From positions 1 to 56,544 of IMG/VR virus record IMGVR_UViG_3300030098_005893: a stretch of 56,544 bases of DNA. The stretch is one strand, 5' to 3'. Both the position numbers and the translations under genes were made by a program. Every line of letters begins with the position of its first letter. Within the stretch, counting starts at the first letter, position 1. Source of the DNA: a virus. Below, piece after piece: positions 1 to 56,544 of the stretch. Under the pieces are notes generated by a model, which saw nothing but the letters and a program-made list of their open reading frames with translations, did no database searches and was not told the origin of the DNA.

Positions 1-42
1 AGGGAAGAAAGCAGCAGCAGCAGCCGCCGCCAGCGCAAATAA
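1..42 (+). CDS. Possible C-terminal end of an upstream gene (partial)
   Basis: Frame 1 is open from the window edge to a TAA at 40-42 and would end in a Ser run followed by RRQRK. A short basic tail like this resembles the ends of the next small proteins. The same bases are also open in frame 2 (Lys-Lys then seven Ala), continuous with the gene at 53, so the bases may instead belong to that gene. Only a fragment is visible and no function can be given. Confidence 0.25.
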   Translation, partial: REESSSSSRRQRK

Positions 43-52
43 GGCGCGGAAT

Positions 53-262
53 ATGGCTAAGGAGTGGGCTGAAGCGCCAATCGAGGGAGGCAACGACCCC
101 CGGCTTCGCCCTCCAGTGGAGAATGCGGGGCCCAAAACCAAGGCTGTTCGTCGCCGCCGTAAAACCTCATACACGCCTCCTGCTGAGACCCTAGTGCCTG
201 CGTGGAAAAAGCGTGAGGCTAGGCGAGACCGGATGGCTGAGAATAGACGTCGGAGTTACTAG
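53..262 (+). CDS. Small basic PVEN-motif protein
   Basis: A 69-residue, Arg/Lys-rich protein of unknown function. It carries PVENAG (113-130) followed by a run of four Arg, and ends in RRRSY. The frame is open leftwards to base 2, so the true start may lie outside the window; ATG 53 is the first start seen. It is the first of three tightly spaced plus-strand genes. The composition suggests nucleic-acid or capsid binding. The PVENxG motif recurs in the next gene and in the proteins encoded at 25356 and 26114. Assignment to the virion set is inference. Confidence 0.6.
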   Translation: MAKEWAEAPIEGGNDPRLRPPVENAGPKTKAVRRRRKTSYTPPAETLVPAWKKREARRDRMAENRRRSY

Positions 263-263
263 G

Positions 264-530
264 GTGTCAAATCAACGGAAAGGAAAGGCGGCTCCACCCG
301 GCGTGTATGGCTTCGCCCCCAGACGCGGGAGACCCCTAGGGCGCCGCAAACGACCGATCAATGAGGCGGCGCGGGGGGCGGCGCGGGAGGCAGCGGAGGA
401 GGCACTTGATGAGTTCCGGCCTAAGGGGCTGAAGCCAAATATTGCTGAAGCCTTGGATGCCGCCAAGAAGGGTCTCAAGAAGGGGGTGGCCAAGCCTCCC
501 GTGGAAAACACGGGACCAAGGAGGAAATAA
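264..530 (+). CDS. Small basic PVEN-motif protein
   Basis: Eighty-eight residues from GTG 264, which follows the upstream stop (260-262) by one base; a longer form from GTG 213 would overlap the upstream gene. The N-terminal third is Arg/Gly/Pro-rich, with RRGRPLGRRKRP resembling the GGRPIGRGRRIGL tail of the protein at 25356-26087. An Ala/Glu-rich helical stretch follows, then Lys-rich repeats. PVENTG (498-515) lies six residues from the end. The stop overlaps the next ATG (TAATG). Probably a DNA-binding virion or packaging accessory protein; the function is not recognised. Confidence 0.6.
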   Translation: MSNQRKGKAAPPGVYGFAPRRGRPLGRRKRPINEAARGAAREAAEEALDEFRPKGLKPNIAEALDAAKKGLKKGVAKPPVENTGPRRK

Positions 531-796
531 TGCCAAAGCTAGGACAATTTAAGCCCGGGGCAAAGGCTGATTCGATAAGGCAAAGGTCCTACAATTCCCG
601 TCCTGAGCAAAAGAAGCGCAGGGGCCAGAGAAATGGAGCGAGAAGAGCCGCTATAAGGATTCACGGGAAGCGTTCCCTCCGGGGTAAAGAGGTCGATCAT
701 GTCGGAGCCAGCACAACAGGTAGCTTGGATAACTCCAAGACAAGGATCATTAGCAAAAGACTCAACAGGTCACTGGGCGGCAAGAAGTCCAAATAG
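530..796 (+). CDS. Basic protein with degenerate HNH-like motif
   Basis: An 88-residue, strongly basic protein. The C-terminal half has the pattern GKEVDHV, an SLDNSKTRIIS stretch, then LNRSLG. This matches the layout of HNH homing-type nucleases (D-H, a spaced Asn, then I-S and N-R), but one expected catalytic His/Asn is not evident and the protein is short. It may be a minimal HNH nuclease or a DNA-binding relic. Its ATG overlaps the previous stop, and it is the last gene before the terminator at 821-856, so it probably belongs to the late operon. Confidence 0.6.
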   Translation: MPKLGQFKPGAKADSIRQRSYNSRPEQKKRRGQRNGARRAAIRIHGKRSLRGKEVDHVGASTTGSLDNSKTRIISKRLNRSLGGKKSK

Positions 797-820
797 TTCT
801 TAGCAGGACTGGCATTAAGA

Positions 821-856
821 AGCCCCGGCCCCCATTCGTGGGAGTCGGGGCCTCTT
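821..856. terminator. Hairpin terminator between convergent operons
   Basis: A GC-rich stem (GCCCCG at 822-827 pairing with 846-851) encloses an inner CCCCA/TGGG stem with a TTCG tetraloop, followed by CTCTTTAT on the plus strand. It sits between plus-strand genes ending at 796 and a minus-strand gene ending at 925, so it may act in both directions. Confidence 0.75.
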
Positions 857-924
857 TATAAGGGGTGGGGGAGGATTGACTCTTGCTGAAACACGCAATC
901 GACCCCCTGCTGTCCAAGTTGAAG

Positions 925-1344
925 CTATTTAGAATGTTGCAATTCCGCAAGCTCTACTTGGAAGAGTTCGATGATCGTTTCTTCTTCCCGAAAATGCCTG
1001 ACACGTTCTGCAACTGCGAGGACTTCAAGATGTTCGGGGGAATCATCTTCAAACATTCCGATTTGTCGAAGTCCGTCCAGATAGTGCTTTGAGGCGGCTC
1101 CCAATCCATCGTAGTCGCGGGATCGGACGGTTCTGACGGTAACGATTGCAATAGTGCGGCATACTGGCTTTGCCTTGCTTTGAATTCTTTTCCTACGCTT
1201 CGGTTTGTCTTTAGCAGGTTTAGGGTCGGCCCCACCTGTGGTATCACCACATGCGCTACCTTTTTTGCGCCAGACTCCATCAGGGCCCTTCTCAAAACCT
1301 TTGCTGTGTAAGAGATCATACGCCTCCTCCCTGCTTCCTTTCAT
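925..1344 (-). CDS. RusA-like Holliday-junction resolvase
   Basis: The C-terminal half has the RusA-family pattern: RDYDGLG, then a conserved Lys, YLDGLRQIG and the acidic EDDS, followed by alternating hydrophobic strands. In RusA proteins these Asp residues bind metal and cut four-way junctions during phage DNA processing. The N-terminus has the EAYDLLHSKGF and GVWRKK motifs, then a basic linker. I chose ATG 1344 because the longer start (1434) overlaps the upstream gene by over 100 bases and its extra residues look unstructured. It is the last gene of the minus-strand replication operon. Confidence 0.7.
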   Translation of the reverse strand: MKGSREEAYDLLHSKGFEKGPDGVWRKKGSACGDTTGGADPKPAKDKPKRRKRIQSKAKPVCRTIAIVTVRTVRSRDYDGLGAASKHYLDGLRQIGMFEDDSPEHLEVLAVAERVRHFREEETIIELFQVELAELQHSK

Positions 1345-1744
1345 TTGAGGGGACCTTTCTTTTTTCCCTGTTGTAAAGAGGCACAATTGACCTGCGACCG
1401 TGCTTTGTTTTCTGTAGATACCCTTTTCTTTCAAGGGCGGCTACGACATTGCTGGCAGAGTTCGTCCAGTGCCACCCCATATGATTCATGATCTCCCTGA
1501 GGGTGGGAGATGCCCCGTTGCTTATGTAGTTGTGGACAATAAAGCATAGAGACGCATCTTGCGTTGATGTCAAATCCGGAAGCATGATGTTCATCTCGTC
1601 TTCAGGAAGATGATCCACCATGTATTGCGTGAGCAGCTTGTCGCAATTTTCAATCGTCTTTTCTGCTGCGGACCTTTGTTGCAAAACAAACTTTACTGCT
1701 GGATTGTTTTGAATATCTGCTGGGACGTTGGGTGACTTATTCAT
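1316..1744 (-). CDS. LexA-like winged-helix DNA-binding protein
   Basis: A 142-residue protein. Its second half matches the LexA N-terminal winged helix: a Gln before hydrophobic residues, an ISNGASPTLREIMNHMG recognition-helix region, NVVAALERKGYL, then a wing. There is no LexA peptidase domain, so a simple repressor or accessory factor is more likely than an SOS-type autoproteolytic repressor. ATG 1744 lies three bases from the helicase stop (1747). The end overlaps the resolvase start by 29 bases. Targets are unknown. Confidence 0.65.
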   Translation of the reverse strand: MNKSPNVPADIQNNPAVKFVLQQRSAAEKTIENCDKLLTQYMVDHLPEDEMNIMLPDLTSTQDASLCFIVHNYISNGASPTLREIMNHMGWHWTNSASNVVAALERKGYLQKTKHGRRSIVPLYNREKRKVPSNERKQGGGV

Positions 1745-1746
1745 TT

Positions 1747-3072
1747 CTAGGCAGCAATTAGAGATTCCCTGAATGACGTTGTGTCGTTTGCAAAAGAAAG
1801 CAAAACTTCCCCGCAAGCCCCGCTTCTATTTTTGGCCACGATGGCATGGGCCTCGCTTGCGTTTTTGCTCATGTCTCGATGCAGTAGAATCACACAATCA
1901 GCGTCCTGCTCTAGGTCACCGGATTCCTTCAGGCTTTCCAAGTTGGGCTTAGGTATCTCCGTAGATCCACTGCTGCTGTTATAGGCGTTTCCGGTTCTCC
2001 GGAGCTGGGCCAACGCTATGACCGGGACACCAAGCTCCTTGGACATAGCTTTGAGGGCTCCGCTAACCTCTCCGACCTCCTCCCTTTTGGACATCCTGCT
2101 CTTGGGCTCGACCCCTTTAACTAGCTGAATGTAATCAACTATGACGCATCCAACCCCGTCTTTAGATACGGCTCGTCGGGCACGAGACCGCAAAAGGTCA
2201 ATGTTGATCCTATCTGTGTCGTCAATCCATACGGGCCAGTCTTTCATTGCTTTGATCCCGTGCCTCAGGTCGTCCAGCTCTGATTTTATCAAGGCCCCTT
2301 GCAGGGACTTGGTGGGGTTTACTCCTGAAAGGGTTGCAAGAAGCCTTTGCTTTAATTGCAAATCGGACATCTCGCAGGAAAAGAATATCGACCCGATTCC
2401 TTGCTTTGCAAGGTTGACGACAATGTCTCCAGCAAAGGCGGTTTTGCCAACGCTTGGCCTTGCTCCGATCAGATATAGCTTGGAAGATTGCAGGCCGTCC
2501 ACCAGACCCTCAAGTTTGTGAAAGCCAAAAGGAGTTCCTTTTATCTGGTTGGGGTTCTTGGCCCTCCAAGCGATGTCTTCTACTAGGTCGTTTAGGTCCC
2601 CGATGTGAGACACCCCTCCCGACAGGGTCTTCCCTTGGAGAATGGCCCGAGATCGGCTTGTAGCGGCCTCTAGGGCCTCAATGGGGGTCAGAGCTGGATC
2701 TTTCCCCTCGGTGGCGTCAGAAAAGGCCTGAGAGGCTGCTGTGGCGACCTCCCTCCGGGCCGCGACCTCTCTCAGGGCTGTGGCCAGCTTTCGAGAGCTT
2801 ACAGGGGGGATTATTGGGGCCAGCTTGCCAAAAAGGTCACGGACTCTTTCCGGGGACCCGTGGACCCTTAGCGCCTCATCTGTCAAGGGCTCTCCTTGGG
2901 AGGCCAAATCGTAGAGGGCTTCAGCAAGCTCCTTTCTCTCTGCGGTCAGGGAGTCGATAACATCGTGTTCCTCGGAAAGAATTTTAGGGTTATTGCAAAT
3001 GTGACTTATGAACCCCTCCTCGGATTGCAGGTCGTAAAGGGTGTCTCTGGCTTTCTTCTTTGTGCTGCTCAT
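1747..3072 (-). CDS. DnaB-like replicative helicase
   Basis: A 441-residue SF4 helicase that would unwind DNA at the phage fork. An N-terminal helical DnaB-N-like region covers about 1-145. The RecA-fold core has Walker A GARPSVGKT near 203-210, Walker B CVIVDYIQL near 305, and the SKELGVPVIALAQLRR stretch typical of DnaB motif H3. The C-terminus contains GDLEQDAD, a hallmark of this family. ATG 3072 overlaps the upstream TGA (ATGA). The leader bases (a CAA repeat) also encode the Gln tail of the upstream protein. Confidence 0.93.
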   Translation of the reverse strand: MSSTKKKARDTLYDLQSEEGFISHICNNPKILSEEHDVIDSLTAERKELAEALYDLASQGEPLTDEALRVHGSPERVRDLFGKLAPIIPPVSSRKLATALREVAARREVATAASQAFSDATEGKDPALTPIEALEAATSRSRAILQGKTLSGGVSHIGDLNDLVEDIAWRAKNPNQIKGTPFGFHKLEGLVDGLQSSKLYLIGARPSVGKTAFAGDIVVNLAKQGIGSIFFSCEMSDLQLKQRLLATLSGVNPTKSLQGALIKSELDDLRHGIKAMKDWPVWIDDTDRINIDLLRSRARRAVSKDGVGCVIVDYIQLVKGVEPKSRMSKREEVGEVSGALKAMSKELGVPVIALAQLRRTGNAYNSSSGSTEIPKPNLESLKESGDLEQDADCVILLHRDMSKNASEAHAIVAKNRSGACGEVLLSFANDTTSFRESLIAA

Positions 3073-4127
3073 TGTTGTTGTTGTTGTTTTTCAATTCTTG
3101 ATCGGGCTGTAACTGTCAGCCCGTCCCCCCTTGGTATTTTTCCCAAAGGGTCTTCTGGAAGCCTCTGCCTTCTGATTAGCTCTGCCTCAATGTTGTAAAT
3201 CCAAGTTGCAACATCCTTGGACGGGATGTTGTTTTCCTTGTAAAAGGATTGAACCCCTCCGGATGCATATGCTGCATTTCGTATCCTGTAATAGGAAATT
3301 AGCCGCTCTTGCAGGGCCGCGACCCCTTCGTTTCTTATTCTTTCAACACCAAAGTGTTCCTGTAGCTCCTTCATGCACGAGACAAACCTCTCCCTGCTCC
3401 ACGAGTCGGGCTTTTCCGAAACAGCTACAAGCATTGCGTCCCTAGCGTTGTTAAATTGTATTTTGTCGCCCGGGTCTTCCGGTTGGGAAAAAAGAGCAGC
3501 CTCGGTCAAATACGTGTGAGGTATTGGCAACTGCCTGATGGGAGCGGGAATCTTTTGAACAACTATGGGCCACTTGGCCAACGTCTTGGTAGTCCACTTG
3601 ACCCCGTTCTCTCTTTTGAGAAGCCCAAGCTCCTCAATCGCCTCCTCGATAGACAGGTCCCTTGTGTCCCGGGCCATGTAGTCCAAGATGATTTCGCCTA
3701 TCCACAAAAGAATTTCCTTATTCTGCCTGTTCTGGGCCTCAACAAGCCAAGCTAGGTTGTCGCAAACATTTTTTAGATCCGATTTTGCAATGTTAGCCCC
3801 AAGCTCCAGTTGACCCGTGTTCTCGTCTACGGAAGCGTTGCTTGAGGACTTGGCCACATATGAGTTCATCTGGGAGAAAAACTGTTGCAGCCATTCTGGC
3901 CTAGAATGCGAGAGAGTGGCTCTCATGGATGCAACGAAGTTCGTGCTGGCAAGGTCTATCACGCTGTCGTCGTCTTCCGCGTCTCGATCCATGTATAGCT
4001 TCTTCTGCTCAAGATCGAAGGCGAGGGGCTGGTCTGCTGGCGCGTTAGAGAGTTTGAAATATGTGTCCATTGCTTTCTTTGGGCTCCCCGGCGGCAGCAG
4101 AGGGATTGCCACCACCGGGGTTACCAT
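3069..4127 (-). CDS. Unknown replication-operon protein with poly-Gln tail
   Basis: A 352-residue, mostly soluble protein with no motif I recognise. It is acidic near residues 45-60 and helical in the middle, and ends in five Gln encoded by the CAA repeat that leads into the helicase start. It sits directly upstream of the DnaB-like helicase with a 4-base overlap, the place where helicase loaders or replication initiators often lie. That role is only a positional guess. ATG 4127 follows the upstream stop by 13 bases. Confidence 0.7.
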   Translation of the reverse strand: MVTPVVAIPLLPPGSPKKAMDTYFKLSNAPADQPLAFDLEQKKLYMDRDAEDDDSVIDLASTNFVASMRATLSHSRPEWLQQFFSQMNSYVAKSSSNASVDENTGQLELGANIAKSDLKNVCDNLAWLVEAQNRQNKEILLWIGEIILDYMARDTRDLSIEEAIEELGLLKRENGVKWTTKTLAKWPIVVQKIPAPIRQLPIPHTYLTEAALFSQPEDPGDKIQFNNARDAMLVAVSEKPDSWSRERFVSCMKELQEHFGVERIRNEGVAALQERLISYYRIRNAAYASGGVQSFYKENNIPSKDVATWIYNIEAELIRRQRLPEDPLGKIPRGDGLTVTARSRIEKQQQQQ

Positions 4128-4140
4128 TGTCTGTTGCTAT

Positions 4141-5124
4141 TTATCCGTTGCGTCCCGCCTGCTCGGTTACTTGTTCCCTCCAATACAGGGGGGCCCCAAC
4201 GAAGAATTTCTCCACACAGTCTCCCATCTTCTCCTTGTGGTGGTCATAAACCGCATTCACAGCATCGTCATCTGCGTTGGCGGTAGACCTCAGCTCGTCG
4301 TAAGCCGCATCCCACAAACCCCTCTCGTCCATTAGGCGATCAAGGTCCGCAAGAACCTCTTGGGCTTTGGGGCTCAGGTTTTCATCCTCTTCCAGCTTGG
4401 CGTGACCCTTCATGCAACGCTGGATAAGGATTGCGTCATCCATTTCTGGAGACTCCTTTTTTCTCTTGGGAGAAGCCTTTGGTTTCTCGGTCTCCCCTAT
4501 GGTGTGAAGGTGGTGTTTTGCATGCAAAAACAGATTTGTTGCAATGACCCTGTGGTTTTCCGGGGTTTGTAGCTCGGGCCTTTCTTCCAGCAACTCATCT
4601 ACCCTGTCTAAGCAGATAGCAAACCCTCTGGCAGCAAGATCAATGCTTTCATCAAACGCGCTACCCCCGGGGTTGGACGTATGGGCTGGGGGGTGGCTGG
4701 CTGCTTTAATTGCAATAGGCTTGTCCTCCTCGCTGTTCGTCGCCTTTACCCCGGGATCTCCCCCCGGAGGGAGGACGCGCATGGTCGCCTCAGGATAGAC
4801 CTTTACCACTATGGTAGGATATTGGCTCCCCTCTTTTTGCCACCTATTTACCACAAGGCCGCGCTTCTCGCCCTTGTCGTTGGTGCCAGCGGTGAGAACG
4901 ATCTCCTGCCCTTCGATTGCATCCAGAATGTGCATGGGTGCCTTCATGAGGGTGATCATGAGCTTGGTCCCGTCTTCGTCGCGGAGCAAGATGGACTGCC
5001 TGTGCTGCTGCCACTTGAGATCGTTGTCGGTTTGGGTCAGGGGAGGATACTGCTTGTCAACGGTCCCGCGAAGGGAGTCAACTGCGGTTTTGTCTGTGCT
5101 TTCCTTGATGTCTGCTAGGTTCAT
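4141..5124 (-). CDS. Unknown protein with possible OB-fold N-terminus
   Basis: A 327-residue protein. Residues of about 35-105 alternate hydrophobic strands with Gly turns (GQEIVLTAGTNDKGEKRGL), compatible with an OB fold that binds single-stranded DNA. A Pro-rich linker contains a palindrome copy read as LPPGG. The C-terminal half is acidic and helical. A longer ORF reaches 5265, but ATG 5124 is chosen because it overlaps the upstream stop (ATGA) and is preceded by a CAA-rich leader. Its place between nuclease and helicase genes suggests a DNA-metabolism role. Confidence 0.65.
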   Translation of the reverse strand: MNLADIKESTDKTAVDSLRGTVDKQYPPLTQTDNDLKWQQHRQSILLRDEDGTKLMITLMKAPMHILDAIEGQEIVLTAGTNDKGEKRGLVVNRWQKEGSQYPTIVVKVYPEATMRVLPPGGDPGVKATNSEEDKPIAIKAASHPPAHTSNPGGSAFDESIDLAARGFAICLDRVDELLEERPELQTPENHRVIATNLFLHAKHHLHTIGETEKPKASPKRKKESPEMDDAILIQRCMKGHAKLEEDENLSPKAQEVLADLDRLMDERGLWDAAYDELRSTANADDDAVNAVYDHHKEKMGDCVEKFFVGAPLYWREQVTEQAGRNG

Positions 5125-6113
5125 GCTTCTGGCTTGTTGTTGTTGTTTGTCTCTGTAAGAGGGTTGTAGTTCTTCATCCAAGTCCACACCTTGTGAAGGC
5201 AGGTAAACGCTTCCCACGCCTTGTCCACATCGTCCTTGTGATGGATAACAAGCTCGGAGGACCACACCCCGTTTTCCCCCGCGTTGGGAGAGGTGTTAAG
5301 CAAGAGGTTTGCAACGGGGACCTTGGAGGTGTTCCAGTTGTCCATATCCAAACCAACTGTCTTGGGAATCGCGTTAAGGTATGCGGCTAGTTGCAAAAGG
5401 TCCGTTTCGTAGATCGGGGCCTTTTTCGCCTCGGACCCACGGGACTTAATATCAACCACGGCGAGCTGATGTTTCCCTTCAGTGTATCCGTATCCGGCTG
5501 CGTTGAGCATCTCTTGCACTCTCTCAACTCCGGTGTCCAGCCACACCAAGGCATCACAAGTCCCTGCGAAGCCCATGTTGTGAGCGACATAAAACTCCGA
5601 AAACTCCTTATCTGTCTTCCTTTTTGCCGGGGTGAGGCCGTTGATCACGTTGACCATGGGCTCGCAGATGGAGAGAAGGTTCCTGCCCTCAACAACCTCA
5701 AAGGCTAAAGACCCGGGGTCTTCCCCCGTCAGTATTTTGGCGGCGTATTCGTGAATACTGCTACCAAGTCGAGCAGCAGAACTTGCGTGTTCCTTTGAGT
5801 CGCCCACTATTCTGCGAGCAAACTCGTCTTCGCTTTCCCCATCAATGCGGGGCAAGGTCAAAGATGCGAGAATGGCCTGATTGATCTTGTAGGCCTCAAG
5901 GAATTCCTTGTGGAGGATTGAGAGGACGTTTGTAACAGAGGGGAAGGCCCCCACCTTTCTGGCGTCTCTCAGGGTTGTCTTCCGGGTTTCTCCGTCTTTT
6001 CCTCGCTTCCCCGCGTAGGGGACAGAGTGAAAAGCGGTGACCTTTTTGTCGTCCACCTTATACCAGTGGCTCGCGCTGTTAGGCCTTACTATGTTGGTTG
6101 TTGTTTTGCTCAT
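5121..6113 (-). CDS. RecB-family PD-(D/E)XK exonuclease
   Basis: A 330-residue protein with the ordered RecB/Cas4 nuclease motifs: LGSSIHEYAA with a His near 121, GTCDALVW with an Asp near 187, VVDIKSR supplying the D-x-K near 221-223, and QLAAY near 241. This family degrades or resects duplex DNA using two metal ions; in phages it usually works with recombination or replication proteins. There is no helicase domain. The 4-base overlap with the primase stop points to one transcript. The start codon is followed by AAAACAACAACC, like the A/C-rich leaders elsewhere. Confidence 0.88.
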   Translation of the reverse strand: MSKTTTNIVRPNSASHWYKVDDKKVTAFHSVPYAGKRGKDGETRKTTLRDARKVGAFPSVTNVLSILHKEFLEAYKINQAILASLTLPRIDGESEDEFARRIVGDSKEHASSAARLGSSIHEYAAKILTGEDPGSLAFEVVEGRNLLSICEPMVNVINGLTPAKRKTDKEFSEFYVAHNMGFAGTCDALVWLDTGVERVQEMLNAAGYGYTEGKHQLAVVDIKSRGSEAKKAPIYETDLLQLAAYLNAIPKTVGLDMDNWNTSKVPVANLLLNTSPNAGENGVWSSELVIHHKDDVDKAWEAFTCLHKVWTWMKNYNPLTETNNNNKPEA

Positions 6114-7186
6114 AATGGTTGTTTAGTCGATGTAGTTTCTGTGGTGATTCTGTCAAGCTCTTGATTGGCGTAACGCGCAAATCGTGTGGGCCATTTTACG
6201 AGGCAGTCCCCGATATCCATTCCGTCTGGCACGTTGCTGCCGACCCCTTCGTGAACTTTGGAGTTTGTGGCGTGAGTTGCAACATGCTCTTGCAATTTCA
6301 CTGTGGCTTTCCGCCCAGCCTCGTCGCTATCCATCCAGACGCCGATATCTTTGTAGCTGCAAGAGTAGTGAATGACTTTGGGGCTGGGGAGTATTCCTGC
6401 TCCTGTTACGCCCAAGGCGGGTATGGACATGCTTAGAAGAGACAGGGTGTCTGATTCTCCCTCGGTGAGGATTGCGGCACACCCAGACCCGTGGAGCATT
6501 AGTTGCTCTCCAAACAAATGCTCTTGCGCTTTCCCGTGCCACCACACGGTTTTATGAGACGAGTCAGATGCAAGCCTCAGTTTGCAAGCCTTCCCGAAAT
6601 GACTGTTCTCAAACATCCAAGCAATTGCCGGGCGTCCCAAGCTCTTGTCGTCAAGGACTCCGACCAGACCGTGCCTTATCATTGCTTCAATAAACTCCTT
6701 GGTGAGGTTCTTGCTCTCACAGAACTTGGACAAAATGCTTTCCGGGTCTCTCAGGGACATGTGGGCGGCGTCTTGCATTTCTGCTACGCGGCCATCGGTA
6801 TAATCACCCAGCATGTCCTTCATCTTGGATGACCCCCCTCCGGAGGGAGAGAGACGGGATCTTGGGGCTGGGGGGACGGACAAATGCGGGGGGAGGTCTG
6901 ATGGTGCGAGACCCGCCAGTTTCCCGCATCCGACTATGGCCTCATGCGTGTTGCAACCAGCAAGCGTCTGGTAAAGACCAATCACATCAAAGCTATCATC
7001 CGTGCTGTGATCCTTGGCCATGGCCCCATCGGCAAAGATGGAGAAGCTGGGGTGGCGCTCGTCCCTAAGGGGGGATTTGATTGCTTTGCAAGTTTCCGGG
7101 CAGTCGTGCCCAAAGTGGTGCAGGACGTTCCAGATTTTGACGCGGTCCTTAATGTCCGCGATGTCGTAATGGCTTGGGGCGTTCAT
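6110..7186 (-). CDS. DnaG-like DNA primase (Toprim)
   Basis: A 358-residue primase. The N-terminus resembles the CHC2 zinc-binding region (SPLRDERHPSFSI, then HSTDDSFDVIGLY), although the usual Cys/His set looks incomplete. The Toprim catalytic core is clear: EGESD near 242-246 and DSDEAG near 286-291, which hold the metals for primer synthesis. The usual helicase-binding tail is absent. A CCCTCCGGAGGG palindrome (6836-6847) lies in the linker and is read as SPSGGG. It overlaps its neighbours on both sides by 4 bases. Confidence 0.85.
   Translation of the reverse strand: MNAPSHYDIADIKDRVKIWNVLHHFGHDCPETCKAIKSPLRDERHPSFSIFADGAMAKDHSTDDSFDVIGLYQTLAGCNTHEAIVGCGKLAGLAPSDLPPHLSVPPAPRSRLSPSGGGSSKMKDMLGDYTDGRVAEMQDAAHMSLRDPESILSKFCESKNLTKEFIEAMIRHGLVGVLDDKSLGRPAIAWMFENSHFGKACKLRLASDSSHKTVWWHGKAQEHLFGEQLMLHGSGCAAILTEGESDTLSLLSMSIPALGVTGAGILPSPKVIHYSCSYKDIGVWMDSDEAGRKATVKLQEHVATHATNSKVHEGVGSNVPDGMDIGDCLVKWPTRFARYANQELDRITTETTSTKQPL
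6836..6847. repeat. Perfect CCCTCCGGAGGG palindrome
   Basis: One of six perfect 12-base copies in the window, inside the primase gene and read as SPSGG. Confidence 0.85.
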
Positions 7187-7530
7187 GGTGTGATCGTCGT
7201 GTTGAGATATACAGCCGTGGGCCTTCGGTGGCTCCCTTGTCGTTCTGATTTACGGAATGTTCCAGTCGTGGCGATAAATCCCTTGGCTACCAGCCTCCGC
7301 ATGATCGGCCCCATTGCTCGATTATCAGTGAATCCGTAGCGTGAGAGGTCCGGAAGGATGGTGTCTGACGAGACGAGTTCTGGCAGAGATGCGAGCGCGG
7401 CGATTGCGTCAGCCTCTGCCTCGTCGATGGGATCGGGAGAGTTTGCATCCTCCACCCTCTTGATTGCCACCTCGGCAGCGTGGGCCTCAGCATCAAATAG
7501 TGGCCCGAGATGTTTGTAGTTGTTGCTCAT
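7183..7530 (-). CDS. Small winged-helix-like protein
   Basis: A 115-residue protein. The C-terminal half (ILPDLSRYGFTDNRAMGPIM, then LVAKGFI) reads as a winged helix with a basic wing. It is the second of three such small proteins in the early region. ATG 7530 is chosen over the longer frame because it overlaps the upstream TGA by 4 bases and has an A-rich leader. Its stop overlaps the primase start. It may regulate the operon or bind DNA with the primase; neither can be decided from sequence. Confidence 0.6.
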   Translation of the reverse strand: MSNNYKHLGPLFDAEAHAAEVAIKRVEDANSPDPIDEAEADAIAALASLPELVSSDTILPDLSRYGFTDNRAMGPIMRRLVAKGFIATTGTFRKSERQGSHRRPTAVYLNTTITP

Positions 7531-7775
7531 GTTCTGTTTCTTCCTTTGATCAGGAGTTGTTGTTTTTCTGCCTCTTTTGGGTTGTCGTGGACCCATCGGT
7601 GGCAGAGCGGGTGCAGCCATATATAATGAAGCAGATCAGAGCCCCGACGACCACTCGGGTGGTGAGGCTCCATCTCTGCCTTTGGCGATCTCTCATTGCA
7701 CACCGCGCATAACTGAACGGGGTGGGCCTCTTGCTTGGATCGCCTGTATTCATCTTGCAAAGGGTTTTTGCTCAT
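7527..7775 (-). CDS. Small HNH/treble-clef zinc protein
   Basis: Eighty-two residues with CAVC, then PHH, then LHPLCHRWVHDNP. This is the Cys-X2-Cys, His-His and Cys-His layout of small HNH endonucleases, with zinc ligands and the central HH. Related short phage proteins are often annotated as HNH nucleases or recombination accessory factors. The stop overlaps the next gene by 4 bases. The start is ATG 7775, which overlaps the upstream stop by one base. Confidence 0.7.
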   Translation of the reverse strand: MSKNPLQDEYRRSKQEAHPVQLCAVCNERSPKAEMEPHHPSGRRGSDLLHYIWLHPLCHRWVHDNPKEAEKQQLLIKGRNRT

Positions 7776-8185
7776 TAAAACGGAATCTCGTCATCGGGGT
7801 CAGAGTCAACCTCGACAGGATGCTCGTCCCCGGGGACCTGCGATGAGGAGGACTGCTTGTCCTGCTCCCAATACTTGTAGAACCCGTCCTTAACCCCGGA
7901 CCTGTCCTTTGGTTGGTGTCGGAAGAAAATGTCCCCAAGGGGCTTTTTCTTTTGCCCAAGGTCACACTGGGCTCCGCATTCGTTGCACTTGACATGCAAG
8001 TAGTCAAACTCGTCTGACCCGCCTGCCGTTCGGTGCATGAAGGAGAGGTTGTCGCTTCCACAGTGGCCGCATTTCTGCGGTAGCTGGGTGAATTGACTGG
8101 CTCTCTTGATCAGGTCAACTGGATCTGCGGCCTCGACAACGATGCTGCACTTATCCCCTATTCTTATGTTCGCTTTTAAGGACAT
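7775..8185 (-). CDS. Zinc-ribbon protein with SSB-like acidic tail
   Basis: A 136-residue protein. A four-Cys zinc ribbon (CGHC, then CNEC) occupies about residues 39-76. The C-terminus is acidic and ends DDEIPF, very close to the DDDIPF tip with which bacterial SSB recruits partner enzymes. There is no clear canonical SSB OB fold, but the N-terminal strands and aromatic residues (YKYW) could bind ssDNA. Between replication genes, an ssDNA-binding protein is a reasonable call. ATG 8185 follows the upstream stop (8187) and has an A-rich leader. Confidence 0.65.
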   Translation of the reverse strand: MSLKANIRIGDKCSIVVEAADPVDLIKRASQFTQLPQKCGHCGSDNLSFMHRTAGGSDEFDYLHVKCNECGAQCDLGQKKKPLGDIFFRHQPKDRSGVKDGFYKYWEQDKQSSSSQVPGDEHPVEVDSDPDDEIPF

Positions 8186-8186
8186 A

Positions 8187-8417
8187 CTATTTTTTTCTGT
8201 CTGGTTTGTGGTTGTGGGATAGCGGTTTGCTATCCCAAATCTTTGATGAGTTGGTGACCAGAAGTTCGATCTCTTGCACCAATTTAACCTCGTCGCGGCA
8301 ATCGCCCCTGCTTGCAAGTTTCTCTCGCAGTTTTTTCAGCTCTCCTTGGAGGACCACATCTGATGCTTTTCGTTGCATTGCTGGGAGCCACTTTCCTACG
8401 TTTATTATTTTGCCCAT
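8187..8417 (-). CDS. Small helical protein of unknown function
   Basis: Seventy-six residues, Lys/Glu/Leu-rich in the middle (about 18-52), which reads as one long amphipathic helix. The start overlaps the end of the upstream 565-residue gene by 13 bases and the stop abuts the SSB-like gene. That spacing is the main support for it being real. No family recognised. Confidence 0.55.
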   Translation of the reverse strand: MGKIINVGKWLPAMQRKASDVVLQGELKKLREKLASRGDCRDEVKLVQEIELLVTNSSKIWDSKPLSHNHKPDRKK

Positions 8418-10102
8418 TCCGAGATCCTTTCTTTTTCAGCTCTAACTCTTGCAGCCGACTCTCTCCAGTCCATCATGGAATTCTCGATGAACCTGTCCAG
8501 TCCTTCGCTGAACTTTACCGCCGGGCTGTCGTTATTATCGCTGTCTTCCCATACGATTTCAGAGCAACGGTCCATCCAGTTATCATAATGACCCCGTTTT
8601 ATTGTTGCCTTAACCTTTGCAAGAGCGCAGGCAACTTCTGCCTCCACCTCGCCGTAATCCATGTGAGAGAGATGGGTGTAGTGAATGATCTCCACAAAGT
8701 TATCCCTGTCCTCCCCTTCTTCCGAAAGCCTTGAAATAACCTCCTTGCTTAGGATTGGCTCCAAAAGGAACGGCCTTTCCTTCATTTTCTTGATGGCTTT
8801 TATTTCGTCCTCCCCTCCTCCGATATCCATTTGCGCCGGGGATGGGATAAGGAGGTATCCGGGCATCATGGCCTCCACGATGGAGGCTCCAGTAAGACCG
8901 TAGTTTGCAACCATTCTCGTTGCCAGCCCGGCCAGAGCATTGATCCAGAACTGGTCAGAATGTTCATATCCAACAGGGTATGTCCTAGAGTGCGCCCCTA
9001 TTGCATCGGCGGCTTCGTGGAAGGAGTCCCCGAGAATTACTCCCCCAAAAAGGTTCATGTGTCTGCTTATGCCCTCTTCAATGAGGTAGCGCATTCTTTT
9101 AGAGCCCCCCATCCAAGCCTTTCCGGCGTCAAACTCAGGGGAGTTGTGCCACTTTGTTGACCACAAATTGTCCTCCAGCTTGTTTAGGTTGGCGCTATGC
9201 GGATCTTCTCTGAAGGGTTTATCTTCTAGGTGCCAATGCATTTCCCTGTATCGGCGGTGAGAAGAGTCATCTACCACGCTCAAAAGGGCAACTATGTGGC
9301 TATTCCCGTCAGACTCATCATAGGAGTTTTTTTCTCCGACCCATCCCAGAATATGCATTCCAACCGGGGGAAGGGGGCACCCGGCCACTTTGCCCACATC
9401 TTCATACTGAGCGGTTGCGGTGGGGTTGATCAAGGAAAGGGAGTCCGGGTTTCCATCCCATCCAAAAAAGTTCCCATCCCCCATCCATCGAGTAAAGCCA
9501 ATGCCATTGGCGGATACCCATTCATCCAAGTCCTCCATCGTGGGGATAATTGGCAAGCTCTTATCTCTTTTCCCCTTTGACCCGGTTCTGCCTTTGGGGG
9601 AGTGCGCCAAAATCGCCTCGTCGTAAGACCTCAGGGTGAGGATCTTACTGATGAACTCTGATGCGAGCTGGGAGTTTAAGGTGTTTTTAATGTCCAGCAA
9701 TCGAGAGAACAGGGCTTCCGGGTTTTTGGTTTCTTCTGGAGTGAAGCCAGCTCGTTCATGAATGATTGTATCTACGTCAATCATTGCAAAAGGAGAGTCC
9801 TTGGAGGGCTTCAGCCTCTTTTGTTTGCTTTTGCGAGCCTTCTCTTGCAGGGCTTTCATAGTGAATACCCTAGTCAGGCTCTCAGCCCCGTCCGAAAGGG
9901 CGACCTTGAGCATATACGACCAGATGTGTCTACTGGAACCCCAGCGGCCAATGTCCTTTGGGACGACACATGGCGAAAGATTATTCTGAAAGCAAAACGC
10001 TAGGCCAGAGGTTGAGACGTAGTGTTCATGCAATACTACGGCCTGATCAGTTTGCTGGCAAAGGGGGGTCGGGTGGAAGTTGTAATCGTCTGCTATTGGC
10101 AT
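8405..10102 (-). CDS. Large unknown early protein
   Basis: A 565-residue soluble protein with no recognised motif. A Lys/Arg-rich segment lies near 85-100 and another near 165-185. The C-terminal third is acidic and helical. The middle holds many aromatic residues (GWVGEKN, YREMHWHLEDKPF). It is the first gene downstream of the candidate promoter at 10144-10172 and tandem operators at 10191-10253, and co-transcription with the SSB-like, HNH and primase genes is likely. An enzymatic or DNA-metabolism role cannot be assigned. Confidence 0.75.
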   Translation of the reverse strand: MPIADDYNFHPTPLCQQTDQAVVLHEHYVSTSGLAFCFQNNLSPCVVPKDIGRWGSSRHIWSYMLKVALSDGAESLTRVFTMKALQEKARKSKQKRLKPSKDSPFAMIDVDTIIHERAGFTPEETKNPEALFSRLLDIKNTLNSQLASEFISKILTLRSYDEAILAHSPKGRTGSKGKRDKSLPIIPTMEDLDEWVSANGIGFTRWMGDGNFFGWDGNPDSLSLINPTATAQYEDVGKVAGCPLPPVGMHILGWVGEKNSYDESDGNSHIVALLSVVDDSSHRRYREMHWHLEDKPFREDPHSANLNKLEDNLWSTKWHNSPEFDAGKAWMGGSKRMRYLIEEGISRHMNLFGGVILGDSFHEAADAIGAHSRTYPVGYEHSDQFWINALAGLATRMVANYGLTGASIVEAMMPGYLLIPSPAQMDIGGGEDEIKAIKKMKERPFLLEPILSKEVISRLSEEGEDRDNFVEIIHYTHLSHMDYGEVEAEVACALAKVKATIKRGHYDNWMDRCSEIVWEDSDNNDSPAVKFSEGLDRFIENSMMDWRESAARVRAEKERISEWAK

Positions 10103-10143
10103 TGTAAGTGGGCTCTAGATGTTGGAGTTAGATGCTGAGACAG

Positions 10144-10172
10144 CGTATAAACAGGGGGACAATAGAGATCAA
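10144..10172 (-). promoter_or_regulatory. Candidate promoter of the replication operon
   Basis: On the minus strand TTGATC (10172-10167) and TATACG (10149-10144) are separated by 17 bases, each matching 4 of 6 sigma-70 consensus positions. This places a start about 35-40 bases before ATG 10102. The tandem repeats lie just upstream of it. Confidence 0.45.
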
Positions 10173-10190
10173 GCACTATTTGGAAGTTTG

Positions 10191-10253
10191 TTCGATTTCC
10201 CACGTTTTGAACGTGCAGACTCATTCGATTTCCCACGTTTTGAACGTGCAGAC
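10191..10253. repeat. Tandem 30-bp repeats with inverted core (operator)
   Basis: Two identical 30-base copies (10191-10220 and 10224-10253) are spaced 33 bases apart, about three helical turns. Each contains the inverted repeat CACGTT-TTG-AACGTG. They sit just upstream of the candidate promoter, so binding of a dimeric regulator (activator or repressor) on one DNA face is likely. An origin-like iteron role is also possible. Confidence 0.75.
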
Positions 10254-10257
10254 CTGA

Positions 10258-10653
10258 AAAAATTTCACAGACAAACGGATCAAGCTATCACGCTTGGCGC
10301 GGGTGGAAATGCACCAGAGGTAGGAGGGAGAGAGCTTCGCAGTGCCCCCTATAGTCCCCCAAGGAACCATAGGGGAGCGGCGGGTCGTGATGCACCATCG
10401 GCAGTCGGTCGATTGCAATTCCGCGCAACTGTGACCACCGTCCGGGCCAGCCATACGCTTTCGCGTTTTACACTCCCGGGTCATCCCGTTGCGTCCCCCT
10501 GCGCCAACGGCGCAAGCTGAGGATTGCCCTCCCAGCAGATTCCTAGCCCGGGGGAGGGGGCGGGAGGCCTCCCTGCTCGGTAAGACGCCCCGTGATCCGC
10601 GCAACTATCAAAGGCGATTGCGCTACCTCGCCGCAAGCCGCTCAATCACGGCA
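10258..10653 (-). ncRNA. Candidate structured non-coding RNA
   Basis: About 400 bases without a credible gene but with many possible stems on the minus strand: CCGTGAT/ATCACGG enclosing GCGCAA/TTGCGC (10598-10651), GGAGGCCTCC, GCGCCGTTGGCGC, a CGCGAAAGCG hairpin, and CCCCTATGG pairing with CTATAGGGG. The stretch starts just after a strong minus-strand terminator and ends in a T-rich run (10258-10267 read on the minus strand). No RNase P, tmRNA, 6S or tRNA signature was seen. It could also be an unusually structured leader or origin. Confidence 0.35.
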
Positions 10654-10740
10654 CAAAAAAAGCCCCCCCGGGATCGCCTGTCGCATAAGCATGATTTCGA
10701 CCCGCGAGCGGATCTTGCGACAGGCGACCCCGAGGGGGCT
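10654..10740 (-). terminator. Strong minus-strand terminator
   Basis: Two 25-base arms (10661-10685 and 10716-10740) match at 23 of 25 positions around a 30-base loop. On the minus strand the second arm runs into TTTTTTT (10661-10655). It ends the gene at 10824-11717 and insulates the downstream replication operon. Confidence 0.85.
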
Positions 10741-10823
10741 CTGTATACATTTGAAGGTAATCATGCTTGAGAGCCGTCTACCCGGAGGCAGAAGGCCCTG
10801 CAAGCATTATTTTTCAGAGAGGG

Positions 10824-11717
10824 CTAAATCGCCATGACTCCCTTGTAGTCCAGACGACTACATTCTCCAGCCATGACGCTCACTCGCCTTGCCGGGTCCT
10901 CAAACAAGTGAGGATGCTCACCGCACTTTTTGACCCATTCAAGGCATTTGGAGACAAGGGCCTCCAGACCCTTTTCCCTATCAGGGATCATGGACCTCAG
11001 AGCCTCTTCGTGAGCCTCATTGCCATCCAAGGGAGAGTGCCTGACATCCACGGGGTTCCATTCTCCCAGTGTGGTTATTTGCCGCTCCCCCTGACCAAAA
11101 GCGGCAGACAGGCAGAATTGCTGGAAGTCCCGATCCAGCCATGGCGGGGTCCAGCAGGAGGATCTGCAAATATGGATTGCATCGGGTTGCAATTTGCAAC
11201 GGTTCTTTTCCCACTCGTCCATGGCAAGGACATTCATATCAACGCCGTGATCATCTAAGAGTGGGCGAAGCATGTCCTCGTCCCCGGTTCCCTTTGTGGG
11301 GATGCAGTGGGAAAATGACGGGCAATACCAGTCCACCTCCCGAACCATGCCGACCTCGATGGCTTGCGTAAGCCAAGTGGCGCAACAGACCCTGTCCTCG
11401 CTAGAGGGCCACATGTCGTGGTGCTGGTCAACAAGGGCGACCTTCCACTCTCCCTCCGGGGGGAGGGATGTGTCAGGCCACATGACGCTGAACGCCTCCA
11501 TGTGACTGTCTGAGATGTAAATGGGGACCCGGCTCAGGTCCATTCCGTCAAAGAACCCGCTTGCAAACTTGCTAAGCTGCATGATGGGCTCAAGGTATCC
11601 TCGGTGACCCCATAATATCTCCCGGTAAAGAAGACTTTCGTTGTGACCAAGGTCAGCCTCAACGGGCTCGGGGATGAACGCATCCCAATCAATGGTGAGA
11701 AGTGTTTTTTTCTTCAT
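10824..11717 (-). CDS. UPF0489-like (arginase-fold) protein
   Basis: A 297-residue protein. TIDWDAF near the start, ISDSHMEAF, DQHHDMWP near 97 and DAIHICRSSCWTPPW resemble the UPF0489/C5orf22 family, which adopts an arginase/deacetylase-like fold with Asp/His metal ligands. The substrate is unknown and the assignment rests on motif recognition. A palindrome variant is read as LPPEG near residue 85. It is the last gene before the 10654-10740 terminator, and its leader contains AAAAAACAACATC before ATG 11717. Confidence 0.6.
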   Translation of the reverse strand: MKKKTLLTIDWDAFIPEPVEADLGHNESLLYREILWGHRGYLEPIMQLSKFASGFFDGMDLSRVPIYISDSHMEAFSVMWPDTSLPPEGEWKVALVDQHHDMWPSSEDRVCCATWLTQAIEVGMVREVDWYCPSFSHCIPTKGTGDEDMLRPLLDDHGVDMNVLAMDEWEKNRCKLQPDAIHICRSSCWTPPWLDRDFQQFCLSAAFGQGERQITTLGEWNPVDVRHSPLDGNEAHEEALRSMIPDREKGLEALVSKCLEWVKKCGEHPHLFEDPARRVSVMAGECSRLDYKGVMAI

Positions 11718-11734
11718 GTCTGATGTTGTTTTTT

Positions 11735-12094
11735 TCAGGTTGCAAATGGATGTAGTGTTTTTGGATATGTGAAAAGGGACTCGCCCTTTGAGGTAAGGGC
11801 AATCGCCCTCTTGCTTGTGCCCGGCTTGTGCGGGGCGATGTATAAAAAGCCTCTATCTTGCAATGCGCGAAGCGCATCCCAGAAGGCTTGACGGGTTGGG
11901 GGAGGTGTCCCTCGCTCCCTGTATAGGGCCTCGCATTTTTTTCGGACCACGTTGGCAAACAGGTGCTGCCCCTTGACGAGGGCCCATTCAGAATAACGGG
12001 CCTCGACAAGGAGAATGATCTGCAAGGGCGTAAGGCGCCGTATGAACATAGACGCTATGCTTCGGCCCAGCTCTTCGGATGTCTGAGATGTCAT
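11735..12094 (-). CDS. Small winged-helix-like protein
   Basis: A 119-residue protein. A helical N-terminal half is followed by PTRQAFWDALRALQDRGFL and a basic segment, the pattern of a winged helix with recognition helix and wing. It is the third such small protein in the early region. The start overlaps the helicase stop (ATGA), so expression should follow the SNF2 gene. A regulator or accessory DNA-binding role is likely; the target is unknown. Confidence 0.6.
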   Translation of the reverse strand: MTSQTSEELGRSIASMFIRRLTPLQIILLVEARYSEWALVKGQHLFANVVRKKCEALYRERGTPPPTRQAFWDALRALQDRGFLYIAPHKPGTSKRAIALTSKGESLFTYPKTLHPFAT

Positions 12095-14238
12095 GGCTTT
12101 GGCTTGTTAGGGTTTCTGAGCTTTGCGACCCAAGCCGGGTCACATTGCCTTCGATACTTCCAAGCAAGGGCACAAATACGCCCCTTCTCGAAATCCGTCA
12201 AGCTCTCTAGACGCTTTCTGGCGAGTCTTCCGCCATATTCGGAGTCCATCTTATTGAACCCGACATCGTTGCGAGCGGTGGCATGATCGCCATCCATTTT
12301 AGCAACCTGTCTGACGCATGTCAGAGCCAGCACAAGCTCTCCGGGGGAGAGGCTTTGACCAAGTTTCATCGCGGCCATCTTGCGCTTCCGCTGGTCGCTA
12401 TCATCCTGCTCTCTCTGGGCTACAGACCTAGAGGGCTCTGCTGGTCCCTTGGGACCGTAGTTCACCTCGCTAGAGTTCAAGGGGGCGTTCCCGTCATTAT
12501 CAATGGCTTGCTCAATCACATCCATCTTCCGGGCGTTGGCTCGGAGAATCTGGATGTCTATGGTTTGCTCCATTGCAAGATACTCAATGAGAACGGGGCT
12601 CTTCTGGCCGATGCGGTGGGCGCGGTCTTCAAACTGAGCGTTATTAGATGGGACCCAATCAGGCTCCACAATGATGACATGGGGAGCCGCTGTCAGAGTC
12701 AGGCCAGTTCCCGCCGCCAGAATGTTGCCAATGAACACCTTGGTGGAGGGGTCATTCTGGAAACGCTGAACGGCATCATGCCTGTCCTGAGGAGGAGTGT
12801 CTCCGGTGACGACCACAGGCTTGAACTCTTCCAGCTCCTCGCGGAGACGGGAAATGACCTGCTTGTGGTGCGCTCCAATGATCACCTTGCCTCCGGACGA
12901 CTCCAGAGCATTGCGAATATGATCCACGGATACGTCCACCTTTGACATGCCGATGTGCTTCCGGACCTTACTGGTCTCGGTGAACAAGGCATTCTCTGCT
13001 GACCGGAGAGAGTCCACAGCTCTTGCCATGGAGTCCGCATCCCCGGCCAGCTTGGCCTCAGCAAGTTTCTGCTTTGCAATTGCAACCGTCTTCTCGCTGG
13101 TCGTGTAGTCCATGGTGAGTGCGTCAAGCTCTCGGATTGTTTCCACCGGGGTGGGCAGAGAAACAATCTTTCTGGTCTTGGCTGGAAGCTGGGTAAGGAC
13201 GTTCTTTTTCAAGCGCCTCACCATGCATGTCCCCCGGGCCATAGTTTGCAACTCCTGTAAGTTACTAGCTCCGCTAGTATCCCAGCCGCTGCCGAAGGGA
13301 ACTCTTCTGGCATCGCAAAAGCGAGTTGCAAACTTGCTCCACACCCCGAAATGCTCAGGGGCGCAAAAGCGCAGCAGGTTCCAGAAGTCCTCGGGCCTAT
13401 TGCTTACCGGGGTCCCGCTGAGGAATAGGTGCCTTTTGGCCGCTATAGCCTCTCTGGGGGCCTTGGTTTTGGATCTGGCCCGGGGAGGCAGGCCAAGCAG
13501 CCCGGTGGCCCTCTTGGTCGTCTTGTTCTTGAGGTAGTGCGCTTCGTCAGCGATGACCACATCCCATTCCCGGTCTCGTAGCATTTTCTGGGCGGGAGCC
13601 ATGGCCATCAAATCGTAGCTGATGACTACCGCGTCATGGTTTGCAATTTCCGGAATGTCAGCCTTGGATAAAACCGGGTGAGGAATAGGGAGCCCCATTC
13701 CAAACTTCTCGACTTCATCTCTCCAGTTGAGACGCAAAGACGCCGGGCAAACAATCAGGATTTTCCGGGCTTTGGTCACATTGCAAACCCCAATGGCTTG
13801 CATGGTTTTGCCCAGACCCATGTCGTCGCCAATGATCACCCGGGGACGGGCGCAAGCGTATTCAATCCCTGCGAGCTGATATGGATACGGGGTGACCCCT
13901 TCTGGAAACGGGATCTTGCTCCATTCCATCCCGGGCTTCTCAGACCGGGAAAGCTCAAGCAGCATTTCGCTATAGTTGGCCTTGGGAGCAGAGTTGGCCG
14001 GGATAAGCCAGCAAGTGACCTGCCACGATCCGCTATCACTCTTTCCGCAAGAGAACCCCTGCTTCTTCAAAGCGTCCTTGTGGAGCTTCCAATAATCCCA
14101 CCAGCCGTCAGGCATGGGGGAGACGAACAGGTGCCGGGGCCCCTGTCGTGTGTTCACCTCGCCCTTGTCCTCCCAATTAAGGGAGAACGAGGGGAGGGGA
14201 AGGGGTGTTGCAACCCCGGTTGGTAGTGTGAGACTCAT
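12091..14238 (-). CDS. SNF2-family helicase/translocase
   Basis: A 715-residue SF2 ATPase. Motif I is DDMGLGKT (about 138-145), motif II is DEAH (about 231), motif III is FLSGTP followed by NRPEDFWNLL. The C-terminal lobe has SKVDV, VFIGNILAAGTGLTL and DRAHRIGQ motifs typical of SNF2/HARP-like enzymes. Such phage proteins translocate on duplex DNA and remodel forks or annealed strands. A C-terminal extension of about 150 residues has no known domain. It stops 4 bases into the wHTH gene and starts 3 bases after the upstream stop. Confidence 0.92.
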   Translation of the reverse strand: MSLTLPTGVATPLPLPSFSLNWEDKGEVNTRQGPRHLFVSPMPDGWWDYWKLHKDALKKQGFSCGKSDSGSWQVTCWLIPANSAPKANYSEMLLELSRSEKPGMEWSKIPFPEGVTPYPYQLAGIEYACARPRVIIGDDMGLGKTMQAIGVCNVTKARKILIVCPASLRLNWRDEVEKFGMGLPIPHPVLSKADIPEIANHDAVVISYDLMAMAPAQKMLRDREWDVVIADEAHYLKNKTTKRATGLLGLPPRARSKTKAPREAIAAKRHLFLSGTPVSNRPEDFWNLLRFCAPEHFGVWSKFATRFCDARRVPFGSGWDTSGASNLQELQTMARGTCMVRRLKKNVLTQLPAKTRKIVSLPTPVETIRELDALTMDYTTSEKTVAIAKQKLAEAKLAGDADSMARAVDSLRSAENALFTETSKVRKHIGMSKVDVSVDHIRNALESSGGKVIIGAHHKQVISRLREELEEFKPVVVTGDTPPQDRHDAVQRFQNDPSTKVFIGNILAAGTGLTLTAAPHVIIVEPDWVPSNNAQFEDRAHRIGQKSPVLIEYLAMEQTIDIQILRANARKMDVIEQAIDNDGNAPLNSSEVNYGPKGPAEPSRSVAQREQDDSDQRKRKMAAMKLGQSLSPGELVLALTCVRQVAKMDGDHATARNDVGFNKMDSEYGGRLARKRLESLTDFEKGRICALAWKYRRQCDPAWVAKLRNPNKPKP

Positions 14239-14240
14239 GA

Positions 14241-14546
14241 CTAATAATCGTTGGGGGTGAGGATTGTCGTGATCTCATGACCGCGCTCGGTGATGATCCA
14301 GATGGTAGGATGCTCATCTGACTTGTATACGGACATGACCCGCTCATTGCTGGCGAGGGCCTGCTCGTTGACCTTGTGGTCGTGGTCGTCCACATCGCCC
14401 CAATCGCCTACAAGGTGACGAAAGAGAAGCTCGGCGGCTGTATCCTTGTCAATGGCCTCGACGGCGGCTGGCGTTGCGGTGATGGTGTGAGGAAGGAACT
14501 TGGGCTCAATCCTCTCTGCTGGTGTGCTGGTGTTGTAATATCCCAT
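14241..14546 (-). CDS. Conserved 'plasmid-related' small protein
   Basis: A 101-residue protein with GDWGDVD, a following Asn-Glu-Gln-Ala, then IWIITERG and TTILTP. This is the layout of a small family common on plasmids, phages and integrated elements, often labelled plasmid-related protein or, wrongly, type I restriction subunit. Its biochemical role is unknown. ATG 14546 is chosen because it begins MGYYN after an A/C-rich leader. Confidence 0.7.
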   Translation of the reverse strand: MGYYNTSTPAERIEPKFLPHTITATPAAVEAIDKDTAAELLFRHLVGDWGDVDDHDHKVNEQALASNERVMSVYKSDEHPTIWIITERGHEITTILTPNDY

Positions 14547-14559
14547 GGTTTTGGTTCTT

Positions 14560-14802
14560 CTACTTGGTTGGTGCGTCAAATGCCTTGGCGCTTTCCTGCT
14601 TCAAAATTTCATAATGCTTCTCCCGGGCCTCCCTGCTCTCTAACAGAAGCTCCTTCGCTAATGCGTCTGCAAAGTGGGGGTTCTTTTGGATCTCCGCGTG
14701 GAGTTTTTCGAGGTGCTGGCAAAGTTGCACATACGGGCCACGGGTCCTTCCGTGAGGGCAGGAAGCGAGGCTGAGCTTATTGAGAAATTCTTGCAATTTC
14801 AT
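14560..14802 (-). CDS. Small helical protein of unknown function
   Basis: Eighty residues, Lys/Glu/Leu-rich and almost wholly helical, with one Cys-His (SCPHGRTRG) near residue 15. ATG 14802 is preceded by an A/C-rich leader ending GACATC, the same CATC-ATG context seen at 16403 and 18313. No family recognised. Confidence 0.55.
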   Translation of the reverse strand: MKLQEFLNKLSLASCPHGRTRGPYVQLCQHLEKLHAEIQKNPHFADALAKELLLESREAREKHYEILKQESAKAFDAPTK

Positions 14803-15089
14803 GATGTCTAGTTGTGATTTTTGGTTGGTTTAGTTGAAATGGTGCCCCCCCTTTTTTCCGGGTTGGTTATACATGCGGGGTTTATCCTACATGGGAGAGG
14901 CGGGGGGCATCTCCTCGCAGCACGGTTCTTTACTCTGGCCTGAGCTACATCAACCAGTGTCGGTATTATCCCCCGACTGGGCTCCCCCTCCAACAACGTG
15001 CCATAATGGGGGATGACATGGGCCACTTTACCCATGCCGTTCGGCGTTCGCAGGCCCCAAGCGACTCGCGTGGCAAGGGGCCAGAAAGG
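14803..15089. other. Gene-poor gap
   Basis: About 290 bases. A 75-residue reading frame exists on the minus strand (15035-14808), but it is Pro/Arg/Thr-biased and runs through the leader of the next gene, so I do not call it. The gap probably holds leader and promoter sequence for the genes downstream on the minus strand. Confidence 0.5.
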
Positions 15090-15461
15090 TTAAGAGACCA
15101 ACGAATGGTCCCAATAACGGCACCTGCCCCGGTTCCAGTAGTAGGAATCCAGCTCGGGGTCGTCGCAAGTTGCAACGTCCTTCCGGGCCTCGGGCAAGGT
15201 GGCATCGTAAATTGGCAAAGGCTTCCTGATCAGGGGCCTTTTGTCGATCTCCTTAATGAGGAGAAGAAAGAGGATCTTGATATCCTCTGAGAATAGGAGG
15301 CGTCCCTGATATTGCAGGAACCATGGCCCCCCTGACCTTTTGCGCTCTGCAATGTAAGGTCCAAAGCAGGCCCGGGTAGGATTGATTTGGTGGAGCCTCA
15401 ATCCGTAGGGCTCACGGGTTGCAAGGGTTTCTGCCTCTTGCAAGATTTTGCTTTTAGCCAT
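15090..15461 (-). CDS. Unknown small early protein
   Basis: A 123-residue protein rich in aromatic and basic residues, with alternating hydrophobic and charged segments. No motif recognised. It is separated by two bases from the stop of the upstream gene (15464). It belongs to the run of small early genes between the helicase and the VWA/AAA pair, which often encode host-takeover factors; that role is inference. Confidence 0.55.
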   Translation of the reverse strand: MAKSKILQEAETLATREPYGLRLHQINPTRACFGPYIAERKRSGGPWFLQYQGRLLFSEDIKILFLLLIKEIDKRPLIRKPLPIYDATLPEARKDVATCDDPELDSYYWNRGRCRYWDHSLVS

Positions 15462-15463
15462 AA

Positions 15464-15610
15464 TCAGTCGATTGGGTTTTCTGGGTATTTTGCGTCTAAA
15501 TATCTCGGCCCATCAGGATTGTAGGGCTCGCCATCGTCTGGTCCGTATCCCTCTTCCTCAGGGTAAGGCGGGGCGCTATCATCGTTGTTGCAATTATTTG
15601 TTGCGCTCAT
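15464..15610 (-). CDS. Small acidic Pro/Asn-rich protein
   Basis: Forty-eight residues from ATG 15610, acidic and rich in Pro, Tyr, Asp and Asn. A longer start at ATG 15667 is possible and has its own CAACATC leader; the extra 19 residues are encoded by the A-rich stretch that looks like the leader of the shorter form. Only composition and spacing support the call. Confidence 0.45.
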   Translation of the reverse strand: MSATNNCNNDDSAPPYPEEEGYGPDDGEPYNPDGPRYLDAKYPENPID

Positions 15611-15683
15611 GATTTTGATGTGGTTTTGTTTTTTTGCAGTTGGGCTCACCCAATGGGGCTCGCTCATGATGTTGATGTTGTTT

Positions 15684-15715
15684 GAGACCCGGGGGAGTAA
15701 TGTCCCCCGGGTCTC
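15684..15715. terminator. Perfect 13-bp hairpin
   Basis: GAGACCCGGGGGA pairs perfectly with TCCCCCGGGTCTC around a 6-base loop. It lies just past the end of the minus-strand gene 15742-16131 and upstream of 15667. There is no strong T-run on the minus strand, so it may be an attenuator or RNA-stability element. Confidence 0.6.
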
Positions 15716-15741
15716 TTTCCGTTACGTGTTGATAGTTTCAA

Positions 15742-16131
15742 CTACGCCTTGCGCCTCACCCGGCGGCGGCGGCGGCGGGGAGGAGTCTGGGGAGGGTTGG
15801 CCGCGTGGTATTTTGCAATAGCATCGTCCATGACCTTCTGGACCGCTTTTTCGTGATCCAAAAATTTCTGACCCTCGGGGCTGGTTGCAACCCTATCCAC
15901 TTGACTGTATCCGATGTGCTTGTCGCAGTTGGGACAGTAGTGAGTTCCGGCAACGTAGTGCATGTGGGAGCGGGAGCAGTATCCCTCGGTGAGCTGGAAG
16001 TCATCCACATGGGCCTTGCATTTTTTGCATTGCAAGGTGATGGCGGTTGGATCTCCCATTTCCTCATCCTCATTGGGAAAGGCCTCTTCTAAGATTGCGT
16101 CCATATCGAACGCTGGCATTGATTGTCTCAT
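15742..16131 (-). CDS. Zinc-ribbon protein with Arg-rich tail
   Basis: A 129-residue protein with CKKC near 35 and CPNC near 67, a probable zinc ribbon, with further Cys/His between them (YCSRSHMHYVAGTHY). The C-terminus carries six consecutive Arg within a strongly basic tail, suggesting nucleic-acid binding. ATG 16131 has a long CAAC-rich leader. Function not recognised. Confidence 0.6.
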   Translation of the reverse strand: MRQSMPAFDMDAILEEAFPNEDEEMGDPTAITLQCKKCKAHVDDFQLTEGYCSRSHMHYVAGTHYCPNCDKHIGYSQVDRVATSPEGQKFLDHEKAVQKVMDDAIAKYHAANPPQTPPRRRRRRVRRKA

Positions 16132-16133
16132 GT

Positions 16134-16403
16134 TTAGCGATGTTGTTGGGTTGGTTGTTGTTGGAGAGCAGAGTCTGCAAAGCGGCGCTCCTGAGGGGAG
16201 AGACCGATGAGGCTATTGCCGTGGAAGCGGCGAGCGTTGTGGGAGCAGAGGGAACAGCTACAGGTGCGCCCTTGACTCTTGAATTGGTAGGGCTTGTGAG
16301 CCACGGCCTCGGCCTGAGTCTTGCTATTGATTGCAAGGCGGCGAGCATACTTGGTGGCGGATTTTTGGCGGCGTAATGCGCGTTTCGATTTCCGATCTGA
16401 CAT
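16134..16403 (-). CDS. Small basic Cys-cluster protein
   Basis: Eighty-nine residues with a very basic N-terminus and the C-terminal pattern CSCSLCSHNARR followed by LSPQERR. Short proteins with a C-x-C-x2-C cluster, paired Arg and an ERR tail are widespread in phages and bacterial genomes, but their role is unknown. ATG 16403 sits in the CATC-ATG context. The stop is two bases from the next start. Confidence 0.6.
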   Translation of the reverse strand: MSDRKSKRALRRQKSATKYARRLAINSKTQAEAVAHKPYQFKSQGRTCSCSLCSHNARRFHGNSLIGLSPQERRFADSALQQQPTQQHR

Positions 16404-16461
16404 GATGTGATTCCTTTCTAGTTTCTGATTTGTTGTTGATAGTTGCAAGTTGCAAGGGGGA

Positions 16462-16493
16462 GCGGGGGTGATCCCCGCCCCCCCGGAGGGGGC
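16462..16493. terminator. Adjacent hairpins after the VWA gene
   Basis: GCGGGG/CCCCGC (16462-16478) is followed by a copy of the CCGGAGGG palindrome (16477-16493) that overlaps the VWA stop codon. They probably stabilise or end the VWA transcript. No T-run is visible. Confidence 0.45.
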
Positions 16494-18313
16494 TACCGCT
16501 TGAGCTTGTAGCCTTTCCCTTCTGCCGTTTTCCGGAGATCCCTCTCGTCCATCTCGATGATGGTGTTGAGGAGGGCTGGAAGCTCGGTGGCGATGTCAGT
16601 CACCCCGGCTGCATGTCCCTTGCCAAGGAGCCGCTCAGCGTGTTCGATCTCGCTGTCGGAGACATGAATCCCGATGTAGTAGACCTCGATCCCCTCAGCC
16701 CACGCTTCCTTGCAGAAGTCATTGGCGCTACGGTATTCGTCGGCCCCCTCATCCCATGCTCTGTGAGTTCCATTGAAGGAGCCATCAGAGAAGATGACCG
16801 CAATCCGGCGCTCCTCTCTCCGGGTTTGCAACTCCCTGACGGAGGCCATCATTGCGGCCCCGCAGCAGGTGCTGGCTCCCAGACCCTTGACGGTAGGGGC
16901 GGCAATCAATCCCTTGTCGCTCCAGCCCTTCACCTTATGGCTGCTCCCGGTGAAGGCTCCCCAATAGTTTGCAATCCCGCACTTCTCGAAAGCCCTGCGG
17001 ATAAGGTTGGCCCCGATCCACTGGCCATGGAGCCGCTGGAAGATTGCTGATAGCTTCTGGGCAAGCACAGGCTCCGTGACCTCCAGTCGGTGAGTGTGCC
17101 CCGCTTTCGAGACGTTGATGATGACCTTCCCAATCACCCCCTTGGCCTCGCCCCTGCCATGGCTCAGCCCGGCCCGGTTGCCGAAAGCCCCGGAGCAAGT
17201 GCTGCCAATGATGCAGCGGGTCTTGTCAGTGGCTCCCCCCTTTGCAATAATTTTTGCAACCTCGTTGGCGTGGTCGTGCAGCCCCACCCTCCGGAGGGTG
17301 GCCTCCACCCTCTTTGCTGCCTTGTCTCCAAAGAACTTAGTGGAGCCTTGCATGGAGCCGCTGTAGTCGAGCATAGTTGCAACGGCCACCCGGCGGTTGG
17401 TGCCCCGCAACTTGCGCTGGAAGCAGTAGGGGGAGTCAGTTGCAATCCGGACGCAGCTCTTGAGATCAAGTCTCCCGCCGCGCTGGTGGCGCTTCCGCTT
17501 GTTCCGGGCGATGGCCTCAAATGTTCTCCGGATGGTAGTAACCAGCCGGGAGAGGCCTACCCGCCAGAAGTCAAAGGACTTCTTTGTGACCTTGTCGCTG
17601 ATCTCGTATTGAGGAGCCCAGAGCGGGTCACCGCTCCCGCCTTGTAGACCCTTGATAGCTTTGAGCAGGTCCCGGTCATCTACGTGGGCTCCATGGTTGG
17701 GGTCGCCTTGCTGGCCCTCGCTCCCCTCATCGTTGCCACCGTCAGTATCCCGCTGTTCCCCGGTCAGCTCTCCCTCCTCAGGCTCCTCGCCCTCTCCGGA
17801 CTCACCTTCGCCTTGGCCCTCGCCTTGGCCTTCGCCCTCTCCGGACTCACCTTGGCCTTCGCCCTCGCCTTCGCCTTGGCCTTCGCCTTGGCCTTCGCCT
17901 TGGCCCTCGCCCTCGCCTTGGCCTTCGCCTTGGCCTTCGCCTTGGCCTTCGCCCTCGCCCTCTCCGGGCTCACCCTCGCCTTCGCCCTCTCCGGGCTCTC
18001 CCTCTCCCTCTCCCTCGCCCTCTCCGGGCTCTCCGGGCTCTCCGGGCTCTCCGGGCTGAGGCTCGGGGCCCTCAGGCTCCAGAGCCTCAATGGCGTTGAG
18101 TTCTTCACGCCAAAGCAGGCCAAGGTTTGCAGCCATGAGGATCTCATGAGCCTCTCGGGCGTCACCCGTTGCCCGGGGGAACCACGTTTGCAGGTTGGAC
18201 TTCTTGCGCCAGACTTTGCTTGCAAGGTTCTGGTCAAGGCTATTGTTGATGATCTCGGCCCTCTCGGGGGTGACGCCAATGGCGTCCCAGCTAAGTGTGA
18301 ATGAATTGGACAT
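16493..18313 (-). CDS. CobT-like VWA-domain protein with Gly-Glu linker
   Basis: A 606-residue protein. A short N-terminal domain (1-75) is followed by a repeat of Gly, Glu, Gln and Pro (about 80-185), a CobT-like segment and a C-terminal von Willebrand A domain whose MIDAS motif DYSGS is near 316. A later Asp (VIFSDGS) fits the fold. CobT and CobS form an AAA+/VWA chaperone pair; phage pairs resemble cobaltochelatase subunits, though no chelatase large subunit is seen here. The AAA gene lies 122 bases upstream on the same strand, so the two probably act together in remodelling or inhibiting a host or phage complex. Confidence 0.85.
   Translation of the reverse strand: MSNSFTLSWDAIGVTPERAEIINNSLDQNLASKVWRKKSNLQTWFPRATGDAREAHEILMAANLGLLWREELNAIEALEPEGPEPQPGEPGEPGEPGEGEGEGEGEPGEGEGEGEPGEGEGEGQGEGQGEGQGEGEGQGEGQGEGQGEGEGEGQGESGEGEGQGEGQGEGESGEGEEPEEGELTGEQRDTDGGNDEGSEGQQGDPNHGAHVDDRDLLKAIKGLQGGSGDPLWAPQYEISDKVTKKSFDFWRVGLSRLVTTIRRTFEAIARNKRKRHQRGGRLDLKSCVRIATDSPYCFQRKLRGTNRRVAVATMLDYSGSMQGSTKFFGDKAAKRVEATLRRVGLHDHANEVAKIIAKGGATDKTRCIIGSTCSGAFGNRAGLSHGRGEAKGVIGKVIINVSKAGHTHRLEVTEPVLAQKLSAIFQRLHGQWIGANLIRRAFEKCGIANYWGAFTGSSHKVKGWSDKGLIAAPTVKGLGASTCCGAAMMASVRELQTRREERRIAVIFSDGSFNGTHRAWDEGADEYRSANDFCKEAWAEGIEVYYIGIHVSDSEIEHAERLLGKGHAAGVTDIATELPALLNTIIEMDERDLRKTAEGKGYKLKR
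17284..17301. repeat. Extended 18-bp palindrome
   Basis: A perfect 18-base palindrome with core CCCTCCGGAGGG (17287-17298), inside the VWA gene and read as LRRVG. Confidence 0.85.
17790..18060. repeat. Short tandem repeat encoding the Gly-Glu linker
   Basis: Imperfect 6- and 12-base units cover about 270 bases. On the minus strand they encode Gly-Glu/Gly-Gln repeats. The opposite strand is open and reads as alternating Leu-Ala-Phe-Ala, which is a shadow. Confidence 0.85.
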
Positions 18314-18367
18314 GATGTGAGTTGAATTGAATTGGATTGAATGTTGATAGTTTAGGTTGGAAAATTT

Positions 18368-18415
18368 CCTCCCCCCGGAGGGGGAGGTTGCTCACCCGCA
18401 TTGCTACGGGTGAGC
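18368..18415. promoter_or_regulatory. Two hairpins between the AAA and VWA genes
   Basis: A near-perfect palindrome of the CCGGAGG family (18368-18387) is followed by a perfect 9-bp stem (18390-18398 with 18407-18415). Lying in the 122-base gap of the pair, they could tune the ratio of ATPase to VWA protein. Confidence 0.45.
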
Positions 18416-18435
18416 CCCGTAGCATCGGGAAGTGT

Positions 18436-19989
18436 TTATTGGTCGAAGATCCAGAGATCAGCGGCCCGGAGAGCAGCGCGGCCCTCCTCCCCTGCCCGGT
18501 TGGCAAAGGTATTGAAAAGGGACTGGCGAACATCGCTAGCAGTCTCCTTGAGGCCCGGGAAGGTCATCCCGGTGTCCCGGTTGTAACCAAGCCACAGGCA
18601 CCCGGCATTGACCAGCACCCGGGTGGAGCATGGCTCCTCCAGAACTGGCTCGCTACCGTTCAGGCCGAAATGCAACGGCCTTGCAACGCTTGCCCACTTT
18701 GCAAGCAGGGTGGCCTCCGTTGTGCTGAGCGTCTCCCCGGTATCCGGGTTGCACAGTCTGCAGAGGATCTCAACCTCCTCCTCCAGAGGGAGCGGGGAGG
18801 CGATGACTGACAGCAGGCGCTGCTTCAGCGAGGGATCGAATCCCTCCCGGTTGTAGTGCCCGGCATCATCCCCAATCGAATTGGAGGTGAAGACAACCAC
18901 AAAGCCGGGAGCAGCCTTCACAACCTCCCCTGTCGGGGCAATCGTAACCTCCCGGGATTCCAGCGCATCGTTAAAGATCATGCTGGTGGCCTGAGAGAGC
19001 AGGTCCCCCTCATCGACGATGAGAACGTATCCATGCCGCATGGCATGGGTAAGGGGGCCATCGCTGTAGTAGGAGGTCCCGCCCTTGATCCCCGCTGTGA
19101 ACAGCAGCTCATCGGCCTGCAATACATCGTTGCCGGAGATGAGCTTCCATGGCAGGCCTAGCTTGTTGCAGGCCTGTTTCACCGGGAATGTTTTCCCCGC
19201 CCCGGAGCTGCCTCCCATCACCATGTGGACGCCAGCCATGAGCCAGCCACAGAAGGACTCAAACCAGCCGGAAGGCTCTTGGAACAGGGGATCGACCTTC
19301 TCGACAGGGGGAAGCTCCCGGGCTCCCTCAGCCACCCTCTGGATCACCTCCTCGGAGGGGGAGAGAGCAGTGATGGTCTCCGAAACAGCAGCCCGGAGAG
19401 CAGCCGGGGAAAGGGAGGCCCCTCCCCCGGACTTGGCAGCAGCCTCAGCAGCCTCGACTGCCTTGGCCTCGACCGCCCCCAGATCGTTACCCATCCGGGT
19501 GGCCAGAGAAGTCAGGTCGGATTGCAACTTTGCAATTGCGCTCCCGGTTTCCTCCTCCCCCTCGGAGAGGGTTGCAGCGAGGAGAGAGGCCAAGGCCTCA
19601 GCCTTGCTGCCAGCCGCCGGAACCGGAGCAGCCGGGGTGGCCTCAGGAGCCGGGCCCGTTACCGGAGCCGGGGCTGCGCTGAGATTGTCCTCAGATACCG
19701 TCTCAACCCAATTGTCCATGGTCTGGCCAACGGTTGAGAAGGCTGAGAAGTAGTTCAGGATCTCCTCTCCCTGCTTGTCATGAATCTGCGACAATAGCTG
19801 GTCCCGGGTATGCCCCCCGGCCTGTGCAAGGATCTCGAACAGGGGCCATATCCGGCTCCCGTTCCATCCATTGGCTCCCTGCCTGATATTACTGAGCGCC
19901 GGGCGCAGTTTGTTCAGGGGGTGATTACTTGGTGCGGCCTTGACCATGTTGGCCAAGACCCGTCTTGCTACTTGAATGTTGAATTTCAT
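18436..19989 (-). CDS. MoxR/CobS-like AAA+ ATPase
   Basis: A 517-residue protein. An N-terminal helical domain (1-100) resembling a DNA- or partner-binding module and an Ala/Pro/Glu-rich linker (100-220) precede the AAA+ core. Walker A is GGSSGAGKT (about 259-267) and Walker B is LIVDEGD (about 325); a sensor-like FTSN follows. CobS/MoxR ATPases pair with VWA proteins such as the gene downstream. Several linker sites carry relics of the dispersed palindrome. The leader is long and hairpin-rich. Confidence 0.85.
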   Translation of the reverse strand: MKFNIQVARRVLANMVKAAPSNHPLNKLRPALSNIRQGANGWNGSRIWPLFEILAQAGGHTRDQLLSQIHDKQGEEILNYFSAFSTVGQTMDNWVETVSEDNLSAAPAPVTGPAPEATPAAPVPAAGSKAEALASLLAATLSEGEEETGSAIAKLQSDLTSLATRMGNDLGAVEAKAVEAAEAAAKSGGGASLSPAALRAAVSETITALSPSEEVIQRVAEGARELPPVEKVDPLFQEPSGWFESFCGWLMAGVHMVMGGSSGAGKTFPVKQACNKLGLPWKLISGNDVLQADELLFTAGIKGGTSYYSDGPLTHAMRHGYVLIVDEGDLLSQATSMIFNDALESREVTIAPTGEVVKAAPGFVVVFTSNSIGDDAGHYNREGFDPSLKQRLLSVIASPLPLEEEVEILCRLCNPDTGETLSTTEATLLAKWASVARPLHFGLNGSEPVLEEPCSTRVLVNAGCLWLGYNRDTGMTFPGLKETASDVRQSLFNTFANRAGEEGRAALRAADLWIFDQ

Positions 19990-20028
19990 AATATGCTACG
20001 GCGGATGGCCCGGACTCATTCCGGATCA

Positions 20029-20093
20029 CCCCATCAGCCCCCGGGTAACAAAGAGCCCCGGAGGCTGATGGGGAGACCGTCCCGGGATCGGGA
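20029..20093. promoter_or_regulatory. Two strong hairpins in the AAA-gene leader
   Basis: CCCCATCAGCC (20029-20039) pairs with 20063-20073, extended by an inner GC stem. GTCCCG/CGGGAC (20078-20093) follows at once. On the minus strand they lie about 40-105 bases before ATG 19989 and would fold in the mRNA leader, as an attenuator or terminator of upstream transcription. Confidence 0.6.
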
Positions 20094-20217
20094 CAGCCTC
20101 CACTGTAATAAAGTTGCAAGGGTTATCGCTCCGGGCCCATCTGATGAGACTTGGGGGCACCTCTGCCACCTCCACCGTCTTGGCGAATCTTGCAATTGCT
20201 AACCTCTTCTGCTGCTG

Positions 20218-20297
20218 GCAACGAGCCGTTCCTCATTCCCTGCCGGGCAACGAACCTTTCCTTGCTGGGCCTGTCCGGGTTGGCAACGAACCGTAAC
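20218..20297. repeat. Three GGCAACGA repeats
   Basis: GGCAACGAGCCGT, a related GGCAACGAACCTT and GGCAACGAACCGT lie about 30-35 bases apart, an iteron-like arrangement within the non-coding region. Flanking CTGCTGG/CTGCCGG bases are partly repeated too. Confidence 0.55.
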
Positions 20298-20850
20298 CGG
20301 GGCTCAGGGTGGCTCAGGAATGAGCAGAATCTGCTGGTGAGAAGGGCACCCTTTCAGGACCTTGCTCTTCGAGGGGGAATCGCCATCTCCGTAGCGCCCT
20401 GCCTCCTACCCTCCCCGCCGTGCCTTGCTGTTGGGGACCTTCACGTTGACCCTTGGCAATGCCCTAACCCCGGGGGGGCTGTCGCTGTCCCCCTAGGTCG
20501 AAGCATGTGGCGAACGCCTTGCTGCTAGGGAGTGGGAACTGGAGGTAACCGGAACAACCGGGCCGCCTAACCCATCGGCCTCAGGGGAAGGGCCAGCCTT
20601 GCGATCCCTCTCTCCCTGACCGTTGCCGAACTGAGGCTGAAGGTGGCCCGGGAGAGCCCTGAAGCATCCCGGCTTTCGCTGGGACGGCGCAACTTATGGG
20701 GGAAAGAGGCCCCTGTGTCAACCCTGCTGGACAAAAAAATGCAACTTTCTTTCCCGCCCCTATTTTGCAAGGGCGAAACAGGCCTCCCCACTGTCCGCAA
20801 ACCCCCTCCCCGGTAGCTCTACCCATTCTCCCGGGAGGCTGAGCCCCTCT

Positions 20851-20868
20851 CTACCCCCCGGAGGGTAG
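20851..20868. repeat. Palindrome variant in the non-coding region
   Basis: An 18-base palindrome with one mismatched pair, centred on CCGG and flanked by CTA/TAG; a member of the dispersed CCCTCCGGAGGG family. Confidence 0.6.
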
Positions 20869-21117
20869 CCCCCGCCCCCCCTACTACATACCCCCTCCAT
20901 TGCAACCCCCGGGAGGGGAGGGCCAACCCCACCCCCCGCCCCTATATCCCAGAGCAGAACTGCCGGGCGAGTCATACCAGCACACATACTCCCTACTACT
21001 GGCACACACACTCTCCCCACTACAGCAGACAGCACCCCCCGGCCTCCCTCGCTCTCCCCCCTCGCACGGCGCAATCCATGTCATCGTGCTGAGGCCCCCT
21101 CCCTGCCGTGCCACAGA

Positions 21118-21133
21118 TGCTCCACGTGGAACA
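21118..21133. promoter_or_regulatory. parS-like ParB-binding site
   Basis: TGCTCCACGTGGAACA differs at one base from the common parS form TGTTCCACGTGGAACA. The CACGTG core and both arms are intact. ParB binds such sites to segregate chromosomes and plasmids. No ParB gene is seen in the window, so host ParB or a gene elsewhere would be needed. Confidence 0.5.
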
Positions 21134-21391
21134 GTCGCCCCCCCATTGCAATTGCATCCATGCTGCCATGCCACCCTGCCGCCTCCCTGCCATGCCGCTA
21201 CCCCCGGAGCCATGGCCACCCGGGGAACTATCACTCCCCCTGCTGCTCCGTTGCAAGTTGCAACCAGTTGCAAGGGGCACCCCGGGATACCCGGACCCCC
21301 GGCAACGGGTCCCATGCCCCCGAGGTCTCCCCGTAAAGATACCCCCCTAAGCGGAGCGGCGTTACTATTGGGGAATATGGGACCCCTATTT

Positions 21392-21455
21392 TGGGACTCC
21401 GGGGATGGAACGGGACTCCAGCGTGGGACTCTACATCTGGAACGGGACTCCTGAA
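21392..21455. repeat. Two 32-bp direct repeats with GGGACTC
   Basis: Units at 21392-21423 and 21424-21455 share TGGGACTC and TGGAACGGGACTCC at the same internal positions, giving four GGGACTC boxes. A related TGGGACCCC lies just upstream. Possibly iterons or operators. Confidence 0.6.
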
Positions 21456-21579
21456 GTGGTTTGGGTCTGATGACCGCTGATGTGGGGTGCCGCTTCCGCC
21501 TCTCTATGGCAATGAGGCGTAGTGCTAATTTTCCCGAAAAAAAATCTTAGCCCATCCGGCTACGCCGATCTGGGCTAAA

Positions 21580-21936
21580 TTATTGCTGTGGTTGAGAGAG
21601 GGGAGGGGACTCAAGTTTGAACTCGTAGAGTTCGTCCATGAGTTTATCGACCCTTTTTTGCAACTCTGAGATATGCAGGTCCTGTCTTGTATCTGAGGGG
21701 AGTTCCCCACTTCCCCATTTTCCGGCAGGCCAAAGTTCCACGAATTGTGAATTTTTGGAGACATCCTTTCCCATCATCTGGATTTGGAAGTCGTTATGCT
21801 GGACCTGAGAGTTTAGTCCTGACGCCCACCAGACTATTGCGGCGGCTTGGAGTGCCAGTCCTACTAGGAGAGGGACAAATGCAAAGCCAGCCCCATCGCG
21901 GCTATCGCTTTTGTCCTCTTTTGCCATGAACGGCAT
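21580..21936 (-). CDS. Single-span membrane protein with coiled coil
   Basis: A 118-residue protein. A charged N-terminus (about 1-15) precedes one hydrophobic helix (about 17-42, containing two adjacent Trp), then a soluble C-terminal half with a short heptad-like stretch near 90-108. This N-anchored layout with a coiled coil resembles inner-membrane spanins (Rz) or phage membrane accessory proteins. ATG 21927 (MAKE) is an alternative start. With no recognised holin or endolysin beside it, a lysis role is only suggested. Confidence 0.55.
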   Translation of the reverse strand: MPFMAKEDKSDSRDGAGFAFVPLLVGLALQAAAIVWWASGLNSQVQHNDFQIQMMGKDVSKNSQFVELWPAGKWGSGELPSDTRQDLHISELQKRVDKLMDELYEFKLESPPLSQPQQ

Positions 21937-21944
21937 TGTTCACA

Positions 21945-22922
21945 TTATCCCTTTTGGGTCAAGGGTCCGCGCTTGATATGGGAGTGAGCCTCCTTTTTGG
22001 CCTCCTTGTATCTCTCCACCGCATCAGACCCTGACATATCGACCATCCCCCTTGGCGGGTCGAGCTTGGCATCCTGCCAGTCACCTGCCTTGGAATTTGT
22101 GGCAATCAGACGATTTCTCCCTTCTCCCAAGAACGAGACCATGATGTATGCGCCCCTCTTTTTCTTAACTGGATGGTCAAGAGCCATGACTATCCTGTAG
22201 TCGTCAGCCGCTCCGAGTGCCCAGCAGGCTGAAATAACGGCCTGAATGGGGTCAAACCGGGCTGAAACGGGCGATAAGAGCCTCTCTGGAGACAATACAC
22301 TCTCCCTACTGGCCACAGATGCGGGAAATCCGGCCACACAGGCCCTTAAACTCCACATTAGCCAGATTTTTTCCATGGATTCGTCCAAATGGTCCCAACT
22401 AAGAGTGGCCAAAGTTGGTGAATCTAGAAAAACCCACTTATCTTTTACGGTTATTCCCTCCGGAGGGAGGAATAAGGGGATCAGGTCCAGTATCTCCTTT
22501 GGGACATCGTCTCCATTGTGTGAAAGCAGGTCACGAGACATGGACCTAACTTGCATTCTTGCAAAAAGGCTGTCTTGCAACTTCACCCCTCCCCCCATTG
22601 CCATTTCCTTCTTAACGGCCTTCTGTTTCTCCTCATCCAAAAATGGAGACGAGAGTTCTGAGTCCAGCCAGACGTTGTTGAGCGTTCCCTCCAGACCAAG
22701 CATTCCCTTTTTGTAGGGAGTCCACACCCCCCACGGGGTGATCTTCTTAAAGCCTAAGTTATCCCGGCAGAACAGTTTGTCCCATACGCGCAAGCGGTAG
22801 GAGTTAATGTTCTCCCTGAGCGCGGCCACAACTTCCCCGGGCACCAGACCCTCGCACAAGGAGAGGTTTGTGATGTCTTCACGATCAACCGGAATAGACT
22901 TGGTGGGGTCGATCTCGTTCAT
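21945..22922 (-). CDS. Unknown protein
   Basis: A 325-residue soluble protein from ATG 22922; an upstream TTG (22979) would add 19 mostly hydrophobic residues. No motif recognised. A perfect copy of the dispersed palindrome (22456-22467) is read as LPPEG. The C-terminus is Lys/Arg-rich (EAKKEAHSHIKRG). It lies 8 bases from the membrane-protein gene, so co-expression is likely. Confidence 0.65.
   Translation of the reverse strand: MNEIDPTKSIPVDREDITNLSLCEGLVPGEVVAALRENINSYRLRVWDKLFCRDNLGFKKITPWGVWTPYKKGMLGLEGTLNNVWLDSELSSPFLDEEKQKAVKKEMAMGGGVKLQDSLFARMQVRSMSRDLLSHNGDDVPKEILDLIPLFLPPEGITVKDKWVFLDSPTLATLSWDHLDESMEKIWLMWSLRACVAGFPASVASRESVLSPERLLSPVSARFDPIQAVISACWALGAADDYRIVMALDHPVKKKRGAYIMVSFLGEGRNRLIATNSKAGDWQDAKLDPPRGMVDMSGSDAVERYKEAKKEAHSHIKRGPLTQKG
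22456..22467. repeat. Perfect CCCTCCGGAGGG palindrome
   Basis: Inside the gene at 21945-22922 and read as LPPEG; flanking bases almost extend the symmetry to 25 bases. Confidence 0.85.
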
Positions 22923-23001
22923 CGCTCCAATAATCTCAATGAGGCCGCTACAGCCAAAGAAGTAATTATTAAGAAGCAAAGCATCTCAACGTCAGAGGGT
23001 A

Positions 23002-23454
23002 TCATGTTGCAAAAGGACAGAAATCGTATTTCGGTCCACTAGGCCAAAATGCTACCAAGTTTTGCTCCGCGAGGAACTCCTTAATTCGTGTGGAATTTAG
23101 TCCCAGAGCGCCACGGAGCTTGCTTCTCCTGCCCCCGGTGCAGTGGAAAAGATACCAGTCCTCCTCCCCATCTGACTTTCTTTCCACCTTGATGACATGC
23201 CCAACCGCAACCTTGTTCTCTTCAGAGTCCAGAATCTCCAACCTTTTTTGCCGGAGAATCTTCCCCTTGGGAGGAAGCAGACATCGGCATAGGGAGCAAT
23301 GTCCCTCTTCGTCATCTTCGCGGTTTGGGTCGCAACCAGTGACGATCCCCGTGGAGACGTAGCAGAACCCGCAGGTCTCTGTTGTTACCCTGAATTTATT
23401 CTTTCTCTTCAGGTTTCTCCTCGTCCTCTTGTCCGGTATCTTGTTTTTTGGCAT
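23002..23454 (-). CDS. Cys-rich basic protein, unknown
   Basis: A 150-residue protein with a strongly basic N-terminus (RTRRNLKRKNK) and two Cys pairs, CGFC near 28 and CSLC near 54, which may form a zinc site. FHCTGGRRSKL and a strand-rich middle follow. ATG 23454 overlaps the end of the upstream gene by 59 bases, an unusually long overlap here, so the true start could lie further downstream. Confidence 0.55.
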   Translation of the reverse strand: MPKNKIPDKRTRRNLKRKNKFRVTTETCGFCYVSTGIVTGCDPNREDDEEGHCSLCRCLLPPKGKILRQKRLEILDSEENKVAVGHVIKVERKSDGEEDWYLFHCTGGRRSKLRGALGLNSTRIKEFLAEQNLVAFWPSGPKYDFCPFAT

Positions 23455-23914
23455 CTGGATCTTGTGTTTTCAGGTCCTTGTCTAGCAACTCAAACAAGTG
23501 CCAAGCAGCCTGAGCATTTGTTTCGAGCCTGTTGTAGGCATCGCTATACCCCTGCATTGGACACAGGAAGTATGCTCCTACAAATTCATTGTCCGGATCA
23601 GAGAGCATATTCTTAACCGTCTGGAGGGCCAAGTTAGCCTGAACCTTATCAGCGGTGTGCATCCTGATCTTGGCGTCTTCTGCCTTGGGCCGGGAAAACA
23701 TAACCAAAGCAACTTTGCCCAAGCGGGGGTCATACTTTGGCTTTTTGCGCTTAATCGCTTGTTTAAGCTCCTTCTCCAGAAGCCTGAGCCTTTGGTCTTT
23801 CTCCATTATCTCGTTAGAGAGACCAGTGATCATCTTTTTGATCGCCTCCCTCTCTTCCGGAATAATCTCTCCAATAATTTCCTCGGGAGACTCAATCTCT
23901 TCTTCTTTAGGCAT
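23396..23914 (-). CDS. Acidic helical protein, unknown
   Basis: A 172-residue protein. A Glu-rich N-terminal third predicts a long helix or coiled coil (about 1-60). A compact middle (LGKVALVMFSRPKAE and later YFLCPMQGYSDAYN) is followed by a Lys/Glu/Asp-rich disordered tail. No family recognised. The start is six bases downstream of the HTH gene stop. Confidence 0.6.
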   Translation of the reverse strand: MPKEEEIESPEEIIGEIIPEEREAIKKMITGLSNEIMEKDQRLRLLEKELKQAIKRKKPKYDPRLGKVALVMFSRPKAEDAKIRMHTADKVQANLALQTVKNMLSDPDNEFVGAYFLCPMQGYSDAYNRLETNAQAAWHLFELLDKDLKTQDPDAKKQDTGQEDEEKPEEKE

Positions 23915-23919
23915 AAGAT

Positions 23920-24225
23920 TTACAGTGCTTTGCGTTCTGACAAATCAAGGACATTGGTGGCATCATGCAGACGCTCAAGAGGCCAAGGCCTAAGACCTCG
24001 CTCAAGGTCAGAAAGGTATGTCGCAGAGATGTTCATCCACTTCGCCATAGAGCGCAGTGACATGCCCGTCTTTACCCTCCTCTTCCTTACAAGCGAGCCA
24101 ATCGCCTCCCAGTCAAATACCCATTGTGAGGACATGCTTACTGGTTGGTATTGACCAAGCCAGCTAGGAAGCGCGGAATAAGCCTCTTCGCGTGTCTTGA
24201 AGCTAGTCCGAAAGCTCTTCGGCAT
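23920..24225 (-). CDS. XRE-type helix-turn-helix regulator
   Basis: A 101-residue protein. About residues 40-90 match a Cro/CI-like HTH: IGSLVRKRRVKTGMSLRSMA, then ISATYLSDLERGLRPW as the recognition-helix region, then helix five. This fold represses or activates early promoters. The first 30 residues may be an extension, since a second ATG (24135) sits just before the HTH. The longer start overlaps the upstream gene by 23 bases. Its place near the early/late divide at 25329-25356 suits a switch regulator. Confidence 0.75.
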   Translation of the reverse strand: MPKSFRTSFKTREEAYSALPSWLGQYQPVSMSSQWVFDWEAIGSLVRKRRVKTGMSLRSMAKWMNISATYLSDLERGLRPWPLERLHDATNVLDLSERKAL

Positions 24226-24403
24226 ACTGAGATATTTCTGAGGCTACATCTTTGAATGCTTCAGCGGGATTAGGGTCTGGCTTACCCAGCGACCTATATT
24301 CATCGTTTTCAACATTCATCGCGTTAATTGTCGCAAGGCACTCAATGACTTTGGAATGCGCGTGTAACACTCCCTTTAGCTGGCTTAACAATTCTTCATC
24401 CAT
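24203..24403 (-). CDS. Small helical protein, unknown
   Basis: Sixty-six residues, mostly helical and acidic towards the end (SQYAEELSD). ATG 24403 is chosen because upstream in-frame residues overlap the previous gene. It overlaps the HTH gene by 23 bases. No family recognised. Confidence 0.5.
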   Translation of the reverse strand: MDEELLSQLKGVLHAHSKVIECLATINAMNVENDEYRSLGKPDPNPAEAFKDVASEISQYAEELSD

Positions 24404-24413
24404 GGGTGTCAAC

Positions 24414-24644
24414 CTATGCAGGTTTACACGCCGAGTCAATGCCAGATTCCCTGTTAAGAACCCATACCAGAAGTGGCCTCTCAACCATTAGCCATTTTGT
24501 GTTCCTTTGTATGACCTTGCCGTTTAGTCGATGAAAGAGCTTTCCCTTATCGAACTTCAGGGCTGAATCATAACCGATGTTGATCCACCCTCCCTGTTGC
24601 AAAACGGGAGGAACCTCACTAACAGGGCTCTCGGGCCTGTCCAT
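24414..24644 (-). CDS. Small protein, unknown
   Basis: Seventy-six residues with a Pro-rich N-terminus and a hydrophobic, Trp-containing middle (VLQQGGWINIG, then LLVWVLN). It ends 11 bases before the next start. No motif recognised; support comes from position and composition. Confidence 0.45.
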   Translation of the reverse strand: MDRPESPVSEVPPVLQQGGWINIGYDSALKFDKGKLFHRLNGKVIQRNTKWLMVERPLLVWVLNRESGIDSACKPA

Positions 24645-24687
24645 GCCCCACTATAATCCACATTTGCAATGTATTTACAAGTGAAAT

Positions 24688-25329
24688 TTAACGGGAGTAT
24701 TTTTCGTCAGCATCTAGTGACCCCCTGACCTTCAAGTCCTTAGAGAGAATTTTCTTTCTAACCTCCGACTCTATTGGGGTCTCCTCGTCCTTGGGCCGCT
24801 CCTTCAAGGCCTTTTCCGCTTCCGTTAGGTCTCCTTCAATAAGTTGCTCGCTAGGGACTTCAATAGCCTCTCCATCCTCAGCCTTGGACCTGTCGAGCAT
24901 TCGGCCAACTGCTCTACGCAAAGCCGGGGACTTCTGCATTTTGTTTTCCAGAGTCTGCATTGTATCCACATTGTGAGTGACCACCTCGCTTCGGGACACA
25001 GGCATTCCCACTTGATATTGCAAAAGCAGCTTCAGCGCGTCCAACCGGGTTTTGAAGTCAGGGGTCTCAAACGGCTTGCCCCCAATGGCCATGGTTTTGG
25101 TCGCAGACATGCATTCTGCAATTTTTGCAACTACCTGATCCGGTCCAAACTTAATTGCAAGTGACTCGATGATCTTGGGGGCTAGGTCGGCGGCCCTGAT
25201 GGAGAGGCGGCCCTCTTCTGCCGCTTTTTTGATTTTGCTCTCAGCCTCCTGAACCACGGTCTCTTTTTCAACTGTTCCCTCCGGGGGGAGAGAGGGCAAA
25301 GGTAGGCTTTCAGGCTGTTTTTTAGGCAT
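24688..25329 (-). CDS. Possible small terminase or terminase-like accessory protein
   Basis: A 213-residue protein. A helical N-terminus precedes an AATKT/TMAIGGK segment and DFKTRLDALKLLLQYQVGMPVSRSEV, which resembles the core of phage small terminases and related DNA-binding proteins (DxxTRLxAxxLLLxYxxGxP). The C-terminus is long, charged and probably disordered. ATG 25329 is divergent to the late operon, 26 bases from its first start. A palindrome variant (25278-25291) is read as LPPEG near the N-terminus. The terminase link is a motif guess; no large terminase was found. Confidence 0.5.
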   Translation of the reverse strand: MPKKQPESLPLPSLPPEGTVEKETVVQEAESKIKKAAEEGRLSIRAADLAPKIIESLAIKFGPDQVVAKIAECMSATKTMAIGGKPFETPDFKTRLDALKLLLQYQVGMPVSRSEVVTHNVDTMQTLENKMQKSPALRRAVGRMLDRSKAEDGEAIEVPSEQLIEGDLTEAEKALKERPKDEETPIESEVRKKILSKDLKVRGSLDADEKYSR

Positions 25330-25355
25330 TGCAAGGAAATAAATTGCATGGTGTA
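25330..25355. promoter_or_regulatory. Compact divergent early/late intergenic region
   Basis: Only 26 bases (47 if the right-hand gene starts at 25377) separate the minus-strand block from the plus-strand late block. The bases are A/T-rich and lie between TTGCAA words (25328-25333 and 25358-25363). Any promoters must overlap the neighbouring genes. Confidence 0.35.
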
Positions 25356-26087
25356 ATGTTGCAAGCTCTTTTAGACATGGCAAACGGCAGATTACCTATT
25401 ACAAGATCCCTCCCAAGCATGGCCCCAATGACGTTCCGGCAAATGGGGGGATATGGAAGAATTACCTCTCCATCGCAAGAGATAAGAAGGCGCTCCAGAG
25501 ATTTGCCCGGGGCAACTGATCTTAATCCCTCCGGAAAGTCTACTCCTGTTGAAAACGCGGGGGCGGGGAATAGTGGATTTGAGAGGTTCTTGGACCTTCA
25601 CCGGGGGAGCAGGGGAGGACGGATTCAATCCAGCAAGACCAAAGGGGCATTTAGATACACTTCCGGTAAATACAAAGGCATGACAAAGGGGGAGGTAGAC
25701 ATCATGGCCCACAGGCAGTTCCAAAAGATGTCAGACAAGCAACGGGATCAGTTCCGCCCGATGAATGAAGGCGATTTTGCAAAAGCTCGGGAGCGGAAGC
25801 ACCAAATGGCGCGAGATCAACACGAGCTTGCACTTGAATTTAAGAAAAAGAATCAGGCTCTTGCGGGAGAAATCGCAGACGAGAATGACCCCGACAACGC
25901 GGAGGGGGCTGAGGAGCCTTGGAATCCTTCCGGCGAGGAATCCGACCCAATCGTTCGGGGAGCCAAGGGAGATTCCGGGGCACAGGGGACAGCCGGGGCA
26001 CCGGGGTCTAGTCCGGTTAAGAGGACTCGCCGCATAAACGCAGCAGGCGGCAGGCCGATAGGGCGCGGCAGGCGGATAGGGCTCTAG
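25356..26087 (+). CDS. Basic PVEN-motif protein with short collagen-like tail
   Basis: A 243-residue protein (start 25356, alternative 25377). PVENAG (25545-25562) lies near residue 64. A Lys/Arg/Gln-rich helical region follows, then an acidic stretch and a short Gly-X-X run (GAKGDSGAQGTAGAPG) and a basic tail GGRPIGRGRRIGL like that of the protein at 264-530. It is the first late gene, 26 bases before the giant ORF. Likely a virion or DNA-binding protein packaged with the genome; function not recognised. Confidence 0.65.
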   Translation: MLQALLDMANGRLPITRSLPSMAPMTFRQMGGYGRITSPSQEIRRRSRDLPGATDLNPSGKSTPVENAGAGNSGFERFLDLHRGSRGGRIQSSKTKGAFRYTSGKYKGMTKGEVDIMAHRQFQKMSDKQRDQFRPMNEGDFAKARERKHQMARDQHELALEFKKKNQALAGEIADENDPDNAEGAEEPWNPSGEESDPIVRGAKGDSGAQGTAGAPGSSPVKRTRRINAAGGRPIGRGRRIGL

Positions 26088-26113
26088 GCCCGGTAAAATA
26101 ACAAGTCGATTAA

Positions 26114-27500
26114 ATGGCTGACATGGAGGAATCTTACAAAGATGCGCCTGTCGAAAATCCCTATGGGAACGACAGCATGGACGACTTTCAAGCTGGCATT
26201 GCAAGGCACCAGCGAAACATAGACGCTCTTGTTAGGGAGCAGGAGCAGAGAAAAGCGGAAAGAAAGCGGCTAGAAGATGCTCGTCAGGCGGAAATAGACC
26301 GCGTCGCAGGGGAACGCGCAAGAAGGCAAAATGAAGTAATCCTGCAAAGAGCCAAGGAGGACGGCCTTGATGATTACCTAGTCCCAGACAGTGAAGGAGT
26401 CCTTAGGTCGTCTTTAACAGAGGATCAGATTGCAAGACACAGAGCGAATAAAAAGCTGGAGGAAGAAGAAATGGCAAAGAGGTCTCTTGCAAAAGAGCAG
26501 GCCTCTCGCACTGACCCCGGCAGCCTTAAAGATCAGCTATCTCAAATAGACGTTTTATCTGAGGCCAAAAGAAAATCCGAGGAAGAGTCCCTGCAAGCCA
26601 ATAGAGACCAAATACGATACTTGGAGGCATCGGTCTGGGAGGAAAAAGACCAGCTAATTTCGGGAGTCAGGGAAAAGATTAGGGCTTCAGAAAATGCCTT
26701 AAAAGCTGATGACGAGGCCATTGATCAAAAGGCAGCAATTGAAGCTGAAATACTCAGAAACCAAAGAATCGCAGAGGGGTTCCCTGAGGACCTTGCTAGG
26801 GATGTAGACGGGAGGAGGACTTGGACGGCTCCCCCGGCGGAGGATGACCCGGAGGCGGGAGGGAAGTGGCTGGACGCATATAACCGCGAGGTTGAAATAA
26901 ATAACTCCCGGCGAGAGCAAATCAGCGAAACTGAGAAAAAGGCGGCAGACGCATATCAGAAAAGGGTAAAGGAACTGGAAAGCTCTTTTGTTGAATGGGC
27001 TGAATCAGGGGCGACCCCAAAGCAAATTGCTGAGGCAAAAGAGACTTTGCAAGACGAGTGGGGGAAGGCCACGGCTGAATACCTGAAGGAAAGGTATAAG
27101 TTTGAGAGCGAACTCAAGAAGTCTGAGGCTAGGTCGAAATCCCTAGACCTTCTACGGCCAATTGTTGGTGATTACCTTGAGGATCTCAAGGGGTATTACC
27201 GGGGGAAAGAAGAAGAAGCTGAAAAAGCGCAAAAGCAAAAAAGAGACGCAATTGCCGACAAGTTAAAAAAAGAATACTATGAGACGTTTGGCAAAATTCC
27301 CCTTGATGGAAGGGAGTATGTGGACCCCGCCGATCCAGTTCTAAATGAGATATTCAAGGAGCAACAGAAACTCATCAAAAAAGGGTGGGAGGGTGTCCCC
27401 GATGATTACGAACATCTCGGTCCTTACGCCGCCAGTATGGGCCCAATTGGGAGCAAAGAGGACAAAATTGATTACGCGCAATGGAGACTAAGCGAGCTTG
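26114..27500 (+). other. Giant protein: coiled-coil N-terminus
   Basis: Residues 1 to about 460 are dominated by Glu, Lys, Arg, Gln and Ala in heptad-like patterns, like helical regions of ejected virion proteins. The PVEN motif is at 26147-26158. Confidence 0.7.
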
Positions 27501-30500
27501 ATGCCGCGTTTGGCCGCCGTATTGAGTTCCTTATGGCAAGGAACTCTGAGGTGATTATGTCTCTTCAGGAAATCCTGTGGAAAATGGGCAGCACATCAGC
27601 CCTCCCCGGATCTCCATCTTTGCTAAAGCAAATGGGGAAGTATAACTTTGACTCAAACTTGGTATTAGAGAGTCACAGGTTCCCTTTGTATAACAAAGAG
27701 GACTCGCCCGTTTTTGATCGAGTTGAAGCTGGCGTAGCCACGGTTCCCCTACAGATAGCGGCCAACATCTCCCTTGCGTTTGGCTACGGGCTGTCAAGGC
27801 TGGTTGGTCATACTGCTCGGACGGTCAAAAAGGCAGCCCCCGGAACACAGTATAAGGAATACCGTAGATTTGACGAATGGCTTGAGAACAGCGGCCTCAC
27901 TCACAGTGAGGCAAAGCACGGAATGCAGGAAGTGCTTAAAGGCTGGAAAAAGTGGGGGAAGCCTAATGAGGAAATGGCAAGGTATAGAGCTGATGGAGTA
28001 ATCCTGCTGAACCCTGATCTAAATGTGTTGGATAGGGGCCTATACAAAAAGGCTATAGAGTCTACGGATGCTCCGAGCTTTATCAAAAAGCATTACCTTG
28101 GCGAAGGGGCACAGGAAAGGATAAGGAATGTTTACGCTTCGTCAATTGAGCATCAGGCCAACGCGGCTTATGCGGGGCCCGGGGGTATCCCGATGCCGAA
28201 TGAGTGGATGAAAGAGGCATATCCCGACAACTCTTTAAGCATCATGGATGATGTTGAGGAGATGGCGAACAAGAGGGCTGAGCTAAGGGAGCAGATAGGC
28301 ACTCTAGATGAATCAGACCCTGCTCTCACCGGACTCAAAAAAGAGGAAGAGGAGCTGACCAAGAACATCGAGATGATGCGAGACGTTGCAAAAAACGCTC
28401 GCGCTGAATGGAGAAAAAACACTCCCGAGTATTCCGAGCAAATAGAGGAATGGCTGCGACTTTATGGCAGAGACAAGCCTCTTGCTTATTTTACTAGGCC
28501 AGCCCGGAGCTTGGCCTTGGGCGGGGGCAAGTTCCTGCAAACTATCACCGGGGTTGGGGCCATTCTTGAAGTTCCCGGCGCTCGCAATGCCACATTGTCT
28601 TTAGCTGATGGCATAGAAGAACAGCGCGTGGCCCGTGATTTTGCGGGAGGGGCCATTCCCGTAGTAAGCGCAATTACAGACGTTATAGGAGAAGAGGGCC
28701 CATCTCTTGTGTTCTCTCTTATTCCGGGCACCGCGCTTGGCGCAAGAGCTGCCGCTCTCGTAAGGAAGCAGGTCGTAGCAGGCGCCCTGACCAAAAAAGC
28801 AGCCTCCAAGCAAGTTGCAAAAGCAGGCCTCAGGGGGTCCGCTATTGGCGCTGGAGTGCAGTCTACGGGGCTTTCATGGGCTCAATACTTTAACGATGCA
28901 AAAAGGGTCCGCGAGGAAGAGCTTGGCAGGCCGCTAACTGAATCTGAGCTAAACGAACTTGCAAAACTCCCCGCAGTGCAAGGTAGAGCAGTGATGACAG
29001 GTCTTTTGACGGCTGGAACCGTCAAGGCGTTTGGATTCACAGGAACTGAGGTAGTTTGGAGAAAGGGAACAAACATTACTGTTCGTGATTGGTGGAGGCA
29101 TGTGGCATCAAAAGCCAATACGACCCCAAAAGAGGCGTGGCAGAAGTGGGCGGGAGCCGTTAAGGCCATTGCAAAACCGGGCATTTGGGAGGGTCTTGAA
29201 GAAGGCACAGACCAAGTCATTTCTTCTCTCGCTTTTGACAGAGGGATTTCCATGGGAGAAGCCCTTAGTGGGGGAGGGAAAGCAGCTATCGCGGGACTGA
29301 TTCTTGGATCGGGAATAGGAGGGTTGATGTCCACCCAGCAAACGGGCGCGATGGCCGAAAACCTATCCAACCCGGATACGGCTCTGGAGGCGTTGAAAGA
29401 CGTTTTTGGCAAAACTGATTACACTCAAGGGGAGGTTGAAGATGCTTTTGAGCTGATAAACTACCCTGCCAATGCCCCGAGCGATGCAGATGCAGCAGCT
29501 CGAAAGCTACAAGCCGGGATATTGGCAAATAGAAGCCTCGCAGAGGCAGAAAGCCGAGCGAAAGCGGCAGTTAAACTTCATAACACAAAGGGCGAGCCAG
29601 AGGCCGCAGAGGCTGCGCTTCAAAAACTGAAAGAGGTCAATGCCGCTAAAGGGCTCCTCAAAATTGCAAGCGGCAAGGTCAATAACGAGCTAGACCTCAC
29701 CTCAGAAGAGCTTGAGGGCGTAAACAAGGTAGTCGATGACTATGGCTCTCCCCTTCTCAGAGAGGTTAATGGCCAGCTTGTAATAACCAAAGCGGGGACA
29801 AATCTCATAACAGAGATATCTCCTGACGCGGCAAGTGAGCTTGTTGCCTTAAATGAAGAGGCAAGGCTAAGGCAGATCAGGGAGGCCTCAGCCCCCAAAG
29901 TAGCCGAAACCGATCCCAAAGTAGCCAAAACCGATCCCAAAGTAGCCAAGCCCAAGGAGGAAGCCGAAACTGCCCCTAAAGAAGCCGAAACTGCTCCTAA
30001 AGAAGCCGAAACTGCTCCTGAAGTAGCCAAAACCGACCCTAAAGTAGCCAAACCTGCGGAGGCAGCAGCCAAGCCAGACGTATCCAAGATAAAAGGAGCG
30101 GCTGTTGAGGGCGGCAGACAGGTTATCCGCAACTCGAAAGGGGAGCATTATTCCAAACGCGCAAGCGCCCAGATACGGCTGGATAGGCTAATCAAGGACA
30201 AGAAGCTGCCTGCTACGGGGTTTAGTGTTGTCGAGGAAGAGGCAGGGAAGTGGATCATTGCAGAGGATGTAAAGGGTGAAGAGGCCGCTCCCTCCGGAGG
30301 GAAGAAGAAGTGGAGGGTCACAATAAAAGGAGTAGGGGAAAAGACGAGAGCCGTTGAGGTTGAGGCCGAAACCAGAACTGATGCCATTGCAGCCGCCGCA
30401 AAGGAAGCAGACACGGCAAAGGGTGAAACGGTGGTTGTGGCTTCTGCTACGCAAATTGAGACGGATGCTCCCGCGACTCAGGAAGCCCCGGAGGAGGCCC

Positions 30501-33500
30501 CAGAGGAGACGAAAGAGCCAGAGCCAGCCGCCCACAAGGTGGCCAAGGTTGAGGACGACGCCCCAGACGCAAAGGGGCGTAGGCGCTTCACGGCATATGA
30601 TGAAAAGGGAAACCTTTTGGGGTCGATTGAATATGTAATCAAGGACGGGGTTGCTATCATCAAGGGCCTCGGAGGGGGAGGCGGCAGCAAGGCCAAGACA
30701 AAAATCAGGGGAGGGATGCGGCCCACTTTTGACGCCTTCTTGGATAAACACAAGGTGGTGCAAACGGGGGAAAGCACAGATAATGTATCTAATGCTGGGC
30801 TAAAATTCTTCTATGATCTTCACAAGACGGGAGAATACGAATTCACCCCAGTAAAAGGAACCGCCGTAGAATCTAATTCTATGGCCATTCGGCCAAAAGG
30901 CTGGAAAGGGGAAAAGGGGCTCTCGGCGCTAAAAGCCTTCAGAAGAGTCTTTGGTGGAGATACGGCTTCGGGCAGGAAAGGGGACCTAGCGATTCACACC
31001 GCTGGTGAAATGATCAGGCATCCCCACGCGCTCATTCAGAAGAAGGAAATAGCTCCCGAGGCGAAGGAGGCCCCAGAGGAGGCCCCAGAGGAGACGAAAG
31101 AAACGGCATCTGTAAGGCAAAGGCTACAAGAGCTAAATCTGTTTAATAGGGTTGTCGATGAAACGGAGGAAACCCCTCTCCCCAAGGGCAAGCTATACTC
31201 GATAGACAAGAATGGTAATGTTATACTGAGCCGCAAAGTATCCAGCTTCTCTAAGACAAGGCAGTCAGAGATTAGTGCGGAGATTGTTGCCGAACGGGGA
31301 GCGGCGGGAGCCTTGAGCCAGAAAGAAGGGGAATTCTGGTTCAGCATGCTTCCTAAGCATGAACAAGAGTCCATTGCGCGGGAGGCCCGTCTAAAGCATA
31401 ACATGGGCAAAGACGCGAGCGATGCAGATGTAGTAAGATACATGCTGGCGAAAGGCATGACCCTGAAGATGCTTGAGACGCTTAGCAGGGGAGCCCGAAA
31501 GCTAAGAAAGGGCGACGAAGAAGCGCACAGAACGGTCTTGGGTTATTTCCTCAGGTATCTCAGGAGGTTTGCCGACAGAATAAGAGCTATCACCACAGGG
31601 GACTCATTACTTGCAAGAAGGTTGCAATTTTATGAGAAAATGGCCTTCGCGTTTATTGCGGAGCATACAAACGCAAGAACTCTTGCCTCTCTTGGGATTG
31701 CAATTCCTGACAGCAGGATATCTGACCGCAGAGACGTTGTCCTTCATCCAAACATCAGGAAGACAAAAGATGGGAAATATGAAGTAACTCTTCCGGGTGG
31801 AACTAAGCAAAAGTTCAAAACACTTGCTGAAGCTCGTGAAAAAAACGCCAACAAATACAGAGACCAAACTCTAAACGCACTAAGTATAGCAACAGCCGCG
31901 TTGCGTAGAGGCGGGGGGTTGAGCGCAGACGAGCTTGAGGCGAAGATTGCAATCATTAAGAAAAAAATCTCTACAATTGCGGCAGTAAGGCCCTTTATTA
32001 CAAAGGAGTCTTTATGGGCCAAGTTCACTGTGGTATTTGTAGACGGTGAGTATACGTCTCTGATTGAAGAATACAAAAAGGCCAAGCCGAAAAGCGAAAG
32101 GGCACAAAAATTAGAAGACGCTATAGCTGCCTATTTGGGCAAGTTGGTCAAACTTAATGAAGACATCACTCGGGATCTGGAAAACGCAACGCTCAGGGAG
32201 AAGTCTCGTGGGGCTCTGGCAGCCAGTAGGATGGTTGCCTCCTTCGCCGCCGATGTGGCAGATGGAAACCTCGCCCAAACAGAGCCAATGCGACAGGCAA
32301 GACGAGAGTTCTTGGCTTTGGTCGGAAAAGGGCCTGTTCAGGAAAGATTACGCAAATTGCCAGAGCTTGTATTACGACAAGAAAGAATAACTGAAAGAAT
32401 AGCCGCTCTTGCCACTGAGGAGGAAGCCGTAGGAGGCCTTCCTCTTTTCGATGACGCAGCAGACCCCGCCGAGATGGCCAACCTGAAAAAGGAGCTGGGT
32501 CAGGTTACCAATGATATAGCTTCAGCCCATGCCGAGCTGGACGCAGATTATGCCGCAAAAGTAGGAAGGCTGGCCCCGCGCAAAACCCAAAAGGCTACGA
32601 CTAGAGGAATCTCGCAACGGGTTAGCGTTCCGGGCAGGGGGCTCAAGTCCGTCATGGGACTTACGAGAGAAGCTGATGCCTCAACCATACTGCATGAGTT
32701 TGTCCACGTATTGCAAAAAACTCCGGACGAAACAAACCCAGATCAATCTCTTTGGGATTCCGCTTTGGGTAGAAAAAATGCAGCCAAGCTAAGAAAGTGG
32801 GCCAAATCGGTTAATCCCGCCGAACCTGAAGAGGCAGAAGCGGAGGCGATGGAGACCTACCTTAAAGAAGGAAAAGGAAGAGGGCTTGAGGTTGCCCCTT
32901 CCCTGCTTGACGCCTTTTCAAGGGTCGCCTCGGCTATTTATGGGGTCTACGGGGACACCATGAGGGAAAAGGGCGGGGGATACGACATACCTGAGGAAAC
33001 AGTGGCGAGTCTTGATGCGCTTTTTGCGGACCCAGTAATAATCGGGAACTCAGTAACCGCTAACGCCGCCAAGATTAGGGATCAGGTCCAACGCTTCTGG
33101 GATGGAGCGATGCCGATAAGCGAGGAAGAGGTCATTCTTGGTCTTCCAAACGGAGCCGTTCAAGTTGGCTTCAAAAAAGCAAAGGTAGCCAAACAGCTTA
33201 TTGAAAAGAACTACCGAGCCTTTTTCGGGGACAGCGCAAAGGTCGTTGAGTATGAGGGCAAGTTTTATGCGGGGCTGGATATAAACAAAGCCTTCGGGGA
33301 GACTGAGAGAGGATTTGGTCCAAGCCTGCAAAGAACCAAGGCGAAGAGGCCTAACGCTGGCAACGATAGATTCCGGGTTGGGACCTCAAGATCGGACTCT
33401 ACAAGGCGGCGAGACACTGCCAGCAACATTGGGATAACAACAGTAAGTGACGATCTTCTGGCAAGGCAAATGGAGAAGTTTGATTACGATCACCTTCCTC

Positions 33501-36500
33501 AGAGCATTCGGTCAGAAAGAAACCCGCAAACAAAAAGGGAAAAAGCAATCGAGTGGATGGTCGAAAATATCTTGGCCGTTCATGACGCTCTTCCAAAGGA
33601 GGTAAGAGAGAGGGCGGCCCAGTGGTATGATGGGGCTAGCAAGCTCGCAAATAAGTTAGCCAAGAAATATAAATACACCAAAGTTCAAACCGCTGGCGTT
33701 ATTGCTGTTCTTTCCCCTCAGAATGGTTGGTTCAAAAATGCATCACAAGCCGAGAAGGTTATTGATATTTATGCAAATCACCGGAACGAGGTGATTGATC
33801 CCAAAATCCACGGGGAAGCCATGGAGCTAATAATCTCCAAGGCACAAGCGGCACAGTCGGCCAAGAAAAAGGTTGTAGAGGGGGAGACCCCTAGACAGAA
33901 GGCGCTGAGGCAAGCCTACAACAGGAGGCTCGATGAGCAGAAGCGAGATCAGCGACGAGCCATAATGGAAGGCATAACCGGGTATACTATTAACCAGCTA
34001 GGCAGAATAGACTCGGAACCTCAATCGTGGGCCCTGAGAGTGCTGGCTACGCATTACTGGTCTTCAGAATACAATGTTCTAAGCCCTGAGGGGGATATTT
34101 TGTGGGTGCAGAGAAAGAACCCCACAAAAGCTCAATTGAGAGCCGGAGAAGAGGGCAGCCCATCGACGCATGGCTGGGGTTCCGCCCAAGAAATTGGCAA
34201 TGCAATTGCAATTTTGAAAAATGGCAGTCTTGAAAACCTGCACAGAATACTTGGCAATGAACACAAGGTCCGGAGCTTCTTTAACAACATAGTTGCGCCC
34301 AACAGCGCAATGGGGGACGTAACCATGGATACGCATGCTGTGGCGGCGGCTCACTTGATGCCATGGGGGATATCAGCTATTGCCGTGGATCATAACTTTG
34401 GCGGGAGAGGGATACCGAATTCAAAAGTCGCTGAAGGGGTTTCAGGGCTTTACCACTTATACGCTGATGCATACAGAGAGGCCGCTCGGCGTAGAGGGAT
34501 ACTTCCCCGCGAAATGCAGTCAATTGCTTGGGAGGGCATTCGACTCATCCACCCCAGCGAACAAAAAAAACCAAAACATCTAGCCGAGGCCACTAAAACG
34601 TGGAAGAATAACAGCAATGCCAGAGCAAGAAAAATCATCATCAACAGAAGTAGATCCTTCTATCCTGAATGGTTTGTCAGAGAACAAACTCCAAGAACTA
34701 AAAAGGTCACAAAAGGGACTAAAGAAGATGGGTCTCGATTGGAGCCTTCCACAAGTCGCACTACTGGAGCTAAAAGATCCAGAAGACGAGGACGAAGCGC
34801 CCCCAGCCTTCAGCGCGAGAAGGAACTCACCTTCCCGGGAATTCAAAAAGTTGCGGACGGCCCATCGCAAAAAGTTATCGAAACGAGCTTCGGAACACTT
34901 GGAAAAACGGGCGAAGATGCCTACACTTTCCTTACAGAAGTTTACGGAACAAGCGAAGCGTTTAATGAAATCCTAAGGGATACGGGGTTTGCCCCCGGAA
35001 TGTTCACTTACCTGTATCCTAAGGTCAAAAAGGCCGAAAAGGATATATTAAGGGACTGGGCAGAAGAAAACAATTTGCTAAATGACTTTGTCGGGTTCTT
35101 CCACGAACACGCAAAAAACGGACAGGGAGGATATGAGAACTTTGTTATCCACAAAGGCAAATATGTGGAGAAAGTATATCATGGTGACGCCTCTCTGCTA
35201 GAGCGGCTCCACCAGATTCTATGGCATAACTACTATTTCCCCGAGGCGGCTTATGAGGTTTTGGGGTTCATGGCCAAAGATGACGATTTTTTTATTCATG
35301 TCAGGCAGCCAGCCCTTACGGAGGATCAAGATGGAGAACACCTTACCAAGGAAGAGGCTAAAGAATTCTCATACGATATAAATGACGATGTCATCTTGAT
35401 GGGAGACGGCCAAAAGCCAACAAGGCAGGGAAGGCTGGTCGCAGCGATGGCCGAAATGGGGCTAGTCCCCATTAGCAACACTACCTTTTTTGACCCAGAG
35501 GAAAATGTAATTATTTCCGATCTATATCGCTATAATTTTGCAATAGAGCTTGGGAGGCCCATCCCATTTGACCCGGCTTTGCGCTCAGGAAAATATGGGA
35601 ACAACAAGTTTGGGGGTGTTTTGTTGCAAGACAGCATGATTCAGTTGCTGAAGAAAAAGAACCTTCTTGCAGACCTAACATCCCGCGAAGAAGTCGAGGC
35701 TGGGCCTCACCATCAACCAGAATCGGGAATAGACGTAGGGGAGTATATTGAAGAGGTTACTGCAAAACACATGACCGAACATGCTCCCGCAGAGCATGAA
35801 ATATCTCTTAATGGGCAAAGCGTTTCTAAAGGCCGCCTCACTGGCCTTTTGGGTTCCTCTAAGCCCTCCCTTCAGAAAGCACCGGAGTCTTACCGCAAAT
35901 TGGGGGACCCCCCCGAACGCACTAATTGGAAAGACAACGAAACCCTCCGCAGGGAGGTTGACGATCAATGGTTGGAGCTTGCAAAGGAGAGCGGCCACAC
36001 AACTGTTAAAGGCGAGATGGGCGTTGTCCCAGATGCCGAGATCGGGGGCGAGAAAAGGAAGATGCTCGCAAAGTTCACAAGAAGGTTGGCCGAGATGGCC
36101 GGACTCGTGCCGTCCCCCCATTTGCCTCCGACCTTGTTCCATGGGACAATGCGTCAATTTACGGCATTTAAGGTCAGGGATGACCACACCCTTGTTGGGG
36201 AAGACGGTGACATGGTCCTGTCCAACTATTGGGGGAACGGAGTTTACCTTACTACTTCAAACCAAGACGCATATCACAACTACGCTAGAGTTGGCCCAGA
36301 CATGAGGGCCGAGGCTAAGCAAAGAGCCAAGGAAATACTAGAGGCTCCTACAGTATTTCAATCGTCGCAACTTGCAAGAGCGGGACAGCGAGGGGTGACT
36401 CGGGAACAGCAAGCCTATGTTATTGCGCTTGCAGAGCTAAGCCTTGATGCCGAAGGCTCCTTTGTTCATGAGGTATATGTCCAACTTGAAAACCCAGCTA

Positions 36501-39500
36501 TCATAGGCCCGGATGAGCGAGGGGTGCATGTGAGGTTCAGTCCTGCCGTTGACGTAAATCACCCTGTCTTAGACGCAGTTGAGGCGGTAAGGCAAAACCT
36601 TGAAGAGAAGCATGATGTAGTAGCCCCAAGAATGGAAGCGATGGCCAAGTTGGCCGAAATCTTGGTGGATAGTCGAGGGGCCAGCTATGAAAGAGTTGGC
36701 AACTTCCTGAGAGACAACCTTCTCTATATCGCCTTTGAAAAGGGGGCTATGGCCACCAAAGTGCCGCTTGATCCTCAAGAAATGGCCAGAAGGGTATTTG
36801 CTGCCCTTGGGCACGATGGAATTATTGACCGGAGAGCTGGCAGCAAGTTCAGGAAGATGAAGGGGGTGGACCCCGATACGGCGCATGTCCTTGTCTTCCG
36901 CCCCGAACAAGTGAAATCGGCAGATGCTGTCACCTACCACCCGATCACCAAGGAAATCGTCTTGCCTTCACAGCGGTTCGATTTCACAAGCTCGCAGATT
37001 AACTTGCAAGGCGGGGTTGATGAAAGAGGAGCAAGAGCATCAAGATCGGTTGGAGTCAGAAAGGCTCTTGAGGAGATTGACGAGGTTAAGGGGTGGAATA
37101 GAAATCCTCTCAATACATGGGAAATAGTTACAGACACCGGAGTTGCGTTTGAGGTCCTCAGGTCCAAAGAAAACCACATCTACCTCAAGGCAATTGCAAC
37201 AGTTGGCGAGAGGAAAAAAGGCCACGCAGGAAATGTCCTTGAGAAGCTCAAGCAAATTGCTGACAAACATGACGTAGGGATCGAGCTGTATCCTAGCGCG
37301 TTTATTGAACGCACCGGAGAAAGGGGAGACGAGCTAACGCAAAAAGAGCTGGAAAACTTCTACAAGAAGCGAGGATTCGTTAGACAAAAATCAGCATATG
37401 GGGGCCCGGGGTCAGAGTTTTTCTACCACAAAAACCCGTTAGCATTTAACCCCCACATTAACGAGGACCCGCAGTCGGCAGAAGAGGCAATAGAGTCTCT
37501 CAGGCTTGCAAATAGGGGTGAGGACCTAAGCCAGATGGATACTGGCATGTTTTCAGAGGACTTTGAGGAGTCGTATTACGAGCCATGGTCTTTTGAGGTG
37601 CCGGGGAGATTCCTTATCGCAGACAGCAGCCCTGAGCATATAGCAGACCTAGATAGGTATATCGGGGCCATGGAAGACGCGGCCATAGAATATAGCGGCT
37701 CTGAATCTGTTGACCCGAACTTTGAAGACTACATTGATCTCCGCATCAGGTTGATGCAGGTGTTGAGTGACTTTCTTCAGGAGCCAAGTTTCTCAAGAGG
37801 TTTCCCGCCCACACGTTCCGGAAGGCCATCATTGCAACGAGGCATTGATGACGCTGACGCAGATAAGCCGTCTGACCTTCAAGAGTCATCCACTTTTGAT
37901 ATAGACAGGATGCTGAAGCTGGTTGGCAAGAACATGTATGGCACCAACCCGGCAGGGATTCTGGGCAAAGAGCTGTTCCAAAACTCCGTGGACGCTGTCA
38001 TGAAGAAGCAGAAGGAGGAGGAGGCTAAAATGCCAGCTAGGATAGAACAGTTCGTCCGTGACGAATGGTCTAAAGCTGGAGTGTTGGAGGACCAAGTAGA
38101 GAGCGCCGTAGAGAATGCTCTATGGCGATGGGAGACTGACGGAATTACGCCAGAAGGCTTTAATGAGTATGAGCCCACTATTTTGGTTCACGAAGGAGGG
38201 ACTTGGTTTGGACAGGAGGGGGCAGTTCTTTTGAAGGATGAGAGCGGGGAGATGTTTGAGGGCAAACTGCTCTCGTTTGCCGACAACGGTATCGGAATGT
38301 CTCCTGAGACCGTGTGGAGCAAGTTTTTGCCAGCCTTTGTATCGGCAAAAGGAGTTGGAGAAGGGGGAGGGTTTGGAATTGCAAAACTGGTATTCCTGAT
38401 GGGTCCTAACAACGTCAGGGTGTCCACGGTCAACGAAGACGCCGAGGGGCGCAGAATTATGACGGAAGTGGAGATCAAGCCCGGGGCTTACAAGAGATTC
38501 CTGAACAAAGGGAAAGTAGCAACTCCAGACAACATGCTGGAGCCCGGAAACGAGACGGAGGTTGTCCCGGGCTTGACCATAAAGGTTAGCTACGCCCCTG
38601 AAATGACATCAGGAGCAGACACGGGGACGGCATACATAATGGGCACCCCTAACCCTAATGACCCTAATAATGAGCAGTGGAACTACGCAAAGAATGCAAG
38701 CTGGAACAGGGCAGTTGAGTTTATACGAGAGGCATCAGAATTGACTCCTCACGTTAGTCTTGCAACCGAAACCCACAACGCAAGTATCCGGAGCCAGCTT
38801 ATGGGAACAAGCACCCTGTATGAAAAGAGGGAGGCTGGGGAGAAGCCAAGGATTGCCAAGGGCGACACTTGGTTTGAGATTTATGACGGGGAAACGCAAA
38901 GAAAGAAAACGAGGGAATATGTAATAGCGGCAATCAGGAGGCAGGATTTGGAGCTGGTCGAGAGGTATGGCAACGACTCTAGGGCATATAAAGATGGCCT
39001 AGAAGAGCGTTCTAGAAATTTAGAGAGGCCTGCAATTTACGAGTATGCGGGAATATCGCGGTGGGCTGCTGAGGCCCCGCTCGACACAGAATTTCTCAGG
39101 CCACAAGACAAAATCAATAACTGGGTTGTTCTTGAAGACGGGAATATCGAAACGGACCTGTTTGAAATGGAGATCCTAGCCAAGGAGGGAGACAGGCAGA
39201 TTCAAAGCGGATCAATTCAGGCCAAAATACTCAACAGGACGATATACCAGTTTGATGAAACAGTTTCGATGGGGGTCGGTGAAGAGGGACTCGTCCCCGC
39301 CGGTGGAATTGCAATCAACATAAGGTCAAAGGTTGGAGCGGGTGAGGCGGGTTATCCATTTAGCTTAGACAGGAACAATGTTTCGCAGGAGGTCAAAGAC
39401 GAGATAAACACCTTTATGGGCAAATTGGCCCATATTGCCTATACCAAACAAAGAAACCAGTGGGTAAACCGCAGGAAAAACACGGTTCTAATTAGAAGGC

Positions 39501-42500
39501 CCGATAAGGGCGAAGAACAGTATGGCCCAGAAGCAGAAGAGTTTGCAAGTTATGCAGCCGTTAAGGAGTGGGGACAAGAGCCCGGGGACTATATAGAAGT
39601 TCCCGGCGAGTTTCATTTTTTGGATCTGTCTGGGACCTTAGACGAGGGGGTTGTGGAGGAATTTGCAAAAGACCCTGTAATTGCCCAAATCGCTGAAGAC
39701 TATTACGAGATTCAAGGGAGGGTATTAAAGTATCTGAAGCTGAGGAACCAGCATGACCCAGATTTTGGAAGGGCTGGGTTTGCGGGATTTGCAGTCGGAA
39801 CTAACGCATACGGACTTCACTTTCCTTTGAAGTATGTGATGGATAAAAAGTTCGTTTCGGACAACCCAACCGACAGCCCTCCCAGCCTTATTTACCATGA
39901 CCCTCTTGCAACATTGCAACATGTCATAGATGAGCATTCGGTTGGAGAACTCGCAGAAATAGGTGGAGCAGTTCTTCCCGGGAAAGGCCTTCAAGACTTC
40001 AAAAGTGGCGCCCCCATGGCCTATTATACAGGGCTATATCAGGTGTTTTTAGATGAAGTGGCCGGAATTGCCGTCCACGAAGCCCTGCATCAGTCCATTC
40101 ACTCCGAGGGGGTTTCCCTTGCTAGGGGTCTTACATTTAATGCCGGGGGACTCGCATCAACTCTCCAAGGATTTGCAACCGTCCAAGATGTTTTGGGAAC
40201 TACGGACCCAGACGAGCTTGCAAAAAGAGCAAAAATCAGAACAGATAAACTAAAGGATTATTATGAGCAGTTTGAGCAAGATTTTGACGAACAAGAGGCG
40301 CAGGCATTTATTACTGGGACGGGTGCTAAAGGATACAACCTTAGAATTGAGGGACCGAGAGGACGCGGAAAAGGAGCTTATCCAACTGGAAAGCCAGATA
40401 GCCCGGATCAGAAACAAGATGATGGCCGTCAAAAAGGAGGGAAGCTGAGCCTTCAGGGCCTAAAAGACGCCGAGGAAGGCGCTGAGAGAGCCAAGAAAAG
40501 GATGGATAGGCGGGGGAAGCCGCTCCGCGAAAGGTTTAGGATTTTCAGGAAGAGGGACGACAGGACTGCCGCTGGAGCCAAAGTGGTCAAGGGTGACCCG
40601 TCCAGAGCCAAGGTGGGAGAGACCCCTGAGGTGAGAAATGCATATGATGTTTCTCAGGAGATATACAATGACACATATATCGCGCAGAACTTCCCTGAAT
40701 GGATGTCTGGCGCAGCCAAGGTAAGAAAGACAGAGGGTGACGATGAAATAAGAAAGAAAATATACGAATCTGCCGAGAAGCTAGGCCAACCCGGGACTCC
40801 TGAATTCCAAATTGCCTCAATGCAGGTTGTTGCAGACGACTTCCAAAGAGCCCTAGCGTCCGGAAATCAGACAGACATAGATAACGCCATGGCTCTCGCT
40901 CATGCGTTTCAGGAGTTAAGGTCTGAAATTGCAAGAACGATGACCTCAATGCGGGACCCGTTCCAGACCCCGGCTCAAAGGGCCGCATACGCTTTAGGTC
41001 AGGCTATAACTCAAGCCCCGCCGCTTCAGGTTAGAGCGTTGCAAAAAAAGCATGGAGCCAAAGAGGCCGGAGACGAAATACCCTCGCAAAATAAGGAGGC
41101 ATATAAAGAGGACCTCAAAAAGATGGACCGAAATAGGCTGGATAAGTCTAAGGCTGCACTTGTGAGGAGAGGTATGGGAGTAGAGGAAATCTTCAACTCT
41201 AGCAATGAGGGGGTTGCGATTGGGACAAAAGTGGATAAAGACGCTCTTGGCAAGCTCCCGCCAAAACAGCGCAAAGTTGTAGAGATGGCCCGAGAAGGAG
41301 CAGACCCAGAGGCCATTGAAATGGCGACCGGGGTTTCTCAGAAGGGCCAGAAGCGAGCCTTAGAGAAATTCAGGGAAGTCCTTCGCCCTGCGGTGGAATC
41401 TCTGGTGCAAAGAGGCTTCAACGAGGGCAACATGCAGGAATTTGCAAGTGGAAAGCCCCCTGCTGGAAACACCAAGCCCGGAACAAAGGAGGATGTGGAG
41501 AAGGTTCTGTCGAAATCATTTAAGGCTTCTATTGAGGCTTTAAGCCAAAAAGGTTTCAACATAAACAACCCTACTCATGTAATGGCCGCCTTTAGGGCCC
41601 TTGATGATGTAGACTTGGATTATGTGACAAGAACAATGGGAACATGGTATGCAAACGTGTTCTCATCCAAGACGGTGTTAATTAACATGCTGTCGATCCC
41701 GTTCGCGGGTTACCGAGCAATAGCAGAGAGAGGGGTCGAGTCGCTCTTCAATCATTTGCTAAAACACCCCGAGGTATCCACTGCTCCGGAGTTTAAGTAT
41801 ATCGCTAAGGGCTTAAAGACCTATGCCTCGATGGCGTTTTATCAGGCGTTTATGGCTTTCGACACGGAGACGGCATATTTCAACACTTTTGCAAAAGGTG
41901 AGACTTCAGAAGGGAGCCCATACAAAGGGGAGACTCACGAAGAGGTCCGGGGATACCAGATGGGCCACATTTTAGACGGCTTCGATATACTGATCGACAA
42001 ATACGTGTCGCTCCCCGGGATTAAGAAGAAAGGCGAATCTCTAAAAAGGCCCTCTCTTGTCAGGAGGGCGATTGGAGAAAAGGGAGCCACAACGGAATTC
42101 CGTCTTGGGAAAATGGGAAGAGGAGTCCTCCGGTTCAACATGGGAGTTGATGAGTTCATGCGGTTTATGGTGGCGGGGTCAGAAATCGGCGGCATTGCAT
42201 ACAGGATGGGCCGATCGAAGGGCCTTGATGGCGATGCTCTAGAGGAGTTTATCCACAAGGAGATGACGATTCCCGGGTCATCCAGTTGGATTGCCGCCGC
42301 CAATGAGGCTAATATATCAGTATTCACTCAAGACCTTCCGGATTTCCGGAAAGGAGACGTTCCTAAGTCAATTGGAGGAGTGCTTTCTGCCGCCATTAAC
42401 GGCTTGGATCAGTTCTTCAAGGGAAATGAAAAAGCTCTGAGGGCCAGCAAGGAGGTTAGCAAGGTCACAGAAAGCGGAATCACAAAACTCGCAGATGTGG

Positions 42501-43816
42501 CGCTTATAGACGGAACGCGCATAGGATTAGGGGTATTCCGTGTAGCCATGATTCCTTTTGCTAGGGTTTTGGCTAACTTGGTCGTAGTGGCATACGAGCG
42601 CGTTCCCAACCCGATCTCCTTAATGTGGCATGGATACCATGTTGCAAAATACGCGGCAAAGCATCGCGGACTACAAGGGGAGGACAGGATGGATATGGCT
42701 GCCGCCAACTCAATAAGGAAGGTGTCTCGGCAGACCTTGGCCCACATCATAGCGTGGGCGTTGCTAGGAATGTTTGAGGGAGACGATGATGACGGAGAAA
42801 AGCCTATCTTAATAACGGGGTCTATGCCCAAGTTCAGAAAGGGTGCCTCAGCAGAAAGGCGAGCTGCCTACAGGGAGGGGATGGGCCCATATAAGATCCG
42901 AGTAAAGGCTGATGCAAATGTGTATGGAATCCCGGTCGGAAAGATTCTAGGCCTAGAGGAAGACTACACGTTTGACTACGGGAGGATTGATCCCGGCGCT
43001 TTAATTCTAGGAACAACCGTAGACTGGGTCAGAGAGTTCAAAAAGCTGGGGAGAGGTGACACGACGATGTTTGAGGCTGGATATGTGCTTGCCGCAGATA
43101 CAGTAGCGGCCCAATTGACCGACAAAACAATGCTTCGTGGGATGAATGACGCCTTTGGGATGATTTCAGGCCGGGTAACGCCGTATAAATGGACTGCAAG
43201 GAACCTTGCAACAATTCTTGTCCCCAACCTTATTCGGCAACCTATTAGGGATGGGAACCTTTACTATGATGCCACCCTGTCCGTAAGTGACGCTGAGTCC
43301 TTTAAGAGAATGCTTCTTTATGAAATGTTCCCGAATGCAGACAGCAGGATTCTTGGTTTTGATGTCCCATTTAAGAGCAAGTTTGCCCCCGGAGCATCAA
43401 GAGATGCATACGGGGAGCTAATGAAAAGACCCCGTGGGTTTGGTTCATGGATTGCAAAGCAGCAGCCGCACAAGCTGAGATTCTTTGACCAAATGATTAG
43501 GGCCCAGCGAAAAATGGAGCCCTTTAGAGAGGACATTTCCTTGCCCATGCCAATCAGCAATGAGTATGTCTACACCGACGAAGAAACGGGGCTCAAGCAG
43601 AAGCACAAGATGACTCCGTTGCAGTATGACATTGTGCAAAGGGCGTTTCAAAGTATCTGGCAAACAGAGAGGCTCTCTGTTACGAATGCTGACGAAGTAT
43701 CCAAGGCCCGGAGAAGGGCAAGCGATGCCGCTAGGGAAATTGCGTATAAAACACCAGCATTCTTAATCGACGCCAAGCGCGAATTTAATAGGAGAATCGA
43801 GAAGAAAAAGCGATGA
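26114..43816 (+). CDS. 5,900-residue polyvalent protein (candidate polyprotein)
   Basis: One uninterrupted frame of 17.7 kb, about 31 percent of the window. Order seen: PVEN at residue 12; Glu/Lys coiled-coil region (1-460); Gly/Ala hydrophobic segments (about 790-1075); repetitive linker (1261-1320); zincin motif (2194); DUF7178-like (about 2440-2840); kinase-like (2950-3200); ADP-ribosyltransferase-like (3330-3615); GNAT-like (3640-3775); GHKL ATPase (3925-4450); second zinc-site motif (4655); HTH (5048-5095); long C-terminal domain (5150-5900). Six (S/N)LQ(R/K/G) motifs lie between these units. Polyvalent proteins of this type are delivered by phages and conjugative elements to act in the recipient cell. 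The portal ATG overlaps the stop by 4 bases, so a virion-internal protein is likely. Whether it is cleaved is unknown. Confidence 0.9.
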   Translation: MADMEESYKDAPVENPYGNDSMDDFQAGIARHQRNIDALVREQEQRKAERKRLEDARQAEIDRVAGERARRQNEVILQRAKEDGLDDYLVPDSEGVLRSSLTEDQIARHRANKKLEEEEMAKRSLAKEQASRTDPGSLKDQLSQIDVLSEAKRKSEEESLQANRDQIRYLEASVWEEKDQLISGVREKIRASENALKADDEAIDQKAAIEAEILRNQRIAEGFPEDLARDVDGRRTWTAPPAEDDPEAGGKWLDAYNREVEINNSRREQISETEKKAADAYQKRVKELESSFVEWAESGATPKQIAEAKETLQDEWGKATAEYLKERYKFESELKKSEARSKSLDLLRPIVGDYLEDLKGYYRGKEEEAEKAQKQKRDAIADKLKKEYYETFGKIPLDGREYVDPADPVLNEIFKEQQKLIKKGWEGVPDDYEHLGPYAASMGPIGSKEDKIDYAQWRLSELDAAFGRRIEFLMARNSEVIMSLQEILWKMGSTSALPGSPSLLKQMGKYNFDSNLVLESHRFPLYNKEDSPVFDRVEAGVATVPLQIAANISLAFGYGLSRLVGHTARTVKKAAPGTQYKEYRRFDEWLENSGLTHSEAKHGMQEVLKGWKKWGKPNEEMARYRADGVILLNPDLNVLDRGLYKKAIESTDAPSFIKKHYLGEGAQERIRNVYASSIEHQANAAYAGPGGIPMPNEWMKEAYPDNSLSIMDDVEEMANKRAELREQIGTLDESDPALTGLKKEEEELTKNIEMMRDVAKNARAEWRKNTPEYSEQIEEWLRLYGRDKPLAYFTRPARSLALGGGKFLQTITGVGAILEVPGARNATLSLADGIEEQRVARDFAGGAIPVVSAITDVIGEEGPSLVFSLIPGTALGARAAALVRKQVVAGALTKKAASKQVAKAGLRGSAIGAGVQSTGLSWAQYFNDAKRVREEELGRPLTESELNELAKLPAVQGRAVMTGLLTAGTVKAFGFTGTEVVWRKGTNITVRDWWRHVASKANTTPKEAWQKWAGAVKAIAKPGIWEGLEEGTDQVISSLAFDRGISMGEALSGGGKAAIAGLILGSGIGGLMSTQQTGAMAENLSNPDTALEALKDVFGKTDYTQGEVEDAFELINYPANAPSDADAAARKLQAGILANRSLAEAESRAKAAVKLHNTKGEPEAAEAALQKLKEVNAAKGLLKIASGKVNNELDLTSEELEGVNKVVDDYGSPLLREVNGQLVITKAGTNLITEISPDAASELVALNEEARLRQIREASAPKVAETDPKVAKTDPKVAKPKEEAETAPKEAETAPKEAETAPEVAKTDPKVAKPAEAAAKPDVSKIKGAAVEGGRQVIRNSKGEHYSKRASAQIRLDRLIKDKKLPATGFSVVEEEAGKWIIAEDVKGEEAAPSGGKKKWRVTIKGVGEKTRAVEVEAETRTDAIAAAAKEADTAKGETVVVASATQIETDAPATQEAPEEAPEETKEPEPAAHKVAKVEDDAPDAKGRRRFTAYDEKGNLLGSIEYVIKDGVAIIKGLGGGGGSKAKTKIRGGMRPTFDAFLDKHKVVQTGESTDNVSNAGLKFFYDLHKTGEYEFTPVKGTAVESNSMAIRPKGWKGEKGLSALKAFRRVFGGDTASGRKGDLAIHTAGEMIRHPHALIQKKEIAPEAKEAPEEAPEETKETASVRQRLQELNLFNRVVDETEETPLPKGKLYSIDKNGNVILSRKVSSFSKTRQSEISAEIVAERGAAGALSQKEGEFWFSMLPKHEQESIAREARLKHNMGKDASDADVVRYMLAKGMTLKMLETLSRGARKLRKGDEEAHRTVLGYFLRYLRRFADRIRAITTGDSLLARRLQFYEKMAFAFIAEHTNARTLASLGIAIPDSRISDRRDVVLHPNIRKTKDGKYEVTLPGGTKQKFKTLAEAREKNANKYRDQTLNALSIATAALRRGGGLSADELEAKIAIIKKKISTIAAVRPFITKESLWAKFTVVFVDGEYTSLIEEYKKAKPKSERAQKLEDAIAAYLGKLVKLNEDITRDLENATLREKSRGALAASRMVASFAADVADGNLAQTEPMRQARREFLALVGKGPVQERLRKLPELVLRQERITERIAALATEEEAVGGLPLFDDAADPAEMANLKKELGQVTNDIASAHAELDADYAAKVGRLAPRKTQKATTRGISQRVSVPGRGLKSVMGLTREADASTILHEFVHVLQKTPDETNPDQSLWDSALGRKNAAKLRKWAKSVNPAEPEEAEAEAMETYLKEGKGRGLEVAPSLLDAFSRVASAIYGVYGDTMREKGGGYDIPEETVASLDALFADPVIIGNSVTANAAKIRDQVQRFWDGAMPISEEEVILGLPNGAVQVGFKKAKVAKQLIEKNYRAFFGDSAKVVEYEGKFYAGLDINKAFGETERGFGPSLQRTKAKRPNAGNDRFRVGTSRSDSTRRRDTASNIGITTVSDDLLARQMEKFDYDHLPQSIRSERNPQTKREKAIEWMVENILAVHDALPKEVRERAAQWYDGASKLANKLAKKYKYTKVQTAGVIAVLSPQNGWFKNASQAEKVIDIYANHRNEVIDPKIHGEAMELIISKAQAAQSAKKKVVEGETPRQKALRQAYNRRLDEQKRDQRRAIMEGITGYTINQLGRIDSEPQSWALRVLATHYWSSEYNVLSPEGDILWVQRKNPTKAQLRAGEEGSPSTHGWGSAQEIGNAIAILKNGSLENLHRILGNEHKVRSFFNNIVAPNSAMGDVTMDTHAVAAAHLMPWGISAIAVDHNFGGRGIPNSKVAEGVSGLYHLYADAYREAARRRGILPREMQSIAWEGIRLIHPSEQKKPKHLAEATKTWKNNSNARARKIIINRSRSFYPEWFVREQTPRTKKVTKGTKEDGSRLEPSTSRTTGAKRSRRRGRSAPSLQREKELTFPGIQKVADGPSQKVIETSFGTLGKTGEDAYTFLTEVYGTSEAFNEILRDTGFAPGMFTYLYPKVKKAEKDILRDWAEENNLLNDFVGFFHEHAKNGQGGYENFVIHKGKYVEKVYHGDASLLERLHQILWHNYYFPEAAYEVLGFMAKDDDFFIHVRQPALTEDQDGEHLTKEEAKEFSYDINDDVILMGDGQKPTRQGRLVAAMAEMGLVPISNTTFFDPEENVIISDLYRYNFAIELGRPIPFDPALRSGKYGNNKFGGVLLQDSMIQLLKKKNLLADLTSREEVEAGPHHQPESGIDVGEYIEEVTAKHMTEHAPAEHEISLNGQSVSKGRLTGLLGSSKPSLQKAPESYRKLGDPPERTNWKDNETLRREVDDQWLELAKESGHTTVKGEMGVVPDAEIGGEKRKMLAKFTRRLAEMAGLVPSPHLPPTLFHGTMRQFTAFKVRDDHTLVGEDGDMVLSNYWGNGVYLTTSNQDAYHNYARVGPDMRAEAKQRAKEILEAPTVFQSSQLARAGQRGVTREQQAYVIALAELSLDAEGSFVHEVYVQLENPAIIGPDERGVHVRFSPAVDVNHPVLDAVEAVRQNLEEKHDVVAPRMEAMAKLAEILVDSRGASYERVGNFLRDNLLYIAFEKGAMATKVPLDPQEMARRVFAALGHDGIIDRRAGSKFRKMKGVDPDTAHVLVFRPEQVKSADAVTYHPITKEIVLPSQRFDFTSSQINLQGGVDERGARASRSVGVRKALEEIDEVKGWNRNPLNTWEIVTDTGVAFEVLRSKENHIYLKAIATVGERKKGHAGNVLEKLKQIADKHDVGIELYPSAFIERTGERGDELTQKELENFYKKRGFVRQKSAYGGPGSEFFYHKNPLAFNPHINEDPQSAEEAIESLRLANRGEDLSQMDTGMFSEDFEESYYEPWSFEVPGRFLIADSSPEHIADLDRYIGAMEDAAIEYSGSESVDPNFEDYIDLRIRLMQVLSDFLQEPSFSRGFPPTRSGRPSLQRGIDDADADKPSDLQESSTFDIDRMLKLVGKNMYGTNPAGILGKELFQNSVDAVMKKQKEEEAKMPARIEQFVRDEWSKAGVLEDQVESAVENALWRWETDGITPEGFNEYEPTILVHEGGTWFGQEGAVLLKDESGEMFEGKLLSFADNGIGMSPETVWSKFLPAFVSAKGVGEGGGFGIAKLVFLMGPNNVRVSTVNEDAEGRRIMTEVEIKPGAYKRFLNKGKVATPDNMLEPGNETEVVPGLTIKVSYAPEMTSGADTGTAYIMGTPNPNDPNNEQWNYAKNASWNRAVEFIREASELTPHVSLATETHNASIRSQLMGTSTLYEKREAGEKPRIAKGDTWFEIYDGETQRKKTREYVIAAIRRQDLELVERYGNDSRAYKDGLEERSRNLERPAIYEYAGISRWAAEAPLDTEFLRPQDKINNWVVLEDGNIETDLFEMEILAKEGDRQIQSGSIQAKILNRTIYQFDETVSMGVGEEGLVPAGGIAINIRSKVGAGEAGYPFSLDRNNVSQEVKDEINTFMGKLAHIAYTKQRNQWVNRRKNTVLIRRPDKGEEQYGPEAEEFASYAAVKEWGQEPGDYIEVPGEFHFLDLSGTLDEGVVEEFAKDPVIAQIAEDYYEIQGRVLKYLKLRNQHDPDFGRAGFAGFAVGTNAYGLHFPLKYVMDKKFVSDNPTDSPPSLIYHDPLATLQHVIDEHSVGELAEIGGAVLPGKGLQDFKSGAPMAYYTGLYQVFLDEVAGIAVHEALHQSIHSEGVSLARGLTFNAGGLASTLQGFATVQDVLGTTDPDELAKRAKIRTDKLKDYYEQFEQDFDEQEAQAFITGTGAKGYNLRIEGPRGRGKGAYPTGKPDSPDQKQDDGRQKGGKLSLQGLKDAEEGAERAKKRMDRRGKPLRERFRIFRKRDDRTAAGAKVVKGDPSRAKVGETPEVRNAYDVSQEIYNDTYIAQNFPEWMSGAAKVRKTEGDDEIRKKIYESAEKLGQPGTPEFQIASMQVVADDFQRALASGNQTDIDNAMALAHAFQELRSEIARTMTSMRDPFQTPAQRAAYALGQAITQAPPLQVRALQKKHGAKEAGDEIPSQNKEAYKEDLKKMDRNRLDKSKAALVRRGMGVEEIFNSSNEGVAIGTKVDKDALGKLPPKQRKVVEMAREGADPEAIEMATGVSQKGQKRALEKFREVLRPAVESLVQRGFNEGNMQEFASGKPPAGNTKPGTKEDVEKVLSKSFKASIEALSQKGFNINNPTHVMAAFRALDDVDLDYVTRTMGTWYANVFSSKTVLINMLSIPFAGYRAIAERGVESLFNHLLKHPEVSTAPEFKYIAKGLKTYASMAFYQAFMAFDTETAYFNTFAKGETSEGSPYKGETHEEVRGYQMGHILDGFDILIDKYVSLPGIKKKGESLKRPSLVRRAIGEKGATTEFRLGKMGRGVLRFNMGVDEFMRFMVAGSEIGGIAYRMGRSKGLDGDALEEFIHKEMTIPGSSSWIAAANEANISVFTQDLPDFRKGDVPKSIGGVLSAAINGLDQFFKGNEKALRASKEVSKVTESGITKLADVALIDGTRIGLGVFRVAMIPFARVLANLVVVAYERVPNPISLMWHGYHVAKYAAKHRGLQGEDRMDMAAANSIRKVSRQTLAHIIAWALLGMFEGDDDDGEKPILITGSMPKFRKGASAERRAAYREGMGPYKIRVKADANVYGIPVGKILGLEEDYTFDYGRIDPGALILGTTVDWVREFKKLGRGDTTMFEAGYVLAADTVAAQLTDKTMLRGMNDAFGMISGRVTPYKWTARNLATILVPNLIRQPIRDGNLYYDATLSVSDAESFKRMLLYEMFPNADSRILGFDVPFKSKFAPGASRDAYGELMKRPRGFGSWIAKQQPHKLRFFDQMIRAQRKMEPFREDISLPMPISNEYVYTDEETGLKQKHKMTPLQYDIVQRAFQSIWQTERLSVTNADEVSKARRRASDAAREIAYKTPAFLIDAKREFNRRIEKKKR
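28480..29340 (+). other. Giant protein: hydrophobic Gly/Ala-rich segments
   Basis: Residues of about 790-1075 contain several Gly/Ala-rich hydrophobic stretches (LQTITGVGAILEV, VFSLIPGTALGARAA, AAIAGLILGSGIGGL). They could insert in a membrane during DNA entry or pack as a glycine-zipper bundle. The role is inferred. Confidence 0.55.
29895..30060 (+). repeat. Tandem repeat linker in the giant protein
   Basis: Repeats of about 24 bases encode PKVAKTD- and PKEAETA-type units about eight residues long (roughly residues 1261-1320). A second duplicated linker, encoding APEEAPEETKE, occurs near 30480 and 31065. These are probably flexible spacers. Confidence 0.75.
30289..30302. repeat. 14-bp palindrome in the giant gene
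   Basis: TCCCTCCGGAGGGA inside the giant ORF, in a linker, read as APSGGKK. Confidence 0.85.
32590..33040 (+). other. Giant protein: zincin metallopeptidase-like domain
   Basis: HEFVH at residues 2194-2198 (codons from 32693) is a zinc-binding HExxH, and the downstream Glu-rich EAEAEAMETYL can supply the third ligand. It matches zincins found in polyvalent proteins. If active, it could process the giant protein or host targets. Confidence 0.7.
33440..34650 (+). other. Giant protein: DUF7178-like domain
   Basis: IAVLSPQNGWFKNA near 2530, HKVRSFFNNI, DVTMDTHAVAAAH near 2737 and QSIAWEGIRL near 2810 fit a domain also found as stand-alone phage proteins of unknown function. It ends at ARKII just before an SLQ motif. 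Confidence 0.6.
34617..34976 (+). CDS. Possible overlapping ORF inside the giant gene
   Basis: A 119-residue frame, +1 relative to the giant ORF, starts at ATG 34617 with an A/C-rich run before it. Its product has natural-looking Lys/Glu/Leu composition (SENKLQELKRSQKGLKKMGL) and even carries its own LSLQK near the end. The giant frame here is an Arg/Ser/Thr-rich linker. It could be an embedded gene, the trace of a compensated frameshift, or a chance frame. Confidence 0.35.
   Translation: MPEQEKSSSTEVDPSILNGLSENKLQELKRSQKGLKKMGLDWSLPQVALLELKDPEDEDEAPPAFSARRNSPSREFKKLRTAHRKKLSKRASEHLEKRAKMPTLSLQKFTEQAKRLMKS
34970..35720 (+). other. Giant protein: kinase-like domain
   Basis: GYENFVIHKGKYVEKVYHG gives a glycine-loop/strand pair, FFIHVRQPAL a hinge-like segment, and ISDLYRYN (D3136, N3141) a catalytic-loop-like D-x4-N, followed by a possible DFG-like PFDPAL. 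It resembles the protein-kinase-like domains of polyvalent proteins. Confidence 0.55.
36100..36960 (+). other. Giant protein: ADP-ribosyltransferase-like domain
   Basis: LFHGT (H3343) starts the fold; NGVYLTTS (about 3375) and a later HEVYVQLENP, then HDGIID and VLVFRPEQVKS, follow in the order of polyvalent-protein ART domains. It may modify host proteins with NAD. The catalytic Glu cannot be fixed with certainty. Confidence 0.65.
37040..37440 (+). other. Giant protein: GNAT acetyltransferase-like domain
   Basis: IYLKAIATVGERKKGHAGNV (R3700) supplies the R-x2-G-x-A acetyl-CoA loop, followed by IELYPSAF and ELENFYKKRGFV, typical of the GNAT end. A tail of about 130 residues continues to the next SLQ motif. 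Confidence 0.65.
37890..39480 (+). other. Giant protein: GHKL ATPase domain
   Basis: N-box ELFQNSVDA (3953-3961), G1 box DNGIGM (4057) and G2 box GFGIAK (4086) place a Bergerat-fold ATPase in the HSP90/MutL/histidine-kinase class. No kinase dimerisation domain is seen, so ATP-driven remodelling is more likely than signalling. Confidence 0.8.
39850..40330 (+). other. Giant protein: second HExxH zinc site
   Basis: HEALH (4655-4659) followed by a further His at 4663 lies downstream of the GHKL domain. GHKL proteins with a trailing zinc-peptidase-like domain are known, so the two may work as one unit. Activity is unproven. Confidence 0.6.
40263..40448 (+). CDS. Possible frame-shifted coiled-coil segment
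   Basis: A 61-residue +1 frame inside the giant gene. Its last 35 residues (TTLELRDREDAEKELIQLES and on) look like a true coiled coil, while the giant frame opposite is Gly/Arg/Pro/Asp-rich. This suggests either an embedded gene or an ancestral frame changed by two compensating indels. Only the pattern supports it. Confidence 0.3.
   Translation: MSSLSKILTNKRRRHLLLGRVLKDTTLELRDREDAEKELIQLESQIARIRNKMMAVKKEGS
41240..41400 (+). other. Giant protein: HTH (sigma-region-4-like)
   Basis: LPPKQRKVVEMAREG then IEMATGVSQKGQKRALEKFRE (about 5048-5095) fits a tri-helical HTH like sigma region 4 or MerR-type DNA binders. It may contact DNA or RNA polymerase; which is not shown. Confidence 0.5.
41560..43816 (+). 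other. Giant protein: large C-terminal domain
   Basis: About 750 residues, helix-rich with hydrophobic stretches and a basic end (RREFNRRIEKKKR-like). This matches the kind of large domain that ends polyvalent proteins and may anchor them in the virion. The exact family cannot be set from sequence alone. Confidence 0.5.
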
Positions 43817-46065
43817 GTGAAGAAGGACAAGCAGGAGCTATAAGCCAAGTTCAAGCGGTTGCCGAAAAGGTAATTACCGCCCCCAAGCCACCTGTTGATG
43901 CGGGAGAAAAAGAGAAGCCTAAGGTTGTCTTTGAGAGCCCATTGCAACTTACTGCAAGACAGGAAAACCGCCTTATTGAGCATGCCTTGTCAAGGATCTC
44001 GACACTGGAAAACGAGCTTGGACGGGGGTCAACCTCTCAGGCCAGTTGGTATGGACGAGGCTTTGACGACACGGTGAAACAGGCTGCTGGTTCGTTTATG
44101 GGTAAAAGGCAGCTATACGAGATGACTTTCCACAACCAGATAGATTGGAGGGCATACTTGGTCGGGGGCATTTTTGCAGAGTCCAACCTCACTGTTCCCC
44201 TGTCTCGGAGGATCGCTCAGCAGCAGATTTCCCGAGCCGTTAGCTACTTCCTCGGGACGGAGCCATGGTTTGGGGCCTACCCGGTAAGCAAGAGCGACGA
44301 AGAGCCTGCGGACGTAACGGACAAGTATTGCAAGCACAAGGCTAAGCAGGCTGACCTCAAGGGGACAATTATGTCTGCCGTAGAAGGAGCTATCATCAGA
44401 GGAGAGACCGTTTCTAAGACAATTTACCGTCAAGAATGGACTCAATTCAACAAGGAGGCGGCAATTGCGGTGGATTCAGAAGGCGTCCCCTTTGTGGCGG
44501 CAGATGCGGATTACATTTATGAGAGCGACCAATGGGCGCAAGTGGCAGGACAAGAGGGCCAAGTTACCATGGAGGAGGTGAAGCCCATTTGGATTTTAGC
44601 CAGAGATGGCGAAACACGACTTCCGGAAGGGGTCGAAAGCCCTGACATGCTTAGGTTTGAAGTGCAAATAGTTCCAAGGCAAAAAGTCCAGTATCAAGGG
44701 GCAGAGTCGAAGCCTATTTACTACAAGGACTTCTTGGCTCCGCTTGATGCTCCCAGCCTAGACGATGCCGACATATGCGTTCACCTGTATGACAAGCCAG
44801 CAATTGAAATTGCATCACTTTATGTGTCTGCTCTGGATAACGAGGGAGAGACTACCAGAGAAACGGCGGGTAAGATTTTTGAGTCATTGCAAGAGCTTGT
44901 TCGCATTGATGACCACAGAAAAGCATTTGGGACAAAGGAGAGACCGGAACTCGGGGAAAGCCCGGGGCACGAAAAGGTAAACGCTGAAGACGACAACAAG
45001 AAAATAGACACGGGGCTAGAGGGAGAGCCAGTTGTCGAAATTGCCGAGGTTTACATTCATTTTGACGCAGATGAAGACGGAGTTCAGGAGGACATCGTCA
45101 TTATGCTGGATAAGAAAAATCGCAGGCCATTGTTCTATGACTATGTTGCAAACAGGACCCCTGATGGGCGTAGGCCATTTAATGTCACCCGGGTAAACCG
45201 AGTAGAGGGCCGCTGGCACGGGATCGGCACCATGGAGGTGTTCCAGCCATTGCAGGAAGTAGTGGATCTACTGGTCAACAGATGGAACCACTCCCAATCC
45301 CGCTCCGGAAATGTAATCTTCTGGAACCCTGAGCTTACTTTAGAGGGAGAAGAAAACCCTCATTTAGAACTTAACGGGGGTAGGACATACACCCCCAAAG
45401 GAAACATCGACCCGGAGACTATCCTCAAAGTCATTCCGCTGTATGACGTTAAGGGCCGGGAAATCTACAAAGAGATCGAGTTCTTCATGCAGGTTGCAAT
45501 TAACATGAGCGGAGTGTCTCATGTAAATGATGCCGCCATGCTTGGAATGGACACAGCCAAGCTAGCCACCGGGGTCAAGAACATCGAGAGATCCGGGCAG
45601 GAAATGTTCTCGATATACCTAAGTCAGTTGCAAGACGGATTAGAGGACCTGCTCAAGCAGTTCTGCGTATACACCCTAGCTTACCTAGATGTGCGAGAGG
45701 CGTTTTTGTATACAGAGGACGAGGCCGCCCAAATGTTGCAATTTGGGCCCGAAAACGTCGATAAGCAGCTAGATATGGATGTTCGCCTAGAGATGACGAG
45801 ATACAAGAATGAGCAGGAACTTGTTCAGGCGCAACAGGCTAGCGCCAAGGTTATCGAGTTTTATTCCCTTCCCCCAGAATTACAGGTTCGCACTTCCCAG
45901 CTTTACAGGCAGATGCTAAAGGCAATGCAGGTTTCTCATGTGGACGAGATTATCCAGCCCGGCTTTCAGATTCCCCCACAAGGCACTCCCTCCGGGGGGA
46001 GCGGGAATCCTCAGGCCATAAACACGCAGGATAACATGCCCGGACAGCAGCCGCCTGTAGTATGA
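43813..46065 (+). CDS. Portal protein
   Basis: A 750-residue protein in the size class of podovirus portals (P22 gp1/N4-like). The N-terminal wing is helical; the core has long DEPADVTDKY-type charged segments; a basic region and a C-terminal helix-rich part with RLEMTRYKNEQELVQAQQ are typical of portals. It forms the dodecameric ring for DNA entry and exit. It overlaps the giant gene by 4 bases and ends in the ATGA of the next gene. A palindrome variant (45985-46000) is read as TPSGG. Confidence 0.85.
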   Translation: MSEEGQAGAISQVQAVAEKVITAPKPPVDAGEKEKPKVVFESPLQLTARQENRLIEHALSRISTLENELGRGSTSQASWYGRGFDDTVKQAAGSFMGKRQLYEMTFHNQIDWRAYLVGGIFAESNLTVPLSRRIAQQQISRAVSYFLGTEPWFGAYPVSKSDEEPADVTDKYCKHKAKQADLKGTIMSAVEGAIIRGETVSKTIYRQEWTQFNKEAAIAVDSEGVPFVAADADYIYESDQWAQVAGQEGQVTMEEVKPIWILARDGETRLPEGVESPDMLRFEVQIVPRQKVQYQGAESKPIYYKDFLAPLDAPSLDDADICVHLYDKPAIEIASLYVSALDNEGETTRETAGKIFESLQELVRIDDHRKAFGTKERPELGESPGHEKVNAEDDNKKIDTGLEGEPVVEIAEVYIHFDADEDGVQEDIVIMLDKKNRRPLFYDYVANRTPDGRRPFNVTRVNRVEGRWHGIGTMEVFQPLQEVVDLLVNRWNHSQSRSGNVIFWNPELTLEGEENPHLELNGGRTYTPKGNIDPETILKVIPLYDVKGREIYKEIEFFMQVAINMSGVSHVNDAAMLGMDTAKLATGVKNIERSGQEMFSIYLSQLQDGLEDLLKQFCVYTLAYLDVREAFLYTEDEAAQMLQFGPENVDKQLDMDVRLEMTRYKNEQELVQAQQASAKVIEFYSLPPELQVRTSQLYRQMLKAMQVSHVDEIIQPGFQIPPQGTPSGGSGNPQAINTQDNMPGQQPPVV

Positions 46066-46349
46066 GCATTGACAAGGAAAAGCAAGAGTATGACCGGGCC
46101 CAGAAGGTGGGCGAAAGAGTCGAGAGAATGTGCAGGGAAGAGGGGTGGAGTGACCACTTTATCCCTATGATCCAGAAAAGGAGGGATGAGGCGCAGTCTA
46201 TCGTAAACGACCCAGACAGTGATCAGCTAACCACCCAGCTAAACAGAGGGGTCATAAAGGTCTGCGACGAGGTCTTGGGATACAGGGAATACAGCGAGGC
46301 CCGAGCCGGGAAGATTATGAGGTCCGCTGTTGCCGCCAAGATGCGCTAG
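46062..46349 (+). CDS. Small helical protein after portal
   Basis: A 95-residue, charged, helical protein. The start overlaps the portal stop by 4 bases (ATGA), and the stop shares a CTAG with the end of the convergent minus-strand gene. It may be a small head or packaging accessory protein; no family recognised. Confidence 0.6.
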   Translation: MSIDKEKQEYDRAQKVGERVERMCREEGWSDHFIPMIQKRRDEAQSIVNDPDSDQLTTQLNRGVIKVCDEVLGYREYSEARAGKIMRSAVAAKMR

Positions 46350-47341
46350 TCAAAAGCGGTTTCAGTGGACAGGGCAACGGCCCCAATTCCTGACTCTACC
46401 GCGTAGTCCCTGAACCTTTGTCTGGGGGAACACCGGAAACGCACATTGGTGATCCGGAAATCTCCGAGAGATGGATAATCCCACAAAAAGGCTTGGCCAA
46501 GACTCAAGGCGTCAGACCCGGTGGCCTCCCAGCTCCCGCTGCCCATCTTGGTGTATTCATCTGCGCCCTCCACTCTAAACTCTACATCCCAATGGACCTC
46601 CATCATTGGGCTAAACACGCTAGGCCATGGAAGATTTACCCTGTAAACAAATGGCAATGGGTCCCTGTAGCCCTTTTGAATAGTGTAATCCCCTACATAT
46701 GTGGTCCCACCATGGGAGCCGTTCACGTTGACGTTTGCAATTTGCAAAAACTGGGTGTCAGATACAGACGCAACATATGTTGTGGTGCTGCCGATTGAGT
46801 CAAAGGTGGTTTGACTGTGGTTTTCAGTTGCAGGCGTCCCCGATGAGTAGGTGAGGAGCCCGGTCCCATTGGAGGAATATCCTTCTTCCATGTCCTGAAC
46901 CGCGCCTACCACGCCCCAAGTTCCAGACCTTGCCCCATTGGTCTCCGATCCAGAGCTAACTTTGATGGCCTCAGGGTAGGTGGGGTTGTCCAATGTGCCC
47001 AAAGTCCTCATCGCGTCCGGACTAAAGATGTATTGATCATAATCAATCACATCTGTCTTGGTGTGGACAGAGGCCGCCCCCCCAGAGGGAGTCGTAGTAA
47101 CGGTCCCATTATGATGGACTGGGTTTACATAAGTCAGCCAAAGCATACGAAACCCGCTCGGGGGCATGGCGTTGACTATCGAGGGGTCAAACCCCGCCGG
47201 GCTGGCCTGAAAGCCAAGATACAGGCCATTGGTCTGCTCTATGTGAAATTCCGGAGCAGGGCACTCTAACTCCGCACAGCACACGCATTGCTGGTCTGGG
47301 AACTTCTCAGTGCTTGCTCTCCCGTATACTTCGTAAGACAT
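46346..47341 (-). CDS. Virion-like Ser/Thr/Gly-rich protein
   Basis: A 331-residue protein on the opposite strand within the late block. It is rich in Ser, Thr, Gly, Asn and aromatic residues in beta-sandwich style, like head-decoration, fibre or adhesin proteins. A Cys cluster (CVCCAELEC) lies near the start. Expected to be exposed or virion-associated; no family recognised. Start and upstream stop overlap (TGATG), so it forms a pair with the next gene. Confidence 0.6.
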   Translation of the reverse strand: MSYEVYGRASTEKFPDQQCVCCAELECPAPEFHIEQTNGLYLGFQASPAGFDPSIVNAMPPSGFRMLWLTYVNPVHHNGTVTTTPSGGAASVHTKTDVIDYDQYIFSPDAMRTLGTLDNPTYPEAIKVSSGSETNGARSGTWGVVGAVQDMEEGYSSNGTGLLTYSSGTPATENHSQTTFDSIGSTTTYVASVSDTQFLQIANVNVNGSHGGTTYVGDYTIQKGYRDPLPFVYRVNLPWPSVFSPMMEVHWDVEFRVEGADEYTKMGSGSWEATGSDALSLGQAFLWDYPSLGDFRITNVRFRCSPRQRFRDYAVESGIGAVALSTETAFD

Positions 47342-48042
47342 CAGGACCTAAAGTAATGTGCCGTGGCTCTATATGCGTCCAGAAGGCATATCTGGAAGGT
47401 GACCGCCCCGCACCCCTCGGTGTTCCAAACCAAATCCCCGTTGATGCTCTCAGACCAGCTACCCAAGGGGGCGTATATGAACCCTGTAGGCTGGGAGGCG
47501 GATAACTCGCTATCTACAGGAGTTGATGGCCCGTTTTCCAGAATTGGGGGCCCTGTGGCGCTCCATCTTCCAGTGAGATATGTCGTATCTCCAGAGGAAT
47601 CGGTCTCCATGGTTATTTCCAGCTTCACATAAAGGCTGCTGGTGTGGGGGTCAAAGGTGGTGCTTTCTCCCCCTATTGTTGTGTGAGCCGTAACAAAATC
47701 GCTATCTACATAGTTTACCGTTCCCTGTTGCAAATATCTCTTATCGGAATCTGACGGGTCGGTGAGCAATGTCCCCAAGGAGCATGTCGTTGAAACTTCC
47801 TGTTTCCCTGTTCTCCTGACCAAGCAAACCCTCTTAAACCCATTAGCATCAACGAGTTCCACCTCTTCAAACATTGCTAGATACATCAAAAGAGACCTCA
47901 ACTTATCTATTCCTTCATTGGTGGTGTTGGCGTTTTGGGCAAATCGCTCTCCAATATCCAGCTCGTCAGCCTCCATTCCCGGGGGTGGAGGGAACAGCTT
48001 GGGGAAGGTGAAATCAGATGACGGGATTACTGGTGTAGACAC
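47341..48042 (-). CDS. Virion-like protein, pair member
   Basis: A 233-residue protein starting at GTG 48042. A helical N-terminus (about 20-70) precedes a beta-rich part with VSTTCSLGTLL and Thr/Ser/Gly-rich loops. It reads as a trimeric or surface-type structural protein. It diverges from the scaffold gene; the 53-base gap holds two TTGCAA words, perhaps part of the promoters. Function not recognised. Confidence 0.6.
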   Translation of the reverse strand: MSTPVIPSSDFTFPKLFPPPPGMEADELDIGERFAQNANTTNEGIDKLRSLLMYLAMFEEVELVDANGFKRVCLVRRTGKQEVSTTCSLGTLLTDPSDSDKRYLQQGTVNYVDSDFVTAHTTIGGESTTFDPHTSSLYVKLEITMETDSSGDTTYLTGRWSATGPPILENGPSTPVDSELSASQPTGFIYAPLGSWSESINGDLVWNTEGCGAVTFQICLLDAYRATAHYFRS

Positions 48043-48095
48043 AATTGCAATTTAATTCTTGCAAAGGATCAAATAAAGCCCAAAATCCCGGGATA

Positions 48096-49385
48096 ATGAG
48101 TGAGGCAGACGCCCATTCGGGACAAAATACAGCAGTTGAGGAGGCAGACGCCCCAGACACTGAAAGCATCCAAGAAGATACACCCGAGGTCGGAAATAAC
48201 GATCTGGGGGGTTCGGGCGAGGTGGATGGACAGCAGGAAGCTGCTGAACAAGCCACGCCGTCTATGGCAGACAGGATATCTGAAGCTGGGGACATAGCTG
48301 AATACGAGGCTTTAATGTCTGAGATTGAGCAAAACCCCAACCTCTTGCAAGAACTTGACCCAAATGAAGAGAGTTCTGAAGAAACGGCTACGAATGAGGA
48401 GGAGGCGCAGGCCCCTCCGGAGGGAGAGCCAGAGCAACGAGAAGAGCAACCCGTTGAGCAAGAGCAAGTTGCAGAGCAAAGTCAGCCAGACGAAGCCGGA
48501 GACGTAGTAGATGAGGGGGACAAAATCCCCCAATTCCGATTGCGTCCAACAGAGCAAGTGGATGCTGAGGCATTGCGAATAATGAAGGCCGCAGACGCCG
48601 CTGATGCACCTATAAACCTTGAACAGGCGCTTAGTATTGCAAAACAGCGGTTAGGTATTGAAGAGAGACCGACAGCCAAAATTGAGCCAGTTGAAAACGA
48701 CACTCAATACTCCGAAGAGGAGGAGGCAGAGGAGGAAGACCCGATATCTGATGTAACGTATGCTGAGGCCAAACAGGAACTAAAGGACCTTCGCAAAAAG
48801 CATAGCCAAGCACTCCGTGACGGCGACCTTGACGAGGCCGCAGACGTAATGGATCAGCTTGGTGAAACTGAAGAGCTTGTTGAATTGTTGTCTGTTCGTG
48901 AAGAACAAGAAGCGACAGCGGCAGTAAACGAGCATGATCATGCTTTTGATTCCTCAGTTGCAAAAGCAAACGAGCTTTACCCGGATTTCGGGAATGAAGG
49001 CTCAGACTTTTACGCTAGAGCAGCAGAGATCGACGCGGCCCTGCGGGATACTGAAGACAATCGCTACTTCGATGCTAATAAACCGCTTCTGATTGCCCAA
49101 ATGGTAGCAAAGGAGCTGAATATAGCTCCAAACACGGGAGGGCCAGCCAAGGAGGCCCCCCAGCAGAAGCAAAAAGCTGCGCCTCAGCAACAGTCACCCT
49201 CTTCGCCCCAGCCCCCAAGGACCGAAAAGCCCGGCCAACTACCCGCAGCCAGTGGAGCTTCACGCACTGCTGGCGTCCAAACCGGACAAGCGGCTACACT
49301 TGCTGATCAAGTGGCGAATATATCCAACCCTGATGACTTTGACGAATTAGCCGAACAAGTCTTCCGGTCTGGCATTGCTGATTGA
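48096..49385 (+). CDS. Capsid scaffold protein
   Basis: A 429-residue, very acidic protein with a Glu/Gln-rich N-terminal half, a helical core and a Gln/Pro/Ala-rich C-terminal part, the usual profile of podovirus scaffolds. It sits between portal and major capsid genes, where scaffolds lie. PVEN (48687-48698) occurs in the middle. A perfect palindrome copy (48413-48424) is read as PPEGE. ATG 48096 (MSEADAH) is preferred to the ORF start at 48045, as the intervening residues belong to the divergent leader. Confidence 0.8.
   Translation: MSEADAHSGQNTAVEEADAPDTESIQEDTPEVGNNDLGGSGEVDGQQEAAEQATPSMADRISEAGDIAEYEALMSEIEQNPNLLQELDPNEESSEETATNEEEAQAPPEGEPEQREEQPVEQEQVAEQSQPDEAGDVVDEGDKIPQFRLRPTEQVDAEALRIMKAADAADAPINLEQALSIAKQRLGIEERPTAKIEPVENDTQYSEEEEAEEEDPISDVTYAEAKQELKDLRKKHSQALRDGDLDEAADVMDQLGETEELVELLSVREEQEATAAVNEHDHAFDSSVAKANELYPDFGNEGSDFYARAAEIDAALRDTEDNRYFDANKPLLIAQMVAKELNIAPNTGGPAKEAPQQKQKAAPQQQSPSSPQPPRTEKPGQLPAASGASRTAGVQTGQAATLADQVANISNPDDFDELAEQVFRSGIAD
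48413..48424. repeat. Perfect CCCTCCGGAGGG palindrome
   Basis: Inside the scaffold gene and read as PPEGE. Confidence 0.85.
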
Positions 49386-49440
49386 TTGGTTGTGTTTGTC
49401 GCGGGTCCGAAAACCGCAATTCAATTAACCACCAAGAATC

Positions 49441-50970
49441 ATGGCATTCCATACTTCCAATGTTACTGGTCAGGGAATCGGCAACGCCCTTTCCGCTGAC
49501 CCCGCAAACGCATTTGGTAACGCTGGGGCAGTCCGCGAACTTTGGCGCAAAGGAGTTGAGGTCTATGAACAGACCGCAGACTTCTTTGCTCCTTTCGAGG
49601 GCGGCAACGACAGCATTATCCAAACCGTTACCGACACGACCAAAGGTCGCGGTCAGAAAATTACGTTCACCACCATGGCTGGTCTCTACAATGAGCCCAA
49701 GCACGGAGACGAGCTTTTTGATGACGGTGATGCTTTCGAGTCGATCAAGATCAATTCCGCAACCCTGTCCGTGGACTTCATGCGCCACGGCGTTCGTTAT
49801 ACCGAACGAGCTGAAGAGTTCATGGGAATGCGCGGCGAAATCGCCGTAGGCATCCCCCGCGAGCTTGGCAAGTGGATGGGCCGCAACAAGAGTGAGAAGC
49901 TGTTTATGAGCTTCTTGCACCACGGCGCAGGCGCAAACCAAATTATTGCAAACAGCAAGGCCAGCGCGGACGATCTGTTTACTGCTGACACCCTTGATTG
50001 GGACGGCATCGTCTCCGCTCAGACGCAGCTCTCCCGCCTTGGCGGAAGCCCTGCTAAATTGGGCCGGGATCAGAACGGTAACGCCATTCATCGCTACTGC
50101 TCCGTTGCAACCACTGACGCTCTGTTCTCTCTTGAGCAGGACGCTGATTACAAGGATGCACACGAAGAGGGTGGGCCAAACGCCTACTCCAACCAGTTGT
50201 TTACGGGTGGCTACTCCGATGTCCGGGGTAATATCATCAAGAAATACAATCCCATCGACCATGACGGATACGGTGCGATTGCTTCTCCGCTGAACCCCAA
50301 GGCAGAGCTTGGATGCTCGACCGTCGATGGGTTTACCAACAACACCACCACTGGTGTTGCGGCAACCAAAATCGCTGGCGGCGGATCTGCAACTGCTGGG
50401 GCTCTTACGGCTCCCGCTTACTTCAAATACTTCCCGCTCTACGCGTTCAAGTTCCTTGCAACGGACACCCTGTCTCTTGCGGCCAGCTTGTATGGAAGTG
50501 GGTCGTTCTATGTAGCGGTTGTAAACCACCCCAATGCGGCCACAGACCCGAACAAGATTGGCTTCTACTCAGTTAACGCCAATGACGGGAACCTGTTGAC
50601 CGTGAACGACAAGCATGAGTCGGGAGACGCCAACAACGCCTTTGGCTCCTTTCCCGCTTTCGACAGCGATATCCACACCAACACCCACGATGCTGGAACA
50701 GCCAGCATCTACCTTGTGAACCAGCACGGTGTGCCTTACGGCCACACTCTGTTCATGGGTAAGCAGGCTGCTCGTCGCGCATACGGCAAGTATCGCAACC
50801 AGCGTTCCGAAGACTCCCATGAGGGCGGCTTCGTGAAGGACATCTTCGTGACCTCTGTCTTCGGGCAGGAGCCAGTGCAGGATGCTGCTGGGCGCAGGCC
50901 GGGATACCTTATCCTGACACACGCACTGCAATACGCTGGAGTTCCGTTCCCGACAGTCACCACTGCTTAA
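49441..50970 (+). CDS. N4-gp56-like major capsid protein
   Basis: A 509-residue protein. RELWRKGVEVYEQTADFFAP near the start, TKGRGQKITF, HGVRYTERAEEF and LGRNKSEKLF are typical of the N4-gp56-like (DUF4043-type) capsid family, an HK97-fold shell protein. It follows the scaffold gene and is closed by a strong terminator. Arg codons are mostly CGC/CGT here, unlike the AGG/AGA-rich neighbours, as expected for the most abundant virion protein. The leader (49386-49440) is A/C-rich without a clear Shine-Dalgarno. Confidence 0.87.
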   Translation: MAFHTSNVTGQGIGNALSADPANAFGNAGAVRELWRKGVEVYEQTADFFAPFEGGNDSIIQTVTDTTKGRGQKITFTTMAGLYNEPKHGDELFDDGDAFESIKINSATLSVDFMRHGVRYTERAEEFMGMRGEIAVGIPRELGKWMGRNKSEKLFMSFLHHGAGANQIIANSKASADDLFTADTLDWDGIVSAQTQLSRLGGSPAKLGRDQNGNAIHRYCSVATTDALFSLEQDADYKDAHEEGGPNAYSNQLFTGGYSDVRGNIIKKYNPIDHDGYGAIASPLNPKAELGCSTVDGFTNNTTTGVAATKIAGGGSATAGALTAPAYFKYFPLYAFKFLATDTLSLAASLYGSGSFYVAVVNHPNAATDPNKIGFYSVNANDGNLLTVNDKHESGDANNAFGSFPAFDSDIHTNTHDAGTASIYLVNQHGVPYGHTLFMGKQAARRAYGKYRNQRSEDSHEGGFVKDIFVTSVFGQEPVQDAAGRRPGYLILTHALQYAGVPFPTVTTA

Positions 50971-51011
50971 TTCCTGAGAAATCAGGGATTTGGGATCAAG
51001 AACCCAATTAT

Positions 51012-51053
51012 GGGGGCCCTGAGTTGCAATTCTTGCAACCGGGGCCCCTTTTG
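51012..51053 (+). terminator. Terminator after the capsid gene
   Basis: GGGGGCCC and GGGGCCCC form a GC stem around a loop that contains two TTGCAA words; TTTTGC follows. It ends the capsid mRNA and overlaps the promoter of the next gene. Confidence 0.8.
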
Positions 51054-51060
51054 CTATACT
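51033..51060 (+). promoter_or_regulatory. Candidate promoter for a leaderless transcript
   Basis: TTGCAA (51033-51038) and TATACT (51055-51060) are 16 bases apart, a good sigma-70-like match. Initiation would fall near ATG 51067, leaving almost no leader. The -35 lies inside the terminator hairpin. Confidence 0.5.
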
Positions 51061-51066
51061 TTGAGT

Positions 51067-51393
51067 ATGCCTATTTTAGCAGTATTGCAGTATCCTGATC
51101 GCGGAACGTATGCCCCGGCAAAATACGGAACTCGGCATGGGGACTTTTTGAGGTCCAAGGTGCCGGGAATGGAGGAGGAAATCTGGGTCCTTGGTGGGCG
51201 CACATATGACCTTTCTAAAGCTAAAGACAGGGAAGAGTTCAATGCAGACTGCGCCACTCTTATCCCCTTTTGCCACGGAAGAAAAATGAGAGTGGTTCCG
51301 GTTATTTTGAATCCTGTGGCTGCTAAAAAGACAGCCAAGAAAAAGGCGGCTAAAGAGCTGCCAGAAAAACTTTTGCCACCCTCCGGAGGGTAG
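51067..51393 (+). CDS. Small basic-tailed head protein
   Basis: A 108-residue protein from ATG 51067, since an upstream start at 51010 would be read through the terminator. A folded N-terminal part (VLQYPDRGTYAPAKYG) is followed by a Lys-Ala tail (AAKKTAKKKAAKE) that could contact DNA. A perfect palindrome (51378-51391) encodes PPSGG and holds the stop codon. It is probably a minor virion or connector-region protein. Confidence 0.65.
   Translation: MPILAVLQYPDRGTYAPAKYGTRHGDFLRSKVPGMEEEIWVLGGRTYDLSKAKDREEFNADCATLIPFCHGRKMRVVPVILNPVAAKKTAKKKAAKELPEKLLPPSGG
51378..51391. repeat. 14-bp palindrome at a gene end
   Basis: ACCCTCCGGAGGGT covers the last codons and the first base of the stop codon of the gene ending at 51393, and lies upstream of the next start. 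Confidence 0.85.
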
Positions 51394-51399
51394 TAAGCC

Positions 51400-52164
51400 A
51401 TGACTCTTAAAGAGCTTAGAGACAACGTGTTGCGGGTCCTCTGGATGGAGGGAGCTGGGACGATTCCTGACTATATTTACGAGGATGCCACCACGGCCAT
51501 CAATTCTGCGTTGCAACTCATGCACCAGAGCCCTCTGGACTATTTCCGCAAAGAGGAGGGGACGCTATACTATTCTGCGGGAACATCATCGGCAAACCTC
51601 AACACTCTGTATGGAGCAAACGAGCTTATTGGGCCCGTTTGGATCGAGGCAGAGAACAACAGAGAGCTTCATAGGATCACCGATGAGTCTGAGTTTAATC
51701 AATTCTTCCCAAGGTTTTATGGGAAAACTGAAGCTCAGGCCGTAGCTGACGGGGTTCCCGCTCCAAGTTACTACTTCGTCAAAACTCGCAGAGAAGCAGC
51801 CGAAGACTCTGGAAGGGACTCGTCTGGTGCGTATATCGAGATCAAGCCGACCCCAACAGCAGACGTAAGCATCAGTCTAATTTACGCCAGAAAGGCTGCC
51901 GTTTTTGAAACAAGCTACATCAAGGCTCTGTCAGGATCAGAGGTAACTCCCGTCCCGGCAGACGCGGTAGAGACAATCCTTCTGCCGCTTGCTAGAATGT
52001 ATGCAATGAGGTCTCACTTTTTCTTTGAGAAAGACAAGATCCCCATGTTTGAGCAGGACTCAGCCAGAGCGATGCAATCGTTGCAAGTCTCTGACCCCGA
52101 AATGGGGACAAAGAGCCACATGGCTGAGCAGCTTAGGAAACAATTTGCGTCTGAAGAAGAATGA
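51400..52164 (+). CDS. Head-tail connector-like protein
   Basis: A 254-residue protein. Helical TLKELRDNVLRVLW at the start, a beta-rich middle (WIEAENNRELHRI, YIEIKPTPTADVSISLIY) and a helical C-terminus fit adaptor proteins that sit between portal and tail. It lies downstream of the capsid gene, the usual location. The stop overlaps the next start (ATGA). The palindrome bases GGAGGG at 51385-51390 are about 10 bases before ATG 51400 and could act as a weak Shine-Dalgarno. Confidence 0.65.
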   Translation: MTLKELRDNVLRVLWMEGAGTIPDYIYEDATTAINSALQLMHQSPLDYFRKEEGTLYYSAGTSSANLNTLYGANELIGPVWIEAENNRELHRITDESEFNQFFPRFYGKTEAQAVADGVPAPSYYFVKTRREAAEDSGRDSSGAYIEIKPTPTADVSISLIYARKAAVFETSYIKALSGSEVTPVPADAVETILLPLARMYAMRSHFFFEKDKIPMFEQDSARAMQSLQVSDPEMGTKSHMAEQLRKQFASEEE

Positions 52165-53096
52165 CTGTTCAAGAATTAGCTCAAAGGCTTGCAAGATGGA
52201 CAGCCAGTAAGACGCTCTCGCAAATGAGCGTTGAGGATCGTTTGATCCTGCTGGATTGTGTCAACTCCGCTGTTTTTAACTGGTTTATTACGGCCCCGGA
52301 AAACCTGAGGATGACCACGGTCTCGCACCTAATAAGGGCGAAGGAGACCATCAGCTTTACCGCCACCAACGGAGGAAACGACATGACTGGCGCTTCGTTG
52401 CAAGACTATCATCTAGGAGCGGCTTTGGAGATTGCAGGGGAGAAAAACATGAATGAAATCGTTTCGGTTTCTGGGACTCCTAAAATGCTTAACCAGTTTC
52501 GCGGATCAACTGGCTCCGTGTCCGCAAGTGTCCACTTTGACACTATTATGCTCACGGATCACAGCGTCAACAGGCTGGTAAGCCATCCTAGAGTGCTTGA
52601 TACGGGAGTTACCCTGTTCAGGGACGAAGACGGCCTTCGATTCGTTGGACCGGAGAGAAGGATGAGGGCGTTTTCCGGAATACTTGGGACCACAGCAGCC
52701 TCAAGTTCTGTGCAAACCTTTGGAGACCCCACAAGGTATGTTCTAGAAAACACCGGGGTATCCCAGAAAGACGAAGCCAGACTAATGGTTAGGCTCGACC
52801 CCATTCCGGACAAGGAGATGACTGTGGTGTTCGATGCCGTGCTGGACCCGCCTTCTCATGATTTGACAGATATGGACGGGAGTGTGGCCGTTGCCGTTCC
52901 GGATCAATATGTTTTGCCTCATGTTCTTCCGTTGGCGCTAAGCGACTTGGTTATGACCCCGATCTGGGAGGGGTCAAAAGAGGAGAGAGACGCCACCATC
53001 CAGAGGGGGATATCTGCTATTGCCGCAATAAATAGGGCAATGCAGCCCAACAGGGGATCTCCTTCCAATTATGTGAGAACCAGACCCGGATATTAA
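52161..53096 (+). CDS. Second connector or tail-tube-like protein
   Basis: A 311-residue protein. A helical N-terminus (VQELAQRLARWTASKT and on) and a beta-rich body with Gly/Asp turns suggest a stopper, tail-tube or nozzle protein. It follows the first connector with a 4-base overlap and ends 1 base before the next gene. No exact family can be named. Confidence 0.6.
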   Translation: MTVQELAQRLARWTASKTLSQMSVEDRLILLDCVNSAVFNWFITAPENLRMTTVSHLIRAKETISFTATNGGNDMTGASLQDYHLGAALEIAGEKNMNEIVSVSGTPKMLNQFRGSTGSVSASVHFDTIMLTDHSVNRLVSHPRVLDTGVTLFRDEDGLRFVGPERRMRAFSGILGTTAASSSVQTFGDPTRYVLENTGVSQKDEARLMVRLDPIPDKEMTVVFDAVLDPPSHDLTDMDGSVAVAVPDQYVLPHVLPLALSDLVMTPIWEGSKEERDATIQRGISAIAAINRAMQPNRGSPSNYVRTRPGY

Positions 53097-53097
53097 A

Positions 53098-53514
53098 ATG
53101 ATTGCAGACGCCACAAAGCTAAAGGCCGCAGTTAAACAGGCCCTACAGGAGATCAATGACGCATGTTACGAAATGCGCCAAGAGGGAGTTGTCGTCCTCA
53201 TGCCGGAAGCTGTTGAATTTGAGGTGAACATGGTCATAGGGACAGACATCAATGTTGTCACAAGGACCAATAACGAGAGCGAGAATAACGGAACAACTAC
53301 TACAACTCGCACCTCTGGGGCTGCTGACCTTACCGCAGGCCCTCACGAACAGGAGGTATCCACCAAGACGAACGACAACAGGGAGACAAACAGGACATAT
53401 ACCACTCTCACTGAAACAACCAAAATCAAACACCCTACAGTTACGACGACTGGAAGCGGTCAGGATACTGGGGACGAAACTGTAAATTACACCTACGGAG
53501 ACGGGGACGCATAA
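53098..53514 (+). CDS. Thr/Asn-rich structural protein
   Basis: A 138-residue protein. A helical first third (KLKAAVKQALQEINDACYEMR) is followed by a Thr/Asn/Glu-rich repetitive part, like shaft or fibre-bundle sequences. It lies one base after the connector stop. Likely tail-associated; no family recognised. Confidence 0.6.
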   Translation: MIADATKLKAAVKQALQEINDACYEMRQEGVVVLMPEAVEFEVNMVIGTDINVVTRTNNESENNGTTTTTRTSGAADLTAGPHEQEVSTKTNDNRETNRTYTTLTETTKIKHPTVTTTGSGQDTGDETVNYTYGDGDA

Positions 53515-53517
53515 GCC

Positions 53518-53820
53518 ATGGCTAGTTCAGACAATATAATTACAAGAGTAACCGATACTACGGCCACTAAAGGCCAAATATCGGCGCAGTCATATGACAG
53601 CCAAACAACAAGGACCGTAACCACTCCGACCCTTACAAAGGAGACTACGACCCAGCTTGATGACACTGCCAATACAAGCGAAAGAAAAGTTGGCGATGTA
53701 ACAGAAACGCGAACCTCGTCAGGAGTGGGGACTGTTACCACTACAAACGAGGACAAGGGCGTGGTCTTGAGGTTTACCATCCCCATCCAACAGAGAAATC
53801 CAATTGTTAGATCGGAGTAA
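53518..53820 (+). CDS. Thr-rich structural protein
   Basis: A 100-residue protein dominated by Thr, Ser, Asp and Val in beta-strand patterns (TRTVTTPTLTKETTTQ). It lies three bases after the previous stop. Probably a tail or fibre attachment component; the call rests on composition and place. Confidence 0.6.
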   Translation: MASSDNIITRVTDTTATKGQISAQSYDSQTTRTVTTPTLTKETTTQLDDTANTSERKVGDVTETRTSSGVGTVTTTNEDKGVVLRFTIPIQQRNPIVRSE

Positions 53821-53850
53821 TTGCAATACTATTAGCCAACTTACCAAGTT

Positions 53851-54105
53851 ATGCTTACAAGGTCAGGAAGAGAACTTTTAGCCTCCGGAAAGGGGGCCTC
53901 AGGAACAGAAGCCGCATGGACGCTTTCTGGTGACGGTTATGCTGCTGACGATCTTCATCCATGCACTCCATTTAACGGACTCTTAGGAGTCTCTACAGCG
54001 TGGAAAGAAGACGACTCCACTGGGGACCTCTCCCCTCTTGCCGCCCCCGCAAGCGACTCTCATTTTACAGTTTCTGGATCAGACCTAGTCACTAACGCAA
54101 CATAG
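53851..54105 (+). CDS. Small Gly/Ser-rich structural protein
   Basis: An 84-residue protein between the Thr-rich genes and the tail fibre. It is rich in Gly, Ser, Ala and Asp, consistent with a small fibre-adaptor or exposed protein. ATG 53851 follows a 30-base gap with a TTGCAA word. No family recognised. Confidence 0.5.
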   Translation: MLTRSGRELLASGKGASGTEAAWTLSGDGYAADDLHPCTPFNGLLGVSTAWKEDDSTGDLSPLAAPASDSHFTVSGSDLVTNAT

Positions 54106-54107
54106 AA

Positions 54108-56033
54108 ATGGCCACTCCAAACATAATCCCCAACGCCAACAACGAAGGCAAATTAGGAAAATCTGGGACCCAGTGGTCCGAGGTTAGGGGGCAGACAATT
54201 TACCAAAACGGGAACCCAGTTGCAAATTTGGCGTCTCCCGAATTTACCGGGGCCCCTAAGGCTCCCACGCCGGGAAGCTCTGACAACGACACACACATTG
54301 CAACTACGGCATGGGTGACGACTTTTCTTACCGGGATTTACACAAAAATCCACGGCTCCCCTACTGCCGGGAACCTGTTTAAGTCTAAAGCTGGGGGGCT
54401 TATTGAGGATAGTGGTCACTCTACCGCAACCCTGCTCGATAGAGCTAACCACACAGGCGCTCAGGCCCAAAGCACTGTCACAGACCTTGTGAGTGATCTT
54501 GCAACGATAACCAGTAATGTTGCAACAAACACCTCTGCCATCTCAGGCAAGGCGGCCACTTCCCACACCCACACAAGTGCTGACATTACTGACGCAACAG
54601 ATGCGGCTACAGTTAGCAAGGTTGTAAAACGAAGCGCAACAGGGGCCGCGTCATTCGCGTCTACCGGGACAAACAAAGCTGTTAGCGCGTCATCAACTGG
54701 AACCAATGGATACGGGGTATATGGGGCCTCCACAGGGAACACCAGCTATTCCGTTTTTGGATTTAACACAGGGACAGGAGGAACTGCTGGCCACTTCTCC
54801 AATGGTGCTTCCAGCGGAAAAGGGCTTATTGCCGATAACAACCAGACCTCAGCTATCATCCTTGAAGCAAGGCACTCAACCAACCCAATGTTTACCGTTC
54901 TCACCGGATCAAAGGTGAGACTGTATAACACTGCTTCATCATATTATTCTGAGATCGACCACGGCACTTTAACGGCCAACAGAACGATAACGTGGCCGGA
55001 TGCTACCGGGACAGTTACTCTTGGAGACGGAGGGGGGATCACTGACGCAGGGGCGTTCAGAACGGCTCTGGGGGTTGGCACAGGCGACTCTCCCTCGTTC
55101 ACTAAGACCTCCGTAACCTCCTCCACTTCTGAAGGATACAACTTTAGCTCTGGAGCTAAAATTGCCCTAGAAAACGCCGCCAATACCAGCAAGTTTCAAC
55201 TCCCTCACGGGGGAGGAAGCACAGAAAAGCTGGTGGACGGGGACGGCAGAGGCATTACTGATGCTGCGGCATTCAGGACCGCAATTGGGTCTCCCAACAT
55301 CGCCGGGGACACGTTTACAGGGACTGTCGTAATCGACCCCGCGAGTGGCTCCAACATGATTAGGATGGACGGGCCTTCTGGTGGATACGCCCTGCTTACT
55401 TTTGACTCATCCACCACTAGGAGCCTTGCGGTCCCAGATGCCACCGGAAATCTAGCCGTATGCGCCAGCGGGGCAGGGGCAATTGTTGCATCAGATGTAA
55501 CCGATTCCACCGCCACGGGAAGATCGCTGATGACCGCAGCAGATGCGGCAGCAGGAAGGGCGGCTCTGAGCGCGTCAACCCAATCAGCAACCCTTGGATT
55601 TGGTGTAATCGCCGGAACAAGGAATAACACCAATGCGACCTCTGTATCTACAGGGTCTTTTGCAAAAATTCACCCGGGAACCTTTGCCGTAGTTAGTGGG
55701 GCCAACTTCAGCGTCCCATCCAGCTCGGAAGCCAAGGTTACTTATGGCGGCTCTGTGACATCAAACTTTTTGGTCACAGCCGTTATGACCGTCAAGAGCG
55801 GGGCCTCTGGGACTGTGACTGTTTCTGCTCGGCTGGGCAAAAACGATGCCACCATCTCCACTTCAGAGGTAAGCCAGACGTTTTTGAATAATACCCACGA
55901 AGACTCGATGACCGTGCAAAACGTGATGAGTCTCGCTAACACGAATACTGTGGAGGTCTGGATTGCTAACGAAACCGGCTCAGACAACCCCACTGTTACC
56001 GATATTTCGCTAACCCTGATCCCCATGGATTGA
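54108..56033 (+). CDS. Tail fibre (receptor-binding) protein
   Basis: A 641-residue fibre. The N-terminus has the ATTAWV motif of phage tail fibres (THIATTAWVTTFLTG) and Gly/Ser-rich repeats follow, with two GITDA-FRTA(L/I)G units (GAFRTALGVGTGDSPSF and later AAFRTAIG) typical of fibre shafts. The C-terminal part has a beta-rich head with NTNATSVSTG-type sequence and ends VTDISLTLIPMD. It is the largest late gene after the giant ORF and is likely to bind the host surface. The exact tip cannot be set. Confidence 0.8.
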   Translation: MATPNIIPNANNEGKLGKSGTQWSEVRGQTIYQNGNPVANLASPEFTGAPKAPTPGSSDNDTHIATTAWVTTFLTGIYTKIHGSPTAGNLFKSKAGGLIEDSGHSTATLLDRANHTGAQAQSTVTDLVSDLATITSNVATNTSAISGKAATSHTHTSADITDATDAATVSKVVKRSATGAASFASTGTNKAVSASSTGTNGYGVYGASTGNTSYSVFGFNTGTGGTAGHFSNGASSGKGLIADNNQTSAIILEARHSTNPMFTVLTGSKVRLYNTASSYYSEIDHGTLTANRTITWPDATGTVTLGDGGGITDAGAFRTALGVGTGDSPSFTKTSVTSSTSEGYNFSSGAKIALENAANTSKFQLPHGGGSTEKLVDGDGRGITDAAAFRTAIGSPNIAGDTFTGTVVIDPASGSNMIRMDGPSGGYALLTFDSSTTRSLAVPDATGNLAVCASGAGAIVASDVTDSTATGRSLMTAADAAAGRAALSASTQSATLGFGVIAGTRNNTNATSVSTGSFAKIHPGTFAVVSGANFSVPSSSEAKVTYGGSVTSNFLVTAVMTVKSGASGTVTVSARLGKNDATISTSEVSQTFLNNTHEDSMTVQNVMSLANTNTVEVWIANETGSDNPTVTDISLTLIPMD

Positions 56034-56034
56034 T

Positions 56035-56050
56035 CTCCCCCCGGAGGGAG
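56035..56050. repeat. Palindrome variant between fibre and lipoprotein genes
   Basis: CTCCCCCCGGAGGGAG with one mismatched pair, placed so that GGAGG precedes ATG 56054 by 6 bases. Confidence 0.7.
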
Positions 56051-56053
56051 GCT

Positions 56054-56544
56054 ATGAGAACCCCCAAAACAAACAGGTCCTGCGTGGCGCTTGCAATTAT
56101 TGCAAGCTGCTTTGCGTTTGTGTCGTGTTCTCCCTCGGTCACACAGGCACCGCCAGCCATAGCGGTTCCCAAATTATCTCCAAAGCCCAATATAGCCAAT
56201 ACGGAGGCGCAGGTCCGAAAGGTAGAGGCTAAAGTTGGAGAGGTGGAAGACGCGGTAAGGGATGTTGGGCACAAGCTCGACGCCGCCAAAGTGACCACAG
56301 AAGCCATAGAAAAGGCTGTTGAAGAGGCTTACGCAAACGGGCTAGAGGCGGGATCTGCTGCCGCTGACGAGCTTCGGGGCTTTGTGGTAGACCTTAGGGC
56401 AGAGTTAGACTCGTCTATTGCCGCTAGGGAGTCTGCCGTTGCAGCATTAAACGAGACCAAAGCGGCTCTAACCAAGGCAGAGCAAGCAAACCTCCAGTTG
56501 CGATCTGAGATAGAGGCTATGGCCGTCCAGAACAAAGGCTTACT
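56054..56544 (+). CDS. Lipoprotein with coiled coil (cut by window end)
   Basis: At least 163 residues, open at the window end. A signal peptide (CVALAIIASCFAFVSC) with a lipobox-like V-S-C near residue 25 is followed by a Pro-rich stretch and a long Ala/Glu/Lys heptad region (about 50-163), so the mature protein should be an outer-membrane-anchored, helical lipoprotein. ATG 56054 is 6 bases after GGAGG in a palindrome copy (56035-56050), an unusually good Shine-Dalgarno for this window. It could be a spanin-like or surface-exclusion protein, but that is a guess. Confidence 0.7.
   Translation, partial: MRTPKTNRSCVALAIIASCFAFVSCSPSVTQAPPAIAVPKLSPKPNIANTEAQVRKVEAKVGEVEDAVRDVGHKLDAAKVTTEAIEKAVEEAYANGLEAGSAAADELRGFVVDLRAELDSSIAARESAVAALNETKAALTKAEQANLQLRSEIEAMAVQNKGL

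Follow-up and report, generated by a model that had tools for sequence, protein, structure and literature searches.

A short hydrophobic-Gln tag recurs at the joins of a giant phage polyvalent protein and co-varies with the class of its embedded zincin-like domain

The window, which is the whole 56,544-nt stretch of DNA analysed here, comes from an uncultured virus whose record (IMGVR_UViG_3300030098_005893) is 64.9 kb long, and covers the first 56.5 kb of that record. It holds an open reading frame (ORF) for a protein of 5,900 residues, downstream of which lie a portal gene (SU10_portal) and then capsid and SU10-adaptor-like genes; two genes on the − strand (46346–48042) stand between the portal and the capsid-region genes. 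The ORF product is a phage polyvalent protein: it is encoded among virion morphogenesis genes and carries several unrelated effector domains, PolyVal types included, with Kinase-PolyVal, ART-PolyVal and DUF7178 all scoring above Pfam cut-offs. The N-terminal part of the chain is long; after it come a zincin-like metallopeptidase domain, then, one after another, the effector modules DUF7178, kinase, ART (ADP-ribosyltransferase), GNAT-like and GHKL-like, and last a conserved C-terminal region. The main features are as follows (window coordinates; residues are those of the ORF product).

26114..43816, + strand: polyvalent protein ORF, 5,900 aa, directly upstream of the portal gene
32576..33013, + strand: clade-A zincin-like metallopeptidase domain, residues 2155–2300 (31-sequence alignment; model pLDDT 83)
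32693..32707, + strand: HEFVH, putative zinc-binding/catalytic motif, residues 2194–2198 (alignment)
33431..34603, + strand: DUF7178 module, residues 2440–2830 (Pfam PF23802, E 1.4e-26; alignment)
35027..35368, + strand: Kinase-PolyVal domain, residues 2972–3085 (PF18762, E 1.4e-15)
36446..36928, + strand: ART-PolyVal domain, residues 3445–3605 (PF18760, E 1.7e-8)
37847..40447, + strand: GHKL-like module with a second HExxH (H4655), residues 3912–4778 (weak matches, to CckA kinases only; 59% identical in homologue L016)
40457..43813, + strand: conserved C-terminal region, residues 4782–5900 (60–64% identical in homologues L016 and L114; homologous in L022)

The second HExxH reads HEALH from H4655 (window 40076–40090), and its counterparts in homologues read HEGLH and HEGMH. 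A low-complexity repeat of the KVAKTDPKVAK/APKEAET type (window 29876–30110, residues ~1255–1332) separates the N-terminal region from the next domain. Elsewhere in the window, on the − strand (16493–19989), a gene for a VWA/CoxE-CobT-like protein adjoins a P-loop ATPase-like gene, a pair resembling the MoxR-vWA chaperone pairs described in jumbo phages (PMC7824862). Among isolated phages, a search for close relatives gave only weak matches (24–37% identity), confined to the stretches that contain DUF7178 and ART.

A first-pass annotation had placed six copies of (S/N)LQ followed by Arg, Lys or Gly in the linkers of this protein, and we confirmed all six: SLQ/R at residue 2404, SLQ/R at 2898, SLQ/K at 3252, NLQ/G at 3630, SLQ/R at 3906 and SLQ/G at 4779 (the slash follows the Gln). 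A seventh site, at Q1456, had been overlooked and is weaker than the six.

33323..33331, + strand: join 1, GPSLQ/RT (2404–2406); homologues L016 GLSLQ/K, L114 SLLFQ/K
34805..34813, + strand: join 2, APSLQ/RE (2898–2900); L016 TPTLQ/R, L114 SPTFQ/L
35867..35875, + strand: join 3, KPSLQ/KA (3252–3254); L114 PPLMQ/K; module absent in L016
37001..37009, + strand: join 4, QINLQ/GG (3630–3632); L114 DILLQ/Q; absent in L016
37829..37837, + strand: join 5, RPSLQ/RG (3906–3908); L016 APALQ/R, L114 PPTFQ/L (shifted)
40448..40456, + strand: join 6, KLSLQ/GL (4779–4781); L016 GPTLQ/R, L114 PPTMQ/K
30473..30481, + strand: possible extra join, ATQ 1454–1456 (DAPATQ/E); homologues DAPTTQ/T, DAPTLQ/T

The motifs had been described as bounding pieces that each hold a recognised unit. 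This was borne out by Pfam for DUF7178, Kinase-PolyVal and ART-PolyVal, which occupy pieces 1–3, one each; the GNAT unit gave no Pfam match and the GHKL unit sub-threshold matches only. From the composition of the ORF, 0.33 copies of [SN]LQ[RKG] are expected, and when residues were shuffled inside blocks of 40, none of 2,000 trials reached six copies. Two other SLQ tripeptides are present, at residues 159 (before Ala) and 483 (before Glu), not one as previously counted; neither is found in homologue L016, which was read over that stretch. With tags of three to five residues, and SLQ also outside the joins, one might think of a chance resemblance in low-complexity linkers, a reading that the shuffles, the conservation in homologues and the independent statistics in other phages given below render extremely unlikely. 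The codons of the motif vary among the copies (Ser AGC, TCC or TCA; Leu CTG, CTT or TTG; Arg AGA, CGC or CGA). Because they differ, the motif is not a DNA repeat, and the variation reflects selection on the motif at the protein level.

Homologues were gathered by searches with DUF7178 and C-terminal alignments. L016 and L117 are 55–60% identical to the window over most of the second half of the protein, and L113–L116 are 48% identical. The first-pass annotation had named loss of the motif at the same joins in homologues as evidence against it; in the alignment, every join common to the window and these 48–60% identical homologues carries [LFM]-Q. The motif Gln was conserved in 9 of 10 comparisons, versus 34 of 85 for other Gln residues in equally variable stretches (p = 0.005), and in the tenth comparison it was shifted by 9 columns; the linkers around the joins are 19–51% identical among homologues. 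Of the pattern originally proposed, the Gln with a hydrophobic residue before it stands as the conserved core, and the preceding Ser and the following Arg, Lys or Gly drift. In L016 the ART and GNAT units are missing, but the sealed join retains a tag (APALQ/RGIDD). Such gain and loss of tag-bounded cassettes is what would be seen if the tags were traces of module swapping, that is, short homologous recombination joints with no function in the protein; this explanation is very improbable, as the six copies use different codons and the flanks diverge among homologues while the motif residues stay. A further homologue, L022, has QLS/[AG] at most joins and NLQ/Q at join 1. Its joins differ from those of the window, and therefore the tag 'dialect' can change.

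The SLQ motif belongs to a more general pattern: in phage polyvalent proteins a short tag comes back at join after join, in a dialect particular to each phage (LxQ/SLQ, RFS, FMP and others). The recurrence at joins noted in the first pass thus holds, as one dialect of a general feature and not as a peculiarity of the window protein. LFQ occurs four times in the polyvalent protein of Rhodobacteraceae phage LS06-2018-MD07, and dialects without Gln include NYSIG in L017 and L018, FMP in L034 and VFSR in L093; clear non-Gln dialects (NYSIG, NFSIG, FMP/YMP, VFSR) were seen among L017, L018, L020, L034, L093 and L149. To avoid choosing motifs by eye, we gathered loci with one fixed DNA pattern matching the C-terminal end of ART domains, which yielded 219 non-redundant proteins. 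By the residues directly after this anchor, the proteins sort into Gln, Ser, Met and Ala classes. In the first batch, the post-ART tripeptide recurred elsewhere in its own protein 2.05-fold over expectation, versus 1.16-fold for permuted pairings (p = 0.0006). In the full set, 31 of 124 proteins repeated the last two residues of this tripeptide at an independent join on the N-terminal side of the ART, versus 9.8 ± 2.8 expected, and 0 of 20,000 permutations reached the observed count. FMP-type tags were enriched 10-fold, only in FMP-dialect proteins, and nearest neighbours by ART shared a dialect at a rate of 0.28 versus 0.26 by chance. Applied to whole proteins, blind motif discovery recovered a handful of clear dialects (SL in the window, NYS, FMP) and no more, the majority of tags being too degenerate for this approach. 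General counts of [LIM]xQ showed no enrichment over whole Q-dialect proteins, nor did LxQ over the whole proteins of nine isolated phages with a clade-A zincin. The tag signal is a property of anchored joins, not of whole-protein counts.

We next considered the zincin-like domain. An alignment of 31 sequences, the window included, has an invariant HExxH (His, Glu and His), two downstream Glu, an Ala, a Gly and a Tyr; the invariant residues in the window zincin include H2194, E2195, H2198, E2240 and E2247, giving the HExxH helix and downstream Glu that characterize MPTase domains. An AlphaFold model, computed from the 31-row set minus the rows from annotated phage records, was confident (pLDDT 83, pTM 0.77), with the order strand–strand–HExxH–helix; an earlier model from 4 sequences was poor. 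Foldseek with the confident model found no significant solved (PDB) or viral match, the best viral one being a 1,075-residue viral protein, and similarity to Spartan/SprT was sub-threshold. The model, though confident, matches no solved peptidase, and the putative peptidase activity therefore rests on the invariant HExxH and Glu residues. Nine isolated phages with a clade-A zincin, Bordetella phage BPP-1 (Bbp10) and Cobetia phage Carin1 (gp32) among them, carry a Gln tag shortly before the zincin domain. Pseudomonas phage HU1 is likewise an isolated phage with this zincin. L396, L397, L399, L400 and L403 share a T7-like gene order, and in them the genes for structural lysozyme or internal virion proteins are followed by the polyvalent giant, which stands in the place of T7 gp16. 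In another case, L402 (Limnohabitans phage DC33, PQ492659), a 39-kb genome codes for a polyvalent protein of 3,125 aa; the record is classed as Inoviridae, a taxonomy line that looks wrong.

The link between zincin and tag was first spotted by eye in the first loci, and new loci were then fetched. The clade-A type was defined as [AG][DN]x[ST][TSG]xxHE ('ADxST..HExxH'), which includes the window's ADASTILHEFVH. A Gln tag accompanied a clade-A zincin in the same protein in 21 of 21 cases, versus 7 of 76 for others (p = 1e-15). Some ARTs lie directly before the zincin, so that tag and zincin may there be one segment; we therefore excluded adjacent joins, and at joins away from the zincin the Gln tag was found in 11 of 12 clade-A cases versus 4 of 64 (p = 3e-9). 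A stricter zincin definition, again with adjacent joins excluded, gave 5/5 versus 8/68 (p = 9e-5). At DUF7178 joins, 460–1,370 residues from the zincin, the figures were 9/9 versus 0/15 (p = 8e-7), in a set that includes the loci where the link was first spotted. Permuting zincin labels within ART clusters, with adjacent joins included, gave p = 2e-4. HExGHH zincins pair instead with Met tags (6 of 8 versus 3 of 89; p = 2e-6). Two features of a self-processing polyprotein are seen here: a recurrent join motif kept in homologues, and a match between the type of motif and the type of the putative protease in the chain.

Association is not causation, and polyvalent zincins reside in phage backbones: zincin class and dialect could both be lineage markers that travel with the backbone, with another factor, such as a different phage or host protease, reading and cutting the tag. 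Separate prohead proteases do cut virion proteins in other phages (P1 capsid, PMC9024508). We consider this unlikely, as the tag tracks zincin class in unrelated phages and no separate protease of the S78, S49 or trypsin-like types was found in the 64.9-kb record; a search for S77, run without a positive control, also gave none, and Pfam and PHROGs scans of most of the other larger genes returned no protease.

Together, these results suggest that the embedded clade-A zincin (2155–2300) recognizes the tags, which are most likely its cleavage sites, and that the protein is probably a self-processing polyprotein. The first-pass proposal of a candidate polyprotein with protease sites at its joins is thereby strengthened, by the conserved joins and the co-variation of tag and zincin, with the core of the motif redefined as hydrophobic-Gln. 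We infer that one chain would be made, so that all modules would enter the virion together, and that the zincin would act on its own chain, cutting the bond directly next to the Gln of the SLQ motif and releasing the modules from one another at the joins, whether while the virion assembles, inside it or once injected. Modules acquired from other phages would have to adopt the tag of the resident zincin, and the dialect would therefore follow the zincin class, not the module. Points against this reading are that the tag is short and degenerate, that the zincin model matches no solved peptidase, that zincins preferring Gln at P1 are unusual, and the precedent of N4. Uncut tags might instead serve for docking, as short motifs by which the chain is threaded or held on a backbone component (portal, core or zincin-like domain) during packaging or ejection; they do sit in flexible linkers, and the MPTase domain of the N4 RNA polymerase is described as required for packaging of a protein that remains unprocessed (PMC5512222). 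Docking nevertheless seems improbable to us, since joins flanking each effector, with a fixed Gln and a hydrophobic residue before it, fit cleavage sites better. Extending the self-processing reading, we favour, with somewhat less confidence, the view that self-processing is a general trait of phage polyvalent proteins, which would share a protease-site code, with one linker tag per zincin class and acquired modules re-tagged.

These observations bear on the questions of whether the giant proteins that phages inject undergo cutting, at which sites and by what agent. Because the tag can be recognized in sequence, cut sites and protease–substrate pairs can be predicted for hundreds of phages in a single step; the tag also makes the cutting question testable in isolated phages and helps to delimit effector domains of unknown type. 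Polyvalent zincins may also be a source of site-specific metalloproteases with new specificities; a Gln-directed zincin would be unusual.

Self-processing of polyvalent proteins by zincins, and the analogy to RNA-virus polyproteins, were proposed by Iyer et al. 2017 (PMC5512222), and the window protein resembles the polyvalent proteins of that work, with its multi-domain chain including Kinase-PolyVal and ART-PolyVal, nearby virion genes and an embedded zincin. The searched part of that text describes neither a recurrent linker tag nor a match between tag and zincin class. The wider literature likewise yielded no description of either; this is weak evidence of novelty because most subscription papers lay outside the search. 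Phage P1 provides a likeness in DdrB, whose C-terminal domain is an MPTase and which is cut ahead of packaging (PMC5512222), and in DarA, which is cut too; the texts consulted report neither a cut site nor a linker tag for these proteins. The N4 virion RNA polymerase is likewise a giant virion protein that is injected and contains a zincin-like domain with HExxH (PMC12633501); unlike what we propose for the window protein, it is reported to be packaged uncut despite its MPTase domain (PMC5512222), and no tagged effector string is described for it. RNA-virus polyproteins cut by 3C or 3C-like proteases work in the way proposed here, with cleavage after hydrophobic-Gln at the joins by a protease inside the chain, but are not relatives: the candidate protease of the window protein is of the zincin type, its cleavage is a prediction, and the virus is a phage with a DNA genome.
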